Shown here: positions 1-64,000 of the stretch, in pieces
Position numbering within the stretch: position 1 is the stretch's first letter
How the letters are laid out: the number at the start of each line of letters is the position of its first letter
Assembly: GCF_009669325.1 (NCBI RefSeq)
Contig: NZ_SZWE01000001.1
Span: 682,402-746,401, forward strand
Origin: Roseovarius bejariae
GTDB lineage: Bacteria > Pseudomonadota > Alphaproteobacteria > Rhodobacterales > Rhodobacteraceae
Length of the DNA stretch: 64,000 nucleotides
Reading direction: 5' to 3'
Program-made: the position numbers and the translations under genes
The notes under the pieces: model-generated
What the model was told of the DNA's origin: nothing
Databases searched by the model: none
The model's input: the letters and a program-made list of their open reading frames with translations, nothing else

Positions 1-872
1 AGCGCGCGCACCCGCCCGATATAGGCCTGCCGTTCGGTGACCGAGATCACCCCGCGCGCGTCCAGCAAGTTGAACAGATGGCTGGCCTTGATACATTGAT
101 CATAGGCCGGGTGTGCCATGACGATGCGTTTGCCGGTTTTAGGGTCTTCATGTTCTTGGCTCAAGATCGCCTCGCACTCCGCCTCGGCCTCCTCGAACTG
201 TTTGAACAGAACATCCGTGTTGGCCACGTCGAAGTTCCAGCGGCTATATTCCTGTTCGGTCTGGCGGAAAACATCGCCATACGACAGGGCAATCGGCGCG
301 TCAGGATCGTTGAAGGGCATGTCCATCACGTGGTCGATGCCCAGAACATACATGGCCAAGCGCTCCAAGCCATAGGTCAGTTCGCCCGACACGGGGTGGC
401 AATCATGCCCGCCGACCTGCTGAAAATAGGTGAACTGGCTGACTTCCATACCGTCGCACCAAACCTCCCAACCAAGACCCCAGGCGCCGAGCGTCGGGCT
501 TTCCCAGTCATCCTCGACAAACCGGATGTCATGCAGGGCGATGTCGATGCCGATGGCCTTGAGGCTGCCAAGGTAAAGCTCTTGCAGGTTCGGCGGGCTG
601 GGTTTGATCAATACTTGGTATTGATAGTAGTGCTGCAACCGGTTGGGGTTTTCGCCGTAACGCCCGTCGGTGGGGCGGCGCGAGGGCTGCACATAGGCCG
701 CGGCCCAAGGTTTCGAGCCCAAGGAACGAAGGGTGGTGGCCGGGTGAAAGGTGCCTGCCCCCACTTCCATGTCATAGGGCTGCATCATGGCGCAGCCCTG
801 TTCGGACCAGTAGGTTTGCAGCCGCAGGATGATCTCCTGAAAGCTGCGGGGTTTTCCGGTTTGTTGTACCAT
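1..872 (-). CDS. glyQ: Glycine--tRNA ligase alpha subunit, partial (3' end outside window)
   Basis: Alpha chain of the bacterial alpha2beta2 glycyl-tRNA synthetase. It holds the class II catalytic core that activates glycine with ATP and charges tRNA-Gly. The reverse translation from the ATG at 870-872 begins [18 protein letters not shown] and stays open for 290 codons to the window edge. It contains the family stretches [13 protein letters not shown] and [15 protein letters not shown] near residues 22-50. The family is about 300 residues long, so only the last few codons are missing. The partner glyS, normally next downstream, would lie beyond position 1. The gene is divergent from the secreted protein at 1039. 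Confidence 0.97.
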
Positions 873-1038
873 GGGTGTCTCCGGGGCTGGCGCCTGAAAT
901 CGCCGCTCTTACCTACGGCCCAGACCCGGCAGGGTCAATTGCACGACGAATGATAATTTGGGTGCATGCAGCCGCAGATTTGCTAAAAGATTCCGAAACA
1001 AGTCACATTCATCACAAAGGTACGGGCAATTGGGTCAT

Positions 1039-2802
1039 ATGACGCGCATACTAACCGCACTAACACTGGCACTTCTCATGTTGGCCCCTGCGGCACGGGC
1101 CCAGGACGATGGGCTTGCCTGGGTGCAGATCGAGGCGCAACCGAGCCTTGCGCAGGCCCGGGAAAGCATTCGTGGCTACGCTGCCGAATTGCAGGACGTG
1201 AACGGCTTTTCGCTTGGCGGGAACTGGTATGCCATCGCCCTTGGTCCATATACGCGGCAGGATGCCGAGCAGGTCTTGCGCGTGTTGCGCGCCGAAGGGG
1301 TGATCCCGCGCGACAGCTATATCGCCGAAAGCGGGGATTACCGGCAGCAGTTCTGGCCGGTCGGGGCATCGACACTGGCCGATGCCGCGCCCGAGGCGAC
1401 CGAACCCGCGCCCGAGCCGCAAGAACAACCTGACGAAACGACCGAGATTGCGCCAGCACCCGAACCACAGGCCGTGGAACCGGACGAGACCCCGCGCGAG
1501 GCACGGGCAAGTGAGCGCGCATTAAGCCGTGACCAGAGGGCGGAGTTGCAAGAGGCCCTGAAGTGGGCGGGCTTTTACGGTGGGGCCATCGATGCAGCCT
1601 TTGGCCGGGGGACCCGTGGGGCCATGGCCCGCTGGCAAGAGGCGAACGCCTATGAGGCCACCGGCATACTGACCACCCGGCAACGTGCCGATTTGCTGCG
1701 CCAGTACAACGAAATCCTTGAAGGATTGAATTTGCAACTGGTCAGCGATGTGGATGCAGGCATCGAAATGATCCTGCCCACCGGAGTTGTCAGCTTTGAC
1801 AAATACGAACCGCCCTTTGCCCACTACAATGCCTCCGGCGACATTGACGCCAAAGTGCTGTTGATCAGCCAGGAAGGCGATGAGGACACGCTGGCCGGTC
1901 TTTACGACATCATGCAAACGCTTGAGATCGTGCCGGAAACCGGGCCGCGCACCCTGAACCGCCGGGCCTTTACCCTGATTGGCGAGGGCGCTTTGACGAT
2001 TTCGCATACGCAGGCGTGGTTGAAAGATGGGCGGGTCAAGGGCTTTACCCTGATCTGGCCCGCAGGCGACGAGGAACGTCGCACGCGCCTTCTGGGGGAA
2101 ATGCAGGAAAGCTTTACCCGGCTTGACGGGGTGCTTGATCCCTCGGCTGGCCCGGAAACAGAACCCAGCATCGACCTTGTGTCAGGGTTGGAGGTGCGCA
2201 AGCCCAAGCTTTCGCGCTCGGGCTTTTATGTGGACGGTTCGGGCACGGTTGTGACGACCGCCGAGGCGACGCAGGGTTGTGGGAAAATCACCATAGACGA
2301 AGAATACGAGGCCCAAGTGGCCACGGTAAACGAAGACCTCGGCATCGCCGTCTTGCGCCCCACGGAAACACTGGCACCGATGAGTGTGGCCGCATTCCAG
2401 CAGGTCATCCCGCGTCTACAGGCCGATGTGGCCGTAGCGGGCTATTCCTATGGTGGCGTATTGGGGGCGCCGACATTGACCTTCGGCCAATTGGCCGAGT
2501 TGCAAGGCCTGAACGGAGAGGACACCCTGAAACGTCTGGCCCTTGCCGCGCTTGAAGGTGACGCGGGCGGTCCGGTGGTGGATGCTGGGGGGGCCGTATT
2601 GGGTATGCTGCTGCCCAATCGCGCAAAAGGTCGCCAATTGCCGGAGGGGGTCAGCTTTGCCGCCGATGCCGAGGCCGTGCAGCAGGTTTTGCAGGAAGCC
2701 GGCGTTTCGCCCTCGGCCACCAGTGAACAGGATCAGATCGCCCCCGAAGTCCTGACCAATCGCGCCGCGAACATGACGGTGCTGGTCAGTTGCTGGGAGT
2801 GA
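1039..2802 (+). CDS. Secreted SPOR / peptidoglycan-binding / degenerate trypsin-like protein
   Basis: A 587-residue exported protein. I chose the ATG at 1039, not an in-frame one at 958, because it starts directly with a signal peptide (MTRILTALTLALLMLAPAARAQ). An SPOR-like repeat region follows at residues ~25-105, then a Pro/Glu-rich linker, then a PG_binding_1 domain at ~165-225 (LQEALKWAGFYGGAIDAAFG). The C-terminal ~190 residues have a trypsin-like layout. At the His position the sequence reads VVTTAEATQGC (Glu in place of His). The Asp region is NEDLGIAVLRP. The Ser motif reads GDAGGPV instead of GDSGGPV. I infer a cell-wall-associated pseudoprotease. It has its own terminator and no operon partner. 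Confidence 0.85.
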   Translation: MTRILTALTLALLMLAPAARAQDDGLAWVQIEAQPSLAQARESIRGYAAELQDVNGFSLGGNWYAIALGPYTRQDAEQVLRVLRAEGVIPRDSYIAESGDYRQQFWPVGASTLADAAPEATEPAPEPQEQPDETTEIAPAPEPQAVEPDETPREARASERALSRDQRAELQEALKWAGFYGGAIDAAFGRGTRGAMARWQEANAYEATGILTTRQRADLLRQYNEILEGLNLQLVSDVDAGIEMILPTGVVSFDKYEPPFAHYNASGDIDAKVLLISQEGDEDTLAGLYDIMQTLEIVPETGPRTLNRRAFTLIGEGALTISHTQAWLKDGRVKGFTLIWPAGDEERRTRLLGEMQESFTRLDGVLDPSAGPETEPSIDLVSGLEVRKPKLSRSGFYVDGSGTVVTTAEATQGCGKITIDEEYEAQVATVNEDLGIAVLRPTETLAPMSVAAFQQVIPRLQADVAVAGYSYGGVLGAPTLTFGQLAELQGLNGEDTLKRLALAALEGDAGGPVVDAGGAVLGMLLPNRAKGRQLPEGVSFAADAEAVQQVLQEAGVSPSATSEQDQIAPEVLTNRAANMTVLVSCWE

Positions 2803-2840
2803 CGGTGCGCCGTTAACAATTTGCTAAAACCCGATCCATA

Positions 2841-2867
2841 AACGGCCCCGCTCGATGCGGGGCCGTT
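2841..2867 (+). terminator. Rho-independent-type hairpin after the pseudoprotease gene
   Basis: Perfect 11-bp inverted repeat AACGGCCCCGC / GCGGGGCCGTT with a 5-nt loop, starting 38 nt after the stop codon at 2802 and followed by AACATTTTGG. The position and strong GC stem fit a terminator. The T-tract is short. Confidence 0.7.
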
Positions 2868-3071
2868 AACATTTTGGCAAGACTTTATAGCCACTTTGAA
2901 AACCGTCGCCAGAACGGCAAATCCAACAGAACGTTATGGCCCAGATGTGTTCAGCATAGCGAGGGGCCGCCTTGCCTGCCCCGGGCCGAATGCCTTGAAG
3001 AAGGTATAATCCAGTTTCGCAAACAGCGTGGGGGCGCTGCCGGGTGACCGGCCTGTAAACGGAGTTTCATC

Positions 3072-3362
3072 ATGCTCAAATCACCCCGACTCGCCCTTGG
3101 ACTTGCGGCCATCCTGCTGACCGGTGGTGCAAACGCGCAAAACTATATCACCCCGAAGGGATTTCAGAGCCAAACCGCGGCACGCACCACAGCGACACGA
3201 CCAGCTGCGGATCATCAGGGACAGTGGTGGACGCATCCCTTGGGCTGCGAATACTCCCGTGCCGGTTTGCCGGGAGAAACCGTTTGGTACATCATCGTCA
3301 ACACGATGCGGAACGGCTGCCCCCACCGGATCGTGATCGAAAGTCACAGCGGTGTCTACTGA
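3072..3362 (+). CDS. Small secreted protein of unknown function
   Basis: A 96-residue protein with a clear Sec signal peptide (MLKSPRLALGLAAILLTGGANA, cleavage before QNYITP). A Thr/Ala-rich linker is followed by a compact C-terminal half with two cysteines (PLGCEYS and RNGCPHR) that could form a periplasmic disulfide. A ribosome-binding site GGAG lies 7 nt before the ATG. I do not recognise the family. It stands alone behind the 2841 hairpin and converges with the decarboxylase gene; the two stop codons are only 3 nt apart. No function is proposed. Confidence 0.75.
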   Translation: MLKSPRLALGLAAILLTGGANAQNYITPKGFQSQTAARTTATRPAADHQGQWWTHPLGCEYSRAGLPGETVWYIIVNTMRNGCPHRIVIESHSGVY

Positions 3363-3365
3363 CCC

Positions 3366-4934
3366 TCAGTGCAAGCCCGGCGTCATGTGAATAAGCGTCG
3401 GGCGGTCCGCCTTGAAGGCCTGCGCCACCACCTGTGCCAACTCTTCAAGCGAAGACGGGCGCGCGGCATGTGCCCCGTAGGCCCGCGCGACGGCCCCGAA
3501 ATCAGGATTGCGGGCGATCACGGCATTGGGCGCGATCTGCGCGCCGGTCATGCTGTCTTCGATCGCGCCGAGTTTGCCGTTGTCCCAAAGCAGGATCGGC
3601 AAGGACAGCCCCAGCTCGACCGCCGCGCCAAGCTCGGCAATGGTGTACTGGATGCCGTAATCGCCGATGATGCAACAGGTCGGCAAATCGGGCCGCGCCG
3701 TGGCCCCGCCAATGGCCGCAGGAAGGCTATAGCCCAAGGTGCCGAAGCCCGTCGGGTGATGCCATTCCCCCGGCCGGTCCAACGGCCAGCTCTCCAAGGC
3801 GACATAAGCGAACTGCGTCATGTCGGAATAGACCACGGTCCGCTCTGGCAGGCATTGGCGCAACGTATCGGCCACAGGCAGGACATTGGGCGTTTCGGCA
3901 TCGACCTGCGCGCGCCAACGGGTTTTCGCGGCGCGGACCTTTTCCGCATCCCATCCGTTTGTCGGCACATGCCCATCGAGCGCGGCGAGAAGGTGTGCGA
4001 AGAAGTCAGAGGCGGAAGACAAAACCGGCCATTCGCACTCTGGCAGGAAACCACCCGGATCGATATCAACCTGGATCAAGCGCCCACGAATGCCAGCATC
4101 CTCGCGCAGCAGGTCGGATTCGCTCAGTTCGGTTCCCACCAGAACAACGACATCGGCCTGCTCGACAACCGCCTGTGCCTCGGGCCGCGCAAGGTAGCTG
4201 CCATAGTTCAAGGCATAGGGCCCGGAAATTCCGCGCCCTGTCTGGGTTTCGAAGCTCGCCGCGCCAAGCGCCGTCAGGGCCTCACGTGCCGAGGTCGCGC
4301 AATCCCGCGCGCCTCCACCCAGAATAAAAAGCGGGCGCTTGGCCGACAAGATCGCCTCGGTGACGGCAAAATTCGGCGCGCCCTTGCGCTCAGACGACAG
4401 TACCGGGCAAGGACCGGGCGGCGGTGCGAGGGCTTCCAGAACCGAGATCGGGATCTGGATATGCCGGGGGCGCGGTCGCCCGGTGGCCATCTCGGTCAAA
4501 GCGCGGTCGATGAGAATATAGGCCGCCTCGGCGGTGCGGGCCTCTTCGGACCACTCACAAACCGTATCTGCCGCCGCGCGTTGATCCAGCATCTGGTGCA
4601 ACTGGCCGCGGGCGCCCGCCGTTTCATCAAGGCAGGAGGAAATCACCAGCATCGGCACGCTATCGGAATAGGCCTGCCCCATGGGTGTCATGATATTGCA
4701 CAGGCCAGGACCGGTGATCACATAAGCGACCCCCGGTTTGCCGGTGGCGCGGGCATAGCCATCGGCCATGAAACCGGCCCCCTGTTCGTGACGGGCAAGG
4801 ACATGGGTGATGCCGGCCTCTTCGATCCCGCGATAGAGTTCCTGGTTGTGAACACCGGGGATGCCAAAGATCACGTCAACGCCCCGATCTTTCAGCATAT
4901 GCGATATTTGCGCGCCAAGTGGTCTTTGAGTCAT
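3366..4934 (-). CDS. Thiamine-diphosphate-dependent decarboxylase, 5-guanidino-2-oxopentanoate decarboxylase-like
   Basis: A 522-residue member of the acetolactate synthase/benzoylformate decarboxylase superfamily. The N-terminal pyrimidine domain carries the catalytic Glu (LARHEQGAGFMADGYARATG, residues ~47-66). The C-terminal cofactor domain carries the GDx...N diphosphate motif, here IGDYGIQYTIAELG...LLWDN. Overall it resembles AruI-type enzymes of the arginine transaminase route, but related 2-oxo acid decarboxylases cannot be excluded. Two consecutive ATGs occur at 4937 and 4934. GGAGG is 5 nt from the second and only 2 nt from the first, so I chose 4934. Its start overlaps the trkH stop as TGATG, implying translational coupling. 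Confidence 0.85.
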   Translation of the reverse strand: MTQRPLGAQISHMLKDRGVDVIFGIPGVHNQELYRGIEEAGITHVLARHEQGAGFMADGYARATGKPGVAYVITGPGLCNIMTPMGQAYSDSVPMLVISSCLDETAGARGQLHQMLDQRAAADTVCEWSEEARTAEAAYILIDRALTEMATGRPRPRHIQIPISVLEALAPPPGPCPVLSSERKGAPNFAVTEAILSAKRPLFILGGGARDCATSAREALTALGAASFETQTGRGISGPYALNYGSYLARPEAQAVVEQADVVVLVGTELSESDLLREDAGIRGRLIQVDIDPGGFLPECEWPVLSSASDFFAHLLAALDGHVPTNGWDAEKVRAAKTRWRAQVDAETPNVLPVADTLRQCLPERTVVYSDMTQFAYVALESWPLDRPGEWHHPTGFGTLGYSLPAAIGGATARPDLPTCCIIGDYGIQYTIAELGAAVELGLSLPILLWDNGKLGAIEDSMTGAQIAPNAVIARNPDFGAVARAYGAHAARPSSLEELAQVVAQAFKADRPTLIHMTPGLH

Positions 4935-6382
4935 CATGCCCTCCAGAAGCTGATGGTGAAAATCGCGTAGACGGCAAGAAGCTCCAGCCGCCCGAGAAGC
5001 ATCGCCCCGACCAACACCCATTTGGCAGTATCGTTGAGCGAGGCGAAGTTCCCCGCAGGTCCGATAATTTCGCCCAACCCGGGGCCGATATTTCCAAGCG
5101 CCGTGGCTGCCCCCGAGACCGAGGTGACGAAGTCGAGGCCCGTAAACCCAAGAACCACACTGATCACGCCAAGGGTAACGATGAAGAGAACGAAGAACGA
5201 CATAACCGAGTTCAGGACATCATCGGCAATCGGGCGTCCATCGTAACGTGGCGTGAAAACGCCATGCGGTGAATAGATACGTCGCAGTTGTGAGCGGATC
5301 GAGGCAAATAGAATTTGATATCGGAAGATCTTGACGGAACAGGCCGTAGACCCCGCGCAACCGCCAATCAGCCCGATAAAGAAGAACAGGGTCACAGGCA
5401 GCGACCCCCACCCCATGTAATCGACACTCGCATACCCCGTTCCGGAGATGATCGACGTGATGTTGAAAAGCGCCTCACGAAAGGCCTGCTCGGGATGGTG
5501 CGGAAAGACATGAACGAGAAACGCCGCCATACCGAAAACCAACACAAAAATCGTCAGCAAGAAGCCATGAATTTGCGTGTCTTTCCAAAGCGGTTTTGCA
5601 TTGCCGTTCAAAAGCTGGACATACCGCACGAAGGGAAGTGCCGCGAGCGTCATGAAAATGGATGCAACATATTCCGGCGGGCCACTAAAAGTACCGAAAG
5701 AGGCGTCGTAATTTGAGAATCCCCCGGTTGAGACCGTGGTCAGCGCGTGAACAGTCGCATCGAAGGCATGCATGCCGAGCACCATGTAACAAGCAACGCA
5801 AGCCAGCGTTATGCCGAGGTAGATAACTGAAATCTGCGATGCGATCGCACTGGCGCGGGGCAGAATTTTACCCATGGTATCAAAAGCCTCAGAGCGGAAT
5901 ATCTGCATCCCACCGACGCGCAGTTCGGGCAAAAACACCATGGCCACAACGATGATACCCACACCGCCGAGCCATTGCAGGATACCGCGCCAGAGCAAGA
6001 TACCTTTAGGTAATTGCTCCAAGCCCGAAAAGACGGTGGACCCCGTGGTCGTCAGGCCCGACATGGCCTCGAACACGGCGTCGACCATACGCGCCTCGGT
6101 GGCCCCCAGAAGAAATGGGATCGCTCCGAAAAACGGCAGCGCAACCCAAACGCCTGTGGTCAACAAGAAGGTCTGCTGGATGGTCAGCCCTTCGCGAACC
6201 CCGTTGCGACAGGCAAGCGCGACCAGACCACCGATAAGGGTTGTGATGACCGCGCTTTCGGCAAAAACCGGCCAGTGACCTCGCGCTTCGGCGATGTCCA
6301 CCAGCATCGGCAACACCATGGCCACCCCGAGGGCCAGCACCATGAGGCCGATCACATATCCCACGGGGCGCAGATCGATCAT
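4934..6382 (-). CDS. trkH: TrkH-family potassium uptake membrane protein
   Basis: A 482-residue integral membrane K+ translocating subunit. Four selectivity-filter repeats are visible (SGLTTTGST, TVSTGGFSNY, SIISGTGYAS, ALGNIGPGLG), each flanked by membrane helices, as expected of the TrkH/KtrB superfamily. TrkH works with the cytoplasmic NAD-binding protein TrkA, which is not encoded nearby. Length is normal for the family. The gene is followed, with overlapping stop/start, by the TPP decarboxylase. Confidence 0.95.
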   Translation of the reverse strand: MIDLRPVGYVIGLMVLALGVAMVLPMLVDIAEARGHWPVFAESAVITTLIGGLVALACRNGVREGLTIQQTFLLTTGVWVALPFFGAIPFLLGATEARMVDAVFEAMSGLTTTGSTVFSGLEQLPKGILLWRGILQWLGGVGIIVVAMVFLPELRVGGMQIFRSEAFDTMGKILPRASAIASQISVIYLGITLACVACYMVLGMHAFDATVHALTTVSTGGFSNYDASFGTFSGPPEYVASIFMTLAALPFVRYVQLLNGNAKPLWKDTQIHGFLLTIFVLVFGMAAFLVHVFPHHPEQAFREALFNITSIISGTGYASVDYMGWGSLPVTLFFFIGLIGGCAGSTACSVKIFRYQILFASIRSQLRRIYSPHGVFTPRYDGRPIADDVLNSVMSFFVLFIVTLGVISVVLGFTGLDFVTSVSGAATALGNIGPGLGEIIGPAGNFASLNDTAKWVLVGAMLLGRLELLAVYAIFTISFWRA

Positions 6383-6493
6383 GGATGGCAGAGTTGGCCC
6401 GAGGTCAGCCGGGTGTCAAGCGACAGGCGCGACTTGGGACAGAATGGCCATGCAATGTGCTTTTTCCAAGATCGCCTCTCGCAGCGCCGGGCG

Positions 6494-6718
6494 TCATGCG
6501 GGCAGCGTGTCCCCCATGACATAGGGGATAATCTCTTGGCGGGAGATCCCCAGCAGGGCCAATTCCGGGTCTGTCATGGCATGGAGCCGCATGAGCCGCT
6601 CAAAATGCATCCGGCTGAGCATATAACCGTTCATGCCGTGGGCGTGTTCAGCCATGTACAGGTCAAGCGCCTTGCGCCATGTATCGGGGACGAATTCGAT
6701 CTCGATACCTTGTGTCAT
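6494..6718 (-). CDS. Small DUF1127-like protein
   Basis: A 74-residue protein starting MTQGIEIEF; AAGGGG lies just upstream of this ATG. The C-terminal segment (TDPELALLGISRQEIIPYVMGD) matches the DUF1127 pattern of an ELA-x-LGI-x-R-x-x-I helix followed by a short aromatic/acidic tail. It is a clear relative of the neighbour at 6849-7076. Some DUF1127 proteins bind RNA or modulate phosphate, carbon or stress physiology in alphaproteobacteria, but nothing in this sequence fixes a role. Confidence 0.75.
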   Translation of the reverse strand: MTQGIEIEFVPDTWRKALDLYMAEHAHGMNGYMLSRMHFERLMRLHAMTDPELALLGISRQEIIPYVMGDTLPA

Positions 6719-6848
6719 CAGGAACCCCTTCCTTATCGAGGGTGGGCTCCTCCCATGTCGAAACAGTAGCACGAATCGTGCGTAAAATCATGGGGCACGA
6801 CCCGGGCGGCACATGCTGTTGCACTCATGCCGCCCGTAGCGCATGGGA

Positions 6849-7076
6849 TCAGGCGTAAAACAGATCGCGATAGACGTAGTGAACGATCTGTTCGCGCTTC
6901 ACACCGATTTCGGCAAGTTCCGCGTCGGACTTCGCTTCGAGCGCTTCGATCTGGTCGCGGCGCGAAGCGAAATGTGCGTGCGCTTCGAGCGCGCGGGACA
7001 GCGATGTCAGGAAGCTCGCAAAACGGGTGCGCAAACCACGGTCAGTGGTGTGAATGTCTGTGGTCAGTGTCGTCAT
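6849..7076 (-). CDS. DUF1127 domain-containing small protein
   Basis: A 75-residue cytoplasmic protein with an amphipathic N-terminal helix (TRFASFLTSLSRALEAHA) and the conserved DUF1127 tail (KSDAELAEIGVKREQIVHYVYRDLFYA). It shares the tail pattern with the small protein at 6494-6718, suggesting local duplication. Its 5' region at 7077-7170 probably holds the promoter. Members are often strongly expressed and stress-responsive, but the function here is unknown. Confidence 0.85.
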   Translation of the reverse strand: MTTLTTDIHTTDRGLRTRFASFLTSLSRALEAHAHFASRRDQIEALEAKSDAELAEIGVKREQIVHYVYRDLFYA

Positions 7077-7170
7077 TGGAAACCTCGTTGCCTTTGGCTG
7101 CTACGGTTTGGTTTCCTCCCTGACCTCAAACTAGGTCAGCTAGACTGACATGACCATCGTTCATTCGGCA

Positions 7171-7201
7171 AAGCCGGGTTGCACCAAGTGCATCCCGGCT
7201 T
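7171..7201 (-). terminator. Hairpin downstream of the Ala/Lys-rich protein gene
   Basis: Inverted repeat AAGCCGGG-t-TGCAC / GTGCA-t-CCCGGCTT with a 3-nt loop and one internal mismatch. It lies 10 nt after the stop codon of the 7211-7672 gene on the minus strand. There is no marked T-run, so terminator function is inferred from position and stem strength. Confidence 0.55.
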
Positions 7202-7210
7202 GCAAGGCCC

Positions 7211-7672
7211 TCAATTCACTGGGGTTTTCGACTTCGGCGCGACGGCCTTGGAGGGGCCCTCCGGCATCGCCGGGGGCTTGGACGGGGCGCGTGGGCGTTT
7301 GACTTTTTCGGTGGGCTCTTGTGAATCCTCGACGGTGGGCGTTGTCGATTTGGACTTGTGGGCCGCCGGTTCGGTTGTCTTGGCCATCATACCGGGCTTT
7401 TCATTGGCTTCGGCTGAAGGTGTCGTCTTTACCTTGGCCTTGGCGGACTTGGGTGCCTTTGCTTTGGTGACGGGTTTGGCCTTGGCTTTCGGTGCCGGCA
7501 CCTTTTCCGGGGTTTGGACTTGGGCCTTGAGGCCAGTTCCAACGGAAAAAGGATTGGTCTCAATCGCGGCCTGACCGATGACCTGCGCCACGCGCAGATT
7601 GGTTTCCATCATGTACCCGGCCACGCGCCATGCGGCGGCGGATAATTCAAGAGGCGTCGTGACATGTTGCAT
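7211..7672 (-). CDS. Phasin-like N-terminus with a Lys/Ala/Pro-rich tail
   Basis: A 153-residue protein. I chose the ATG at 7672 (MQHVTTPLELSAAAWRVAGY) because AAAGGAG sits 6 nt before it; an in-frame codon at 7690 has no such site. Residues 1-40 form an amphipathic helix reminiscent of phasin/antifreeze-like Roseobacter proteins (MMETNLRVAQVIGQAAIE). Residues ~50-153 are low-complexity, dominated by Lys, Ala and Pro (KAKAKPVTKAKAPKSAKAKVK), like histone H1 tails. It may bind DNA, a polymer granule or another polyanion. The assignment is tentative. Confidence 0.6.
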   Translation of the reverse strand: MQHVTTPLELSAAAWRVAGYMMETNLRVAQVIGQAAIETNPFSVGTGLKAQVQTPEKVPAPKAKAKPVTKAKAPKSAKAKVKTTPSAEANEKPGMMAKTTEPAAHKSKSTTPTVEDSQEPTEKVKRPRAPSKPPAMPEGPSKAVAPKSKTPVN

Positions 7673-7845
7673 GAAAAGCTCCTTTCGCAATGCCTATGCT
7701 GCGGTAGCAAAGCAGTGTAACAAAGGCATAACTAGCGGCCTAATGGACATCCGCACTGTCTTATCACAGAGACAGCACGTCGCCCAACCCGCACGCGAAT
7801 TCAGGCAACCTGCCGAAAAAAGAGGCGTTAGACAGAGGCCAAGGC

Positions 7846-8946
7846 CTATCCTACGTGGAACAATGTTGAGAACAACCGGGGGTCGATGCTGTCCGAGGCG
7901 AAGGTTTCACCTTCGGTCAGAATGCTAACGGCATCGTGGCTGTGCAAGCTTTCCTGATGGCTGGCCACCACGCTGAAATCACCCACCCGTGCGTCTTTCT
8001 GAAGGTGCTCACAGAAAAGCCGGGCCGCATCCTCCACGAAGATCGGATTGGCGGCATTCAATTCCGCAAAGGCTTGCTCATCCTCGCGCTTGACCATGAC
8101 TTGAGTTTCCGTGGGAACGGCCCCCCGGGCCATATCGATGAGATCTTCGAACCACAGGACATCACCTTCAACCACCTCCACCGACAGCCGGGCCACCGAG
8201 CGTTGCGAATGCGGTGTCGCCAATTGGCCGCGTGCCTGACGCGCGTGTTCGCTTAGTTCAAGCGAGCAGGGGCAGGTCGAGGAGTAGACATAATCGATAT
8301 GCATGTACTTGCGGCGCACACCGTTCTTCTCGACCAGTTCAAGCGCGATGTCATAATATTGGAACCCTTCCAGCCCCGAGCGCAGGGATTTCACCTTCAT
8401 CGGGTAGGAAAAACGCATTTGAATCCGGGCATCGATACTATCGAGGTCGGTCATGTAATCGTTGAGCGCGGCCTCGATCACCTCGAAGCTGAAAGTCTTC
8501 TCGGCGTGTTTGTAGAAACTGCGCATGATGCGCGACATGTTGATGCCTTTCTTGTCGGCATCAAGGCTGACCGTCCCCGTGACCGAGGTTTCCAGCGTCA
8601 GATCGCCATTGTCACGGGTGTGAAAACTGATCGGCAGACGGAAATTGGAGATTCCGACATGCTGCAAGTGCCGTCGCGCCCCCCGGATGAGCGAACTGGG
8701 GCCGTTTTGCAGGTCAGGCATCGTGGCCTTATAGGCCGCATCCACCTCGAAATCATGCGGATACTCGCGAGAGAGCGCAGGGTAATTCGATGCCCCCTGC
8801 CCCGGCAAAAGACGTGCCACGGCGGGGTCCAGATCGGCCACCTCTTCAGGGCTGGCCGATTTCGCCCAATTGCGCAGCACGTCAAGCGCCGCCTCGGCCT
8901 CGTCCCGGTCGGGCGATTGCTCAAGATCGGTCGGTCGGATGTTCAT
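7846..8946 (-). CDS. folE2: GTP cyclohydrolase FolE2
   Basis: A 366-residue GTP cyclohydrolase IB, which converts GTP to 7,8-dihydroneopterin triphosphate, the first step of folate (and often queuosine) synthesis. The conserved cysteine region STCPCSLELSEHARQARGQLATPHSQRS is present; the Cys is the metal ligand. The ATG at 8946 is preceded by GAGGGAG with 6-nt spacing. FolE2 enzymes accept metals other than zinc and are often induced by zinc limitation, but I see no obvious Zur palindrome in the 100-bp gap to the MATE gene. Confidence 0.95.
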   Translation of the reverse strand: MNIRPTDLEQSPDRDEAEAALDVLRNWAKSASPEEVADLDPAVARLLPGQGASNYPALSREYPHDFEVDAAYKATMPDLQNGPSSLIRGARRHLQHVGISNFRLPISFHTRDNGDLTLETSVTGTVSLDADKKGINMSRIMRSFYKHAEKTFSFEVIEAALNDYMTDLDSIDARIQMRFSYPMKVKSLRSGLEGFQYYDIALELVEKNGVRRKYMHIDYVYSSTCPCSLELSEHARQARGQLATPHSQRSVARLSVEVVEGDVLWFEDLIDMARGAVPTETQVMVKREDEQAFAELNAANPIFVEDAARLFCEHLQKDARVGDFSVVASHQESLHSHDAVSILTEGETFASDSIDPRLFSTLFHVG

Positions 8947-9048
8947 GGCATGCTCCCTCGTCCGTGCTGCCGCACCTATACATAATGCACGCGGCGCAGA
9001 ATTGCTATTCTCGGTATTGTTTACGCCGAAACCGACGCGACGGATCAC

Positions 9049-10422
9049 TTATTGAGGCTTTCGCGCCGACCATCCCCAAAACCGGGCCATCATGAAAAGG
9101 GCTGCAAGGGCAAGGCCCGTGGCCAGCCCGAGCCAGACACCGACGCCGCCCATCTCGAATGTGAACCCCAAGAGGTAACTCGACGGGATACCAATCCCCC
9201 AATAAGTTATCGCGGCAATCACCATGGGCACGCGGGTGTCTTGCACCCCGCGTAGAAGCCCAAGGGCGATCACCTGTCCGGCATCGACCAGTTGGAACAA
9301 GGCGGCCGCGGCCAAAAGCCCCGTTCCAAGGGCCAAAACAGCGGCGCGGTCCGGCTCGTCGGGGCGCATAAAGGCGCTGATGATCGGTTCGGGCAACACG
9401 ATGAAAACCAAAACGGTGACAAGGGCCGCCATGGTGGACAAAGCGATCACCACGCTGGCACCTGCGCGCAGGCCCTGCAAATCACCGCGCCCATGGGCAT
9501 GGCCTGCCCGCACCGTCGCCGCGTTGCTTAGCCCCAGATGCATCATGAAGGCGACCGAGGCCGCCTGAAGCGCGATACCATGGGCCGCCAAGGGTAAGGT
9601 GCCAAGCCAGCCCATCATCACCGAGGAGGCGGCGAAAAGGCCCACCTCGGCCAGGTTCGTGACCCCGATAGGCCAACCAAGGCGGAAGACACGACCGAAG
9701 GCCTCCGCGTCCGGACGCCAAAGCCTTTGGAACAAGGCGTGTTCCGGGGTCGCGCGGACAACGTAGATGACAAGCGCCACAAGGGAAACAAGATGCACCG
9801 TGACCGAGGCCACGGCAGCCCCTCGAATGCCCATCTCGGGCGCGCCGAAGTTGCCGAAGATCAGCATATAGTTAACCAAGGCGTTCACCCCGGCGGCCAA
9901 AACCGTGATCCAAAGAACGATGCGCGTTCGCTCCAGTGCGGCCAGGTACGATTTAAGCACCATCACCAGAAGGGCGGGCCAGATGGCCCAGCCGTTGATC
10001 AGGTTATACGCGCCTGCAAGGCGTGCGACCTCCTCGGTCTGGCCAAGGGCGCGCAGAATATCATCGGTGAACAGCAATAAAGGCAAAGCGAAGCAGCCAA
10101 ACAGAACCGAGGCCCAAAGCCCCATGCGGGTGACCCGCCGCACCTGCGCCCCCTCGCCTGCGCCTTGGGCCGCGGCCACCATCGGCATCACGGCCCATGC
10201 AAAGCCCGATCCCATGATGAAGAAGACGAAGAACATCTCACCGCCCAAAACACCGGCAGCCAAAGACTCCACGTTGTACCAACCCAGCATCGCCGCATCG
10301 GTCAGGGTGATCGCGAACTGCGCCAAATGGCTGCCCACCAAAGGCAATCCAAGGCCAAGGACGGCACGGGCGTGTTGGCGATATGTCAGGGCGTATTGCA
10401 TGGCTTCGCCATAGGCGGACAT
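9049..10422 (-). CDS. MATE-family multidrug/sodium antiporter
   Basis: A 457-residue inner-membrane protein with about 12 hydrophobic helices and two repeated MatE halves. The N-terminal half begins AVLGLGLPLVGSHLAQFAITLTDAAMLG and the second begins at the RVFRLGWPIGVTNLAEVG segment. MATE proteins export cationic drugs or metabolites using Na+ or H+ gradients; the substrate is not readable from sequence. It lies upstream of folE2 on the same strand. The start at 10422 lacks a strong Shine-Dalgarno sequence, and an ATG at 10401 is an alternative. Confidence 0.9.
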   Translation of the reverse strand: MSAYGEAMQYALTYRQHARAVLGLGLPLVGSHLAQFAITLTDAAMLGWYNVESLAAGVLGGEMFFVFFIMGSGFAWAVMPMVAAAQGAGEGAQVRRVTRMGLWASVLFGCFALPLLLFTDDILRALGQTEEVARLAGAYNLINGWAIWPALLVMVLKSYLAALERTRIVLWITVLAAGVNALVNYMLIFGNFGAPEMGIRGAAVASVTVHLVSLVALVIYVVRATPEHALFQRLWRPDAEAFGRVFRLGWPIGVTNLAEVGLFAASSVMMGWLGTLPLAAHGIALQAASVAFMMHLGLSNAATVRAGHAHGRGDLQGLRAGASVVIALSTMAALVTVLVFIVLPEPIISAFMRPDEPDRAAVLALGTGLLAAAALFQLVDAGQVIALGLLRGVQDTRVPMVIAAITYWGIGIPSSYLLGFTFEMGGVGVWLGLATGLALAALFMMARFWGWSARKPQ

Positions 10423-10447
10423 GCTGAGCAGGGCAATCGAAATGATG

Positions 10448-11347
10448 TCAGAGTGCGGCGAGCATGAGTTGCCCCGCGATCAGCGCCACCAGGGCACCTA
10501 CGGCAACCTCAACGAGAGGCAGGGCCCGGGCGGCCACCCCACCCTGCCCCGCGATCATACGGGCCAGCAGCCCTTCGCGCAGGGTGACGGCGGCAATGGC
10601 AACGGCAACAGTCACACTGGCCGTCCCAAGGCCCATGGCAAAGGCCCCCATGATCCCCGCCATATCGACCCCCATGCGCCATGTCAGGATCAGCAGGAAC
10701 AAGGCCCCGGTGCAGGGCCGAATGGCAACGGCTGCGATAATGGCCAGCCCGTCGCGGACAGAGGTCACTTGGCTGGCCTCGTCTATACTGGGACCATGCT
10801 TGTGTCCGCAGCTTGAGCAAACACCATCTTCGGCATGAGGGTGGTCATGCAGGCCCACACGCCGAAAGCGCCGAAAACCACGCATCAACAACCATAGCCC
10901 AACAAGTGCGATGGCCCCATAACTGGCAGGGGCCATGATCTTGTCGGCCACCCCTTGCATGGCCTGCCGCGTCAGCCCCAACAGGAAGACACCGGCATAG
11001 ACAAGCACCACCGCCGTTGCCGCCTGTGCGAGGCTTGAGGCCAAGGCCAGCACCGAGAGGCGCAACACGGGAACACGCGCCCCGACGCCATATCCGCCAA
11101 TCAGGATCTTGCCATGTCCGGGCCCCGCCGCGTGAAAGAAACCATAGGCGAAACACAAGCCCAGAAGCCCGAGCAACGCCCCAGCCTCGCCTGCACGCAA
11201 GCCGCGCAGGTAGCCCGCCATGGATTGCTGTACCTCGCGTTGCCCCTCGGTGGCCCAACGAGCAACGTCAGCAGCCCCGCCAAAGCCCCAAAGCCAGACG
11301 GCAAGCGCCAGAATGCCGACCCCGGCGATCAGGAGGATGGCGCGCAT
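10448..11347 (-). CDS. Nickel/cobalt (RcnA/NicO-type) membrane transporter
   Basis: A 299-residue membrane protein of the NicO family with about six to eight helices. The signature region [22 protein letters not shown] (residues ~68-89) contains conserved His residues for metal transport. A cytoplasmic loop at ~170-190 is rich in His and Cys ([20 protein letters not shown]), a likely metal-binding segment. It overlaps the upstream DUF1007 gene by 19 nt, the usual pairing for this family. Direction and metal are not certain; efflux of Ni/Co is the common role. Confidence 0.85.
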
Positions 11348-11961
11348 GTGACCCTCAATTCGTCTGCATAATAGATGCCCACCTGCACCTCGTCGTAAAC
11401 GGCTTCCATCCCCACGCCGCCGAGTGTCTCGACCTTTTGATCGGCGGCATCCGTATCGGGTTGGATAAGTTCGGTTTCACAGATCTCTGGCAGCCCTGTG
11501 ACCTCGACCAGGTCAAGCGCCGCATAGTAGGAAGGATCATAGGGGCGCACCGTAAGGTGCATTGGGGCCAAGGCTTCAACCGGGCGAATATGGCGGGTCA
11601 CGATCCGCCCGCCTTCCATGGTGGCATGGGTGGCCTTGGGTCCGCCCAAGGCCACTTTTTCACCCTCGTCATAGAGGAATAAAGCCCCTTCGAAACCCGG
11701 CTCCCAATACTCAAGATCAAACCCCATAAGAGCCGCCTGTTCCTTTTCGGTCAGTTGCATGTCGCCATCAGGGTCAAGCCCCCGATCTTCCAGAACCAGA
11801 AGCGAAAAGAAGTCATCATAGCTCCAGGTCACTTCAACCCCGGTAAGACGCCCTTTCGTATCACTCAAGAACCGCAGGCTTACATCCACAAATACATGCG
11901 GGTGCGCGCTTGCTATGGTCGCGGGGATGAGAGCCAAAAGAATGAGAAGTTTACGCAGCAT
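11329..11961 (-). CDS. DUF1007 periplasmic protein, partner of the NicO transporter
   Basis: A 210-residue secreted protein with a signal peptide ([19 protein letters not shown]) followed by a mature N-terminus [12 protein letters not shown], typical of DUF1007. Residues ~65-76 ([12 protein letters not shown]) match the 12-position EF-hand loop, with acidic or oxygen ligands at positions 1, 3, 5, 7, 9 and 12. The protein is thought to be the periplasmic component of NicO-type metal systems. Its overlap with the transporter gene supports that. Its exact function is unproven in the family. Confidence 0.85.
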
Positions 11962-12030
11962 GGCAAATGTTTAGGGCCGCCCTGCCCATTCGGCAAGACG
12001 GCCCCGAAACCGTGCGCGATTCCCCGCGCG

Positions 12031-12993
12031 TCAGCCTTTGCGAACGTCCGGATGCAGGGACTTTCCAAGAATATGATCTGTCTGGTGCAGCACGTGCTGT
12101 GCCGTTGACACGATGAGCGGATCAGGCGCCTGCGCGATTTCCGGGTCCTTGCCGGGATAATCCAGCGTGCTCAGGAAATGCTTCATACAATTAAGGCGCG
12201 CGCGTTTCTTGTCGTTCGACTTGATCACCGTCCAAGGTGCATCGGCAGTGTCAGTATAAAAGAACATCGCCTCTTTCGCCTCGGTATAGTCATCCCACTT
12301 GCCAAGGCTTTCCTTGTCAATCGGGCTAAGCTTCCATTGCTTGAGAGGGTCATTCGCGCGACTGTCGAAGCGGCGCTTTTGTTCTTCCTGGGTGACCGAG
12401 AACCAATACTTGTAAAGACGAATGCCAGAGCGCACCAGCATCTGCTCCAAGTCCGGCGTTTGGCGCATGAATTCGAGATATTCCCAAGGCTCGCAGAACC
12501 CCATGACGCGCTCGACACCCGCGCGGTTGTACCAAGAGCGGTCGTAAAAGACCATCTCGCCAACGGTCGGCAGATGTTCGATATACCGCTGGAAGAACCA
12601 CTGGCCTTTCTCTTCCCACGTCGGCTTGTTGAGCGCGACGACACGGGCCTGCCGCGGGTTCAGATGTTCGGTAAAACGCTTGATCGTACCGCCCTTGCCC
12701 GCCGCATCGCGGCCTTCGAAGATCAAAACGAATTTCTCACCAGTCTCCTGCGCCCAATGCTGGACTTTCAAAAGCTCGGCCTGAAGCTTGGCCTTTTCTT
12801 CCTCGTATGGCTTCTTCTTCAGTTTTTCCTTGTAGGGATATTCACCGTTTTCAAAGGATTTGCGGAGATCCGCGATCTTGTCTTTGGCCTTTACATCCGG
12901 CTCGGCCTCGCGTTCGGCCATGGCTGCGGTCGCATGTGTCGAGGTCGTGGCTTTAGAGGCTTGTTGCTTTACTGCACTGGTACGGGTCGTCAT
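12031..12993 (-). CDS. ppk2: Polyphosphate kinase 2
   Basis: A 320-residue PPK2-family enzyme that transfers phosphate between polyphosphate and nucleotides. It has a Walker A motif (FEGRDAAGKGGTIKRFTEHLNPR), a Walker B-type DRSWYNRAGVE and the C-terminal KSNDKKRARLN lid/basic region. An N-terminal Ala/Lys/Thr-rich extension of ~40 residues precedes the domain. The ATG at 12993 has AAGGAG 9 nt upstream; an in-frame codon at 13035 lacks support. The single PPK2 domain fits class I, but nucleotide preference cannot be read directly. Confidence 0.93.
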   Translation of the reverse strand: MTTRTSAVKQQASKATTSTHATAAMAEREAEPDVKAKDKIADLRKSFENGEYPYKEKLKKKPYEEEKAKLQAELLKVQHWAQETGEKFVLIFEGRDAAGKGGTIKRFTEHLNPRQARVVALNKPTWEEKGQWFFQRYIEHLPTVGEMVFYDRSWYNRAGVERVMGFCEPWEYLEFMRQTPDLEQMLVRSGIRLYKYWFSVTQEEQKRRFDSRANDPLKQWKLSPIDKESLGKWDDYTEAKEAMFFYTDTADAPWTVIKSNDKKRARLNCMKHFLSTLDYPGKDPEIAQAPDPLIVSTAQHVLHQTDHILGKSLHPDVRKG

Positions 12994-13194
12994 GTTTCGC
13001 GTCTCCTTCACTGACAATGCGCGAAGGATAACCATTTCGTGAAAATTTCACCTTGATGCGGATCAAAACAGCCCTTGATCCAAGGGGGTTTCGGCCTCGG
13101 TGTCACAACACAGACACGGCCAATGCCATGCGTGTTCAAACACCTTCCACAGGTCGCGGATGAAAGATAATTGTGACGATGCCGTCTGGGGTGG

Positions 13195-13506
13195 TCAGTG
13201 GGTCCATGCCCCACGACGACTGGCGGCGAAATTCTCTCCATAGCCACCGGCCCGGATGTTCGGCTTGCGCTTGTGGGGATCCTGCACAACAGCGTCGATA
13301 CCATGCTCCTGCGCATACTCAAGCGCGGCTTCCTTGCTGGAGAACCGAAGCTTCACCTGAGCCTGCGTATCGCTGGACGATGTCCAACCCATAAGCGGGT
13401 CAACATCGCGGGCCGTTTCGGAGACGAATTCCAGAACCCAGTGCTTTGTCTTGGCTGTTCCGGATTGCATGGCGTTCCGCGCGGGCTTGTAAATACGTGC
13501 AGGCAT
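13195..13506 (-). CDS. NADH dehydrogenase 17-kDa accessory subunit (NDUFS4-like)
   Basis: A 103-residue ETC complex I subunit of the NDUFS4/NDUFA4 family, found in alphaproteobacteria and mitochondria. It starts [20 protein letters not shown] and has the conserved WVLEFV...[19 protein letters not shown] core and a C-terminal [15 protein letters not shown]. It acts as an accessory subunit on the peripheral arm of complex I. It is a stand-alone gene, as is usual outside the nuo operon. Confidence 0.92.
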
Positions 13507-13578
13507 CAGGGTCTCCTTACTGACGAGGGTGTTATTCCAAATCTGCGCACCGGGGGCAAGTCGGCAATTGCGCGCGGG

Positions 13579-14664
13579 TCATTCCACCAGCCCCGGTTGC
13601 GCCCCAAGCACCATGTAATCGCCGAAGGCCGAGGCGCGTTCCCCCGCCTGATTGATCATCCCGCGCAAGACATTCACGGCCGCAGGCGAGGTGACCGGCA
13701 CGAAATGGTTATACCCCTCGCCATCGGCAAGCGCCGTGAAATCAACGACCTTGACGTTCAGCCCTTTCACCTTGTCCGGCCCATCGATCAGGCCCAATCG
13801 CTGTTTGCGGCCAGTTATGAAGCCCGCGATCGACAACGCCCTGTCCTGCCGTGAGGTAAAGATGAGGAATGGTTGCGGCAAGGGGCCTATGGCCTCGGCC
13901 TGGCGGCGGAACAGGTCGGGGTCGATATCGGGCGACATAAGGACAACGCCACTGATCCGTGACAGAATCTCGGTGTCCCCTTGCAAAGCGGCCTGTCGCA
14001 ACGCTTCCATCACCAGATGAGACCCCATGGAATGCGCCAGAAGGAACACCCGCTCCCCGGGTCGGGACGTCAGCCCATCCAGCATTTCAACGAAATCATC
14101 GCGCGAGAAAAGAACACTGTCGCGGTCATAGGCATAGCCACGCGGATCACCCGCCGAGAGCCATGAAAACAGGATCGTCGGCATTGTGATCTCGAAATCG
14201 GATCTGATCTGAGCCAGCCGGTACATGCTGTCCGAAAGGGTGTTGTTGTAGCCGTGCACGAATACAAGCGTTTCCTTGCCGGAATGGGCCCCGCGGACCG
14301 AGCGTAACAGCCCGGCCTGCCCCTTCAGAACCTGCGTGTCGGCCACCACGAAATCGGTGGCAGCGTCAGGCGTTTCGTCGGGCCATTCGATCTTGCCTGT
14401 CTCGTGCGTCGGCGGAACCGAGATACCGGCGCGAAAAAAGTTCATCCTGCGCGGGCGCTGTTCACCAAAGGCCTGCCCGGTCGAAGAAAGCGATCGCGGC
14501 GTGGCCACGAATATCTCTTCGATCTCGGCCGCCGGAACGGGCGCCGCGCGCTTTGCGGTCTGATGCGGGGCACAGGCCGTCAAAAGACCAACACCAACAA
14601 ACAACGCCACCCGGCCAAGGCGAAACGTCAGGATTCCAATCGCGGCACTCACGGCACTCTCCAT
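13579..14664 (-). CDS. DUF900 alpha/beta-hydrolase lipoprotein
   Basis: A 361-residue putative lipoprotein. The ATG at 14664 (preceded by GGGGGAAG) gives an N-terminal hydrophobic segment ending in the lipobox LLTAC (cysteine near residue 31). The DUF900 hydrolase fold follows, with FVHGYN (oxyanion/His-Gly motif) and the nucleophile elbow AHSMGSH. A substrate is not predictable. It lies 59 nt downstream of rpoH on the same strand. A TTG at 14721 would extend the protein but lacks a ribosome-binding site. Confidence 0.85.
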   Translation of the reverse strand: MESAVSAAIGILTFRLGRVALFVGVGLLTACAPHQTAKRAAPVPAAEIEEIFVATPRSLSSTGQAFGEQRPRRMNFFRAGISVPPTHETGKIEWPDETPDAATDFVVADTQVLKGQAGLLRSVRGAHSGKETLVFVHGYNNTLSDSMYRLAQIRSDFEITMPTILFSWLSAGDPRGYAYDRDSVLFSRDDFVEMLDGLTSRPGERVFLLAHSMGSHLVMEALRQAALQGDTEILSRISGVVLMSPDIDPDLFRRQAEAIGPLPQPFLIFTSRQDRALSIAGFITGRKQRLGLIDGPDKVKGLNVKVVDFTALADGEGYNHFVPVTSPAAVNVLRGMINQAGERASAFGDYMVLGAQPGLVE

Positions 14665-14723
14665 AAAAAAACTTCCCCCGGATTTGCGGGGAAAGTTACT
14701 TTCATTTTCCGTGATGTCCAAGA

Positions 14724-15620
14724 TCAGGCTGGCGCAAGCATGCCTTTTTCTTGTGCAAGGGTGCGCATCCGTTTTTGCAGCTTCTCGAAGGCGCGCACCT
14801 CGATTTGCCGGATACGCTCGCGGCTGACGTCATATTGCCCGCTCAGATCTTCAAGCGTTATGGGCTTATCACTCAGGCGGCGTTGCGTCAGGATGTCCTT
14901 TTCACGGTCGTTGAGAACGTCCATGGCCTCGGCCAGAAGCTCACGCCGCGCGTCCAGTTCGTCGCGCTTTTCGTAATCGGCGGCCTGATCGGCGGTTTCA
15001 TCCTCCAACCAATCCTGCCATTCCATGCTGCCCTCGCCTTCGGTGCCCACCTGGGCATTGAGCGAGGCATCGCCGCCCGACATGCGGCGGTTCATGGAAA
15101 TGACCTCGTCCTCGGTCACACCCAGATCGTGCGCGATCTGCTTGACGTTCTCGGGGCGCAAGTCGCCATCCTCAAGCGCGCCGATGCGCGCCTTGGCCTT
15201 GCGCAGGTTGAAAAACAGCTTTTTCTGTGCGCTCGTGGTGCCCAGTTTCACCATCGACCAGCTACGCAGGATGTATTCCTGAATGCTGGCGCGGATCCAC
15301 CACATGGCATAGGTCGCAAGACGGAACCCTTTTTCGGGGTCAAACCGCTTGACCGCCTGCATCAGGCCCACGTTGGCCTCGGAAATCACCTCGGCCTGCG
15401 GCAGGCCATAGCCGCGATAGCCCATGGCGATCTTGGCCGCGAGGCGCAGGTGGCTGGTGACCATCTTGTGTGCGGCCTCGGTGTCTTGTTCCTCGGCCCA
15501 GCGTTTGGCCAGCATGTATTCCTCTTCCGGTTCCAGAAGAGGAAACTTGCGGATTTCCTGCAAATAACGATTAAGCCCGCCTTCGGGTGACGGTGCCGGA
15601 AGATTTGCGTAGTTGCTCAA
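14724..15620 (-). CDS. rpoH: RNA polymerase heat-shock sigma factor RpoH (sigma-32)
   Basis: A 298-residue sigma-70-family factor. Region 2 contains the RpoH-typical EANVGLMQAVKRFDPEKGFRLATYAMWWIRASIQEYILRSWS. An RpoH-box-like region follows (SAQKKLFFNLRKAKARI), and region 4 ends with the helix-turn-helix ITLEDLSGQYDVSRERIRQIEVRAFEKLQ. It directs core polymerase to heat-shock promoters. A 160-nt leader up to the rluD-type stop probably holds its promoter. Confidence 0.96.
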   Translation of the reverse strand: MSNYANLPAPSPEGGLNRYLQEIRKFPLLEPEEEYMLAKRWAEEQDTEAAHKMVTSHLRLAAKIAMGYRGYGLPQAEVISEANVGLMQAVKRFDPEKGFRLATYAMWWIRASIQEYILRSWSMVKLGTTSAQKKLFFNLRKAKARIGALEDGDLRPENVKQIAHDLGVTEDEVISMNRRMSGGDASLNAQVGTEGEGSMEWQDWLEDETADQAADYEKRDELDARRELLAEAMDVLNDREKDILTQRRLSDKPITLEDLSGQYDVSRERIRQIEVRAFEKLQKRMRTLAQEKGMLAPA

Positions 15621-15781
15621 GCCTCTGTCCCTCCAATGTTTAGGGGCTTAACATCAATATGGGCCCGGATTTAAAGGATTCAAGGGTGATGCACCCCTAA
15701 CCTTAACGCAATATGAAGATGGATCCGTTGTTTTACGACAATTGTGTCAGCGCGCTCACGCACCTGTGCTGTGCATGTCAA

Positions 15782-16807
15782 TCAAGCGCGCAAAACTGTT
15801 ATCAAATCCGCCATATCTGCGGGCATTGGCGACTCGAAGCGTAAATTTTCACCGCTGACCGGATGCGTGAATCCCAATGTGGCGGCGTGCAGGGCCTGTC
15901 GTGGAAAGGCGCGCAGGGCCTCGGCTGCCGCCTCGGAAACCACCCGTGCCGGCAGTTTTCGACGTCCGCCATAGACCGGATCGCCGATAAGCCCATGCCC
16001 CGCATGCGCCATGTGCACGCGGATTTGGTGGGTTCTGCCGGTTTCCAGCCAGCATTCGACCAGGGCCACGGCGGGAGGCCGACCATAGGATTCGACGATG
16101 CGGGCGCGCGTGACGGCGTGACGCCCCCCTTGGAACACAACCGCCTGTTTCTGGCGGTCGGTCTTGTGACGGGCCAGTTGCGTCGTGATCCGCATGATAT
16201 TTCCGCTTTCGAAACTCACGCCTTTCACCCCGCGCAGGCGCGGATCGCCCGCATCCGGCACACCATGCACAAGTGCGCGGTAGTGCCGTTCGACGGTGTG
16301 TTTCTCGAACTGCGCGGCAAGCCCGTGATGCGCCCGATCGGTCTTGGCGACAACAAGTAACCCACTGGTATCTTTATCAATTCTGTGAACGATACCGGGG
16401 CGCTTTTCACCGCCCACCCCCGAAAGGGTCTCACCGCAATGCGCCAGAAGCGCGTTGACCAATGTGCCATCGGGCGTCCCCGGCGCGGGATGCACGACCA
16501 TGCCAGCGGGCTTGTCGATCACGATCAGGTCGTCATCCTCGAAGATCACCGAAAGGGGGATGTCCTGTGCCACGATATGGCTTTCGTTGGCCTGTGGCAC
16601 GGTGATTTCGATCAGGTCGCCCTCGGCCACCTTGCCTTTCGGATCTTGCACGGTTGTACCGTTCACGGTCACCGCCCCGTCCGATAGTAACCGCCCCAGG
16701 CGCGTGCGCGACAGGCTGGCGGCCTCTGGCGCATCGCGCGTCAAAGCCTTATCAAGGCGCGCAGGCGGATCGGCGGCGATCCGGAAGGACAATTGAGTGG
16801 ATGACAT
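15782..16807 (-). CDS. RluA-family 23S rRNA pseudouridine synthase (RluD-type)
   Basis: A 341-residue RNA pseudouridine synthase. An N-terminal S4 RNA-binding domain (residues ~17-72) precedes the catalytic domain, whose motif GIVHRIDKDTSGLLVVAK places the catalytic Asp at residue 144. Length and S4 domain fit RluD/RluC, which modify 23S rRNA helices. Its start codon lies inside the start region of the divergent gene at 16797, so the two have overlapping translation starts and no conventional intergenic promoter. Confidence 0.93.
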   Translation of the reverse strand: MSSTQLSFRIAADPPARLDKALTRDAPEAASLSRTRLGRLLSDGAVTVNGTTVQDPKGKVAEGDLIEITVPQANESHIVAQDIPLSVIFEDDDLIVIDKPAGMVVHPAPGTPDGTLVNALLAHCGETLSGVGGEKRPGIVHRIDKDTSGLLVVAKTDRAHHGLAAQFEKHTVERHYRALVHGVPDAGDPRLRGVKGVSFESGNIMRITTQLARHKTDRQKQAVVFQGGRHAVTRARIVESYGRPPAVALVECWLETGRTHQIRVHMAHAGHGLIGDPVYGGRRKLPARVVSEAAAEALRAFPRQALHAATLGFTHPVSGENLRFESPMPADMADLITVLRA

Positions 16808-17105
16808 GAGCGACAGCCCCGAGCCTCAGCCGATTGACGATGGCCTGTTACGTTTCCTGAAACTGCTGGTCACGGTGCTGACCGGCGTGATGATCGTGGG
16901 CGTTGTAGTGGTGATCTTTCTGCTTGTCACGCGCTTCACCGCCGAGGCCCCTGCCCTGCCCGACGAAATCGCCCTGCCAGACGGGGCCAAGGCAACGGCA
17001 TTTACCCAAGGGGATCAATGGTTTGCCATCGTCACCAATGATAACCGCATACTTCTCTATGACCGCGTCACAGGCCAACTGAAGCAGACCATTACCATTG
17101 AATAA
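16797..17105 (+). CDS. Small single-pass membrane protein of unknown function (DUF6476-like)
   Basis: A 102-residue protein with an acidic N-terminus, one transmembrane helix (FLKLLVTVLTGVMIVGVVVVIFLLV, residues ~20-45) and a periplasmic-side domain ending ILLYDRVTGQLKQTITIE. The GTG start at 16797 has GGAAGGA with 7-nt spacing, so I prefer it to the ATG at 16806. The first codons overlap the start of the divergent pseudouridine synthase gene. The tRNA-His gene follows on the opposite strand. The DUF assignment is from memory of similar proteins. Confidence 0.8.
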   Translation: MDDMSDSPEPQPIDDGLLRFLKLLVTVLTGVMIVGVVVVIFLLVTRFTAEAPALPDEIALPDGAKATAFTQGDQWFAIVTNDNRILLYDRVTGQLKQTITIE

Positions 17106-17121
17106 GGGGCTTTGAGAGAGA

Positions 17122-17198
17122 TGGTACCGCCTCCCCGGCTCGAACGGGGGACCTCTTGATCCACAATCAAGCGCTCTAACCTACTGAGCTAAGGCGGC
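17122..17198 (-). tRNA. tRNA-His (anticodon GTG)
   Basis: A 77-nt cloverleaf on the minus strand. Acceptor stem is GCCGCCT/AGGCGGT with a terminal G-U pair, then a D-arm GCTC...GAGC, anticodon stem CTTGA/TCAAG with loop TTGTGGA (GTG at 34-36), T-arm CCCCG-TTCGAGC-CGGGG and encoded CCA. Position 73 is A. There is no G-1:C73 pair, the known alphaproteobacterial variant of tRNA-His. Confidence 0.96.
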
Positions 17199-17370
17199 AC
17201 TGGAGGGCCGTTTAACTAGGCGGGGCCGCGAATGCAAGCCTCTTCGCATGCGAAAATAGTGCTTTCTTACGCGCAAATGAAGGGGGTGGCCCGGTGGGGT
17301 TTCCGGCTTTGCGGCTTGCACTTGAAGGGGGAAAGCGTTACCTGCTTCTTTCGGTTTTCAGGAGGCCAAA

Positions 17371-17559
17371 ATGGGCATCAACGACGAACGCGACATCGAA
17401 GCGAACCTGCAAATTGGCCCCACGGACCAGGGCATGGTGCGCCTGTTCGTTGCGGCGGAAGGTATTGAAATTCCAATGGATTTCGAGCCCGACGAAGCGC
17501 GCGAGATTGCCGAGGAAATGATGGCGGCGGCCAAGGCAGCCGAGATCAAGAAGGGCTGA
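17371..17559 (+). CDS. Small acidic protein, DUF6324-like
   Basis: A 62-residue protein with a strong ribosome-binding site (CAGGAGG) 5 nt before the ATG. The sequence MGINDERDIEANLQIGPTD followed by VRLFVAAEGIEIPMDFEPDEA resembles a short family widespread in Rhodobacteraceae. It has no signal peptide or membrane segment and ends in an acidic/Ala-rich helix (EIAEEMMAAAKAAE). Function unknown. It converges with the 61-residue gene at 17563 with a 3-nt gap. Confidence 0.8.
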   Translation: MGINDERDIEANLQIGPTDQGMVRLFVAAEGIEIPMDFEPDEAREIAEEMMAAAKAAEIKKG

Positions 17560-17562
17560 GAC

Positions 17563-17748
17563 CTAACGGTGTCTCTCGCCCGGGCCGATGAGTTCGAATT
17601 CGGTGATTTCGAATTCGTAATAGCCTGACAAATCACCTTTTTCCGCGCGTGCGATAAGCTTGCCGTCTTTGTCGTGAAACACGGCATGGACCGTTTGAAT
17701 GGCCCGGTAACACCAATCGCCATCGGGGTAGTAAAACTTCACCATCAT
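17563..17748 (-). CDS. Small hypothetical protein
   Basis: A 61-residue protein starting MMVKFYYPDGDWCYRAIQTV. AAGGA lies 7 nt before the first of two adjacent ATGs. It has an alternating hydrophobic pattern suggestive of a small beta-barrel or PAS-like fragment (VHAVFHDKDGKLIARAEKGDLSGYYEFEI). No family recognised. It lies 18 nt downstream of mmcB on the same strand, so it could be co-transcribed with it and fall under the same SOS control. Confidence 0.7.
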   Translation of the reverse strand: MMVKFYYPDGDWCYRAIQTVHAVFHDKDGKLIARAEKGDLSGYYEFEITEFELIGPGERHR

Positions 17749-17766
17749 GATTTTTTCCTTTTCTTT

Positions 17767-18210
17767 CTATACCTTGGGGTCACGCCAGCCCTGAAGGCGC
17801 AGGGCGGCGTGGCGGGCGAAACGGCGGGTAAGGGCCGTTCGACGTGCGGCGGGTAACCGGGTTTCGGGCCCCATGCGCAGGATTTCGGCGTCATAGGCAT
17901 CGGCAAGGATCAACCCCGTTCCCTCGGGCAGGATATCGACCGGGAACGCCGCATCCACGGCCCAGAAATAGCGATCACACCAGTCCAGATAGCCCTCCCA
18001 TTTCGCGTCCGCGCGGAAATCGGCCAGCCCGGATTTGCATTCGATCACCCAGATTTCACCCTTGGGGCCAAGCGCCATGACATCGACACGCTTGCCGCGT
18101 TCAGGGGTAAATTCTTCAATGGAAACAAAGTCATGGCTTAGAAGGTGGCGGCAAACGCCGCGCGCCAGACGTTGACCGGGCTGTAGGGTATCGAGGGGTT
18201 TCGGCTCCAT
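17767..18210 (-). CDS. mmcB: MmcB-family DNA repair protein
   Basis: A 147-residue protein of the MmcB family, an alphaproteobacterial PD-(D/E)XK nuclease-like protein associated with the DNA damage response. The nuclease-like core is visible as RVDVMALGPKGEIWVIECKSG (D...ExK). I start at the ATG at 18210 (MEPKPLDTLQPGQRLARG); an in-frame codon at 18228 would fall inside the LexA box. A GAAC-N7-GAAC site 13 nt upstream indicates SOS control. Confidence 0.88.
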   Translation of the reverse strand: MEPKPLDTLQPGQRLARGVCRHLLSHDFVSIEEFTPERGKRVDVMALGPKGEIWVIECKSGLADFRADAKWEGYLDWCDRYFWAVDAAFPVDILPEGTGLILADAYDAEILRMGPETRLPAARRTALTRRFARHAALRLQGWRDPKV

Positions 18211-18222
18211 ATCCACGATTAT

Positions 18223-18237
18223 GAACAAAAGGTGAAC
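18223..18237 (-). promoter_or_regulatory. LexA (SOS) box upstream of mmcB
   Basis: The plus strand reads GAACAAAAGGTGAAC, i.e. GTTC-N7-GTTC toward mmcB, the alphaproteobacterial LexA consensus direct repeat. It ends 12 nt before the mmcB ATG, where bound LexA would block transcription or initiation. Confidence 0.85.
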
Positions 18238-18468
18238 TCATGCAACCCCCGCCTGCCCCCTTGTCGGATGGGCGCAAAAGGCCTAGGTGCGAGGGTGTGG
18301 CGGGTGCTGCCCTTCTCGTGAACGGTTGCATTCCGGTGGCCTTAAGCAATTCCGAGGGAGCTGGCTCTGTCCTGGTCCTGGCCTGGTTACCTGGCGCCCA
18401 CCTGTACAAACAGGTCCTCGGGAATGAGAGAACCAAACGGTTGCGTGCGGGCCCGTCACACCCTTTGC

Positions 18469-18551
18469 CAAAACGTACGAGTCGTACGTTTTGTACGCGA
18501 GTTTCGTACAAAAATCAGCGCCCCGCCGAAGCGGGGCGTACGAGTTGTACG
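18469..18551. repeat. Cluster of GTAC-centred palindromes
   Basis: Three inverted repeats sit in 83 nt. 18469-18493 has 12-bp perfect arms around a single G (left arm CAAAACGTACGA). 18489-18513 is TTTTGTACG / CGTACAAAA with a 7-nt spacer, sharing TTTTG with the first. 18537-18551 is CGTAC / GTACG. Between the second and third lies a GC terminator stem. All share CGTAC cores, suggesting protein binding sites or a repeat element. Confidence 0.7.
18519..18538 (-). terminator. Rho-independent terminator of the 110-aa membrane protein gene
   Basis: Perfect stem CGCCCCGC / GCGGGGCG with a 4-nt loop. On the minus strand it is followed by CTGATTTTTG. It lies 43 nt beyond the stop codon of the gene at 18582-18914. 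Confidence 0.75.
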
Positions 18552-18581
18552 AAATTCCGGGATGTCGATCCGCTCAGAGGA

Positions 18582-18914
18582 TCACTTTTTCGACCAGAAC
18601 CCGCGGGCGCCGTCATCCGCCGGAACGGGGATGGTGGCATGTTCGCGCCGCATGACATGCTGACCCAGACCGCCGTGGTGATCGTCGTCATCGTCATCCT
18701 TGAGGCGCATGACCGCGATGCCGAATTGAACCCCGGCGAAAATGATCCCGTTGGAGATCCAGAGGATCAGTACGGCAAGCCAGCCCTTGTCCGAACTGGA
18801 AACCAGATGCCAGAGATTCGCGATATTGAACCAGAGCAGAAGCCCGACGAAGACCGCGGCGAGTCCGAAGCCGATGGCGACGTTCACGATATAAAGGCGG
18901 ATCAGTTTGGGCAT
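18582..18914 (-). CDS. Small membrane protein of unknown function
   Basis: A 110-residue protein with two transmembrane helices (residues ~8-30 and ~43-66, VAIGFGLAAVFVGLLLWF and WLAVLILWISNGIIFAGVQFG). A cytoplasmic tail carries a run of six Asp followed by HHGG and ends ARGFWSKK. The Asp/His patch could bind a divalent cation, but this is speculation. A terminator hairpin follows it. No family recognised with confidence. Confidence 0.75.
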   Translation of the reverse strand: MPKLIRLYIVNVAIGFGLAAVFVGLLLWFNIANLWHLVSSSDKGWLAVLILWISNGIIFAGVQFGIAVMRLKDDDDDDHHGGLGQHVMRREHATIPVPADDGARGFWSKK

Positions 18915-19077
18915 GGGAGACTCCCTTCTGCATCAACATGCCAAGTGTAACACAATTGAGATGCCTCTCAAGGGTGTGGACTGACATTGGTCGAAAGGTC
19001 GCGGCGGACAACCAGCCGGGCCAAGCCTGATTTCTCCGGGATTTCGTGCTATACTTTCCTATATCGGAGGTCCGTAA

Positions 19078-19611
19078 ATGTTCGATAAAGACGAATTCAT
19101 TTCTGACTGCCTTGATGCGGTCAAGCGGGAAACAACGCACAAGGCCGCAGCTGACGTCATGCGACGGGCCATGTCCGACCCGTCGGCGATTCTTGCAGCA
19201 CTGGGTGAGCCGACGGAACCCGGGATTACCCCGCTCTACCAGTCTTCCGAACTGACGATCGTTAATCTCGCCTGGAAACCTTCAACGACGATCCCCCCTC
19301 ACAACCACGAAATGTGGGCTGTCATAGGTATCTATGGCGGTCGGGAGGACAATATTTTCTGGCGGCGCGTCAAGGATCACCCGGACGGCTTGATCGAAGC
19401 CGCTGGCGCGAAGGCGTTGTCAACCGGCGATGTCTGCCCCATGGGGCCGGACATCATCCATTCGGTGACCAATCCCATCCCTCGCCTGACAGCGGCATTG
19501 CATATCTATGGAGGAGACTTCTTTGATACCGAAAGAAGCGAATGGGAGCCTGAGCGTCTAACCGAACATACACTCGATATCGAGGATCTGCGCGCGCGGT
19601 TTTCGGACTGA
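19078..19611 (+). CDS. Cupin-fold metalloenzyme, cysteine-dioxygenase-like
   Basis: A 177-residue protein of the predicted metal-dependent double-stranded beta-helix family related to thiol dioxygenases. The first cupin motif PHNHEMWAVIGIYGGREDN (residues ~79-97) supplies two His ligands. A second His lies in GPDIIHSV (~residue 128). The N-terminal ~50 residues are helical. A GGAGG lies upstream of the ATG. Substrate unknown; oxidation of a small thiol is the family expectation. It is separated from ribB by 189 nt. Confidence 0.8.
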   Translation: MFDKDEFISDCLDAVKRETTHKAAADVMRRAMSDPSAILAALGEPTEPGITPLYQSSELTIVNLAWKPSTTIPPHNHEMWAVIGIYGGREDNIFWRRVKDHPDGLIEAAGAKALSTGDVCPMGPDIIHSVTNPIPRLTAALHIYGGDFFDTERSEWEPERLTEHTLDIEDLRARFSD

Positions 19612-19800
19612 GGTCCAGGCGGTCACCGTCCTGTCCTGCTCCGCATCCCTGCCACGTCCTGCAATGTGTAGAGGTGTGGCGTACTGTCCATGTCTTTGCG
19701 CGCCACCGCACCAAAGCACCCTACCCTGCCACCATATCGCCTCTGGTCAAGGCAAGCGGGCTGCGCTATCCCGCCGCGTGAACGATGAAGGGAACGCCCG

Positions 19801-20952
19801 ATGTCCGAAAGTCAGCCATTCGAAAAGCCCGGCCCCGTGGAAGAGGGGCTTCGCGCCGCGATTTCCCCCACCGAGGAGATCATCGCCGCGGCACGCGCCG
19901 GCGAGATGTTCATCCTGGTGGATCACGAGGATCGCGAGAACGAAGGCGACCTGGTGATCGCGGCGGAGTTTGCCACGCCGGAGGCGGTGAACTTCATGGC
20001 GACCCATGGCCGGGGCCTGATTTGCCTGCCGATGACGGCCGAGCGGATCGGGCAACTGGGCCTGCCGATGATGGCGGTGAACAACTCGTCGCGGATGGAG
20101 ACCGCCTTTACCGTCTCGATCGAGGCGCGCGAGGGGGTGACCACGGGCATTTCCGCAGGCGACCGGGCGCGCACCATCGAGGTGGCGATCAACGAACAGA
20201 ACACGGCGGCCGAGATTGCCACGCCGGGGCATGTCTTCCCGCTGCGGGCGCGCAATGGCGGGGTTCTGGTGCGTGCGGGCCATACCGAGGCGGCGGTGGA
20301 TATCGCGCGGCTTGCGGGATGCAAGCCTGCCGGGGTGATCTGCGAGATCATGAAGGAAGACGGCTCCATGGCGCGTCTTCCCGACCTGGTGGAGTTCGCC
20401 AAGCAGCATGGCATGAAGATCGGCACGATCTCGGACTTGATCGCCTATCGCCACAAGCACGACAACCTTGTGCGCGAAGTGCGCCGTGAAACCGTGGCGT
20501 CCAGCCATGGCGGCGATTGGCAAATGCGCCTTTTCTCCGATCAGATCAGTGGCACCGAGCATGTCGTTCTGACCAAGGGAAACATCACCGATGGCGCGCC
20601 GGTTCTGGCGCGGACCCATGCGTTGAACGTTCTGGAGGATGTCTTGGGCGTGGGCCTGACCGGGGATGCGGGCCAGCCCACCGGCAAACTGGCCCGGGCG
20701 ATGGAAATCATCGCCGCCGAGGGACGTGGTGCGGTGTTCCTGTTCCGCCAGCCCCGACCCAGCCTTGCCAGCGAGATGGAAGAAGACGAAGGCCCGCGCA
20801 CCGTCAAGCACACCGGGCTTGGGGCGCAGATCATGTCGACCATGGGCCTGCATGAATTGATCCTGCTGACCGACAGCCCCGACACGCGGTATCTTGGGCT
20901 GGATGCCTATGGCATTTCGATCACCGGCACCCGCCCCATCAGCGAAGGATAA
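19801..20952 (+). CDS. ribB: 3,4-dihydroxy-2-butanone 4-phosphate synthase with degenerate GTP cyclohydrolase II domain
   Basis: A 383-residue RibBA-type protein. Residues ~20-225 form the DHBP synthase domain, with the acidic active-site loop [15 protein letters not shown] and the GHVFPLRAR motif. It makes the four-carbon riboflavin precursor from ribulose 5-phosphate. The C-terminal ~150 residues align with GTP cyclohydrolase II. The zinc-binding Cys cluster of active enzymes (HSECLTGD...RCDCG) is replaced by [14 protein letters not shown] with no cysteines, so this half is probably catalytically dead. It heads the ribB-ribH-nusB operon. Confidence 0.93.
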
Positions 20953-20956
20953 CCCC

Positions 20957-21502
20957 ATGGCCGATAGTGAATACACCCTGCCCCGCCCCGAGTTCGACCG
21001 CCCCGTGAAACTGTTGATCGTGGTGGCCCCGTTCTATCGGGACATCGCCGATATGCTGATCGAGGGGGCGCAGGCCGAAGTGGAGGCCGTGGGCGGCACC
21101 AGCGAGGTGATCGAGGTGCCCGGCGCGCTTGAGATCCCCACGGCCATCGGCATGGCCGAGCGGCTGAGCAATTTTGACGGTTATGTCGGTTTGGGCTGTG
21201 TCATCCGGGGCGAGACCACGCATTACGAGACCGTCTGCAATGACAGTTCGCGGGGGATCACGCTGCTTGGGTTGCAGGGCTTGAGCATCGGCAATGGCAT
21301 CCTGACCGTGGAGAACCGCGAGCAGGCTTTGGCACGCGCTGACAGCACCCGGATGAACAAGGGCGGCGGCGCGGCGGCTGCGGCCTTGCATCTGATCGCG
21401 CTCGCCCGTAAGTGGGGCGGCCAGCGGTCCGGCGTGGGGTTCAAACCCGCCCGCGATGAATACCGGCTGGCCGGTGATTTGAAGGACACACCCACGGCAT
21501 GA
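20957..21502 (+). CDS. ribH: 6,7-dimethyl-8-ribityllumazine synthase
   Basis: A 181-residue lumazine synthase, the penultimate step of riboflavin synthesis. It condenses the product of RibB with the ribitylamino-pyrimidinedione. Conserved features are VVAPFYRDIADMLIEGA, EVIEVPGALEIPTAIG and GCVIRGETTHYETVCNDSSRGI (catalytic His region). It starts 4 nt after the ribB stop and overlaps nusB by 4 nt. Confidence 0.96.
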   Translation: MADSEYTLPRPEFDRPVKLLIVVAPFYRDIADMLIEGAQAEVEAVGGTSEVIEVPGALEIPTAIGMAERLSNFDGYVGLGCVIRGETTHYETVCNDSSRGITLLGLQGLSIGNGILTVENREQALARADSTRMNKGGGAAAAALHLIALARKWGGQRSGVGFKPARDEYRLAGDLKDTPTA

Positions 21503-21981
21503 GCAGCGACGAGACCCAACTGTCTGGCAACATGAAGCGCAAGATGCGCTCGACCGCGCGGCTTTATGCCGTGCAGGCGCTTTTCCAGATGGAGCATTCC
21601 GGCCAGACGGTCGAAAAAGTGATTCACGAGTTCGAGGATCACCGTTTCGGCGCCCATTATGACGAAGGCGACATGGCCGAGGGCGACCAGCCGCTGTTCG
21701 AGCGGCTGATGCGCGATGCGGTGAACTGGCAATCCAGTATCGACCAGATGACCGACCGGGCCTTGGTGGCGAAATGGCCGATTGCCCGGATTGATCCCAC
21801 GCTGCGGGCCTTGTTCCGGGCGGCGGGGGCAGAGCTGACACAATCGGACACGCCGCCGAAGGTGGTGATCATGGAATTCGTGGATATCGCCAAGAGCTTC
21901 TACCCCGAAGGCCGTGAGCCGAAGTTCGTCAATGCCGTGCTGGACCACATGGCGCGCGAGGCGAGGCCCGAAGCGTTCTGA
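21499..21981 (+). CDS. nusB: Transcription antitermination factor NusB
   Basis: A 160-residue NusB, which with NusE (S10) binds boxA RNA and supports rRNA antitermination. It has the family N-terminus MRSTARLYAVQALFQMEHSG and the C-terminal VVIMEFVDIAKSFYPEGREPKFVNAVLDHMARE. The start overlaps the ribH stop as ATGA. The ribH-nusB linkage is conserved in many bacteria. Confidence 0.96.
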   Translation: MSSDETQLSGNMKRKMRSTARLYAVQALFQMEHSGQTVEKVIHEFEDHRFGAHYDEGDMAEGDQPLFERLMRDAVNWQSSIDQMTDRALVAKWPIARIDPTLRALFRAAGAELTQSDTPPKVVIMEFVDIAKSFYPEGREPKFVNAVLDHMAREARPEAF

Positions 21982-22037
21982 GGGGTGAGGGTATCGCCCC
22001 GTAAGACTTCTGGTTTCGACTGAATTTGCTGGGTGGC

Positions 22038-22115
22038 GGGTTTGAGCCCGTGTTGGGCAACCAATCGCGAAGGTCCAGCGCGGAATCAAGGCCGCAGGCC
22101 GCCGCGCATCGCCGC
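22038..22115. repeat. Dispersed intergenic repeat, copy A (78 bp)
   Basis: About 78 bp that recur in the same orientation at 60390-60467. The shared core includes GATCGCGAAGGTCCAGCGCG (copy A differs at the first base) followed by GAATCAAGGCCG and GGCCGCCGCGCATCG. Mismatches concentrate in the first 30 bases. It lies in the convergent gap between nusB and dusA. Confidence 0.8.
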
Positions 22116-22135
22116 TTTGTCATGCAAAGCCGCCC

Positions 22136-23149
22136 CTAGACCTGCACGCTTTGCTGTGAGACCTGAGCCAGCGCTTGCAGGACCAATTCAGGCCCCGCGC
22201 CGTCCCGCGTGGCCCCTTCGGACAGCACCCGCCGCCAGCCGCGTGCGCCCGGGCGGCCTGCGAAGAGGCCCAGCATGTGACGGGTGATCTGGTGGAGTTT
22301 GCCGCCCTGTGCGAGGTGATCCTCGATATAGGGCAGCATGGCGTGGACCACGGATTCGGGGCTGTCATGTGGCGGGCTATCGCCAAAGATAACGCGATCC
22401 GCCTGTCCCAGCACATCCCATGGCTGATGATAGGCGGCGCGGCCGAACATTACGCCGTCAAAGCCGGCCTCCAGCCAGTCGCTTGCCTGATCGAGGGTGG
22501 AAAGCCCGCCATTGAGGCTGAGGTGCAGGGCCGGGAACAGGCCCTTCATCCGCAGCGCGAGGTCATGGTCGAGCGGCGGGACATCGCGGTTTTCCTTGGG
22601 GCTGAGGCCCTGGAGCCATGCCTTGCGGGCGTGGATGGTGATGCGCCCCACCCCGGCGGCGGCGATGCGCGACAGGAATTCGGGCAGGACCTCTTCGGGG
22701 TCCTGATCGTCCACGCCGATGCGGCATTTCACGGTGACGTCGCGCGGTTGTGCCTCGATCATGGCGGCGCAGCATTCGGCGACAAGCCCGGGGTCTTTCA
22801 TCAGCACGGCACCGAAGGTGCCCGATTGCACCCGGTCCGAGGGGCAGCCGCAGTTGAGGTTGATCTCGTCATAGCCCGCCTCAAACCCCAGCCGGGCGGC
22901 CTGCGCCAGTTCGGCGGGGTCCGAGCCGCCCAGTTGCAGGGCGACGGGGTGTTCCGCCGGGTGGTAGTCCAACAGGTGCAACGCACCGCCGCGCACCAGC
23001 GCCGGGGCGGTGACCATTTCGGTATAGAGCAGCGCGTGGCGCGAGATCAGCCGGTGCAGGTAGCGGCAGTGCCGGTCGGTCCAATCCATCATGGGCGCGA
23101 CCGAGAGGCGCGCAGCGGTGGTGAGATTGGCGTGGTTCACAGTATTCAT
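22136..23149 (-). CDS. dusA: tRNA-dihydrouridine synthase DusA
   Basis: A 337-residue FMN-dependent enzyme that reduces uridines in the tRNA D-loop. It has the Dus N-terminus LSVAPMMDWTDRHCRYLHRL, the substrate/FMN region PVALQLGGSDPAELAQAARL, the catalytic-Cys motif INLNCGCPSDRVQ and ITIHARKAWLQGLSPKENR typical of DusA. The ATG at 23149 (MNTVNHANLTT) removes a 36-residue low-quality extension. It converges with nusB. Confidence 0.94.
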   Translation of the reverse strand: MNTVNHANLTTAARLSVAPMMDWTDRHCRYLHRLISRHALLYTEMVTAPALVRGGALHLLDYHPAEHPVALQLGGSDPAELAQAARLGFEAGYDEINLNCGCPSDRVQSGTFGAVLMKDPGLVAECCAAMIEAQPRDVTVKCRIGVDDQDPEEVLPEFLSRIAAAGVGRITIHARKAWLQGLSPKENRDVPPLDHDLALRMKGLFPALHLSLNGGLSTLDQASDWLEAGFDGVMFGRAAYHQPWDVLGQADRVIFGDSPPHDSPESVVHAMLPYIEDHLAQGGKLHQITRHMLGLFAGRPGARGWRRVLSEGATRDGAGPELVLQALAQVSQQSVQV

Positions 23150-23198
23150 CGCTTGGGTCCGGTGGCTTGCGTAGGCACGGGACCGGCCCGATGCCTGG

Positions 23199-23218
23199 CG
23201 GCCCCCCAGAGGGGGCCG
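23199..23218. terminator. GC hairpin between the first TRAP operon and dusA
   Basis: Stem CGGCCCCC / GGGGGCCG with loop CAGA, between the stop of the dctM gene (23265) and the dusA start. T-rich sequence follows only on the plus strand. Termination of the minus-strand TRAP transcript is inferred from position alone. Confidence 0.45.
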
Positions 23219-23264
23219 TTTGGCGGGCCTTTTACTGTGGAATGCCAGGGCAGGCAATCGGGTG

Positions 23265-24710
23265 CTAGACCTGACTGGGCAACCAGAGCACGATCCACGG
23301 GAAGGCCACCAGCCCGGCGATGGTCAGCGCGTCGGCGATGAAGAAGGGCATCACGCCGCGGAACACGTCCTGCACGCTGAGGTCATCGCGCACGCCCGCA
23401 ACCACGAAACAGTTGAGGCCGATGGGTGGGGTGATCAGGCAGAACTCGGCCATTTTCACCACGAGGATCCCGAACCAGATGGCGCACATCGGGCCGGACA
23501 TGCCGAAGGTGCTGTCGGCGGCGGCGACGTTCATGCCACCGTTGAGCGCCATGACGGCGGGAAAGACCACCGGCAGGGTCAGCAGCAACATGCCGATGGC
23601 ATCCATGAACATGCCCAGCACGGCATAGGCCAGCAGGATGCAGATCAGGATCAACATGGGCGACATGGTGAGCGAGGTGATCCAGTCTGCGAAGGCGCCG
23701 GGCAGGTCGGCAAAGCCGAGGAACCGGACGTAGATCAGAACCCCCCAGATGATGGTGAAGATCATCACGCTGAGTTTCGCGGTCTCGACAAGGGCCTCGC
23801 GGAACTCGCTCCAGCGCATGCCGCGATAAAGCGCCATGAGGAAAACGATGAAGGCGCCGATGGCCCCGCCCTCGGTGGGGGTGCCCCAGCTGTCGCCGCC
23901 AAAGGGGATGTCGATCACGCGGCTTCCGAGGGTAATTTCGCCGGGGATCGGATTGTAGACAAAGAACAGGATGATCACCACGACCGCCACGATGGGCAGT
24001 GCGGGCACCAGCGCCGAGAAACGTTCGCGCCATGTAAAGCCGCCCACGGCGGGGCCGAAGTTCTTGAGGGTCATGGCAAGGCCGATGATGATCGAGCCAT
24101 AGATGACCGCGGAAAAGGCCCCCGGCACGAAGCCCGCCAGCAAGAGCATACCGACGTCCTGCTCGACGATGATCGCGTAGATCACGAGAATCGCCGAGGG
24201 CGGGATGAGCGAGGCCAGCGTCCCGGCGGCGGCCACGACGCCCGCGGCGAAGCGTTTGTTATAGCCGATTTCCAGCATTTCGGGGATGGCGATCCGGGCA
24301 AAGACCGCCGAGGTGGCCACGGATGCCCCCGAGACAGCCGCAAAGCCGGCGGTGGCGAAGACGGTGGACACGGCCAAGCCGCCGGGCACCCAAGCGATCC
24401 AGCGTTTCGCGGCCTCGAACAGGGCCTTGGTCAGGCCCGCGTAATAGGCCATATAGCCGATCAGGATGAAGGTTGGGATCAGGCTCAGCGCCTGACTGGA
24501 GACCTTGGCGTGGGGCACCTGCCCCGCGATGCCGGTGGCGACACTGACGGCCCAGCCCAGTTCATCGCCCGAGAAATCCTTTTTCTCCCAGAAGATCAGG
24601 ACCAGCCCGACCAACCCCGCCAATGCGGCGGCAAAGGCCACGCGCATACCGAGGATCACCATGACCAGCAGAAAGCCGGTCACCCAAAGCCCTATTTCGA
24701 GTGCTTCCAT
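23265..24710 (-). CDS. dctM: TRAP transporter large permease (system 1)
   Basis: A 481-residue inner-membrane DctM-type subunit with about 12 helices. Typical motifs include FATAGFAAVSGASVATSAVFARIAIPEM, GTLASLIPPSAILVIYAII and the late FCLITPPIGLNCFVVAG. It couples the Na+ gradient to import of a solute delivered by the periplasmic DctP. The ATG at 24710 follows GGGCGGG; an in-frame ATG at 24734 overlaps the dctQ stop. Last gene of a dctPQM set whose substrate is unknown. Confidence 0.92.
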   Translation of the reverse strand: MEALEIGLWVTGFLLVMVILGMRVAFAAALAGLVGLVLIFWEKKDFSGDELGWAVSVATGIAGQVPHAKVSSQALSLIPTFILIGYMAYYAGLTKALFEAAKRWIAWVPGGLAVSTVFATAGFAAVSGASVATSAVFARIAIPEMLEIGYNKRFAAGVVAAAGTLASLIPPSAILVIYAIIVEQDVGMLLLAGFVPGAFSAVIYGSIIIGLAMTLKNFGPAVGGFTWRERFSALVPALPIVAVVVIILFFVYNPIPGEITLGSRVIDIPFGGDSWGTPTEGGAIGAFIVFLMALYRGMRWSEFREALVETAKLSVMIFTIIWGVLIYVRFLGFADLPGAFADWITSLTMSPMLILICILLAYAVLGMFMDAIGMLLLTLPVVFPAVMALNGGMNVAAADSTFGMSGPMCAIWFGILVVKMAEFCLITPPIGLNCFVVAGVRDDLSVQDVFRGVMPFFIADALTIAGLVAFPWIVLWLPSQV

Positions 24711-24723
24711 CGTCCCGCCCCCT

Positions 24724-25356
24724 TTAATCGTCATGCCCGGAGACCTGTTCGGCCTCCATCGCGGCTTGTGTGGCCACGTCGGCCATCAGCGGGACGGCGA
24801 CAGGCGTTTCGGTATTGCGCAGGAAGGCGCGGGTAAACCCCCAGAGTTGGAGGCAGAGCCGCGCCGCAAGCACGGTCAGCGCCATGGGCACGACCAGTTT
24901 GGCAGGCCAGATCGGCAGGCCGATGTCCATGGAGCTGTCACGGCTCCACATCGGTTGGCCGAAATCGAAGCTGCGGAGGAAGTGATCCCAACTGCCCTGA
25001 AGCAACAGGACCGCCACCAGCAGGATACCCAGCGTGGTCAGGATTTCCACGGCCCAGAGCGCACGGCCCCTGAGCGCGCCGACGACGATGTCCATACGGA
25101 TGTGCGCGCCCTCACGGCTAACGTAAGACACCCCGAAAACCGCGATGACCGGCATGAGTTGCTCGATCCAGTCGACGTATCCCGGCAAGGGGGCGTTGAA
25201 GAAGTTGCGCCCGCCCACCGAAACGACCGCCAGCAACATCAAGCTGAACACGGTCAGACCGCAGATCAGGATCATCAGGTATTCAACCCGCAACAGCCCG
25301 CGGTCGAGTTTCGACAGCGTGCTGTCATCGGACAGGACAAGAGAGCCTCCGGCCAT
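24724..25356 (-). CDS. dctQ: TRAP transporter small permease (system 1)
   Basis: A 210-residue DctQ-type membrane subunit with four predicted helices, starting at LMILICGLTVFSLMLLAVVSVGGRNFF and including the conserved acidic/His segment REGAHIRMDIVVG. It binds the large permease and is needed for transport. It lies 13 nt upstream of the dctM start and 93 nt downstream of dctP; the latter gap contains a strong stem-loop. Confidence 0.9.
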   Translation of the reverse strand: MAGGSLVLSDDSTLSKLDRGLLRVEYLMILICGLTVFSLMLLAVVSVGGRNFFNAPLPGYVDWIEQLMPVIAVFGVSYVSREGAHIRMDIVVGALRGRALWAVEILTTLGILLVAVLLLQGSWDHFLRSFDFGQPMWSRDSSMDIGLPIWPAKLVVPMALTVLAARLCLQLWGFTRAFLRNTETPVAVPLMADVATQAAMEAEQVSGHDD

Positions 25357-25404
25357 GGCGCACCTCCGTTTTTTCAGGACGAATCCAGGAAATTTGCACA
25401 GTTA

Positions 25405-25431
25405 CGCGGCGCGCCGGGATGGCGCGCCGCG
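25405..25431 (-). promoter_or_regulatory. Intercistronic stem-loop between dctP and dctQ (system 1)
   Basis: Perfect 11-bp arms CGCGGCGCGCC / GGCGCGCCGCG around GGGAT, 19 nt after the dctP stop. It is placed to protect or partially terminate the transcript after dctP and so give excess binding protein. Comparable stems occur at 31841-31868 and 55398-55422. Confidence 0.65.
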
Positions 25432-25449
25432 CATCGTGTCACATGCGGC

Positions 25450-26460
25450 TTAGTTGCCTTCGGCGATCATGCCTGTGACGAAATCGTAGAGTTCCTGTGC
25501 GGGCAGCCCGCGTTCGGTGTTCTCTTCGATCCATGCGGCGGCGGCCGGGTCAGCGGCGGCCTCACGGAAGGCGTTGATTTCCTCGTCGCCGAAGGTCACG
25601 CGTTCAATGCCGCGTTCGTCGAGGGCCGGGCCCCATGCCGCCATGGTTTTCTCGTTGTAGAAGGTGACGTAGTGATCCAGCGCGTCGTCGACCGAGCCCA
25701 TCAGGGCCTCGCGGTTTTCATCGCTGAGGTCGGCCAGCGCGTCGGAGTTGACCACGACCGGGCAGTTCACGGTGCCGGGGTTGAGGTTGGTTGTCCACCA
25801 TTCGCCGATCTCGATGGTGCCAAAGGCCATGTGGGCGTGGGGCGCGAAGCTGACGGCGCTGACGACGCCGGAATCCATGGCCTGACGCACTTCGGTGGCC
25901 GACATCGAGGTGGGCACCGCGCCGATGGTTTCCATCGCGGCGCCGATTCCGCCGGTGGCGCGCACGCTCAGACCTTCGAAATCGTCGAGGGTTTGCGGCG
26001 CATCGCCCATGCCGACAAGGTTGTACTGCGGCAGCGGCGAGGGCATCAGGAGCGTGGCGTTCCAGCGCGCGAGGTCTTCGACCGCGGCCGGGTGTTCATA
26101 AAGCGCTTGCGAGATTTTCACCTCTTGTTCAAGGCTTTGCACACCGAGGAACGGCAGTTCCAGAACGGTGATCGAGGGGTTCTTATCGGGGTGATACCCG
26201 GCGCAGAACTGGGCCATCTCGAAGGCGCCGATGGAGATGCCATCGAGGTTTTCGCGGTTCGTGCTGAGCCCGCCGTAGGAGATGTTCAGGGTGAAGTCGC
26301 CACCGCTGCGTTCCTCGACGAGTTCGGCCAGTTTCTCGACATGTTCGGTGAAAGCGCGGCGCTTGCCCCAGAGCGAGACGTTCCATTCGGTGGCCATGGC
26401 CTCGGTGCCGATGGTCAGGGCGAGCGTGGCCAGAGCCGTGCGGCTTAGAAACTTGTGCAT
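25450..26460 (-). CDS. dctP: TRAP transporter substrate-binding protein (system 1)
   Basis: A 336-residue periplasmic DctP-family protein with a signal peptide (MHKFLSRTALATLALTIGTEAMA). The mature chain begins TEWNVSLWGKRRAFTEHVEKLAELVEERSGGDF. The ligand region includes LSVRATGGIGAAMETIGAVPTSMSATEVRQAMDSG, with the conserved Arg that usually binds a carboxylate. GGAGGT precedes the ATG at 26460. The carboxylate ligand is unidentified. It follows the dctBD genes, which may regulate it. Confidence 0.92.
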   Translation of the reverse strand: MHKFLSRTALATLALTIGTEAMATEWNVSLWGKRRAFTEHVEKLAELVEERSGGDFTLNISYGGLSTNRENLDGISIGAFEMAQFCAGYHPDKNPSITVLELPFLGVQSLEQEVKISQALYEHPAAVEDLARWNATLLMPSPLPQYNLVGMGDAPQTLDDFEGLSVRATGGIGAAMETIGAVPTSMSATEVRQAMDSGVVSAVSFAPHAHMAFGTIEIGEWWTTNLNPGTVNCPVVVNSDALADLSDENREALMGSVDDALDHYVTFYNEKTMAAWGPALDERGIERVTFGDEEINAFREAAADPAAAAWIEENTERGLPAQELYDFVTGMIAEGN

Positions 26461-26559
26461 GATTACCTCCCTAGTTGTCATGCGTATGTATGATGATCGG
26501 GAGTATCGGCCCTCGGGGCAAGCCTGTTTATGAAGAATTCCGCGCCTTGGCCCGCATTG

Positions 26560-26581
26560 GCCCTGCGGATTTCCGCAGGGC
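26560..26581 (-). terminator. Hairpin at the 3' end of dctD
   Basis: Perfect 10-bp arms GCCCTGCGGA / TCCGCAGGGC ending at the dctD stop codon. No T-run follows on the minus strand, so it could be an attenuator or RNA-stability element between dctD and dctP rather than a full terminator. Confidence 0.5.
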
Positions 26582-27924
26582 TATAGCAGGGCGTCCTTGT
26601 CGAGGCCCAGCTTGACGATCTTCTCGTTCAGCGTGCGCCGCCCGATGCCCAGCGCCTCGGCGGCATCATCCATGCGTCCCTGATGGGCGGTGATGGCGCG
26701 GGCGATCATGTCGCGTTCCAGCGCGGCAACGGCGGTGCGCAGGCTTTCGGGCAGGTCCGTGGGGTGCTGTCCGGGCGTGATCGCCTCGGCGATGGAACCC
26801 GCCCCCTGCCGCGCCGCCAGCAGGCGCCGCTCGGCCACGCTGCGCAGTTCGCGCACGTTGCCGGGCCAGTCGTGGGCCAGCAGGGCCGCCATGTCCTCGG
26901 CGGTGATCTCGGGCGGGGGAACCTCGTAGACCTGCGCCATCTGGTGCAGGAAGTGCATCAGCAGCGGGTGCAGGTCGTCGCGGCGGTCGCGCAGGGGCGG
27001 CAGGTGCAGCGCGAAGGTATTGAGGCGATAATAGAGGTCTTCACGAAAGCGCCCTTCGGCGACCGCGGTCTCGACATCCTCGTTGGTGGCCGAGATCACC
27101 CGAAGCCTGACCGGCACCGGCGCGGAGCCGCCTTCGGGCGTCACGGCCCCTTCCTCCAGCACCCGCAGGAAGCGCGCCTGCACATCCGGCGGGCAGGCGC
27201 AGACCTCATCGAGGAAAAGCGTTCCGCCGTCGGCTTGCAGGATGCGGCCATCGGGGCCGTCCGTGGTGCCGAACATCTCGGCGGCGAACCCCTCGGGTGA
27301 CAGAAGCGCGCAGTTCACGGCCACGAAGGGCCGGTCGGACAGCGGGCCGATGTCATGCAGCGCGCGCGCCACCAGATCCTTGCCGGTGCCGGTCTCGCCC
27401 AGGATCAGGACCGGCGCGGGGGTTTCGGCCAGCCCCAGGATATCGCGGCGCAGGGCACGTACGGCGGGGGTGTCGCCGATCAGCACCCGATCAAGCCCCG
27501 ACAGTTCCAACAGCCGCGCGCGCAGGCGGGCATTGCCCCGGCGCATCCGGTTCTGATCGGCGGCGTGGCGCAGGATCGACAACAGGCGGCGCGGTTCATA
27601 GGGCTTTTCGACAAAGGAATAGGCCCCGCTTTGCATCGCCTCGACCGCCATGGGAATGTCCCCATGGGCGGAGATCAGCACGAGGGGAATGTCGCTTTGC
27701 GGTGTCAGGTCGCGCAGCAGGTCGAGCCCCGACATACCCGGCATCCGCACATCCGAGAGGATCACATCGGCCTCGAATGTCTCAAGGGCATTGGCCACGC
27801 GTTCGGCGCGGGGCACGTCCATCACCCGCCATCCCCCGGCCTCCAGCAGATCGACCAGCGATTGGCGCATGCCCTTGTCGTCCTCGACGACAAGCACGCG
27901 CAGGGCTGGATCTTCGGGGGTCAT
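26581..27924 (-). CDS. dctD: DctD-type response regulator lacking the GAFTGA loop
   Basis: A 447-residue NtrC-family regulator. The receiver domain spans ~8-122 with phospho-acceptor Asp58 (ILSDVRMPG) and the switch Lys (VEKPYEP). An AAA+ domain has Walker A GETGTGKD at 176-183 and Walker B GGTLFLDE at 233-240. A Fis-type helix-turn-helix lies at the end (MDDAAEALGIGRRTLNEKIVKLGL). Between MFG and the Walker B strand the sequence is only TTDGPDGRILQADGG, so the sigma-54-contacting GAFTGA loop is absent. It pairs with dctB, overlapping by 4 nt. Confidence 0.92.
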   Translation of the reverse strand: MTPEDPALRVLVVEDDKGMRQSLVDLLEAGGWRVMDVPRAERVANALETFEADVILSDVRMPGMSGLDLLRDLTPQSDIPLVLISAHGDIPMAVEAMQSGAYSFVEKPYEPRRLLSILRHAADQNRMRRGNARLRARLLELSGLDRVLIGDTPAVRALRRDILGLAETPAPVLILGETGTGKDLVARALHDIGPLSDRPFVAVNCALLSPEGFAAEMFGTTDGPDGRILQADGGTLFLDEVCACPPDVQARFLRVLEEGAVTPEGGSAPVPVRLRVISATNEDVETAVAEGRFREDLYYRLNTFALHLPPLRDRRDDLHPLLMHFLHQMAQVYEVPPPEITAEDMAALLAHDWPGNVRELRSVAERRLLAARQGAGSIAEAITPGQHPTDLPESLRTAVAALERDMIARAITAHQGRMDDAAEALGIGRRTLNEKIVKLGLDKDALL

Positions 27925-29708
27925 TGTGCGGCCACCTCCCTTTTGCTGATGCGGGCCTCGGGCAAGGGAAGCACCATGCGGAACACCGCCCCGCCATCGG
28001 CGCGGTTCCGGGCCTCAAGCCGCCCGCCGTGATCCTCAAGAATGCCCGAGGAAATGGCAAGGCCAAGGCCCATCCCCTGCCCGCTTTCGCGCGTGGTGAC
28101 GAAGGGTTCGCGCAATTCGCTCAGCGTGGCATCGCCAAGGCCGTGCCCGGTGTCGGCCACCTCGACCCAGACCGAGGTATCGTCCTGCCCCATACGGATG
28201 GAAAGCACCGCTGCCTGTGTTTCGTCCATGGCATCCAGCGCGTTGCGCATCAGGTTGGTCAGCACCTGTTCGATCCGAAGTTTCGCACCGCGCGCCATCA
28301 TCGGTGTATGCGGCGGGTCATAGGCCACCTCGACCTCACCGGCGGCAAGGCTGGGCGACATGAGGTCCAGCACCGCCGTGACGCAATCGCGCAAATCAAT
28401 GTCTTCGAAGACTTCCCCATCGGAGCGGGCAAAGAACTTGAGTTGCCGTGTGATACCCTCCATCCGCTCTACCAACCCGCCGATGATCCCCGCCAGACCG
28501 CTGTCGCGGCCGGTCATTTCGGCGGCGGCCAGATGGTTGCGCATGGCCGCGATGGGTTGTCCCAACTCGTGGGTGACCGAGGCCGAAAGCTGCCCCAGAG
28601 CGGCAAGGCGGCTGGCGCGGCCCAGTTCCTCGCGGGTTTCTTCAAGGCGGCGTTCGGCGCGGCGGCGGTCTTCGATCTCGCGCGCGAGGGCCGCGTTGGC
28701 CCGCCGAAGGGCTTCCTCCTCTTCCTCCGAGCGGCGCAGGGCCGCACCCAGACGCTGGCCACGTTGATAAAGCGCGAAGAGCAACGCGATGGCGGCCAGC
28801 CCGATCACCGCCCCTGAGGCCAGCGACGCACGTGTCACCGCGCGGTCGTCCGAGGCGAGATAATGCAGCCGCCAGCCGTGCGGCAGGTCGTCACTGACCC
28901 GGTGGAGCCGCTCGGCCCCGTCGATCCGGGCGCGCGCCTTTTCTGGGCTTGCCGACCAATTCAGCGGATCGAGCGATTGGCCGGGAAACTGTCGTGCCTT
29001 CGCGATCTGGTCACGCTCGGCTTGGGTCAGGGGATCGAGGCTCCGGTATCGCCAGTCGGCGTCGGAGGCCAGAAGCACCACGTCCTGCCGGTTGGCAAGG
29101 AAAACCTGTTCGCCTGCGTCGCGCCAGCTTTGCTCGAAGGTGCCAAGGCTGATCTTGAGGGCCACGACGCCGATCACCGTGCCGGTCTCGTCGCGGACCG
29201 GGTCGGCGATGAAATATCCCGGCAGGCCGGTTGTCGCGCCGATGCCGTAGAAGGTACCGCGTGCGCCGGTCAGGGCCTGTTGGAAATAGGGGCGGAAGCC
29301 GTAATTCTCGCCCACGAAGCTGTTTGGCAGACCGGCATTCGAGGCGGCGATGGTTGTACCGCCGGGGCGCATCAGGAAAATCGCATCAAGGCCAGCGGCG
29401 GCGGCGAAATCGGCCAGCCGGGCATTGAGGGCGGGCGTCGCGGCGGCGTCGAGTGCGCGGATCACGAAGGGATCGACGGAAAGGACCTGAGTGAGGTGTT
29501 CGAAACGTTCAAGTTCGGCCAGGACCGTGGAACGGTAGAGCGACAAACGCGCCTCGGCGCGCTGCACTTCCTCGGACACGAAATACTTGTAGGAGGCGAT
29601 CCATGCCGCACTGCTGAGGGCCGCGACGAAGGCCAGCATTAGGACCGTCCCCAGACGGCTGCGCAGGCGCGGGGGGCGCCTGTGCGGTGGTGGGGTCTGG
29701 GCCGTCAT
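27921..29708 (-). CDS. dctB: DctB-type sensor histidine kinase
   Basis: A 595-residue membrane kinase. One helix near residues 20-40 and a second near 295-315 flank a ~250-residue periplasmic double-PAS-like sensor (GRGTxFYGIGATTGLPGYF-like region, with ARGTFYGIG here). A coiled coil leads to the HisKA motif ASVTHELGQPIAAMRNHL, and the ATPase domain has N, G1 and G2 boxes (NLMRNALDAM, ADTGHGLG, GQGMGLGLAISSGI). It senses an external carboxylate and phosphorylates the coupled DctD. It starts 61 nt after the second TRAP large permease. Confidence 0.93.
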   Translation of the reverse strand: MTAQTPPPHRRPPRLRSRLGTVLMLAFVAALSSAAWIASYKYFVSEEVQRAEARLSLYRSTVLAELERFEHLTQVLSVDPFVIRALDAAATPALNARLADFAAAAGLDAIFLMRPGGTTIAASNAGLPNSFVGENYGFRPYFQQALTGARGTFYGIGATTGLPGYFIADPVRDETGTVIGVVALKISLGTFEQSWRDAGEQVFLANRQDVVLLASDADWRYRSLDPLTQAERDQIAKARQFPGQSLDPLNWSASPEKARARIDGAERLHRVSDDLPHGWRLHYLASDDRAVTRASLASGAVIGLAAIALLFALYQRGQRLGAALRRSEEEEEALRRANAALAREIEDRRRAERRLEETREELGRASRLAALGQLSASVTHELGQPIAAMRNHLAAAEMTGRDSGLAGIIGGLVERMEGITRQLKFFARSDGEVFEDIDLRDCVTAVLDLMSPSLAAGEVEVAYDPPHTPMMARGAKLRIEQVLTNLMRNALDAMDETQAAVLSIRMGQDDTSVWVEVADTGHGLGDATLSELREPFVTTRESGQGMGLGLAISSGILEDHGGRLEARNRADGGAVFRMVLPLPEARISKREVAAQ

Positions 29709-29769
29709 GTGGTGCGCTCCGGGGTCATCGGGCCACATTAGGCGCAGGCCACGTGGTTATACAAGGTGG

Positions 29770-31320
29770 CTAGAACATCACCCCGGGCAGCCATGTGGCC
29801 AGCGCCGGCCAGAGCCAGACCAGCGTCACCCCGATGGCCTGTAGCACGATGAAGGGCATGACACCGCGGTAGATATGGCCGGTGGTGACCTCCTCGGGGG
29901 CGGCGCCGCGCAGGTAGAACAGCGAAAAGCCGAAAGGCGGTGTCAGGAAGGAGGTTTGCAGGTTGATCGCAAGGATGATGCCCAGCCAGACCGGATCGTG
30001 CCCCAGAAGGATCAGCGTGGGGGTGACCAGCGGCAGGACAATCACCGAGATTTCCACGAAATCGAGGAAGAACCCCATGAAAAAGACGATCACCATGGTC
30101 ACCAGAAGCGCGCCGGTCGCGCCGCCCGGCAGGTTTTCCAGCCAATACGCCACCCGCTCTTCCCCGCCGAGGCCGATGAAGACGAGGCTGAACATCCCCG
30201 CCGCGAGGATCGTGGCAAAGATCATGGCGGTCATGGTCATGGTCGAGGTCACGGCCTCGTGCACCACCTTTTCGCGCAGCACGTTGCGCAGGGCGGCCAG
30301 AAGGCCGATCACGCCGATCGCCGCAAGCGCGATATAGGCCGCGCCCGCCGCGTAGGAGCCGGCCCCGAGATCGCCGCGTTGCAAGCGCACCGGGAAAATC
30401 CCCGCCGCCACCGCCAGCAGGATCAGCGCCGCGGCGGAGGCGACGATAACACGGCGATAGCGGCCAAGGCGCGCGCCCGCCATCAAAAGCGCGCCCACCG
30501 CGCCCACCGCCGCCGCCTCGGTCGGGGTGGCAAGCCCGCCGAGGATCGAGCCCAGCACCGCGAAGATCAGCAGGACCGGCGGCACGATGGCACCCAGCAC
30601 CTCGGAACGGGCGGGTTTCGGCAGGCTGGCATCGGCAGGCGGCATATCCTGCGGGCGCAGGGCGCCGCGGGCCAGCACGTAAATCAGGTAAAGCGAGACA
30701 AGCACGAGGCCGGGGATCAGGGCGGCGGCAAAGAATTGCCCCACCGACAGGGCCTCGACCGCGAATTTGCCCTGTTCGTACTGCGCCTGTTGATAGGCGT
30801 TCGACATCACGTCGGCGAGGATGATCAGCAGGGTCGAGGGCGGGATGATCTGGCCCAGCGTCCCGGCGGTGCAGACGATGCCCGAGGCGACACGCGGATC
30901 GTATCCCGCTCGCAGCATGGTAGGCAGGGCGATCATTCCCATGGCGACCACGGTGGCGCCCACGATCCCCGTGGAGGCCGCCAGAAGCGCACCGACAAGG
31001 ACGACGGAAATGCCAAGTCCGCCGCGCAACTGCCCGAATGTGCGGCCCATGGTATCGAGCAACTCTTCGGCGATGCGGCTTTTTTCCAGAAGCGCGCCCA
31101 TCAGGACGAACAGCGGAATGGCGATCAGAACCTGGTTTGAAATAAGGCCGAAGACACGTTGCCCGAAGGCCCCCAGAAGCGAGATGTCCATCACCCCCGC
31201 AAGCCACCCCACATAGGCAAAGATCACCGCCACACCGGCGATGCTGAAGGCGACGGGAAAGCCCGAAAGGATCGCCACGACAAGGGCGGCGAACATCAGA
31301 AGGTCGAGATGGGCGCTCAT
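29770..31320 (-). CDS. dctM: TRAP transporter large permease (system 2, hut-linked)
   Basis: A 516-residue DctM with about 14 hydrophobic segments; an insertion near residues 300-340 makes it longer than system 1. Conserved motifs include IPLFVLMGALLEKS, ASTGIVGATVVAMGMIALPTM, GTLGQIIPPSTLLIILADV and LQTSFLTPPFGFSLFYLRG. The start at 31320 overlaps the dctQ stop as ATGA. The gene is part of the run that begins with hutI, so its substrate may be an imidazole carboxylate. Confidence 0.92.
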   Translation of the reverse strand: MSAHLDLLMFAALVVAILSGFPVAFSIAGVAVIFAYVGWLAGVMDISLLGAFGQRVFGLISNQVLIAIPLFVLMGALLEKSRIAEELLDTMGRTFGQLRGGLGISVVLVGALLAASTGIVGATVVAMGMIALPTMLRAGYDPRVASGIVCTAGTLGQIIPPSTLLIILADVMSNAYQQAQYEQGKFAVEALSVGQFFAAALIPGLVLVSLYLIYVLARGALRPQDMPPADASLPKPARSEVLGAIVPPVLLIFAVLGSILGGLATPTEAAAVGAVGALLMAGARLGRYRRVIVASAAALILLAVAAGIFPVRLQRGDLGAGSYAAGAAYIALAAIGVIGLLAALRNVLREKVVHEAVTSTMTMTAMIFATILAAGMFSLVFIGLGGEERVAYWLENLPGGATGALLVTMVIVFFMGFFLDFVEISVIVLPLVTPTLILLGHDPVWLGIILAINLQTSFLTPPFGFSLFYLRGAAPEEVTTGHIYRGVMPFIVLQAIGVTLVWLWPALATWLPGVMF

Positions 31321-31814
31321 GCGCTGTCCTTTCCGGCCAGAAGGCGCAACAGGATGGCCAGCGATTGCAGCGCCACCAGAAGGCAAAACAGCGGGATAAG
31401 CGATTTCAGCAGGAAGACCGCCTCGATCCCGCCCACGGATATCGGCCCCTCAAGGATTTTCCACGAATTGCGCACCGAGGGCCATGACCACCAGGCCAGC
31501 GCCGCCATGGCGGGCAGGAGCAGGACAAGATGCCCGGAGATGTCGATGCGGCGGCGGGTTGCGGGGCTGGCCTTGGCATAGAAGATGTCGACGCGGACGT
31601 GTTTGTCCACCAGCAGGGTAAAGCCCGCCGCAAGCATGAACAGGGTGGCGTGCAGGTACAAAACGCTTTCCTGCACCCAGATCGAGTTGACGCCAAAGAC
31701 ATAGCGCCCGATCACGATTCCGAACTGGATCAGCACCATGGCCAGCACCAGCCAGCGCAGGCCCATGGCGACCGCGCGGTTGAGCGCGTCGATATACCCG
31801 GCAAAACGCAGCAT
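31317..31814 (-). CDS. dctQ: TRAP transporter small permease (system 2)
   Basis: A 165-residue DctQ subunit with four helices and the conserved segment RYVFGVNSIWVQESVLYLHATLFMLAAGFTLLVDKHVRVDIFY. Its stop overlaps the dctM start, and its start lies 61 nt after dctP, a gap filled by a perfect stem-loop. Confidence 0.9.
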   Translation of the reverse strand: MLRFAGYIDALNRAVAMGLRWLVLAMVLIQFGIVIGRYVFGVNSIWVQESVLYLHATLFMLAAGFTLLVDKHVRVDIFYAKASPATRRRIDISGHLVLLLPAMAALAWWSWPSVRNSWKILEGPISVGGIEAVFLLKSLIPLFCLLVALQSLAILLRLLAGKDSA

Positions 31815-31840
31815 CCTGTCCCTCTTTCCGGTCCGGTGTT

Positions 31841-31868
31841 GTACGCGCGGGGGCCTTCCCGCGCGTAC
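31841..31868 (-). promoter_or_regulatory. Intercistronic stem-loop between dctP and dctQ (system 2)
   Basis: Perfect 11-bp arms GTACGCGCGGG / CCCGCGCGTAC with loop GGCCTT, 7 nt after the dctP stop codon. There is no T-run, which favours a 3' RNA-stability or partial attenuation element over a true terminator. Confidence 0.65.
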
Positions 31869-31875
31869 CCTTTGC

Positions 31876-32961
31876 TTAGTAGCCCATCACATGGGCGCGG
31901 GCGTTCATCTGCCCGTTGTCGGCATAGGTCATATAGCCCCCGACGCTGTCGCGATAGGCCACGAAGCTTTCGGTGATGCGGCGGACAAGCTCATCCTCGT
32001 CCTGGCGCAGCTCGTCGATCACCTCGGCGGCGGCGCTGCCCATGGCGTCGATCACCTCCTGCGGGAACTTCTTGACCTGAACGCCGTCCTCTTTCACCAG
32101 CTTGGCAAGCGCGGCGGCGTGTTTGGTCGTGTACTCGGTCCAGACCGGGTTGTAGAGGCTCTCGCAGGCCAGCGTGACCACCTGTTGCAGGTCCTCGGGC
32201 AGGTTGGCGAAGACCTCGGCGTTGACGCCGCATTCCTCGGCCGAGGAGGGCTCGCCCACACCGGGCCAGTAGTAGTTTTTCGCGACCTGCTGATAGCCCA
32301 GCGCGCTGTCGGTCCATGGGCCGATGAATTCGCCCGCGTCCAAGGCGCCGGTTTGCAGGGCCTGGAACATGGCGGGGCCGCTCATGGCCTCGGCGGCCAT
32401 GCCCAGCTTGGCGCACATTTCCGAAGCAAGGCCGGTGGTGCGGAACTTGAGGCCCTTGAGATCCTCGACCGAATTGATCTCGTTGCGGAACCAGCCGCCC
32501 CATTGCGGGCCGGAGTTGCCGCAGAGGAAGGGCTTGATGCCGAAGCGGCCATACATCTCGTCGTAAAGCGCCTGACCGCCACCGTGGTAGAGCCAGCCGA
32601 CCTGTTCATCGGCGCGCAGGCCGAAGGGTTGCGAGCCGAACAGCAGGATGCCCTTGGATTTCGAGCCCCAGTAGGCGGGCACGGCATGGTAAAGCTCGGC
32701 CGTGCCTTCGCTGACCGCGTCAAAGACGCCCTTGCCCGGCACCAGTTCGCCGGCGGCGAACAGCTTGACCTCGATCCGCCCGCCCGACAGCGTGGTGATC
32801 CGGTCGGCCAGCATTTGCGCCGCAACCCCCGGCCCCGGCAGGTTCTTGGGCCATGCGGTGACCATCTTCCATTGCTGCACGTCCTGCGCGATGGCCGGGG
32901 TCGCGAGGGGCGCCGCCGCGGCACCGACGGCCGCCGTTGTCATGAATTTCCGTCTGTCCAT
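31876..32961 (-). CDS. dctP: TRAP transporter substrate-binding protein (system 2), Tat-type signal
   Basis: A 361-residue binding protein of the TakP/2-oxo-acid subgroup. The ATG at 32961 begins MDRRKFMTTAAVGAAAAPLA, a twin-arginine-like signal ending at AIAQ. Mature features include WKMVTAWPKNLPGPGVAAQMLADRI and WFRNEINSVEDLKGLKFRTTGLASEM, with the conserved Arg for a carboxylate. GGGAG precedes the start. It lies only 29 nt after hutU, implying co-transcription with histidine catabolism. Confidence 0.92.
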   Translation of the reverse strand: MDRRKFMTTAAVGAAAAPLATPAIAQDVQQWKMVTAWPKNLPGPGVAAQMLADRITTLSGGRIEVKLFAAGELVPGKGVFDAVSEGTAELYHAVPAYWGSKSKGILLFGSQPFGLRADEQVGWLYHGGGQALYDEMYGRFGIKPFLCGNSGPQWGGWFRNEINSVEDLKGLKFRTTGLASEMCAKLGMAAEAMSGPAMFQALQTGALDAGEFIGPWTDSALGYQQVAKNYYWPGVGEPSSAEECGVNAEVFANLPEDLQQVVTLACESLYNPVWTEYTTKHAAALAKLVKEDGVQVKKFPQEVIDAMGSAAAEVIDELRQDEDELVRRITESFVAYRDSVGGYMTYADNGQMNARAHVMGY

Positions 32962-32990
32962 GGTCTTACTCCCTTGGTTGGTTGGCTTGG

Positions 32991-34664
<1,674 letters not shown>

Positions 34665-34678
34665 GTCGTTCGTCTCCC

Positions 34679-35824
34679 TCAATGCGCCAGCAGATGGCCG
34701 GCAATGATGTTGCGTTGAATTTCGGATGAGCCCTCGTAGATGCGCATGATCCGCAAATCGCGGGTGATACGCTCGACTGGGAAATCGCGGGTGTAGCCAT
34801 AGCCGCCGTGGATTTGCAGGGCGGTGTCGGCCACCCGGTCGGCGGCCTCGCTGGCGGTGAGCTTGGCCATGGCGGCGGCCTCGCTGAAGCGGGTGCCCAG
34901 ATCGCGTTGCCGGGCGGCTTCCAGTGCCGAGAGCCGCGCCCCCTGCATATCAAGCGCCATATCGGCCAGCATCCAGCGGATGCCCTGTTTCTCGCTCAGG
35001 GCCTCGCCACCAATCACCCGGTCCCTGGCATAGGTCTTGGCCGCATCCAGTGCCGCCTGTGCCATGCCGATACATTGCGCGGCCACCTCGACGCGGCCAT
35101 TGTCGAGCACCTTCATCGCGGTCTTGAAGCCCTGCCCCTCGGCGCCCAGAAGGGCATCACCGGGCAAATAGCAATCAAGGTTCAGGGTAAAGACATGCCC
35201 GCCCTTGAGGCCCATTGTCCGCTCGGGCGGCCCCGGCTCGAACCCCGGTGTGCCCTTTGGCAGCAAAAAGGCGCTGATGCCCCGGTGCGCCGCCGCTGGA
35301 TCGGTGACGGCATAGACCACCACCAGATCCGCAACCCCACCGTTCGAGATGAAGCACTTGGTCCCTTTCAGGCGCCAGCCATCGCCCTCGCGGGTGGCGC
35401 GGGTTTTCATATCCGCCGGGTCGCTGCCTGCGGTGGGTTCGGTCAGGGCAAACGCGCCCAGCACCTCGCCGGTGGCAGCCTTGGGCAGCCAATGCGCCTT
35501 TTGCGCCTCGGTTCCGCCGATCAGGATGGAATCGGTGGCAAGGTAATGCGCCGTCAGCGCCGATGCGGTCGAGCCACAGCCGCTGGCCACGATCTCGACC
35601 GCCCGCAAAAGCGCCGCCGCCGAGACCCCGGCCCCGTCGTAGTCCTCGGGCAGGTTCGCGCCCAGCATTCCGGCCTCGGCCAGAACACCCAGTTGGTCAT
35701 GCACGAACCGGGATGTTTCATCCACCTGCGCCGCCTTCGGGGCGATCTGTTCGGCCACGATCCGCTCCAAAAGATCGCAAAACAGGCGTTCTTCCTCGCT
35801 CAGCATATGAAACAGGCCCGTCAT
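34679..35824 (-). CDS. Acyl-CoA dehydrogenase embedded in the hut operon
   Basis: A 381-residue FAD-dependent dehydrogenase that introduces a 2,3-double bond in an acyl-CoA. It has signature 1 [11 protein letters not shown] (residues ~126-135) and signature 2 [35 protein letters not shown]. The catalytic base is Glu364 of IYEGS, as in short-chain/isobutyryl-CoA enzymes. Its start overlaps the CoA-transferase stop (ATGA). Substrate unknown; its position directly before hutU suggests imidazolepropionyl-CoA to urocanyl-CoA. Confidence 0.9.
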
Positions 35825-36987
35825 GCCACCACTCCCTTGTCCTTCAAGGCGGCCAGTGCCGCATCGTCCACGCCACAGAATTGCGACAGTATCTCGCCTG
35901 CATCATTGCCCAGACCGGGCGCGCCCGTATCCGCCACGGGCTTGCCCCCGTCGAACCAGACGGGTTGCCCAACCATCGGGCGGGGCCCGGGCCGGACCAG
36001 TTCGCGGGCCTCGGCCTGTGCGCTGCTGCTGGCTTGTGCGATGTCCCAGATGGGCGCGCTTGGCAGCTGAGCCTCGGCCAGTGCCACCATCGCCTCTTCG
36101 GTGCTGCGCGCGCGGCTCCAGCCCTCGATCAGGGTGCGCAATTCGGGTTCATGGGCAGTGCGGGCCTCATCCGTGGCAAAGCGCGCCTCGTCCGGCAGGC
36201 CCGGATGCCCGATCAACTCGGACAGCCGCGCGAATTGCGCGGGCGTCAGCACGGCGATCACCACCTGCCCGTCGGCGGTATCGAAACAGCCAAAGGGCGT
36301 GGACAGCGGATGGCGGTTGCCCACCCGCTGCGGGGTCTGCCCGGCATAGAGATGCAAGGCATGGCTGGTGGTCAGCAGGGAATACAGCGCGTCGTACATC
36401 GCGATATCCAGAACCGCGCCCCTGCCGGTGCGCGCCTTGTGTACCAGCGCGGCCAGTATCCCCCAACTTCCGAACAACCCGCCCATCAGGTCGGCGATCG
36501 ACTCGCCGGTTTTCAGGGGTGCGCCGCCCTCTTCGCCGGTGGCGGCCATCAGGCCAGACATGGCTTGTACCACCAGATCGTAGGCGGGCAGGTCGCGAAA
36601 CGGCCCGGTCTGCCCGAACCCCGAGACACGGGCATAGATCAGGCCGGGGTTGTCGTGGCGCAACTCCTCGGGGCCGAGGCCGATTTTCTCGGCCACACCG
36701 GGGCGGAAGTTTTCGACGACCACGTCACAGCCCGCCGCGATCCGGCGTGCCAGCGCCAGCCCTTCGGCATCCTTGAGGTTCAGGGCGATGCTTTTCTTGC
36801 CGCGATTGTTGAGGGAAAACAGCGCGCTTTCGCCGTCGAGAAACGGGCCGATGTGGCGGTAATCATCGCCGCGCTGCGGTTCAAGCTTGATGACCTCGGC
36901 CCCCAGATCGGCCAACAGGGAGGTGCAGTAAGGCCCCGCCAACACGCGGGTCAGGTCCAGCACCCGGATTTGATCGAGCGGTTTCAT
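35821..36987 (-). CDS. Family III (CaiB/BaiF) CoA-transferase embedded in the hut operon
   Basis: A 388-residue CoA-transferase that moves CoA between carboxylic acids through an aspartyl anhydride. The N-terminus [29 protein letters not shown] is diagnostic, and the catalytic Asp is residue 166 in [11 protein letters not shown]. It overlaps hutG upstream (ATGA at 36984-36987) and the acyl-CoA dehydrogenase downstream, so all three are translationally coupled. By analogy with CaiB/CaiA it would activate the dehydrogenase's substrate with CoA recycled from the product. Confidence 0.92.
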
Positions 36988-37784
36988 AGCTGCCCCTTTC
37001 GCGCCAGTGCGTCGAGCCGGGAGAGGATATCGGCCAGATGCCCGCGCAGGCGTTCGGCCTTGTCGTCGTCATAGGGCCATGGGGCCGCTTCCGCCGTCAG
37101 GTAGGTGGATTGCGCCAGTTCCATCTGGATGGCATGCACCCCGTCGCTTGGGCGGCCATAGTGGCGCGTGGTCCAGCCGCCCTTGAAGCGACCGTTGAGA
37201 ATGCTGGTATAGCCCTGCGCCGCCTCGCAGACCTGGCGGACCTCGGATTCCACCGCTGCGGCACAAGTGGTGCCATTGTTGGTGCCGATGTTGAAATCGG
37301 GCAGCGTGCCGTCGAACAGGAACGGTATTTCAGAGCGGATCGAATGGCAGTCGTACAGCACGGCGAAACCATGCCGCGCCTTGACGCGCTCAAGTTCGGC
37401 GCTCAGCGCCGCGTGATAGGGCGCGTGATAGGCCAGCCGCCGCCGTTCGGTTTCCGCCGCGTCGGGCGCCTGCCCCTCATGATAAATCGGGTGCCCGTCG
37501 AAATCGGTGACGGGGCAAAGCCCGGTGGTGTTCTGCCCGGGATAAAGGCTGATGCCTGCGGGGTCGCGGTTCACGTCGATGGCGTAGCGGTGAATACGGG
37601 TGCGAACCGAGGTCACCCCCTCCAGCAGACCCTCGTAGAGGTCATGGATGTGCCAATCGGTATCGGCCAGCGCGCGGCCCCCGTCGTTGAGCGCATCGTC
37701 GAGTCCGTCGGGCAGTTCGGTGCCGGTATGCGGCAGGCCCAGAACGACAGGGCTGTCGCCCCGGGTGATCTCAAGGAAACTCAT
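36984..37784 (-). CDS. hutG: N-formylglutamate deformylase
   Basis: A 266-residue metalloamidase that hydrolyses N-formyl-L-glutamate to glutamate and formate, the last step of the five-step histidine pathway. It shows [25 protein letters not shown] and [14 protein letters not shown], with His/Asp metal-ligand candidates. This enzyme works together with HutF, which is encoded divergently. It overlaps hutH by 4 nt. Confidence 0.95.
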
Positions 37785-39301
37785 AACGTCACCTCGACAC
37801 CCGTCGCCTGCGCCAGCGCATCGGCGCGGATCAGCCCCGCCGCCGCCTCAAGATCCGGGGCCATGTAGCGATCCGCGCCCAGCGCGGGGATCGTGTCGCG
37901 CAGGGTTGCAAGGCCCTTTTGCAGGCGCTCAGAGGTTTTCAACGGCGCGCGTGCCTCGACGCCCTGTGCGCCACAAAGCGCCTCGACCCCGAGGATCACC
38001 GAGAGGTTGGCGTTCATCCGCTTGAGGCGGCGCGCGCCATGGGCGGCCATGCTGACGTGATCCTCCTGATTGGCGGAGGTGGGCGTTGAATCGGTCGAAC
38101 ACGGATTGGCGAGGTGCTTGTTCTCGCTCATCAGGGCGGCGGTGGTGACCTCGGCGATCATGAAGCCCGAGTTCAGCCCCGGTGCGGGCGTCAGGAAGGG
38201 CGGCAAATCGAAGCTGAGCGTCGGGTCCACCATCAGGGCCACGCGACGTTGCGCAATGGCGCCGATTTCCGACAGGGCCAGCGCGATCTGATCGGCGGCA
38301 AAGCCCACCGGCTCGGCATGGAAATTCCCGCCTGAGAGGATGCCCGCCTCGGTCACCAGAGGGTTGTCGGTGACGGCGTTGGCCTCGATCTCAAGCGTCT
38401 GCGCGGCAAAGCGCAGAAGGTCCAGCGCGGCACCCGCCACCTGTGGCTGGCACCGGATGCAATAGGGGTCTTGAACCCTCGGGTCGCCCTCGCGGTGGCT
38501 TTCGCGAATTTCGCTACCGGCCATCAGGTCGGACATGGCCTGCGCCACGTCGATCTGTCCCGGCTGGCCGCGCAGGGCGTGGATGGCCGGTTGCAGGGGT
38601 TGGGTGGAGCCCATGATCGCATCGGTCGAAAGCGCCGAGGTGACGACAGAGGCCCGCAACATTCGCATCGCGTCAAACAGTGCCGCCAAGGCGCAGGCGG
38701 TGGAAAACTGTGTGCCGTTGATGAGGGCAAGGCCCTCTTTCGGGCCAAGCACCACGGGGGCAAGACCCGCCTGTTCCAGTGCCGCGCCACCGGGCAGGCG
38801 AGTGCCGTTCAGCCACGCCTCGCCCTCGCCGATCATCACGGCGGCCAGATGGGCCAGCGGCGCCAGATCGCCCGAGGCCCCGACCGAGCCTTGCGCCGGG
38901 ATCACCGGAGTCACGCCCGCGCCGAGCATCCCCTCAAGCTGCGCGCAGATATCCCAGCGCACGCCCGAGGCCCCCCGCCCCAGCGAGACAAGTTTCAGCG
39001 CCATCATCAGGCGGGTGGTGTCCGGCTCCACCGCCTCGCCCACGCCACAGCAATGCGACAGGATCAGGTTGCGTTGCAGGGTCTCGGTATCCTCGGGCGA
39101 GATGCGCACCGAGGCGAGTTTGCCGAAGCCCGTATTGACGCCATAGATGGGCACATCGCCCTGCGCCGCCTCGCGGACCACTTCGGCCGCCTGATCGACG
39201 GCCGCGCGGGCCTCGGGGGCCAGCCGTGCCGCGGCCCCATCGCGCCAGATCGCCTCGAAGGTGGCAAGGCGCGTGGCGCCGGGTTCAAGTGTCAATGGCA
39301 T
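37781..39301 (-). CDS. hutH: Histidine ammonia-lyase
   Basis: A 506-residue lyase that deaminates histidine to trans-urocanate. The ASG tripeptide that self-cyclises to the MIO cofactor is at residues 142-144 ([15 protein letters not shown]). Also present are [15 protein letters not shown] and [24 protein letters not shown] text (here [20 protein letters not shown]). I start at the ATG at 39301, which overlaps hutI by 10 nt; a longer in-frame extension is antisense-like noise. Confidence 0.97.
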
Positions 39302-40500
39302 GTTTGCCCCCCGAAAATCCGCAGTTTGAGTGAATTGATCCCGATCCGGTACGACAGTTCCGCCGGTGTCTCGACATCCCAAAGCGCCAGATCGGCGCGC
39401 TTGCCCGTCGCGATCACGCCGCAATCGTCCAGCCCCAGGGCGCGGGCGGCATTGCGCGTGGCCCCGGCCAGCGCCTCGGCGGGTGTCAGGCCGAAGAGGG
39501 TACAGGCCATGTTCATCGCCAGCAGCACCGACCCCATGGGCGACGATCCCGGGTTCCAATCGGTGGCGACGGCCATCGGCACCCCATGGGCGCGGAAGGC
39601 ATCAACGGGCGGTTTTTGCGTTTCATGCAGGGTATAGAAGGCCCCCGGTAAAAGCGTGGCAACGCTGCCCGCATCTGCCATGGCCTGCGCGTCGGCCTCG
39701 CCGGAATATTCCACGTGATCCACCGACAAGGCCCCATAGCGCGCGGCCAGGGGCGTACCGCCGAGGTTCGACAGTTGATCTGAATGCAGCTTGACCGGCA
39801 GGCCCAGTGCCTGCGCCGCGTCGAAAACGCGGGCGATCTGGGCCGGGGTAAAGGCGATCCCCTCGCAGAACCCGTCGACCGCATCCACCAGCCCTTCGGC
39901 ATGGGCGGCCCTGAGCGCGGGAATGCAAACCTCGTCGATATAGGCATCGGCATCCATGCCCTTGGGTGCCGCATGGGCCCCGAGGAACGAGGTCACGACC
40001 CGCAGCGGGCGGGCCTGTTCGATGGCCCGTGCCACGCGCAGCATCTTCAATTCGGTGTCACGATCCAGACCATAGCCCGATTTGACCTCGACCGTGGTGA
40101 CCCCTTCGGCAATCAGGGCATCGGCACGGGTCAGGGCCTGCGCCAGCAACTCGGCCTCGGGCGTATCACGGGTGGCGGTGACGGTCGAAACGATCCCGCC
40201 CCCGGCGCGCGCCACCTCCTCGTAGCTGGCCCCTTGCAGACGCATCTCGAATTCCCGCGCGCGATTGCCGCCATGTACGATATGCGTGTGGCAATCGATC
40301 AGCGCGGGGGTCAGCAACCCGCCCTCGCCGTCGATGTCCTCGGCATCGGTCGGTGCCGGGTCAACCTCGGCCATCGGCCCGACCCAGGCGATCCGATCCC
40401 CTTCGACAAGCAGGGCGGCGTCACTCAGCAGGTCATACCCCGCCCCTTCATCAGCCATCTGCGCGACAGACACGTTCTTGATCAGCAAGCGGTGCGTCAT
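39292..40500 (-). CDS. hutI: Imidazolonepropionase
   Basis: A 402-residue amidohydrolase that opens imidazolonepropionate to N-formimino-L-glutamate. It carries the metal motif [44 protein letters not shown] and [11 protein letters not shown]. First gene of the minus-strand hut operon; it faces hutF across a 71-nt gap that contains the HutC operator. Confidence 0.97.
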
Positions 40501-40521
40501 TCATCCATCCTTGCGAATTAA

Positions 40522-40550
40522 CCTACATAACGGTAATATGTAGGTACATA
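40522..40550. promoter_or_regulatory. HutC operator: two overlapping palindromes between hutI and hutF
   Basis: CCTACATA-N7-TATGTAGG (40522-40544) shares its right arm with TATGTA-GG-TACATA (40537-40550). The ATGTA...TACAT core resembles known HutC sites. It sits centrally in the 71-nt divergent gap, so one repressor can control both operons. Confidence 0.8.
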
Positions 40551-40571
40551 TTTTGTCAATGGAGTCGACCA

Positions 40572-41936
40572 ATGCAGGAAATCCATGCGCAACAGGCACT
40601 TATGCCGCAAGGCTGGGTCAGTGATCTTCGGCTGACCATCGACGCGGGCCGCATCGCGCGAATCTCTCATGGGGCAGCAGAGGGCCTGCCATCGGTCGAT
40701 ATGCTGCTGCCTGCGCCGGTGAACCTGCACAGCCACGCCTTTCAACGCGCCATGGCAGGCCTGACCGAAACCCGCGGCCCCGACCCGCGCGACAGTTTCT
40801 GGACATGGCGGCAGCTCATGTACCGCTTTCTCGACCGCCTCACGCCCGATCATGTGCAGGCCATTGCCGAACTGGTCTTCATGGAGATGCTGGAGGCCGG
40901 GTACGGCGGGGTGGCCGAATTCCATTACCTGCACCACGATATCGGCGGCGTGCCCTATGCCAACCTGCCCGAGATGGCACAGCGGATCGCCACGGCGGCG
41001 CAGGGTGCGGGGCTGGGCCTGACCCTGCTGCCGGTGCTTTACATGCAGGGCGGATGTGACGGGCGGGCCTTGCAGGGCGGGCAACGGCGGTTCGGATGCG
41101 ATGCCGAGTTGTTTGCACGGCTGCATTCGGACAGCGCCGCGATCATCGCCGAGGGCCCCGAGGATTTCGGCATCGGTATCGCGCCGCATTCCCTGCGCGC
41201 CGTCACGCCCGAGGCCCTGGACAGTGTGCGTGGCATCAGCCCCATCGGCCCGATCCACATGCACCTTGCCGAACAGGTGGCCGAGGTCGAGGAAGTCGAG
41301 GCGCATCACGGCGCGCGGCCCGTGGAATGGCTTTTGAACCATACGGATGTGACCCCCGACTGGTGCCTGATCCACTGCACGCAGATGACCGACGCAGAGA
41401 CCAAAGGGCTGGCCGAAACCGGCGCCGTGGCCGGGCTGTGCCCGATCACCGAATCCAGCCTTGGCGACGGTATCTTCAACGGCACCGATTACCGCGCCGC
41501 CGGGGGGCGTTTTGGCGTGGGGTCCGACAGCAACATTCACATCGCCCTGTGGGAGGAACTGGCGACGCTGGACTATTCGCAGCGCCTGCGCGACCGAAGC
41601 CGCGCCGCCATGGCCACCGCCGAACAGTCCACCGGCCGCGTGGTGTTCGACGCCGTCACCCAAGCCGGGGCACAGGCCGCCGGACGCGCATCGGGGCGCA
41701 TTGCCGAAGGCCGGTTCGCCGATCTGATCGGCATCTCCACCGACAATGAATTCCTGTGCAACCGCCGCGGCGATACCGCCCTCGACAGCCTCATATTCAC
41801 CGGCCGGGGCCGCGCCTGCGTCACCGATGTCTGGAGCGCCGGGCGCCACATGGTAAAGGAGGGTCGCCACATTGACCGTGATCGCATAGTAAGGGATTTC
41901 ATCAAGGTGACCCAGCAACTCGGGCAAGAGATATGA
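40572..41936 (+). CDS. hutF: Formimidoylglutamate deiminase
   Basis: A 454-residue amidohydrolase that deaminates N-formimino-L-glutamate to N-formylglutamate and ammonia. It contains the metal motif LLPAPVNLHSHAFQRAMAG, IHMHLAEQVAEVEE, WCLIHCTQMT and RFGVGSDSNIHI. The presence of HutF together with HutG identifies the five-step pathway. Its stop overlaps the hutC start (ATGA). Confidence 0.95.
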   Translation: MQEIHAQQALMPQGWVSDLRLTIDAGRIARISHGAAEGLPSVDMLLPAPVNLHSHAFQRAMAGLTETRGPDPRDSFWTWRQLMYRFLDRLTPDHVQAIAELVFMEMLEAGYGGVAEFHYLHHDIGGVPYANLPEMAQRIATAAQGAGLGLTLLPVLYMQGGCDGRALQGGQRRFGCDAELFARLHSDSAAIIAEGPEDFGIGIAPHSLRAVTPEALDSVRGISPIGPIHMHLAEQVAEVEEVEAHHGARPVEWLLNHTDVTPDWCLIHCTQMTDAETKGLAETGAVAGLCPITESSLGDGIFNGTDYRAAGGRFGVGSDSNIHIALWEELATLDYSQRLRDRSRAAMATAEQSTGRVVFDAVTQAGAQAAGRASGRIAEGRFADLIGISTDNEFLCNRRGDTALDSLIFTGRGRACVTDVWSAGRHMVKEGRHIDRDRIVRDFIKVTQQLGQEI

Positions 41937-42637
41937 CGACATCGAGCCGCCTGTCATGGAAGGACGTGCGTGACGAGATTCACGACGCGATCCTGACCGG
42001 GCGCTATGCCCCGGGCGACCGCCTGCCGCGGGATGCGGATATCGCCGAGGATCTGAACTGTGCCCGGTCGACCGTGCAGCGCGCGATGCAGGACCTCTCG
42101 GACAGCGGCCTGATCGAACGCCGCCGCAAGGGGGGCACCCGTGTCCGCCGCGATCCGGTCACGCGGGCCACACTGGACATTCCGATCACGCGCCGCGAGG
42201 TCGAACAGAAAGGTGGGCGGTATAGCTACCAGTTGCTCCACAGCGCCGAGGAACCCGCCCCGCGCGAGGTTCTGGCCGCGTTCGAACTGGGCACCGCGCC
42301 GCGCCAGATGCAAAGGGTCGAGGCCCTGCATTTGTCAGACGGCAAACCCTATCTTCTCGAAGATCGCTGGATCTGTCTGGAAACCGTGCCCGAGATTCGC
42401 GATCTGGACCTCCAACGCGAAAGCGCGAACGAATGGCTCGTCGTCAACAAACCCTATAGCCGCTGCGACGTTAAATTCTACGCGATCTCGGCGGATGATC
42501 ACGTGGCCGACGTGCTTCAGACGGCCCCGGGCGCGGCGCTGTTCGTGATCGAGCGGACCACCTGGATCGACACCGCACCGATCACCACGGTCAAGGGGAT
42601 CACCGCACCGGGGTATCAACTCCTGACCACGACCTGA
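41933..42637 (+). CDS. hutC: Histidine utilization repressor HutC (GntR family)
   Basis: A 234-residue GntR/HutC-type regulator. The winged helix-turn-helix spans residues ~8-75 (VRDEIHDAILTGRYAPGDRLPRD...CARSTVQRAMQDLSDSGLIERRRKGGTRV), followed by a UTRA ligand domain. HutC proteins respond to urocanate. It is translationally coupled to hutF, and the palindromes at 40522-40550 are the likely operator, giving autoregulation. Confidence 0.95.
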   Translation: MTTSSRLSWKDVRDEIHDAILTGRYAPGDRLPRDADIAEDLNCARSTVQRAMQDLSDSGLIERRRKGGTRVRRDPVTRATLDIPITRREVEQKGGRYSYQLLHSAEEPAPREVLAAFELGTAPRQMQRVEALHLSDGKPYLLEDRWICLETVPEIRDLDLQRESANEWLVVNKPYSRCDVKFYAISADDHVADVLQTAPGAALFVIERTTWIDTAPITTVKGITAPGYQLLTTT

Positions 42638-42736
42638 GGGCGCGGCCTGTCGAGTGGTTGCCACGGGCCCAATGTTCAGCGTATCACGGCATCAACCCTG
42701 CCCGGGCCCGGCCCGGTCGCAACACTGGACGATCAC

Positions 42737-43867
42737 ATGACGAAAACCGCCCTCATTACAGGCATCACCGGTCAGGATGGCTCCTACCTTGCCGAGTTTC
42801 TTTTGGAAAAGGGATACGAGGTGCATGGCATCAAGCGCCGTGCCTCGCTGTTCAACACCCAGCGGATCGACCATATTTTCGAAGACCCGCATGTGGAACA
42901 TGCCCGGCTCAAGCTGCACTATGGCGACTTGACCGACAGTTCCAACCTCACCCGCATCCTGTCGGAGGTGCGCCCCGACGAGGTGTATAACCTCGCCGCG
43001 CAAAGCCATGTGGCCGTCAGCTTCGAGTCGCCGGAATACACGGCAGACGTGGACGCCATCGGCACCCTGCGCCTGTTGGAGGCGATCCGGTTTCTGGGCA
43101 TGGAAAAGACCTGCAAGTTCTATCAGGCCTCGACCTCGGAACTTTACGGCTTGGTGCAGGAAACGCCCCAGACCGAAACAACGCCCTTTCACCCGCGCAG
43201 CCCCTATGCGGTGGCCAAGCTGTATGCCTATTGGATCACGGTGAACTACCGTGAGGCTTACGGCATGTATGCCTGCAACGGCATCCTGTTCAATCACGAA
43301 AGCCCCCGGCGCGGCGAAACCTTCGTGACCCGCAAGATCACCCGCGGCATGGCCAATATCGCCCAAGGGCTGGAGCCCTGCCTTTACATGGGCAACATCG
43401 ACGCGCTGCGCGATTGGGGCCACGCCAAGGATTACGTGCGGATGCAGTGGATGATGCTGCAACAGGACACACCCGATGATTTCGTCATCGCCACGGGAAA
43501 ACAGTATTCGGTGCGCGAGTTCATCACCTGGTCCGCCGAAGAGCTTGGAATCACGTTGAAATTCGAAGGTGAGGGTATCGACGAGGTCGCCAAGGTCGAG
43601 GCCGTGACCGGCAACATGGCGCCCGGCCTGAAACCCGGCGACGTGGTGATGCGCATCGACCCGGGCTATTTCCGGCCCGCCGAGGTGGAAACCCTGCTGG
43701 GCGATCCGGCCAAGGCCAAGCGCGACCTGGGCTGGGTGCCCGAGATCACCGCCCGCGAGATGTGCTCCGAGATGGTGGCCGAAGACCTGCGCGCGGCACA
43801 GCGCGCCCGCATCCTGATGGATCACGGCCACGGTGCGCCCATTTCCCGCGAGGACGGCAACAGATGA
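42737..43867 (+). CDS. gmd: GDP-mannose 4,6-dehydratase
   Basis: A 376-residue extended SDR enzyme that converts GDP-D-mannose to GDP-4-keto-6-deoxy-D-mannose with bound NADP+. It has [33 protein letters not shown] at the N-terminus, the catalytic STSE ([10 protein letters not shown]), the YAVAK active-site Tyr/Lys and [21 protein letters not shown]. First gene of a three-gene run with ATGA overlaps; it feeds the two following enzymes. Confidence 0.97.
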
Positions 43868-44799
43868 GCGATACCCCCCGCCTTCTTCTGACCGGCGGCG
43901 GCGGTATGGTGGGGCGCAACATCCGCGCCCATCCCACCGCGCAGGGATGGGAGGTTCTGGCCCCCACCCGCGCCGAGCTTGACCTTACGCATCCGCAAGC
44001 CGTGGCCGAGTATATCGCCGCGGCCAAGCCCGACCTGATCATTCATGCGGCAGGCCGCGTTGGCGGCATTCACGCCAACATGGCCAACCCGGTGGCCTTT
44101 CTGGACGATAACGCCATGATCGGGCGCAACGTGATCATGGGCGCATGGCGCGGCGGGGTGCGCAACCTTCTCAACCTCGCCTCCACCTGCATGTACCCGC
44201 GCGCGGCGGAAAACCCGCTGCGCGAGGAGATGATCCTGACCGCGCCGTTGGAGCCCACAAACGAGGGCTATGCCTTGGCCAAGATCATGGCCATGCGCCT
44301 TTGCGAATACATCCGCCGCGAGGATATGGACGCACAGTACAAGACCTTGATTCCCTGCAATCTTTACGGGCTTTACGACAGTTTCGACCCGGCCCGCTCA
44401 CACCTTGTTCCGGCGATCATTCACAAGGTGCACGAGGCCCGCGAAAGTGGCGCCGAGAGCGTTGAGATTTGGGGCGACGGAACCGCCCGGCGCGAGTTCA
44501 TGTTCGCCGGTGATCTGGCCGATGCGATCTGGACCGCCGCCGGGGATATGGCAGCCCTGCCCGACGCCATGAACATCGGCCTTGGTCATGACCACACGAT
44601 CAACGACTATTACGCCACGGTCGCCGACGTCATCGGCTGGACAGGTGATTTCACCCATGACCTCAGCAAACCCACCGGCATGAAACAAAAGCTGTGCTCG
44701 GTAGAACGGCAAACGGCATGGGGTTGGAGCGCGCCAACCAGCCTGCGCGACGGGATCGCCCGCACCTATCAGCATTATCTGGAGCAACTGAGCACATGA
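43864..44799 (+). CDS. GDP-L-fucose synthase-like epimerase/reductase (Fcl or ColC)
   Basis: A 311-residue SDR. The ATG at 43864 overlaps the gmd stop. It has the nucleotide motif [13 protein letters not shown]. The catalytic Ser/Cys of GDP-fucose synthase lie in LASTCMYP, Tyr/Lys in GYALAK, and the His in [18 protein letters not shown]-fucose synthase does 3,5-epimerisation and 4-reduction. The related ColC does 5-epimerisation and 4-reduction in colitose synthesis. Both use the same residues, so the neighbouring 3-dehydratase-like gene decides the likelier reading (ColC). Confidence 0.88.
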
Positions 44800-45962
44800 G
44801 CGCCAAGTACCCCCTCGCCACCTCGACATGGGATCAGGCGGAATATGACGCCCTGAACCGCGTGATCGCCTCGGATATGTTCTCGATGGGACCCGAGGTG
44901 AAAGCCTATGAGGAAGAGTTCGCCGCCCATTTCGGCACCCGCTTTGCTGTGATGGTGAATTCGGGCAGTTCGGCCAACCTTCTGATGACGGCGGCCCTGT
45001 TTTACACGCAGAACGACAAGTTGAAGCTGCAACCGGGGGACGAGGTGATCGTGCCTGCGGTCAGTTGGTCGACCACCTATTACCCGCTGGGCCAATACGG
45101 GTTGCGGATGAAGTTCGTGGATATCGACGCGGGCACGCTCAATTACGATCTGGACGCCCTGCGCGAGGCCGTGACGGACAAGACCCGCGCGATCATGGTG
45201 GTGAACCTGCTTGGAAACCCAAATGATTTCAACGCGATAAGTGAGATCATTGGTGACCGTGACATCGCCGTGATCGAAGACAACTGTGAATCCATGGGCG
45301 CCACGTTTGATGGCAAACAGGCGGGCACCTTCGGGGTCATGGGCAGCTATTCGTCCTTCTTCTCGCACCATATTTCCACCATGGAAGGCGGCATGGTGGT
45401 CACCGACGACGAGGAGCTTTACCACGTCATGCTGTCGCTGCGCGCCCATGGCTGGACGCGCAATTTGCCCAAGGAAAACCACGTCACCGGCACCAAAAGC
45501 GACGATCCCTTCTACGAAAGCTTCCGCTTCGTCCTGCCGGGCTATAACCTGCGGCCCTTGGAAATGTCAGGGGCCTTGGGGCGCGAACAGATCCGCAAAC
45601 TGCCCGGGTTGATCGAAGGCCGCCGCGCCAATGGGGCCATGGTGCAAGAACACCTCTCCAATCACCGCCTGTTCACGATCCAACAGGAAATCGGCCAATC
45701 AAGCTGGTTCGGGTTTTCGCTGGTCCTGCGCCCCGAGGCCGGGATCACCCGCCCCGAATTCGTGGCTCAGCTTGTCGAAAAAGGCTTTGAATGTCGCCCC
45801 ATCGTGGCCGGGAACTTCGCGCGGAGCGAAGTCATGCGGTTCTTCCCGCATGACATTCACGGCGCGTTGCCGAATGCCGATTACATTGATGAAAACGGCC
45901 TGTTCATCGGCAACCACCATTATCCGATTACCGAGGCGGTCGAGGCGCTTTCAGGCCTCTGA
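44796..45962 (+). CDS. DegT-fold PLP enzyme with His-His active site, probable GDP-4-keto-6-deoxymannose 3-dehydratase (ColD-like)
   Basis: A 388-residue member of the DegT/DnrJ/EryC1/StrS fold. The PLP-ring Asp is present (AVIEDNCESMGATFDG). At the position of the Schiff-base lysine the sequence is SSFFSHHISTMEGGM, with His instead of Lys. Known His variants are sugar 3-dehydratases (ColD, and the iron-sulfur enzyme RfbH/E1). The cysteine cluster of E1 is missing, so ColD fits better. It is coupled to gmd and the reductase by ATGA overlaps. An ordinary aminotransferase role is unlikely. Confidence 0.82.
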   Translation: MSAKYPLATSTWDQAEYDALNRVIASDMFSMGPEVKAYEEEFAAHFGTRFAVMVNSGSSANLLMTAALFYTQNDKLKLQPGDEVIVPAVSWSTTYYPLGQYGLRMKFVDIDAGTLNYDLDALREAVTDKTRAIMVVNLLGNPNDFNAISEIIGDRDIAVIEDNCESMGATFDGKQAGTFGVMGSYSSFFSHHISTMEGGMVVTDDEELYHVMLSLRAHGWTRNLPKENHVTGTKSDDPFYESFRFVLPGYNLRPLEMSGALGREQIRKLPGLIEGRRANGAMVQEHLSNHRLFTIQQEIGQSSWFGFSLVLRPEAGITRPEFVAQLVEKGFECRPIVAGNFARSEVMRFFPHDIHGALPNADYIDENGLFIGNHHYPITEAVEALSGL

Positions 45963-45977
45963 CCGCCCGCCGCACGT

Positions 45978-46481
45978 TCAGCTGCCGCCCGCGCCCGGGC
46001 CTGTTGGCTTGAACTCGACCTTGAGAACGCCGCTTACGTCGGGTTCATAGACGACGATCTGTTGCGGAATGCGGATGGCAACCTGCGCCCCGGTATCGCT
46101 GGTCGACCAGGGGCGTTCGGTTCGCATGCAGGTGGCTTGCGCCCCGGCGTAGTCGCCCATCGGGGCCACTTCGGGCATGAATTGCAGACCGCGAACAACG
46201 GTTTCGCCGTTCACCGTGACAGACCCGGTTTCGACCACCCGCGCCGCCTTGAACTTGGTCAGAACCGATTGCCGCTCGCTTTGCGCCCAAACGCCGCAAA
46301 CCGCCGTCCGCCCGGCACTTTCACGAATTTCGGCGGCCACGGTCAGGCCGCCGCCACTGCTAAAGGTGCCGCCATCCAGAACCGGGTTGGCCCCCAGCGT
46401 GGCGTTGCCCGCCGGTTGCACCGTGGTGCACGCCGCCAGACCAAGGGTCAGGGCGCTGGTGATGATCTTGGGTGTCGTCAT
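45978..46481 (-). CDS. Putative lipoprotein of unknown function
   Basis: A 167-residue protein with a lipoprotein signal (MTTPKIITSALTLGLAACTT; lipobox LAAC, Cys18). The mature part has two further cysteines (RTAVCGVWAQ and AQATCMRTE), a likely disulfide, and a mostly beta-strand pattern. It ends in a Pro/Gly-rich tail. No family is recognised. It converges with the ColD-like gene with a 15-nt gap. Confidence 0.75.
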   Translation of the reverse strand: MTTPKIITSALTLGLAACTTVQPAGNATLGANPVLDGGTFSSGGGLTVAAEIRESAGRTAVCGVWAQSERQSVLTKFKAARVVETGSVTVNGETVVRGLQFMPEVAPMGDYAGAQATCMRTERPWSTSDTGAQVAIRIPQQIVVYEPDVSGVLKVEFKPTGPGAGGS

Positions 46482-46530
46482 GGTCGCTCTCCCGTCAATG
46501 GTTTTGGCTCAAGGCCGGACCTTCAAGACC

Positions 46531-47409
46531 CTAGCCTGCTGTATCGCCCGCGGCAAATGCCGCCGTTTCCTTGAGCATCTCAGGATACCACCGTTCCAGC
46601 GTGGGCAAAAACGCTTCGCGCAGGCGCGCCACCTGTTCGGGCGTCAAATCCTCTTTCCACGCCCCGGCCTTGCCCTTGGCGAAAAAGCTCTCCATCCCCT
46701 CGGGACGCTCGCGGAAGCCAAGGCTTTCCTCTTGCTTCTTCATCGCGTCAAAGCTGGTGGATTTGATGGCATAGGCCAGCTTGGGCTTGTCCACCTGAAC
46801 CTTGAGGAATTTCTCCAACAACGCCCTCACCGTGGGCGCCGGTTTGGCCAGCATATCCTCGTAACGGATAACGTGCAGCGGCAGGCCCGGTGCATTGGCC
46901 CAAGCCTCCACATGATCGTCCCAACGGCCCAACAGCTCATATATCCCGGTCTCGGTGCCCATGACCATATCGGGGTTGGTCATGCGATTGATCGCCTCGT
47001 CCAGATCACAGCCCTGGTGGCGCGCAAAACTGGGCGCAAGGTCAAAGGGATTGCGCAGGATATAGATCGCCGCCGCGGTGACCTCGGGCGGGATCACATC
47101 CACCCCCTCCGTGCGCACCACCTGACAGTGGGTCTTGACGAAATGATGGTTGGGCTTGGAGGCCGCGATGCGCCGCAGGGCGGCGGGCCGCACCTTCAAC
47201 CACTCCTCGACCGTCCGGCCCGTATAGGTGCCCCCTGCCGCCGCGTCGAAAAAATCGCTGCGCACGTCGCCGGTGGTGAACTGGCGCAGGTTGTTGATAT
47301 CCGGCGCCTGCCCTTTCGGCATGAAGTAATGCGCCAGAAGGCTGCGCATCCACGTGTTGCCCGACTTGGGGTAAGAGGCCAGCCAGATGATCCGCTGTAG
47401 ATTACTCAT
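46531..47409 (-). CDS. PAPS-dependent sulfotransferase 1
   Basis: A 292-residue sulfotransferase. The 5'-phosphosulfate loop is IIWLASYPKSGNTWMRSLLAHYF, and the 3'-phosphate-binding segment is YILRNPFDLAPSFARHQG. The C-terminal region (GFRERPEGMESFFAKGKAGAWKEDLTPEQVARL) matches the carbohydrate/aryl sulfotransferase tail. It transfers sulfate from PAPS to an unknown acceptor, probably a surface sugar given the neighbours. It overlaps the next sulfotransferase gene by 8 nt. Confidence 0.9.
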   Translation of the reverse strand: MSNLQRIIWLASYPKSGNTWMRSLLAHYFMPKGQAPDINNLRQFTTGDVRSDFFDAAAGGTYTGRTVEEWLKVRPAALRRIAASKPNHHFVKTHCQVVRTEGVDVIPPEVTAAAIYILRNPFDLAPSFARHQGCDLDEAINRMTNPDMVMGTETGIYELLGRWDDHVEAWANAPGLPLHVIRYEDMLAKPAPTVRALLEKFLKVQVDKPKLAYAIKSTSFDAMKKQEESLGFRERPEGMESFFAKGKAGAWKEDLTPEQVARLREAFLPTLERWYPEMLKETAAFAAGDTAG

Positions 47410-48235
47410 CCAGATACCCGAAACGTTTCATGGTCTGACGGTTGGCCTTGATTATCTTGTCGATCAGTTCGGGGGGAAGCTCATCCTTCCAATGGCCGCT
47501 TTGACCCTTGGTGAAGAAGCTTTTGCTTTTCTCCGGTCTCTCGACAAACCCTGTCGACTTCTCCTGCTTTTTCAATTCTTTGAAACTGGAAAAACGGATG
47601 GCACGGTCAAGGCGCTCGGGGTCCACGGTCATGCCGAAATGTTCGACCACCTTCGAAAATTCCTCTTCTGGACGTTCGAGCATATCCTCATAGCGCAAAA
47701 CCAATGTCGGGTAGGGTTTCTTTGCCGTCCAGCTATTCACGTGATCTGACCATGTACCAAGGAACGTCGGGACAACTGAATCGTCAGCACCCAGAAAGTT
47801 GTTTTCACTGCAAATAGAGGTCGCGGCACCTTCAATGCTTAAAGCAAAATGCCGGGCATAAGACATTACCATGTCCAAAGGGTTCCGCATGACATAGATA
47901 GCTGATCTCGTGTACTGGTATGAGATCAAGTGGACACCGCGCGCAACTTGGCAAATACTATGCGTCTTTACGAGGTTCACATCCGCGTTGTTGTTTGAAA
48001 TGCCCCGCAAGACACCCTCGCGCAACTGCAAGGTTAGCGGCACATCATGCGTATCAATGCGGCGACCGGCAACACGGTGATACATCTCGGCGCCGACATC
48101 GGCGATCCCGAAATGTCGGGCCTGATTGATCGAAACTGGCTCTTGTGAATTGGTCAGGTAATTGGCCAGAAAAATCCGCGTCCAAGTATTGCCGGACTTG
48201 GGGTAAGAGGCCAGCCAGACAAGATTTTTCTTCAT
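47402..48235 (-). CDS. PAPS-dependent sulfotransferase 2
   Basis: A 277-residue paralogue of the downstream gene with the PAPS loop NLVWLASYPKSGNTWTRIFLANYL, the segment YVMRNPLDMVMSYARH, and a tail GFVERPEKSKSFFTKGQSGHWKDELPPEL. The ATG at 48235 is preferred; an upstream extension lacks family similarity. This gene reads as more AT-rich than the window average (Asn/Ser-rich stretches such as ISNNNADVNLVKTHSI), possibly from a different source than its partner. First gene of the two-gene unit. Confidence 0.88.
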   Translation of the reverse strand: MKKNLVWLASYPKSGNTWTRIFLANYLTNSQEPVSINQARHFGIADVGAEMYHRVAGRRIDTHDVPLTLQLREGVLRGISNNNADVNLVKTHSICQVARGVHLISYQYTRSAIYVMRNPLDMVMSYARHFALSIEGAATSICSENNFLGADDSVVPTFLGTWSDHVNSWTAKKPYPTLVLRYEDMLERPEEEFSKVVEHFGMTVDPERLDRAIRFSSFKELKKQEKSTGFVERPEKSKSFFTKGQSGHWKDELPPELIDKIIKANRQTMKRFGYLDE

Positions 48236-48286
48236 TTCACATAGCCTCGCGTTCACACGGAAGAATTCGTTTCGCACATAAAACAA

Positions 48287-48314
48287 CGAGGGGGGGATGT
48301 ACATCCCCCCCTCG
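48287..48314 (-). terminator. Terminator of the porin gene
   Basis: 28-nt perfect palindrome with 14-bp arms (left arm CGAGGGGGGGATGT), followed on the minus strand by TTGTTTTATG. It lies 23 nt after the porin stop codon and before sulfotransferase 2, and so insulates the two. Confidence 0.85.
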
Positions 48315-48337
48315 CCGTTTCAGCAATCAGCCTAAAC

Positions 48338-49519
48338 TTAGAAGCTCAGGTTGATCGAGGTGCCGATGATGGTTGCGTCGCGGTCGTTGTTCGCAACGTT
48401 ACCAACGTTCTGGTTTTCGGCGTAGATGGCATAGACATCCCAGCTCACGCCGGTGCCCAGCTCACGCGAGCCAGCCAGTTTGTAGGCGTTGTATTCGACG
48501 TCCGGAACACCTGCGCCACCGTCGGTCTGACCGTTGAAGCCTTGGAGGCCAACCGACCACGGACCAGCGATGTCGTAGGTTGCACCGAGGCTCCAACCTT
48601 CTTGGTCGCCTGCGCCACCGATTGCGCCGTTGTCGTTTTCAGCGTAGTGACCGCCAACGGTGAATGCGCCGAAGCCAACCTGCATGCCGATACCCCAGGT
48701 TTCGGGGTCGCTTGCGGTGTTGGGGCCGGTGACTGCTGCAACATCGTCGGCAGTACCGTCGAGGCCATCCGGACCAGCGGTAGCAGGCGTGACAACGGTC
48801 AGAGCCGCAGCATCGCCGGTGCCGTAGCGTGCACCAACAGTCAGGTCAACGGTGCCGAACGACTGGCTGTAGTTCAGGCCGATATCAAAGATGTCGGTTG
48901 CATAGGTGTTGTTGCGGTTGAAAGCACCAGCGTTGGACGCGTTGGTGTTGTTGCCCGGAGCATACGAAACGCCAACGGTCAGGCCGTTGAACGACGGGGT
49001 GAAGTAGCTGATACGCTGCACGTCGTTGTTGCCGCCAACTTCAGTCCAGGGCGAACCAGCGGCCTGACGGAAGGCGTGAGCGATCGGAGCGACGGTCGAA
49101 ACCGAAGCCGACATGATCGCGAAGGAGCCAACGCCCGGTGCGCCGACCATCGATTTGTAACCGGCCGAGTTTTCGCCGCCGATTTCGATGCGACCCAGCG
49201 AGTCACCCGAGATGGTGATGTAGGATTCGTCGATGCCGTCAGCACCGCCACCACCGTTCTGGGCTTCCATCTGAACGTTGATGCCGAAGGTCAGGCCGTT
49301 GTCCAGGGTCACCGAGGGGGTGAAGATGATTTCGCCGTCGCCGACGATGTTGATGCCGTCGAAGTCAGCGCCGGGAGCGATTGCGGTGCCGCTCACGTCC
49401 GAGTAGGCGATGTGGGTGTTGTAGTAACCGCCCCAGTCCAGGTTCCAGTCCTGGGCTGCTGCGGGTGCAGCTGCGACGCCAAGTGCGATCGCGCTGGTTG
49501 CGAGAAGATGCTTTTTCAA
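48338..49519 (-). CDS. Outer-membrane porin
   Basis: A 393-residue general porin of the Rhodobacter type. It has a signal peptide MKKHLLATSAIALGVAAAPAAAQ, then alternating amphipathic strands with Gly/Asn-rich turns, e.g. GLTFGINVQMEAQNGGGG and LTVGARYGTGDAAAL. It ends in TIIGTSINLSF, whose terminal Phe is the BAM recognition signal. A GGAGGG lies before the ATG. The 150-nt leader with AT-rich sequence fits strong expression. It forms passive diffusion channels for small hydrophilic solutes. Confidence 0.93.
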   Translation of the reverse strand: MKKHLLATSAIALGVAAAPAAAQDWNLDWGGYYNTHIAYSDVSGTAIAPGADFDGINIVGDGEIIFTPSVTLDNGLTFGINVQMEAQNGGGGADGIDESYITISGDSLGRIEIGGENSAGYKSMVGAPGVGSFAIMSASVSTVAPIAHAFRQAAGSPWTEVGGNNDVQRISYFTPSFNGLTVGVSYAPGNNTNASNAGAFNRNNTYATDIFDIGLNYSQSFGTVDLTVGARYGTGDAAALTVVTPATAGPDGLDGTADDVAAVTGPNTASDPETWGIGMQVGFGAFTVGGHYAENDNGAIGGAGDQEGWSLGATYDIAGPWSVGLQGFNGQTDGGAGVPDVEYNAYKLAGSRELGTGVSWDVYAIYAENQNVGNVANNDRDATIIGTSINLSF

Positions 49520-49850
49520 GGTGTCCCTCCATCAAAGCAGAGTTTCGTTTCCGCCGCCTCCAGCGCTGGACACGGCTTGAGGATGAAATGGGGCAAACAG
49601 GCCCTTGGTGTCAACGAAACCCCCTACGTGCGGTTGCATGTTGGAAAAGTTGTGACGAATTAATCACACACCATTTCGGCCCATTGGCGCAAAACCCTAT
49701 AAAACACTGTGTCACGCGTTTTTTTCGGCGTATTCGCGCCGATGGCTGGCGCGGATCACCTCTTGCACCACGGCCCGAGGCTCATCGGGGGCGGACAAAG
49801 AATCGCCCGCCCCCTTTGGGGGCAAAATGCCCCCGGTTCTCTGTCCGGCC
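49520..49850. other. Porin leader/promoter region and ALDH 3' structure
   Basis: 331 bases without a gene. The porin-proximal half carries its ribosome-binding site and an A/T-richer segment around 49640-49720 that likely contains the promoter. The distal end contains the nested hairpin at 49792-49847. I see no coding signal. Confidence 0.6.
49792..49847 (-). terminator. Nested hairpin after the aldehyde dehydrogenase gene
   Basis: An outer stem CGGACA-a-AGAA / TTCT-c-TGTCCG encloses GCCCCC-TTT-GGGGGC, which competes with GGGGGC-AAAAT-GCCCCC. It begins 3 nt after the ALDH stop on the minus strand. The structure suits transcription termination or 3' protection. Confidence 0.65.
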
Positions 49851-51296
49851 TCATGCCTTCATTTTGATCGCGACATTCTTGGTCTGAACATAGTTCCAAA
49901 GCGCCTCGCGCCCCTTTTCACGGCCATAGCCGGATTTGCCGAAGCCGCCGAAGGGGGTTTCCACGCCGCCCGCGAACCATTCGTTGACGAAGACCTGCCC
50001 GGCCCGCATCTGCCGCGCGGCGCGGGTGGCGCGATCCAGATCGGCGGTAAAGACCCCGCCGACAAGGCCGTATTGCGTGCCGTTGGCGATCTCCATCGCC
50101 TCCGCATCGTCGCGGAATTTCAGCACCGACAGGACCGGGCCGAAGACCTCTTCTTGCGCGATGGTCATGTCGGGGGTGACATTGGCCAGTACCGTGGGGT
50201 CAAGGAACGCGCCCGGAATGTTCATCTTGCGCCCGCCGGTGGCCACCGTGGCCCCCTGCGCTTCGGCGTCCGAGACCATACCGGCGGCGCGATCGCGCTG
50301 TCCTTCGCTGACCATGGCGCCCATGTTGGCGCCTGCCTCGGTCCGTTCCATCCCCGGACCGACCGAAAGGGATTTGGCCACCTTCACCGCCCGTTCCACC
50401 AATTCATCGTGCCGCGATTCGTGCACGATGACCCGGCTCATGGCGCTGCACACCTGCCCCGCGTTGAAATAGATGCCCCAGCGGATGTCATTCTCGAAGG
50501 CCTCCAGGTCGGCGTCGTCATGCACGATGGCCGCCGATTTGCCGCCCAATTCCAGCACGCAGGGCACCACGTTCTGCGCCGCCGCCGTGGCGATGGCAAC
50601 GCCGGTGGGCACCGAGCCGGTAAAGACGATCTGGTTGACGTCCCCGTGCCCCGACAGGGCCGCGCCCGCCTGATGGCCCCAGCCACACAGGATATTCACC
50701 GCGCCCTTGGGCAGGCCAACGGCCTCGGCCGCATGGGCGAAGATGTAATTGCTCAGCGGGGTCAGTTCGGGGGTCTTGATCACACAGGTGTTGCCCGTGG
50801 CCAAGGCCGCCGACAGCGACCGCGCGGTCATTTCCACCGGGTAATTCCAAGGGATGATCTGGGCCGAGACGCCATAAGGCTCGCAATCGGTAAAGTCGTA
50901 GTATCCAGCGCCCAGCGGGATCGACTTGCCTTCGACCGTGGCGGCCTGATTGCCATAATATTCGAAATAAAGCGCCGCGCCGCGCACCTCGATCTCGGCC
51001 TCCCATAGGGGTTTGCCCTGTTCGCGAGTCAACACATTGGTCACCTCGTCGAGGTTATCCAGCAGGTATTGCCCCATGGCCTGCACCAGACGGCCCCGCT
51101 CAAGCGGGCGCATGTCGCGCAGCGCGCCCGATTGGTGCACCCGTTTGGCGGCCTGCACCGCGCGGTCCACATCGGCCTCGTCGGCGAGGGCCTGTTCCGC
51201 CAGCATCTCGCCCGAACCGGGGTTCACCACCTCGACGCGGCCCGCACCGCCATCGCCCCAAGCCCCGTCGATATAGTTCTGCCAATAGTCTTTCAT
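49851..51296 (-). CDS. NAD(P)-dependent aldehyde dehydrogenase
   Basis: A 481-residue ALDH-superfamily enzyme. It has the Asn motif IIPWNYPVEMTARSLSAALATGN, catalytic Glu in VLELGGKSAAIV, the catalytic Cys in YFNAGQVCSAMSRVIVHES, and EEVFGPVLSVLKF. It resembles betaine-aldehyde/4-aminobutyraldehyde-type enzymes. The ATG at 51296 follows GGAAGGA. It sits beside an amine-oxidase-like FAD enzyme, so oxidation of an aldehyde released from an imported amine is plausible. Confidence 0.93.
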   Translation of the reverse strand: MKDYWQNYIDGAWGDGGAGRVEVVNPGSGEMLAEQALADEADVDRAVQAAKRVHQSGALRDMRPLERGRLVQAMGQYLLDNLDEVTNVLTREQGKPLWEAEIEVRGAALYFEYYGNQAATVEGKSIPLGAGYYDFTDCEPYGVSAQIIPWNYPVEMTARSLSAALATGNTCVIKTPELTPLSNYIFAHAAEAVGLPKGAVNILCGWGHQAGAALSGHGDVNQIVFTGSVPTGVAIATAAAQNVVPCVLELGGKSAAIVHDDADLEAFENDIRWGIYFNAGQVCSAMSRVIVHESRHDELVERAVKVAKSLSVGPGMERTEAGANMGAMVSEGQRDRAAGMVSDAEAQGATVATGGRKMNIPGAFLDPTVLANVTPDMTIAQEEVFGPVLSVLKFRDDAEAMEIANGTQYGLVGGVFTADLDRATRAARQMRAGQVFVNEWFAGGVETPFGGFGKSGYGREKGREALWNYVQTKNVAIKMKA

Positions 51297-51434
51297 CGCG
51301 CATTCCTTCCTGACCTGGCCCGCACGTCGGGCCGTTCCGCGCCCACGTCGCAGGCCGCAGGCTCCGCCGTCTGTTCGGAACGCACCAATCACTGTCTTGT
51401 ATGCGACAAAAAATGTGCGTTCTACGGCCTCGGC

Positions 51435-52751
51435 CTACCCGCGCCGCGCGGCGCGGTTTTCCATCCGGTCCACCCAGTTGCGGTAATAGACATCCGCCGC
51501 CTTGAGGAAATGTGGCCACTCGAAAGGGTGGAGCACATGGCGCGTCAGGTGGGTATCAGCATAGGCCGTCTGCCCCCGCGCATCGCCCATCGCCTGCCAC
51601 GCCGCCTTGGCCCCGAGGTAGGGCGCCATCACCGTGCCCGACCCGGAAAAGCCCATGGCATAATGCAGCCCCCGATCCTCACCCACATGCGGCATATGGG
51701 TGAAACTGTACCCGGTATAGCCTTTCCACGCATGCGACAGCTTCACATCGCGCAACTCGGGCCAGACCTCGCACATGGTTTGCTTCTGGCGCTCTGCCGC
51801 CTTGTCCATCGGCAGATCCCGCATCGAGGCGCGGCCGCCGAAAAGCACCCGCTTGCCATCGGGCGACAGGCGGAAATAGCTGTGCCGCGCGCGGGTCTCG
51901 ACCATCATCCGCCGCCCCGGCGCGATATGGCCCAGCAGGTTCGAGGGTAGCTCCTCGGTGGCGATGATATAGCTGGGCAGCGGAAAGACCCGCGCCACGT
52001 GCCATTTGAACGGCTTGCGGGTATAGCCATTGGTCGCCAGCATCAGCTTCCCCGCTTTCACCCGGCCCTTCGCGGTCTCGACCACGAATCCGCCACCATC
52101 CCGCTCATATCCCGACACGCCCGCATGTCCGACAACCGGAATCCCCCGGCGCAACGCGGCCTGCATCAGGCCCGCGTGATACTTGGCCGGGTGCAACGCG
52201 CCATGTTCGGGGAACAACAGCCCGCCGTGGTAATGCGCGCTTTCGATCTCGGCGCTCAACGCGTCACGGTCCAGCAACGTGACCTGTACATCGCTTTTCT
52301 CGCGCACATGCCCGGCCAGCCGCTTTTGCGTTTCGGCGTGGGCCGGTGTCCACGCCAGTTGCACCCGGCCTGTCTGTTGAAAATCACAGTCGATGGATTC
52401 GGTTGCGATCAGGGCCTTGACCCACTCCAGCGCCGGTTTCGCCTCGGCAAACAGGGCATCGGCCACGGCAGGCCCGAATTTCGTGGCCAGATCATGCCAC
52501 CCCAGCCGGGGATGCGCCCCCACCATGCCGCCATTGCGGCTGCTGGCCCCCTCGCCCGGCACGCCCGCATCTACGACCACCACCTTGGCGCCGCAGTCAT
52601 GCGCGGCAATCGCCGCCGACAACCCGCAGTACCCCGCACCGATAACCAGAAAATCGCAAACCCCGGGCAGGTCCTGCCCGGGGTCTTGGGGGGCGGCGGC
52701 CTCCCACCAGTAAGGTGTTCCAAGCTCCGCTTCGCCCGTCCAGTTCGTCAT
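51435..52751 (-). CDS. FAD-dependent oxidoreductase, gamma-glutamylputrescine-oxidase-like (DAO family)
   Basis: A 438-residue DAO-superfamily flavoprotein. The dinucleotide motif FLVIGAGYCGLSAAIAAHDCGAKVVVVDAG lies at ~34-63, followed by SSRNGGMVGAHPRLG. The C-terminal FAD segment is GLHYAMGFSGSGTVMAPYLG. The N-terminal PYWWEAA is typical of the PuuB/OrdL group. It probably oxidises a secondary or primary amine to an aldehyde, which the downstream ALDH would take. It is located 27 nt after the third TRAP large permease; the substrate is presumably the TRAP cargo. Confidence 0.88.
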   Translation of the reverse strand: MTNWTGEAELGTPYWWEAAAPQDPGQDLPGVCDFLVIGAGYCGLSAAIAAHDCGAKVVVVDAGVPGEGASSRNGGMVGAHPRLGWHDLATKFGPAVADALFAEAKPALEWVKALIATESIDCDFQQTGRVQLAWTPAHAETQKRLAGHVREKSDVQVTLLDRDALSAEIESAHYHGGLLFPEHGALHPAKYHAGLMQAALRRGIPVVGHAGVSGYERDGGGFVVETAKGRVKAGKLMLATNGYTRKPFKWHVARVFPLPSYIIATEELPSNLLGHIAPGRRMMVETRARHSYFRLSPDGKRVLFGGRASMRDLPMDKAAERQKQTMCEVWPELRDVKLSHAWKGYTGYSFTHMPHVGEDRGLHYAMGFSGSGTVMAPYLGAKAAWQAMGDARGQTAYADTHLTRHVLHPFEWPHFLKAADVYYRNWVDRMENRAARRG

Positions 52752-52778
52752 GCTGTTTATCCCTGCATCTCTGCGCGG

Positions 52779-54137
52779 CTACCCTCCGTAGACCAGCCGC
52801 GGCAACCACGTGATGATCGTCGGGAACAACATACACATCACAAGGCCCACGATCTGCAAGAAGAGAAATGGCAAGGCCGATTTGAAAATGTCACTCATCG
52901 GGATGTGTGCAGGCGCCACGCCCCGCAGGTAGAAAAGCGCATAGCCGAACGGCGGGCTGAGGAAGCTCATCTGCATGTTCACGAGGTACAACACCCCGAA
53001 CCACAGCACCAAATCCCCTTCCGAGCCAAGCCCGAAGGCCTGCGCGCCCAGCGCCTTGATGATCGGCACGAAGATCGGCACCGCCAGCAGAAGGATGCCC
53101 ACCCAGTCAAGGAACATGCCCAGCGCCACAAGGATCACCTGCATCAGGATCAGGATCCCCCAAGGCCCAAGGCCAAGGCCCGTCATGGTGCTTTCCACGA
53201 ACTCCTGCCCGCCTTCCAGAACGTACAGGCCAACAAAGATGGTCGCGCCGAACATGATCCAGATCACCATGGCACTGGCCTTGAGCGTGGTCATGCAGGC
53301 CTCGCGCACGGTGGCCCATGTCAGCTTGCGGTGGATGGCGGCCACGATGAAGGCCCCGAAGGTACCGATGCCCGCCGCCTCAACCGGCGTGGCAACACCT
53401 GCGAAGATCACCCCAAGCACCACGAAAATCAGGGTGATGGGCGCGGCCATGTTGCCCAGAAGGCGCATCTTCTCGGCAGTGCTCACCCGGTCCTCGACCG
53501 GGATGGGCGGGCCTTTCTTGGGGTCGGCATAGCACATGACGGTGACATAAAGGATATACATCCCCGACAGCAGCAGGCCGGGCAGGACCGCCCCGATGAA
53601 CAGCTCGCCCACCGATTGCTCGGCCACAACCGCGTAAATGATCGCCAGAATCGAGGGCGGGATCAGGATACCCAGCGTCCCCCCTGCCATGATCGAGCCC
53701 ATGGCGATCTTGGGGTCATAGTGCCGTTCCAGCATCGCGGGCAGCGCGATGATCCCCATGGTCACCACGGCGGCACCGATGACCCCCACCATGGCGGCAA
53801 GGATCGTCGAGGCAATGATCGTGGCCGCGGCCAGACCGCCGCGCACCCCGCCCAAGAGCTTGTAGATCACATCGAACATCTCGTTGATGATCCCCGCCCT
53901 CTCCAACATGGCCGCAAGGAAGATGAACAACGGGATCGCCGATAGCTGATAGTTCGTCATCAGCGGGAAAATCCGGCTTGGCACGATGTTCAGGGTCTGC
54001 GCATCGCCAAGGATGAACAGGAACACACAGGCCAGACCGCCGGTGACGAAGGCCAACGGAAGCCCCGCCATCAACAACACCATCAAGCTGCCGAACATCA
54101 GGGCCGTCAGCCAACCGATTTCAATTTCGATACCCAT
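52779..54137 (-). CDS. dctM: TRAP transporter large permease (system 3)
   Basis: A 452-residue DctM subunit with about 12-13 helices. Conserved segments include QLSAIPLFIFLAAMLERAGI, MVGVIGAAVVTMGIIALPAML, GGTLGILIPPSILAIIYAVVAEQSVG and NMQMSFLSPPFGYALFYLRGVAP. It starts 4 nt after the unusual dctQ fusion. Co-transcribed with the FAD oxidase and ALDH genes. Confidence 0.92.
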   Translation of the reverse strand: MGIEIEIGWLTALMFGSLMVLLMAGLPLAFVTGGLACVFLFILGDAQTLNIVPSRIFPLMTNYQLSAIPLFIFLAAMLERAGIINEMFDVIYKLLGGVRGGLAAATIIASTILAAMVGVIGAAVVTMGIIALPAMLERHYDPKIAMGSIMAGGTLGILIPPSILAIIYAVVAEQSVGELFIGAVLPGLLLSGMYILYVTVMCYADPKKGPPIPVEDRVSTAEKMRLLGNMAAPITLIFVVLGVIFAGVATPVEAAGIGTFGAFIVAAIHRKLTWATVREACMTTLKASAMVIWIMFGATIFVGLYVLEGGQEFVESTMTGLGLGPWGILILMQVILVALGMFLDWVGILLLAVPIFVPIIKALGAQAFGLGSEGDLVLWFGVLYLVNMQMSFLSPPFGYALFYLRGVAPAHIPMSDIFKSALPFLFLQIVGLVMCMLFPTIITWLPRLVYGG

Positions 54138-54141
54138 GCCC

Positions 54142-55362
54142 TCAGGCCCCTTTCATTGCATTGCCGACGGTGGCCAAGTCTCGCAACAGCTTGGCAACCC
54201 CTTGCAGGATCAACAGGACAGCGCCCACGACGATGGCCCATTTGAAGGGCCAATAGGCGATGGTCCACTCCGAGAAGGAAATCTCGTTCACCACGGTCGC
54301 ATCCATCGCGAAAATCCACCCGGTCACCAGCAGCGTACCGGCGAAGATGAAGAAGAAGATCGAGGTGAACAGATCGACCAGCGCTTTGCGCATCGGCGAC
54401 CATTCGGCATAGAAGACATCCACCTTCACATGCGCATCGGTCAGCGCCGCATAGGCCCCGGCCACGAGGTATTGCATCCCGAACATCAGGAACATGCCCT
54501 CGTGCACCCAGATCGTGGGCGAGTTGAAGACATAGCGCGCCACCACCTCGAAGTAATAGGCGATGACCGCGATCACCATCCAATAGCTGACGAACTCGCC
54601 CGCATAGTATGACAACCGGTCAATCGCGCCGGTAAACCCGGTGCCGATATGCGCCTCGTCCCCCTCGGCCTCTTCGTGCTCCACCTCTTCAAGGCGATGC
54701 TCGGCGGGGGTCTCCTCGTCGCCCTCGGCCTCAAGCCGCGCCTGCGCACGCTTGACCAGACCGGGCAACAGCACCGCGTCGATAGCCATCAGCACGCAAA
54801 TCAGCAGAAAAGTGTAAAAGGCGAAATTCGACCAGAAGGCTCGCCCCTCACCGGCCTCTACCAATCCCGGTCTGGCGGCTTCAAGGTCGGCCTGTGCCTT
54901 TGCCAGACGCTCGGCGTCGGCCACCTTGGCGTCGCGTGCCTTGTCCAGCATCTTTTCGGCCCGGATCCGGGCGAAACTGCCCTCCTCGGCCTCGGCCAGA
55001 TCGGCCTCCAGCCCGGCGATCTTGTCATCCGCGCCCGCCACCTTGGGTTCCAGCCGCCCGATCACCCTCTCGGCGCTGCTCACGACATTGGCCGCCTCGC
55101 TCTGAAGCTCGCGTGCCTCGCGCCCCTGCGCATTGGCAAAGAGGATCGCGAAAAACAGCGGGATAAAGATCAGCCCCCAAAGATTACGCAGGTACAGCCG
55201 GTGCAGGCCCAAAAGCCCCCCGGTCAACAGGATCATGTAACCGATTGAGAGCGAATAACCGCGTGTCTGCGTACGCCGCGCCATCACCATGGCAATCAGC
55301 GGAAAGACAAACAGCGTTCCCCAATACAGCCAATGCGGCAGGATGAAGTTGATGCTGGGCAT
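54142..55362 (-). CDS. dctQ: TRAP small permease fused to an N-terminal TM2-like / coiled-coil domain (system 3)
   Basis: A 406-residue protein, about twice the usual DctQ length. Residues ~250-400 are the DctQ domain (SYWMVIAVIAYYFEVVARYVFNSPTIWVHEGMFLMF...DAHVKVDVFYAEWSP). The first ~75 residues hold hydrophobic helices with a TM2-domain-like motif (LTGGLLGLHRLYLRNLWGL). Residues ~80-170 are a charged coiled coil rich in Ala/Glu/Asp. A further helix (~180-203) and an acidic linker follow. It is a single uninterrupted reading frame with dctP upstream and dctM downstream. Confidence 0.88.
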   Translation of the reverse strand: MPSINFILPHWLYWGTLFVFPLIAMVMARRTQTRGYSLSIGYMILLTGGLLGLHRLYLRNLWGLIFIPLFFAILFANAQGREARELQSEAANVVSSAERVIGRLEPKVAGADDKIAGLEADLAEAEEGSFARIRAEKMLDKARDAKVADAERLAKAQADLEAARPGLVEAGEGRAFWSNFAFYTFLLICVLMAIDAVLLPGLVKRAQARLEAEGDEETPAEHRLEEVEHEEAEGDEAHIGTGFTGAIDRLSYYAGEFVSYWMVIAVIAYYFEVVARYVFNSPTIWVHEGMFLMFGMQYLVAGAYAALTDAHVKVDVFYAEWSPMRKALVDLFTSIFFFIFAGTLLVTGWIFAMDATVVNEISFSEWTIAYWPFKWAIVVGAVLLILQGVAKLLRDLATVGNAMKGA

Positions 55363-55397
55363 GGAATGTCGTCCATTCTAAGCGGAAAAGAAGGCCA

Positions 55398-55422
55398 CGC
55401 CCCCGGCATGATGGCGGGGGCG
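55398..55422 (-). promoter_or_regulatory. Intercistronic stem-loop between dctP and dctQ (system 3)
   Basis: Stem CGCCCCCG / CGGGGGCG with a 9-nt loop in the 88-nt gap between the dctP stop (55451) and the dctQ start. It has no T-run. It occupies the same relative place as the stems in TRAP systems 1 and 2. Confidence 0.55.
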
Positions 55423-55450
55423 CAGCGCGTTACAGTCGATCAGTTGCCGA

Positions 55451-56551
55451 TCAAAGATCCAGCGTCTGACCCTCGACCATTTCAGGCGATACATAACCAA
55501 GCGAGCCGGACATCATGTAATCCAGTTGCGTCTTGAAGACGCGCGCGGCGTCCTTGTCGCGGTTGGCGTATTTGAACCAGATCGGCACGGCGACCTCGGT
55601 CATGATTTCCACGTCGGTCTGGCTCAGACGGGTGACTTCTGTGCCGTCTGCCTCGAACTTCTTCCAGGCCTCCTGGTCGGCCTTCTGGATCGCCGCGTGG
55701 TGCATGTCGGAGTAGGAATGCACTTCCATCTCGACGAATTGCTTCATCTCGTCCGACAGGGCGTTCCAGCTGTCCATGCCGACGGTCAGGTCCATGATGT
55801 CCACCGGCTGATAGACCGACATGAAGCCCGGAGGGCCCATCGAGATGTAATCGGTGACCTGGCTGAAGCCCAAGGCATAGTTCACCGCCGGCCCCACGTA
55901 GTCGGCCACGTCGATCGTGCCCTTTTCCAGCGCCGGGAAGATTTCCGAACCGGGCAGCAGCGTGGTTTTCGCCCCAAGCGCCGAGAACAGTTCGGCCACC
56001 ATGCCGCCGGGCGCGCGCATCTTGCGGCCCGCGAAGTCATCGACCGAACGGATCGGAACCTTGGAGTGGATGATGTTCGGCCCGTGGTGGATCGGCCCGA
56101 CGAAATACATGTTCTGCTTGGCATAAAGCTCGCGCGCCATCTCAAGGCCGCCAAGGCCATAATAGAAGGTGTCGAACTCGTGCGGGTTGCGCAGGCCCAG
56201 CGGATAGCTGGTCAGGAACATCGCCGCGGGGATGATACCCTGCGCGTAGATGGTGAAGGGGTTCACCGCGTCCAGAACGCCGTTCTTCACGGCGTCGTAA
56301 AGCTGAAAGTCGCCCACGACGTCCTTTGCGCCGAAGGGCTCGAACGCCAGTTCCCCGCCGGTTTTCTCAACGATGGAATTGGCCCAGTCCTTGAAGATTT
56401 GCAGGCCGATACCACCGGGCCAGCTTGTCTGAATCTTCCACGTGGTCGTCTGCCCCTGTGCGGTGGCAAGCGACGGCGCGGCAAGGCCGGCGGCCCCCGC
56501 CGTGGCCAGCCCGCTCAGGGCGGCGCGGCGTGAAATCGGTTTGTTGGTCAT
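55451..56551 (-). CDS. dctP: TRAP transporter substrate-binding protein (system 3), Tat-type signal
   Basis: A 366-residue binding protein. The ATG at 56551 gives MTNKPISRRAALSGLATAGAAGLAAPSLATAQ, a twin-arginine signal. The mature chain has WKIQTSWPGGIGLQIFKDWANSIVEKTGG and VDDFAGRKMRAPGGMVAELFSALGA, with the conserved Arg. It resembles the TakP subgroup of carboxylate/lactate-binding proteins. GGAGG lies upstream. The ligand may be an amine-containing carboxylate, judging only from the downstream oxidase and ALDH. Confidence 0.92.
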   Translation of the reverse strand: MTNKPISRRAALSGLATAGAAGLAAPSLATAQGQTTTWKIQTSWPGGIGLQIFKDWANSIVEKTGGELAFEPFGAKDVVGDFQLYDAVKNGVLDAVNPFTIYAQGIIPAAMFLTSYPLGLRNPHEFDTFYYGLGGLEMARELYAKQNMYFVGPIHHGPNIIHSKVPIRSVDDFAGRKMRAPGGMVAELFSALGAKTTLLPGSEIFPALEKGTIDVADYVGPAVNYALGFSQVTDYISMGPPGFMSVYQPVDIMDLTVGMDSWNALSDEMKQFVEMEVHSYSDMHHAAIQKADQEAWKKFEADGTEVTRLSQTDVEIMTEVAVPIWFKYANRDKDAARVFKTQLDYMMSGSLGYVSPEMVEGQTLDL

Positions 56552-56921
56552 GGTTTCTCCTCCCTTTGGATGCTTTCCAAACGATGGGCGGGGCCTCCTT
56601 CCCGACCATCGTACATGCAACAGGGCGAATATTAAGGGATGCGCAGTATTGGTAAAGATATTTTTCCAATTTTGGGGTTGCGAAATACTCCATGCAATAA
56701 TGAGATTACTATTTTCATTTATTATTCAGGTAGTTAAGTGAATTTTCTGCCATGCAATCAAATCATCGGTTTTGGTACATGCACAGCGCCTGCGCTTCAC
56801 CAACGCGGCACGATTCGGCAGGTTTGCCTCAAAGCGTGCAACACATCTTGCCCTACGCCACCTGCTTGTGATGATCTGGGGCAAACCCTCTGCACCCGCC
56901 GATGACGCGAAAGGGAAAAAG
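56552..56921. other. AT-rich divergent promoter region
   Basis: 370 bases between the divergent TRAP dctP and lytic transglycosylase genes. The stretch 56630-56770 is markedly AT-rich for this genome. It has ATTGG-N13-CCAAT at 56648-56670 and a direct repeat CATGCAAT at 56691 and 56751, exactly 60 bp apart. It probably holds both promoters and a regulator site. No gene is seen. Confidence 0.6.
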
Positions 56922-58160
56922 ATGCGCTATGTGGTTCTGCTCCTTGGTCTTTTGTCCCTCGCCCCCCTCCCCGCCAGCGCCCAAGACCGCGCCCGTATTG
57001 AGGCGCAGTTTCAAAACTGGCTCTCGCAAACCGTCTGGCCCCGCGCGAAAGCCAAGGGTGTGTCGCGCGGCACGTTCAATGCCGCCTTCAACGGCGTCCG
57101 CCTCAACTGGGATTTGCCCGATCTGGTGCCGCCCGGCAGCCGCACCACGACCCCCAAGCGCCAAAGGCAGGCCGAATTCGGCGCGCCCGCCAAGTATTTC
57201 AATCGCGGCTCGGTGAACGGCGCCACCGCCACGGGCCGCAAACTGGCCCGCCAGTATGCCAATACGCTGGCACGGGTGGAACGCGCCACCGGCGTTCCCG
57301 GCCATATCATCCTTGCCATCTGGGGCCGCGAAAGCGGTTATGGCCGGGTCGCCATCCCACATAATGCCTTCGAGGTGCTGGGCACCAAGGGGTTCATGAG
57401 CACCCGTGCCGAATATTTCACCGATGAACTCATCGCCGCCCTGCAAATCGCCCAAGCGGGCCACGCCCCCAGCGGGGCGATGAAAAGCAGTTGGGCCGGG
57501 GCGCTGGGACAACCGCAATTCATGCCCTCGTCCTTCCTGAAATACGCCGCCGATGGCAATGGCGACGGGCGCGCCGACATCTGGCGCTCCGAGGCCGACA
57601 CGCTGGCCTCCATCGGCAACTACCTCGCGCGGCATGGCTGGGTGAAAGGCCGCGACTGGGGGTTCGAAGTGCGCGTTCCACCTTCGGTTTCCTGCACGCT
57701 GGAAGGCCCCGACCAAGGCCGCCGGATCACCCAATGGGCGGCCATGGGCATCACGCGAGTCAACGGCAAAGCCTTCCCGAGCCACGAAGCACGCGGCGAA
57801 GGGTTCCTTCTGATGCCCGCTGGCCGAAACGGCCCCGCCTTCATCGTGACGCCCAATTTCTATGTCCTGAAGGATTACAACATGAGCGACCTTTACGCGC
57901 TGTTCGTCGGCCACGTGGGCGACCGCATCGCCTATGGCATGGGCGATTTCGAAGGTCGTTGGGGCAACGTGGGCCGCATGTACCGCTCGGACATCGCCGC
58001 CATGCAACGCGGGCTTCAGGCCATGGGCCATGACGTGGGCGGCGCCGATGGGTTGCCCGGCTTCAAAACCCGCCGCTCCATCGGCCGCTGGCAAGAGGCC
58101 AGGGGCGGGCGCGCCACCTGCTTTCCCGAACCGGGCATGAAAGCGGTGCTGGGGCGGTGA
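56922..58160 (+). CDS. Lytic murein transglycosylase (MltB family) with C-terminal peptidoglycan-binding domain
   Basis: A 412-residue periplasmic enzyme that cleaves peptidoglycan glycan strands with 1,6-anhydro formation. It has a signal peptide MRYVVLLLGLLSLAPLPASAQ. The MltB-type catalytic domain has the acid Glu in ILAIWGRESGYGRV, plus SSWAGALGQPQFMPSSFLKYA and DIWRSEADTLASIGNYL. A PG_binding_1 domain follows (RSDIAAMQRGLQAMGHDVGGADGLPG). The ATG at 56922 follows AAAGGGA; in-frame upstream codons would precede the signal peptide. Confidence 0.94.
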   Translation: MRYVVLLLGLLSLAPLPASAQDRARIEAQFQNWLSQTVWPRAKAKGVSRGTFNAAFNGVRLNWDLPDLVPPGSRTTTPKRQRQAEFGAPAKYFNRGSVNGATATGRKLARQYANTLARVERATGVPGHIILAIWGRESGYGRVAIPHNAFEVLGTKGFMSTRAEYFTDELIAALQIAQAGHAPSGAMKSSWAGALGQPQFMPSSFLKYAADGNGDGRADIWRSEADTLASIGNYLARHGWVKGRDWGFEVRVPPSVSCTLEGPDQGRRITQWAAMGITRVNGKAFPSHEARGEGFLLMPAGRNGPAFIVTPNFYVLKDYNMSDLYALFVGHVGDRIAYGMGDFEGRWGNVGRMYRSDIAAMQRGLQAMGHDVGGADGLPGFKTRRSIGRWQEARGGRATCFPEPGMKAVLGR

Positions 58161-58176
58161 GCTCGCAAAGAAAAAC

Positions 58177-58197
58177 GGCCCGCCGATCCGGCGGGTC
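58177..58197 (-). terminator. Terminator of the cuyA-like gene
   Basis: A 9-bp stem on the minus strand (GACCCGCCG-GAT-CGGCGGGCC, one G-U pair) followed by GTTTTTC. It lies 26 nt beyond the cuyA stop and 16 nt after the transglycosylase stop, so it may also serve the convergent gene. Confidence 0.75.
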
Positions 58198-58223
58198 GCT
58201 CGATTTCCAAACCTGACAGAGCT

Positions 58224-59243
58224 TTAGGCCGTGACCCAGCGACCCTTGAAATCAAAGGCCGCGTCATAGCCAAAGAGCGCCGCAGCCCCGCCGGTGTGCA
58301 GGAAGACAACCCGCTCACCCTTCTTGAAATGCCCCTTACGGATCAAATCAATCAGGCCCGCCGCGCCCTTGGCCGAATACACCGGGTCCAGCAGGATCGC
58401 TTCCAACTCGGCGAACATGCGGATCGCTTCCAAACCGCTCTCGGTCGGGATGCCATAGCCCTCGCCGACGTAATCGGTGTTGGCCACCACGTCCTCGCGC
58501 TTCACGACCCCGGCACAGCCCAGTTTCTCGGCGGTGGCACAGGCCAGGTTATAGACGTTCTCTTCCTGCTTGGGCTTGGGCGCCCGCACGCCAATCCCCA
58601 GAAGCGGGATTTGCGCGTTCATCGCCTGTAAGCCCGTGATCAGCCCCGCCTGCGTGCCCGCACTGCCGGTGGCATGTACCAGATGGTCGATCTTCAGGCC
58701 CGTGCTATTCACTTGGTTCAGAAGCTCAAAGGCACAGTTCACATAGCCCAGCGCGCCCGTGGGGTTCGAGCCACCGCCGGGAATGGTGTAAACTTTCTTG
58801 CCATCGGCGCGCAGCTTGTCGGCCACCGCTTCCATCTCGGCGTTCATGTCGCCGCCGCCGGGGCGTTTCTCGGTGGTGGCCCCGTGCAGATGGTCCAGCA
58901 ACACGTTGCCGTTATAGTTATAATTCGGATCGTTCGATCCGGTGCGATCTTCCAACAGGATATGACACTTCATGCCCAGCTTGGCAGCAAAAGCCGCCGT
59001 TTGCCGCGCGTGGTTCGATTGCGTGGCCCCTTGGGTCATCACCATGTCGGCGCCCTGCGCCTCGGCCTCGGCCATCAGGAATTCCAGTTTGCGGGTCTTG
59101 TTACCGCCGGTGGACAGACCCGTGCAATCGTCGCGCTTGATCCAGATCTCCGGCCCGCCCAGTTCCGCACTCAGGCGGTCCAGACGCTCAAGAGGCGTGG
59201 GCAAATGGGCAAGGAAGTGGCGGGGAAAGCGGGCAAGATGCAT
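58224..59243 (-). CDS. cuyA: L-cysteate sulfo-lyase / D-cysteine desulfhydrase family PLP enzyme
   Basis: A 339-residue fold-type II PLP enzyme. The PLP lysine is in [16 protein letters not shown] (Lys ~51), followed by [28 protein letters not shown] and the phosphate-binding loop [11 protein letters not shown]. The start MHLARFPR and overall length match CuyA of Roseobacters, which releases sulfite and ammonia from L-cysteate. D-cysteine desulfhydrase and ACC deaminase are relatives. A divergent LysR gene with a shared palindrome fits the cuyR-cuyA arrangement. No cuyZ exporter gene is seen next to it. Confidence 0.8.
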
Positions 59244-59318
59244 GTTGGAAATCCTCTCATGTTGATTAATTCGACTGATACACCCTGCATTCCCGCAAAC
59301 CAAATGCGAATGCCGCAT

Positions 59319-59345
59319 TATAAAATGCACATCTTGCATTTTATA
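59319..59345. promoter_or_regulatory. LysR-type operator between cuyA and its divergent regulator
   Basis: A 27-nt perfect inverted repeat, TATAAAATGCA / TGCATTTTATA with a 5-nt spacer, 22 nt before the LysR ATG. Further GCATT/AATGC half-sites occur at 59287-59318, so an array of subunit sites is likely. Confidence 0.8.
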
Positions 59346-59367
59346 GTGCTATAGGGCACAGCAAGAC

Positions 59368-60249
59368 ATGCGACTCGATTGGCTCGAAGACATCCTTGCG
59401 GTTCTCGATACCGGCTCCTTCGTGCGGGCCGCCGAGCGGCGCAATCTCACCCAATCGGCCTTCACCCGCCGCATCCGCGCCATCGAAGACAGCCTCGGCG
59501 CACCGCTCTTTGACCGAAGCCGCAAACCCGTGACCCTCTTGCCCGCGATCCGCGAACAAGAGGCCCAGATGCGCCGCCTCGCCTCGGACCTGCGCGCGCT
59601 TGGCGATAGCCTCCGGGGCGCGGCCTTGGGGCAAGACCGGGCCATCTCGCTGGCCTGTCAGCACGCGATCACGACCACGGTCTCCCCCGCTCTCGTGCGA
59701 CAGTTGACCGAGGCGACCGGGGCCTCGGTCCGCGTCCGCTCGGGCAACCGCGACGAATGCCTGCTGATGTTGCTCTCGGGCGAGGTTGATCTGGTGGTCA
59801 GCTACGATCTGGCCGGGGTGGATGCCGCCCCCACCCCCGCCTTTCATGACCATACACTGGGTCAGGAAACCCTGCGGCCCGTCTGCACCCCTGCGGTGGC
59901 AAAATCCCTGCGAACCGGCAACCTGCCGGTCATCACCTACCCCCGCGATGTCTTTCTGGGCCAAGTGATGGACTCTCAGGTCTGGCCCCGCCTGCCCTCC
60001 GGAACCCACCTGCACCGCAAGGCCGAAACCGCCCTGACGCTGGCGGCATATCACTATGCTTTGGATGGCATCGGGGTGGCGTGGCTGCCGGGGTCCCTTG
60101 TGGCGAACGATCTGGCAAGCGGCGCACTGGTCGATCCCTTCAGCGGCAGCTTCGGTATCACGCTGGAAATCCGCCTGCTCCGCCTGCGCGACGTAACACG
60201 CCCCGGCGTGCGTGAGGCATGGGACATCCTTGTACAGGACGGGGCCTAG
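59368..60249 (+). CDS. LysR-family regulator, divergent from the cuyA-like gene
   Basis: A 293-residue LysR protein. The N-terminal helix-turn-helix (MRLDWLEDILAVLDTGSFVRAAERRNLTQSAFTRRIRAIEDSLGAPLF) is followed by a linker and a periplasmic-binding-like effector domain starting near residue 90. It is a candidate CuyR that would respond to cysteate or a related sulfonate. Control of the neighbouring gene is inferred from the palindrome in the 124-nt gap. Confidence 0.92.
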   Translation: MRLDWLEDILAVLDTGSFVRAAERRNLTQSAFTRRIRAIEDSLGAPLFDRSRKPVTLLPAIREQEAQMRRLASDLRALGDSLRGAALGQDRAISLACQHAITTTVSPALVRQLTEATGASVRVRSGNRDECLLMLLSGEVDLVVSYDLAGVDAAPTPAFHDHTLGQETLRPVCTPAVAKSLRTGNLPVITYPRDVFLGQVMDSQVWPRLPSGTHLHRKAETALTLAAYHYALDGIGVAWLPGSLVANDLASGALVDPFSGSFGITLEIRLLRLRDVTRPGVREAWDILVQDGA

Positions 60250-60696
60250 CGCCTTGCACCTGACGCAAGGGGCGCAACCGTCGGCATTTTCAATAAAAGT
60301 TCAATCGCCCGAGGTGCGCGGGGATTGAAGTTTGCGACGTTTGGGGCGTTTCCTGACAGCGGCCGGTCGTCTGACGTGCAGCGAAGGACGGGTTGGAGCC
60401 CTTGTTGGACATTCGATCGCGAAGGTCCAGCGCGGAATCAAGGCCGAAGGCCGCCGCGCATCGGCGGGCCGCCCCCCGGCACGGCGATTTGGCAAAGCTA
60501 AGCACTCCGCTCATAGGTTTTTCGGACTTGGCTGAGATAAAGTGCCATAAACCAATCGTTGGATCGCCGCACCGCGGCCCGCCGATGCGCGGCTATTTCA
60601 ATGTCCGCTCCGTCCCGCATCTCGGTCACTCAACAAGCGTAATGCGAGCATCTGCTTGTTCCTACCCTTTCACGCCTTGGCGTGACGATCAGCCCA
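60250..60696. other. Convergent intergenic region with repeat copy B
   Basis: 447 bases between two genes that end facing each other. It contains a CCTTGC/GCAAGG hairpin right after the LysR stop, the 78-bp repeat copy B and otherwise unremarkable sequence. Short open frames here encode the repeat and have no ribosome-binding sites. Confidence 0.6.
60390..60467. repeat. Dispersed intergenic repeat, copy B (78 bp)
   Basis: Same orientation and about 85-90 percent identical to 22038-22115, with an uninterrupted shared run from TCGCGAAGG through AATCAAGGCCG. Like copy A it sits between two convergent genes. Confidence 0.8.
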
Positions 60697-61833
60697 TTAC
60701 CCCGCGCGCTGCAATATCTGAACCAAACACTCCACATCCAGCTCCACCGGATTGCCCTTCATCGACGACGATCCAACCGCCGCCTCGGCCACCGCGCCAA
60801 ACTGCGCAGGCGTCAACCCCATGGCCTGCAACCCCGGCAGGCCCGCCGCCAGCGCCCATGCCTCCAGCGTCGCGGGGGCCTCATCCGGGTCCCCGCCCAA
60901 GGCCTCGGCGATCCAGCCGCGCACCTCGCCCAGGCGCGCCGCCGTCACGCCCTCGGCCCGACGCGCGTTTTCCTCCAGAACAAAGGGTAAAAGCCGCCCG
61001 CAAACCGCCCCGTGCGGCGCGGGTGAGACACCCCCAATCGGACCGGCCAACCCATGCACGGCCCCCAGCCCCGCATTGGCCAGCGCCAGCCCGCCCGACA
61101 AGCTGCACCATGCCAGCTCATCCCGCGCCGCCTTGTCCTCGCCCTCGTCCACCAAGTACCGCAAGGCCCGCAGCCCCGGCGCAATCACCGCGCGGCAAAG
61201 GGCATCCGTCAGCCGGTTGGCCTTGGAACTCACATAAGGCTCAATGACTTGCGTCACCGCATCCAGCCCACTGGCCAATGTCACGGCTTTCGGAAGCCCA
61301 TCGGTCAATCCGGGATCAACCAGCGCCAGATCGGCCAACATCCGCGCATCGCGCAGCGAGACCTTCCGCCCCGCCTCGGGCACGCCAATCACCGCGTTCT
61401 TGGTCACCTCCGCCCCGGTGCCTGCGGTTGTGGGCAGGGCAATGAACGGCAAGGGGTCCGCCTCCAGCGGCGCCCCCTGCCCCACAACCTCAAGATGGTC
61501 CAGCATCGACCGCGTGGCGGGCACCAATGCGGCAATCGCCTTGCCCGCGTCGATCACCGCCCCGCCGCCAAGGCTGACGACCACCTGCGCCCCATGGTTC
61601 CGCGCGGCGGCAACGCCTGCCTCGATCAAGGCCACATCCGGCTCCCGCCCACAGGCGAACCCCGCCACCTCGGCCCCCGCGTCGCGCAGGGCCTCGGCCA
61701 ACCACTCGGCCCGCGCCGCCGTGGCCCCATGCACCAGCAAAACCCGGCGGCCAAAGCCCATGGCACGGCTTGCCGCCTCCCCGGCCACCCCCCGGCCAAA
61801 CCGAATTTCCCCTGCGGTCTGAAAACTGAACAT
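60697..61833 (-). CDS. Iron-containing alcohol dehydrogenase / maleylacetate-reductase-like
   Basis: A 378-residue group III (Fe-ADH) dehydrogenase. It has the NAD-binding GGGAVIDAGKAIAALVP, the motif PTTAGTGAEVTKNAVIG, and the metal ligands in LASGLDAVTQVIEP and AVHGLAGPIGGVSPAPHGAVC. It oxidises an alcohol or reduces a keto acid. The start at 61833 (MFSFQTAG) has GGAG 8 nt upstream; the ATG at 61854 would overlap the LysR gene. It lies 5 nt downstream of that LysR gene and so is probably co-transcribed with it. Confidence 0.9.
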   Translation of the reverse strand: MFSFQTAGEIRFGRGVAGEAASRAMGFGRRVLLVHGATAARAEWLAEALRDAGAEVAGFACGREPDVALIEAGVAAARNHGAQVVVSLGGGAVIDAGKAIAALVPATRSMLDHLEVVGQGAPLEADPLPFIALPTTAGTGAEVTKNAVIGVPEAGRKVSLRDARMLADLALVDPGLTDGLPKAVTLASGLDAVTQVIEPYVSSKANRLTDALCRAVIAPGLRALRYLVDEGEDKAARDELAWCSLSGGLALANAGLGAVHGLAGPIGGVSPAPHGAVCGRLLPFVLEENARRAEGVTAARLGEVRGWIAEALGGDPDEAPATLEAWALAAGLPGLQAMGLTPAQFGAVAEAAVGSSSMKGNPVELDVECLVQILQRAG

Positions 61834-61838
61834 CGCGC

Positions 61839-62780
61839 CTACTCCGGTTTCCATTTCAACACCTCATCGCGCAGCCGTCCCACATGTTCAACCAGATGGG
61901 CGCAAAACGCCTCGGACATCCTTGAGGCCGTGGCATGGGCCGGTGTCAGAACCGACACCCCGCTTGTCACCGTGGGCCGGAAAGGCCGGAACACCACCCC
62001 GCCGGTCTGCGCGCCAGTGTTATGCACATAGGTATGCGCGGTGATCAGATCGCAAATCATCGTGCATAGCCCGGCCTCGACAAAGCGTATCCCCGGCAGG
62101 AAGGTCTGCAATTCGAACACCCGTTCAAACCCGCACCCCGCTTGCGCGAACACCTCGCGGGTCTGGCGGGTGACCACATGCTCGTCAAACAGCATCGCCA
62201 ACCCCCGCCCTTCCAAATCCGCAGGCGTCACGATATCCCGCGCCGCCAGCGGATCACCGGGCGGCAGGGCACAGACGCATTCCAACCCGAAATCCTCCTG
62301 CCGGATCGATTCCCGCGGCTTGGGCGTTTCCGCAAAGCCCAGATCGAACTGCTGCGAGGCCACCAAATCCTCGATCACCGCCGAAGACCGCATCATAAGC
62401 GAAACCTCCACCCGCTCCCGCCCCTTCAGGAACGAGGTCAGAACCCGAGGCAGGAAAAACCCCGAGGCCGCCGGGTGACAGGCAATCCTGAGCCGCCCGC
62501 GCTCCAGCTTGGCCATCCCCGACAGGGTCCGCTTGGTCTGTTCCAACCGCGCCAGGATCTCCTCGCATTCCTCGAAGAAATACCGCGCCTCGGGCGTCGG
62601 CATCAGCTTGCCCTGCTCGCGCAGAAACAGGGCAAAGCCCAATTCCTCCTCCAGCCCCGCGATCATCGCGCTGACCGCCGGTTGCGTCCGCCCCAAGGAC
62701 CGCGCCGCCTGACTGATCGAGCCGGCAAGGATCACCTCGCGGAAACATTGCAATTGCCGAAACGACAGGTTCATCGTCAC
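61839..62780 (-). CDS. LysR-family regulator, linked to Fe-ADH and TRAP system 4
   Basis: A 313-residue LysR protein with the N-terminal helix-turn-helix LSFRQLQCFREVILAGSISQAARSLGRTQPAVSAMIAGLEEELGFALFLRE and a substrate-binding domain. It is divergent from the fourth TRAP operon across 116 nt. It therefore probably regulates that transporter and the Fe-ADH gene downstream of itself. Confidence 0.93.
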   Translation of the reverse strand: MTMNLSFRQLQCFREVILAGSISQAARSLGRTQPAVSAMIAGLEEELGFALFLREQGKLMPTPEARYFFEECEEILARLEQTKRTLSGMAKLERGRLRIACHPAASGFFLPRVLTSFLKGRERVEVSLMMRSSAVIEDLVASQQFDLGFAETPKPRESIRQEDFGLECVCALPPGDPLAARDIVTPADLEGRGLAMLFDEHVVTRQTREVFAQAGCGFERVFELQTFLPGIRFVEAGLCTMICDLITAHTYVHNTGAQTGGVVFRPFRPTVTSGVSVLTPAHATASRMSEAFCAHLVEHVGRLRDEVLKWKPE

Positions 62781-62896
62781 CCCATAAAGCCACTCTATGG
62801 TTTTATCGCATTTTCCAATTTGATTTTATACCCCCTCCCCCGTCAAGCTAGTCCAAATCCAATCGACACCGCGACTCGTCGATCCAAGGGGGGACA

Positions 62897-63367
62897 ATGG
62901 ACACTTTCGCCAAATACCTGCTGACGGCGCTGATCTGCATCGTGGCCCTTGGCCAATTCGTGCAGGTCATCACCCGCTACGTGTTGCAAGTGCCGGTCAT
63001 GGGGCTTGAGGAAACCATGCTCTACCCCACGCTCTGGCTTTACATCCTCGGCGCCGTGAACGCCTCGCGCGAAGATACCCACATCCGCGCCAACGTGCTT
63101 GAGATTGCCATCAAAACCCAGCGCGGCCACACCATCCTTGCCATCGTCGGCGAGGTGATCAGCCTCGTCGTCGGCCTCTGGTTGCTGACCTGGGCCTGGG
63201 ATTTCACGCAATACGCATGGCGGGTGTGGAAAGAAAGCCCGACACTCTACATCCCCACCTTCTATTCCGATGTGGCACTGGTCGCCGGTCTGGCCCTGAT
63301 GATGGTCTATACCGCCACCCACCTTCTGCGCCACATCAAGGCCCTCAGCACCGGAGGCGACCAATGA
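62897..63367 (+). CDS. dctQ: TRAP transporter small permease (system 4)
   Basis: A 156-residue DctQ with four helices, including QVITRYVLQVPVMGLEETMLYPTLWLYILGAVNASREDTHIRANVLEI. Its stop overlaps the dctM start (ATGA at 63364-63367). The binding-protein gene of this system is not in the window and may lie downstream. A GGGGGA ribosome-binding site precedes the start. Confidence 0.9.
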   Translation: MDTFAKYLLTALICIVALGQFVQVITRYVLQVPVMGLEETMLYPTLWLYILGAVNASREDTHIRANVLEIAIKTQRGHTILAIVGEVISLVVGLWLLTWAWDFTQYAWRVWKESPTLYIPTFYSDVALVAGLALMMVYTATHLLRHIKALSTGGDQ

Positions 63368-64000
63368 TCGAGATAGCCCTTCTCGCCATCGCCATTCTGG
63401 TGATCACCCTGACATTGGGCGTGCCGCTGCCCTACTGCTTCGGCGCGGCGCTCATGGTGATGTATTTCATCGGTGACGTGACCATGAAGGGCATGATGCT
63501 CTGGGGGTTCCAGCAATTGGGCAACCCGGTGCTTCTGGCCATCCCGCTTTTCGTGCTGGCCGGCACCATCATGTCGGCCAGCGGCATCGCCGCCTCGCTT
63601 TTGAACTTCGTCAATGCCTTCATCGGCCATATCCGCGGCGGGCTGGGCGTTGTGGCGGCTGTCTCCTGCGCGGTCATCGGGGCGATCTCGGGCTCGGGCC
63701 TCACCGGCATCGCCGCCATTGGCCCGCTCCTGATCCCGGAAATGGAAAAACGCGGCTACCCGCGCGAATACGCCACCGCGCTTATCGCCAACTCCTCGAT
63801 CCTCGGCCTGCTGATTCCACCTTCTGTCACCATGATCGTCTACGGCTGGGTCACCGATACCTCGATCCTCGCCTGCTTTCTGGCCACGCTGGGGCCGGGC
63901 CTGTTGATCATGTTCAACTTCTCGGTGGTGAATCTCTGGATGAGCCGCAAGTTCGACCTGATCCTCGACGACACCCCCAGCTTTTCGGAATTCACCTCGA
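63364..64000 (+). CDS. dctM: TRAP transporter large permease, partial (system 4)
   Basis: The first 212 codons of a DctM subunit, running off the window. Visible motifs are NPVLLAIPLFVLAGTIMSASG, AVIGAISGSGLTGIAAIGPLLIPEM and NSSILGLLIPPSVTMIVYGWV. It is translationally coupled to dctQ. About half of the usual ~430 residues is present. Confidence 0.92.
   Translation, partial: MIEIALLAIAILVITLTLGVPLPYCFGAALMVMYFIGDVTMKGMMLWGFQQLGNPVLLAIPLFVLAGTIMSASGIAASLLNFVNAFIGHIRGGLGVVAAVSCAVIGAISGSGLTGIAAIGPLLIPEMEKRGYPREYATALIANSSILGLLIPPSVTMIVYGWVTDTSILACFLATLGPGLLIMFNFSVVNLWMSRKFDLILDDTPSFSEFTS

What the first reader, a model, noticed from the sequence alone, without database searches (positions are those of the whole stretch)
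34679..36987. CoA-transferase and acyl-CoA dehydrogenase wired into the histidine operon: a possible imidazolepropionate-to-urocanate module
Seen: in the minus-strand hut operon, hutG overlaps a family III CoA-transferase gene by 4 nt. That gene overlaps an acyl-CoA dehydrogenase gene by 4 nt, and hutU follows 14 nt later. Known: CaiB plus CaiA form a cycle in which CoA is exchanged between the saturated and unsaturated acid while a dehydrogenase-fold flavoprotein interconverts them. Neither enzyme has a place in the textbook hut pathway. Inferred: the pair converts imidazolepropionate (dihydrourocanate) to urocanate at the CoA level, with urocanyl-CoA donating CoA to the next substrate, and HutU consumes the urocanate. 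The catalytic residues Asp166 and Glu364 are intact.
Basis: partly seen in the sequence, partly recalled or inferred. Interest (0 to 1): 0.78.

Follow-up and report, generated by a model that had tools for sequence, protein, structure and literature searches.

The report
Imidazolepropionate-to-urocanate side branch of histidine breakdown
Two extra genes inside a bacterial histidine-breakdown operon probably let the cell also eat imidazolepropionate, a microbial product linked to diabetes, by turning it back into the normal intermediate urocanate; the gene link recurs in distant bacterial groups, but the chemistry has not been tested.

Summary
In detail: on the minus strand hutI, hutH, hutG, a family III CoA-transferase, an acyl-CoA dehydrogenase (ACAD) and hutU follow each other with 4-nt overlaps and a 14-nt gap; Asp166 and Glu364 are present. 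It is not a quirk of this strain. In a sample of the window's order the ACAD is in 21 of 292 genomes; 20 of these 21 carry hutU (157 of 292 overall) and 16 have the pair within 10 kb of it. The pair also stands in the hut cluster in the 2 Burkholderiales and directly before hutU in the 5 Bacillota genomes found to carry it. All 41 pair ACADs share a one-residue deletion and substitutions rare among 105 others. Best reading: CoA is swapped from urocanyl-CoA to imidazolepropionate, the ACAD oxidises the thioester, and HutU takes the released urocanate. The link to histidine metabolism is well supported; substrate and direction are inferred and untested (confidence 0.62). Against it: in 9 of 35 pair-bearing genomes the pair is not near hutU, and some clusters add a Rieske oxygenase.

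The parts
35821..36987 (-). Family III (CaiB-type) CoA-transferase, 388 aa; proposed urocanyl-CoA:imidazolepropionate CoA-transferase
   Evidence: Asp166
34679..35824 (-). Acyl-CoA dehydrogenase, 381 aa; proposed imidazolepropionyl-CoA dehydrogenase
   Evidence: Glu364 and family-specific deletion after Tyr94
32991..34664 (-). hutU, urocanate hydratase
   Evidence: 952 bits, cut-off 375; ATG 14 nt after the ACAD stop
36984..37784 (-). hutG, N-formylglutamate deformylase
37781..39301 (-). hutH, histidine ammonia-lyase (ATG start chosen by inspection)
39292..40500 (-). hutI, imidazolonepropionase
40536..40551 (.). Perfect 7-bp inverted repeat ATATGTA-GG-TACATAT between hutI and hutF, candidate HutC operator
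   Evidence: binding untested
40572..41936 (+). hutF, formimidoylglutamate deiminase
41933..42637 (+). hutC, repressor
   Evidence: 221 bits, cut-off 220
31876..32961 (-). TRAP solute-binding protein (DctP type), hut-linked in relatives with or without the pair
   Evidence: start by inspection
31317..31814 (-). TRAP small membrane subunit (named by order and size)
   Evidence: conserved neighbour
29770..31320 (-). TRAP large membrane subunit (named by order and size; start by inspection)
   Evidence: conserved neighbour

Best explanation
The pair is a feeder branch of histidine catabolism. Inferred cycle: (1) the CoA-transferase moves CoA from urocanyl-CoA to imidazolepropionate, releasing urocanate; (2) the acyl-CoA dehydrogenase oxidises imidazolepropionyl-CoA to urocanyl-CoA and passes electrons through ETF and ETF-quinone oxidoreductase to the respiratory chain; (3) HutU takes the free urocanate. 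CoA is recycled, so only a small priming amount of another acyl-CoA (for example succinyl-CoA or acetyl-CoA) is needed; no CoA ligase was seen among the hut genes. Shown here: gene order, families, catalytic residues, recurring association with hut genes in several lineages, a distinctive ACAD subfamily, and an ETF-QO domain elsewhere in the genome. Inferred: substrate, direction and CoA donor.
For: Gene order and overlaps. Order sample: ACAD in 21 of 292, hutU in 20 of these 21 against 157 of 292 overall, hypergeometric P = 2.4e-5 without correction for relatedness; CoA-transferase beside the ACAD in 21 of 21; hutU the direct neighbour in 12 and within 10 kb in 16. Bacillota: 5 genomes found (2 of 199 and 4 of 348, the query's own genome in both), CaiB-ACAD-hutU adjacent in 5 of 5. 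Burkholderiales: 2 of 250 (one is the query's own genome), both in the hut cluster. Control: of 80 ACAD loci, 4 of 5 pair loci show hut genes in the fetched flank and 0 of 75 others do, though many of the 75 lie on short contigs. A HutC over its cut-off follows the pair in Comamonas and lies five genes from it in Mesorhizobium; a HutC relative (40% identity) diverges from the pair in two Sinorhizobium plasmids; palindromes like the window's lie before the pair in the Mesorhizobium and both Sinorhizobium loci. Pair ACADs: Ser88 in 41 of 41 against 0 of 105, Asp98 41 of 41 against 16 of 105, Gly/Ala103 41 of 41 against 7 of 105, and no residue in 41 of 41 where 90 of 105 others have one. Of five plasmid regions with a non-pair CaiB relative, four have an aromatic-ammonia-lyase-type gene next to it or within two genes, one does not. 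ETF-QO domain. Worked-out analogue: methylsuccinate entering the itaconate pathway by CoA-transferase plus dehydrogenase (PMC12290011, abstract and one section read).
Against: No assay, expression or growth result supports the substrate. In 9 of 35 pair-bearing genomes the pair is over 10 kb from hutU or on another contig, 7 of the 9 with a LysR gene beside it, and G162 has only a hutU fragment with an in-frame stop. Some clusters add a Rieske oxygenase, so a modified imidazole acid could be the true substrate. A quick IQ-TREE did not recover Bacillota and proteobacterial pair ACADs as one clade, though the tree holding them together had the higher likelihood. The CaiB tree does not separate pair CaiBs from those of the lyase operons. 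The operator-like palindrome was absent, at up to two mismatches, from several loci with the same hut order.
Confidence: 0.62

Rival explanations
1. Same cycle, but the physiological substrate is a modified imidazole acid (N-methyl-imidazolepropionate or a related analogue), trimmed by the Rieske oxygenase in some clusters, with imidazolepropionate a side substrate.
For: VanA-type Rieske oxygenase, reductase, HisC-like transaminase and GlcD-like oxidase adjoin the pair in Gemmobacter and Mesorhizobium plasmids, and a Rieske relative lies in the hut-pair region of G108 and G1101.
Against: The window and 13 loci with hutU next to the pair have no match to that Rieske oxygenase, its reductase or the transaminase at E <= 1e-8; the neighbouring HutU is a typical urocanate hydratase by family.
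Confidence: 0.13
2. The pair serves an unrelated acyl-CoA (for example glutarate or a short-chain acid) and only shares regulation with hut.
For: ACAD and CaiB families are broad; best NCBIfam scores are to acryloyl-CoA reductase and succinate-glutarate CoA-transferase, both below cut-off. Loci with the pair and LysR but no hut genes in view exist.
Against: hutU recurs as neighbour in three groups; 0 of 75 non-pair ACAD loci show hut genes; the 88-103 stretch differs from 105 other ACADs. Glutamate-pathway neighbours were not searched systematically.
Confidence: 0.12
3. The pair runs the other way: it reduces urocanate to imidazolepropionate at the CoA level as an electron sink or to limit urocanate build-up.
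For: The chemistry is reversible in principle; the crotonyl/butyryl-CoA couple is near -10 mV (PMC5691135, passages). Homologues 66-67% identical to the Virgibacillus ACAD are listed from Sporomusa and Natranaerobius, which I recall as anaerobes (context not examined).
Against: Clusters include uptake systems and regulators; in L140 and L141 no hutH match lies in the fetched stretch, which fits an imported substrate (hutH is elsewhere in both genomes; L141 is only 9.4 kb).
Confidence: 0.08
4. Chance insertion of a mobile gene pair into hut without functional meaning.
For: Several copies lie on plasmids.
Against: Recurrence with the same order and 4-nt overlaps and in distant lineages.
Confidence: 0.02

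Closest known systems
Textbook hut pathway with HutF/HutG branch
   Same: hutH, hutU, hutI, hutF, hutG, hutC present and over cut-off
   Different: Two added genes for a CoA-thioester side branch that the standard pathway lacks
Itaconate cluster with methylsuccinyl-CoA dehydrogenase (PMC12290011, abstract and one section read)
   Same: A CoA-transferase plus an acyl-CoA dehydrogenase bring the saturated analogue of the pathway's acid into an existing pathway
   Different: Dicarboxylic acids; there the CoA ester is processed further, whereas HutU uses free urocanate
CaiB/CaiA of carnitine metabolism
   Same: Family III CoA-transferase with an ACAD-fold partner and CoA recycling (recalled)
   Different: 119 of 413 and 165 of 540 bits against the CaiB and CaiA models
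Urocanate reductase UrdA (PMC10882135, passages)
   Same: Same couple, urocanate and imidazolepropionate
   Different: UrdA reduces urocanate in respiration; here CoA thioesters and the oxidative direction are proposed. No sequence comparison was made
Clostridial FldA/AcdA aryl-propionate system (recalled)
   Same: Family III CoA-transferase and ACAD acting on arylacrylyl/arylpropionyl-CoA
   Different: Reductive and anaerobic; not compared by sequence here

Membership tests
hut operon / HutC regulon | Arrangement inside a run of hut genes | tested here: met
   Overlapping genes within hutI-H-G-[pair]-U; transcription not measured
hut operon / HutC regulon | HutC operator upstream | tested here: inconclusive
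   Perfect palindrome at 40536; similar sites in 8 of 26 other loci scanned, 18 without; binding untested
Family III CoA-transferases (PF02515) | Profile match and catalytic Asp | tested here: met
   398.2 bits, cut-off 23.3; Asp166
Acyl-CoA dehydrogenases | Full-length family match and catalytic Glu | tested here: met
   Solved short-chain/butyryl-CoA dehydrogenases among the best matches; Glu364
CaiB L-carnitine CoA-transferase | NF002914 cut-off 413 bits | tested here: not met
   119.3 bits
CaiA crotonobetainyl-CoA dehydrogenase | NF002885 cut-off 540 bits | tested here: not met
   165.3 bits
Acryloyl-CoA reductase AcrC | NF042972 cut-off 640 bits | tested here: not met
   370.6 bits
Succinate-glutarate CoA-transferase | NF052585 cut-off 750 bits | tested here: not met
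   294.2 bits
Imidazolepropionate-to-urocanate enzyme pair | Activity with imidazolepropionate and urocanyl-CoA | not testable with these tools
   Needs enzyme assay

The most novel reading that the evidence does not exclude
A cross-phylum CoA-cycling module dedicated to imidazolepropionate, part of a larger imidazole-acid salvage system in which a GlcD-like oxidase and HisC-like transaminase return imidazolelactate to histidine, a Rieske oxygenase strips N-methyl groups, and the pair returns imidazolepropionate to urocanate; it would supply genes for degrading a diabetes-linked microbial metabolite.
Probability: 0.45. Interest if true: 0.85.

Novelty: new variant of a known kind. Interest (0 to 1): 0.68.

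Why it matters
Imidazolepropionate, made by UrdA, is associated with type 2 diabetes (PMC10882135, passages). The paper searches on this showed no paper on genes for its degradation in the rows displayed; they cover an open-licence library only, and several lists were cut (20 of 26 rows, 40 of 60, 12 of 55). If the reading is right, the pair names candidate enzymes for breaking the compound down, explains how environmental bacteria recover the product of urocanate respiration, and gives a simple marker (CaiB-ACAD beside hutU) for finding such bacteria.

Tried and rejected
Thiourocanate/ergothioneine role for HutU: the window HutU and the six HutU proteins of three Bacillota loci score below the thiourocanate hydratase cut-offs. 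Structure prediction was not run: the tools return no coordinates and the folds are clear by sequence. Growth of Pseudomonas (now Comamonas) testosteroni on imidazolylpropionate and imidazolyl-lactate, reported in 1973, is recalled; that paper is not held, and no citation of it was seen in the 40 of 60 rows. The rank of Bacillota and proteobacterial ACADs as one clade is favoured, not settled (five long-branch rows were dropped).

Full report
Observation. The minus-strand order hutI (39292-40500), hutH, hutG (36984-37784), CoA-transferase (35821-36987), ACAD (34679-35824), hutU (32991-34664) and TRAP transporter genes is as described, with two 4-nt overlaps and a 14-nt gap. hutF and hutC lie divergently (40572-42637). 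The hut proteins pass their NCBIfam cut-offs, hutC only just. Asp166 and Glu364 are present. The genome has six PF02515 matches; this one ranks third.

Is it more than local chance? Among 292 sampled genomes of the window's order (the window's own included), the ACAD (E <= 1e-100) is in 21 and hutU in 157; 20 of the 21 carry hutU (hypergeometric P = 2.4e-5, no correction for relatedness). The CoA-transferase is beside the ACAD in all 21. hutU is the direct neighbour in 12 (G000, G074, G090, G276, G185, G273, G092, G117, G290, G024, G006, G281) and within 10 kb in 4 more (G108, G012, G274, G254), where LysR and HutC relatives stand between and the TRAP genes follow the pair. It is 30 kb away in G255 and far off in G111, G225 and G248; G162 has a hutU fragment with an in-frame stop and a weak HutH-type match. 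In a class-wide sample of 303 genomes, 5 matched at E <= 1e-110, 4 of them new: G1101 holds the pair 5 kb from hutU, with hutH, a Rieske relative and a HisC-like transaminase relative; G1320, G1096 and G1138 have hutU elsewhere.

Outside Alphaproteobacteria, 2 of 250 Burkholderiales matched (E <= 1e-105; one is the query's own genome). Both carry the pair in a cluster with hutI, hutU, hutH, HutC or a HutC-like regulator, an ABC transporter and LysR, 7-9 kb from hutU. In Bacillota 2 of 199 (order sample, E <= 1e-140) and 4 of 348 (class sample, E <= 1e-150) matched, the query's own genome in both, so 5 distinct genomes; CaiB-ACAD-hutU are adjacent in 5 of 5. With the named genome loci L001, L002 (both in a hut operon) and L003 (pair without hut genes in view, hutU elsewhere) that makes 35 genomes: 34 carry hutU and 26 have the pair within 10 kb of it. 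A negative control comes: of the 80 ACAD loci kept, 5 are pair loci and 4 of these show hut genes, while 0 of the other 75 do; many of the 75 lie on short contigs.

Plasmids. Of 24 records with an ACAD match, 13 regions were fetched and 11 were not. Twelve hold the pair; the Sporomusa one does not. Four have it inside a hut operon: Paracoccus alcaliphilus, P. aminophilus, Pseudorhodobacter (no hutG match) and Thioclava (hutU in two tblastn pieces). Two Sinorhizobium plasmids have a HutC relative diverging from the pair and an amino-acid ABC transporter like that of the Paracoccus hut operons. Mesorhizobium AR02 has hutC and an amino-acid ABC transporter on one side, and a Rieske oxygenase, reductase, HisC-like transaminase and GlcD-like oxidase on the other; Gemmobacter has the latter set, and one search shows that its region is also in the genome counted above as G255. 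Four (Leisingera, Pseudosulfitobacter, Paracoccus yeei, Tritonibacter) have the pair beside LysR without hut genes in view.

Clues to the substrate. The Comamonas cluster contains, besides hut genes and the pair, a HisC-like transaminase over its cut-off (608.6 of 540 bits) and a GlcD-like oxidase below its cut-off (283.4 of 567.9). This suits return of imidazolelactate through imidazolepyruvate to histidine, and of imidazolepropionate to urocanate; growth of this genus on both acids was reported in 1973 as I recall, but that paper could not be read. CaiB relatives outside the pair in Rhizobium, Sodalis and Agrobacterium plasmids lie directly after an aromatic-ammonia-lyase gene and before 3-hydroxyacyl-CoA dehydrogenase and enoyl-CoA hydratase genes; in P. 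aminophilus an annotated hutH is two genes away; in Palleronia there is none. The three lyases tested fit hutH best but fall below cut-off (523.2 of 524, 508.1 of 524, 381.3 of 539); the Rhizobium regulator is over the HutC cut-off (247.4 of 220), and its ABC ATPase and binding protein match betaine-type models best, below cut-off. This suggests, but does not show, a CaiB subfamily for acids of the urocanate kind.

The ACAD as a subfamily. FastTree joined all 41 pair ACADs (36 proteobacterial, 5 Bacillota) as one clade among 146 tips with support 0.77. A quick IQ-TREE of 72 rows (24 pair) recovered each group (100 each) but not their union. With 66 rows, five long ones dropped, the tree holding the 24 together was 42.5 log units better than the free quick search, p-AU 0.937. 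One origin is favoured, not proven. A post hoc column scan gave Ser88 in 41 of 41 against 0 of 105, Thr91 in 40 of 41 against about 1 of 105, an aromatic residue at 94 in 41 of 41, no residue after position 94 where 90 of 105 others have one, Asp98 in 41 of 41 against 16 of 105, and Gly or Ala at 103 in 41 of 41 where 82 of 105 others have Phe, Tyr or Trp. From recalled knowledge of medium-chain ACAD this helix lines the acyl pocket; loss of bulky side chains would fit a ring-bearing acyl group. In the CaiB tree (52 tips, 11 not from pairs) the smallest group holding the 41 pair CaiBs also takes in L142, L143, L144 and L037 (support 0.86).

Regulation. A perfect 7-bp inverted repeat (40536-40551) lies between hutI and hutF. 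With up to two mismatches it occurs once in the window and 0 times on average in 20 mononucleotide shuffles. Of 26 other loci scanned 8 had a match: hut promoter regions of L084, L123 and L124, before the pair in L082, L093 and L091, before the TRAP genes in L122-L124, and one away from the pair in L090; 18 had none, among them hut-operon loci such as L001, L002, L081, L083 and L085. It is a candidate HutC site only.

Mechanism. Imidazolepropionate is the saturated analogue of urocanate, so CoA transfer plus alpha,beta-dehydrogenation gives urocanyl-CoA, whose CoA can pass to the next imidazolepropionate, freeing urocanate for HutU. The crotonyl/butyryl-CoA couple is near -10 mV (PMC5691135, passages), so oxidation by ETF and ubiquinone is reasonable, and an ETF-QO domain is encoded in the genome. 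The closest worked-out precedent found is the itaconate cluster, where a CoA-transferase and methylsuccinyl-CoA dehydrogenase bring methylsuccinate into the pathway (PMC12290011, abstract and section 12). UrdA catalyses the opposite net reaction (PMC10882135, passages). A Rieske-dependent role is not general: the window and 13 loci with hutU next to the pair have no match to the Mesorhizobium Rieske oxygenase, reductase or transaminase at E <= 1e-8; one (L127) has a weak match to the oxidase.

Verdict. The pair is a real and recurring part of histidine catabolism (my estimate about 0.9). The imidazolepropionate-oxidising CoA cycle is the best single reading (0.62); modified imidazole acids, an unrelated acyl-CoA and the reverse reaction remain. 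Ten paper searches were made; no displayed row was a paper on this reaction, several lists were cut, and the terms for urocanyl-CoA or imidazolepropionyl-CoA gave 0 papers. PMC13320830 (passages) treats formation of imidazolepropionate; PMC7921117 held none of the degradation or reversal terms asked for.

Noticed in passing
L142, L143, L162 (about 900-9900): Aromatic-ammonia-lyase gene, CaiB, 3-hydroxyacyl-CoA dehydrogenase and enoyl-CoA hydratase with an ABC transporter (betaine-type by best match in L142) and, in L142, a HutC-type regulator: a possible CoA-dependent pathway for histidine betaine or ergothioneine.
   Followed up: partly
L139:2952-4592, L140:11502-13232, L141:1829-3478: A second, diverged HutU paralogue (48-50% to the Virgibacillus HutU) in the pair region of three Bacillota loci; below the thiourocanate hydratase cut-offs.
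   Followed up: partly
L086:2872-7527, L091:11296-16152, L121:13289-14413, L158:2729-3781: VanA-type Rieske oxygenase or its relative near the pair, in two loci with reductase, HisC-like transaminase and GlcD-like oxidase; candidate N-demethylation of methylated imidazole acids.
   Followed up: partly
window 29770-32961: TRAP transporter whose binding protein has 33 close relatives in 292 order genomes, at least 20 of them within 8 kb of hutU: a candidate urocanate or imidazole-acid importer.
   Followed up: partly
G162:C1:1520665-1521234: Fragment of hutU with an in-frame stop in a genome that keeps the pair with LysR; looks like a decayed hut gene.
   Followed up: no
L049:1062-2284: Lachnospiraceae ACAD with an adjacent weak (28%) CaiB match and no hut genes in view; may be a different CoA-transferase/ACAD system.
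   Followed up: no
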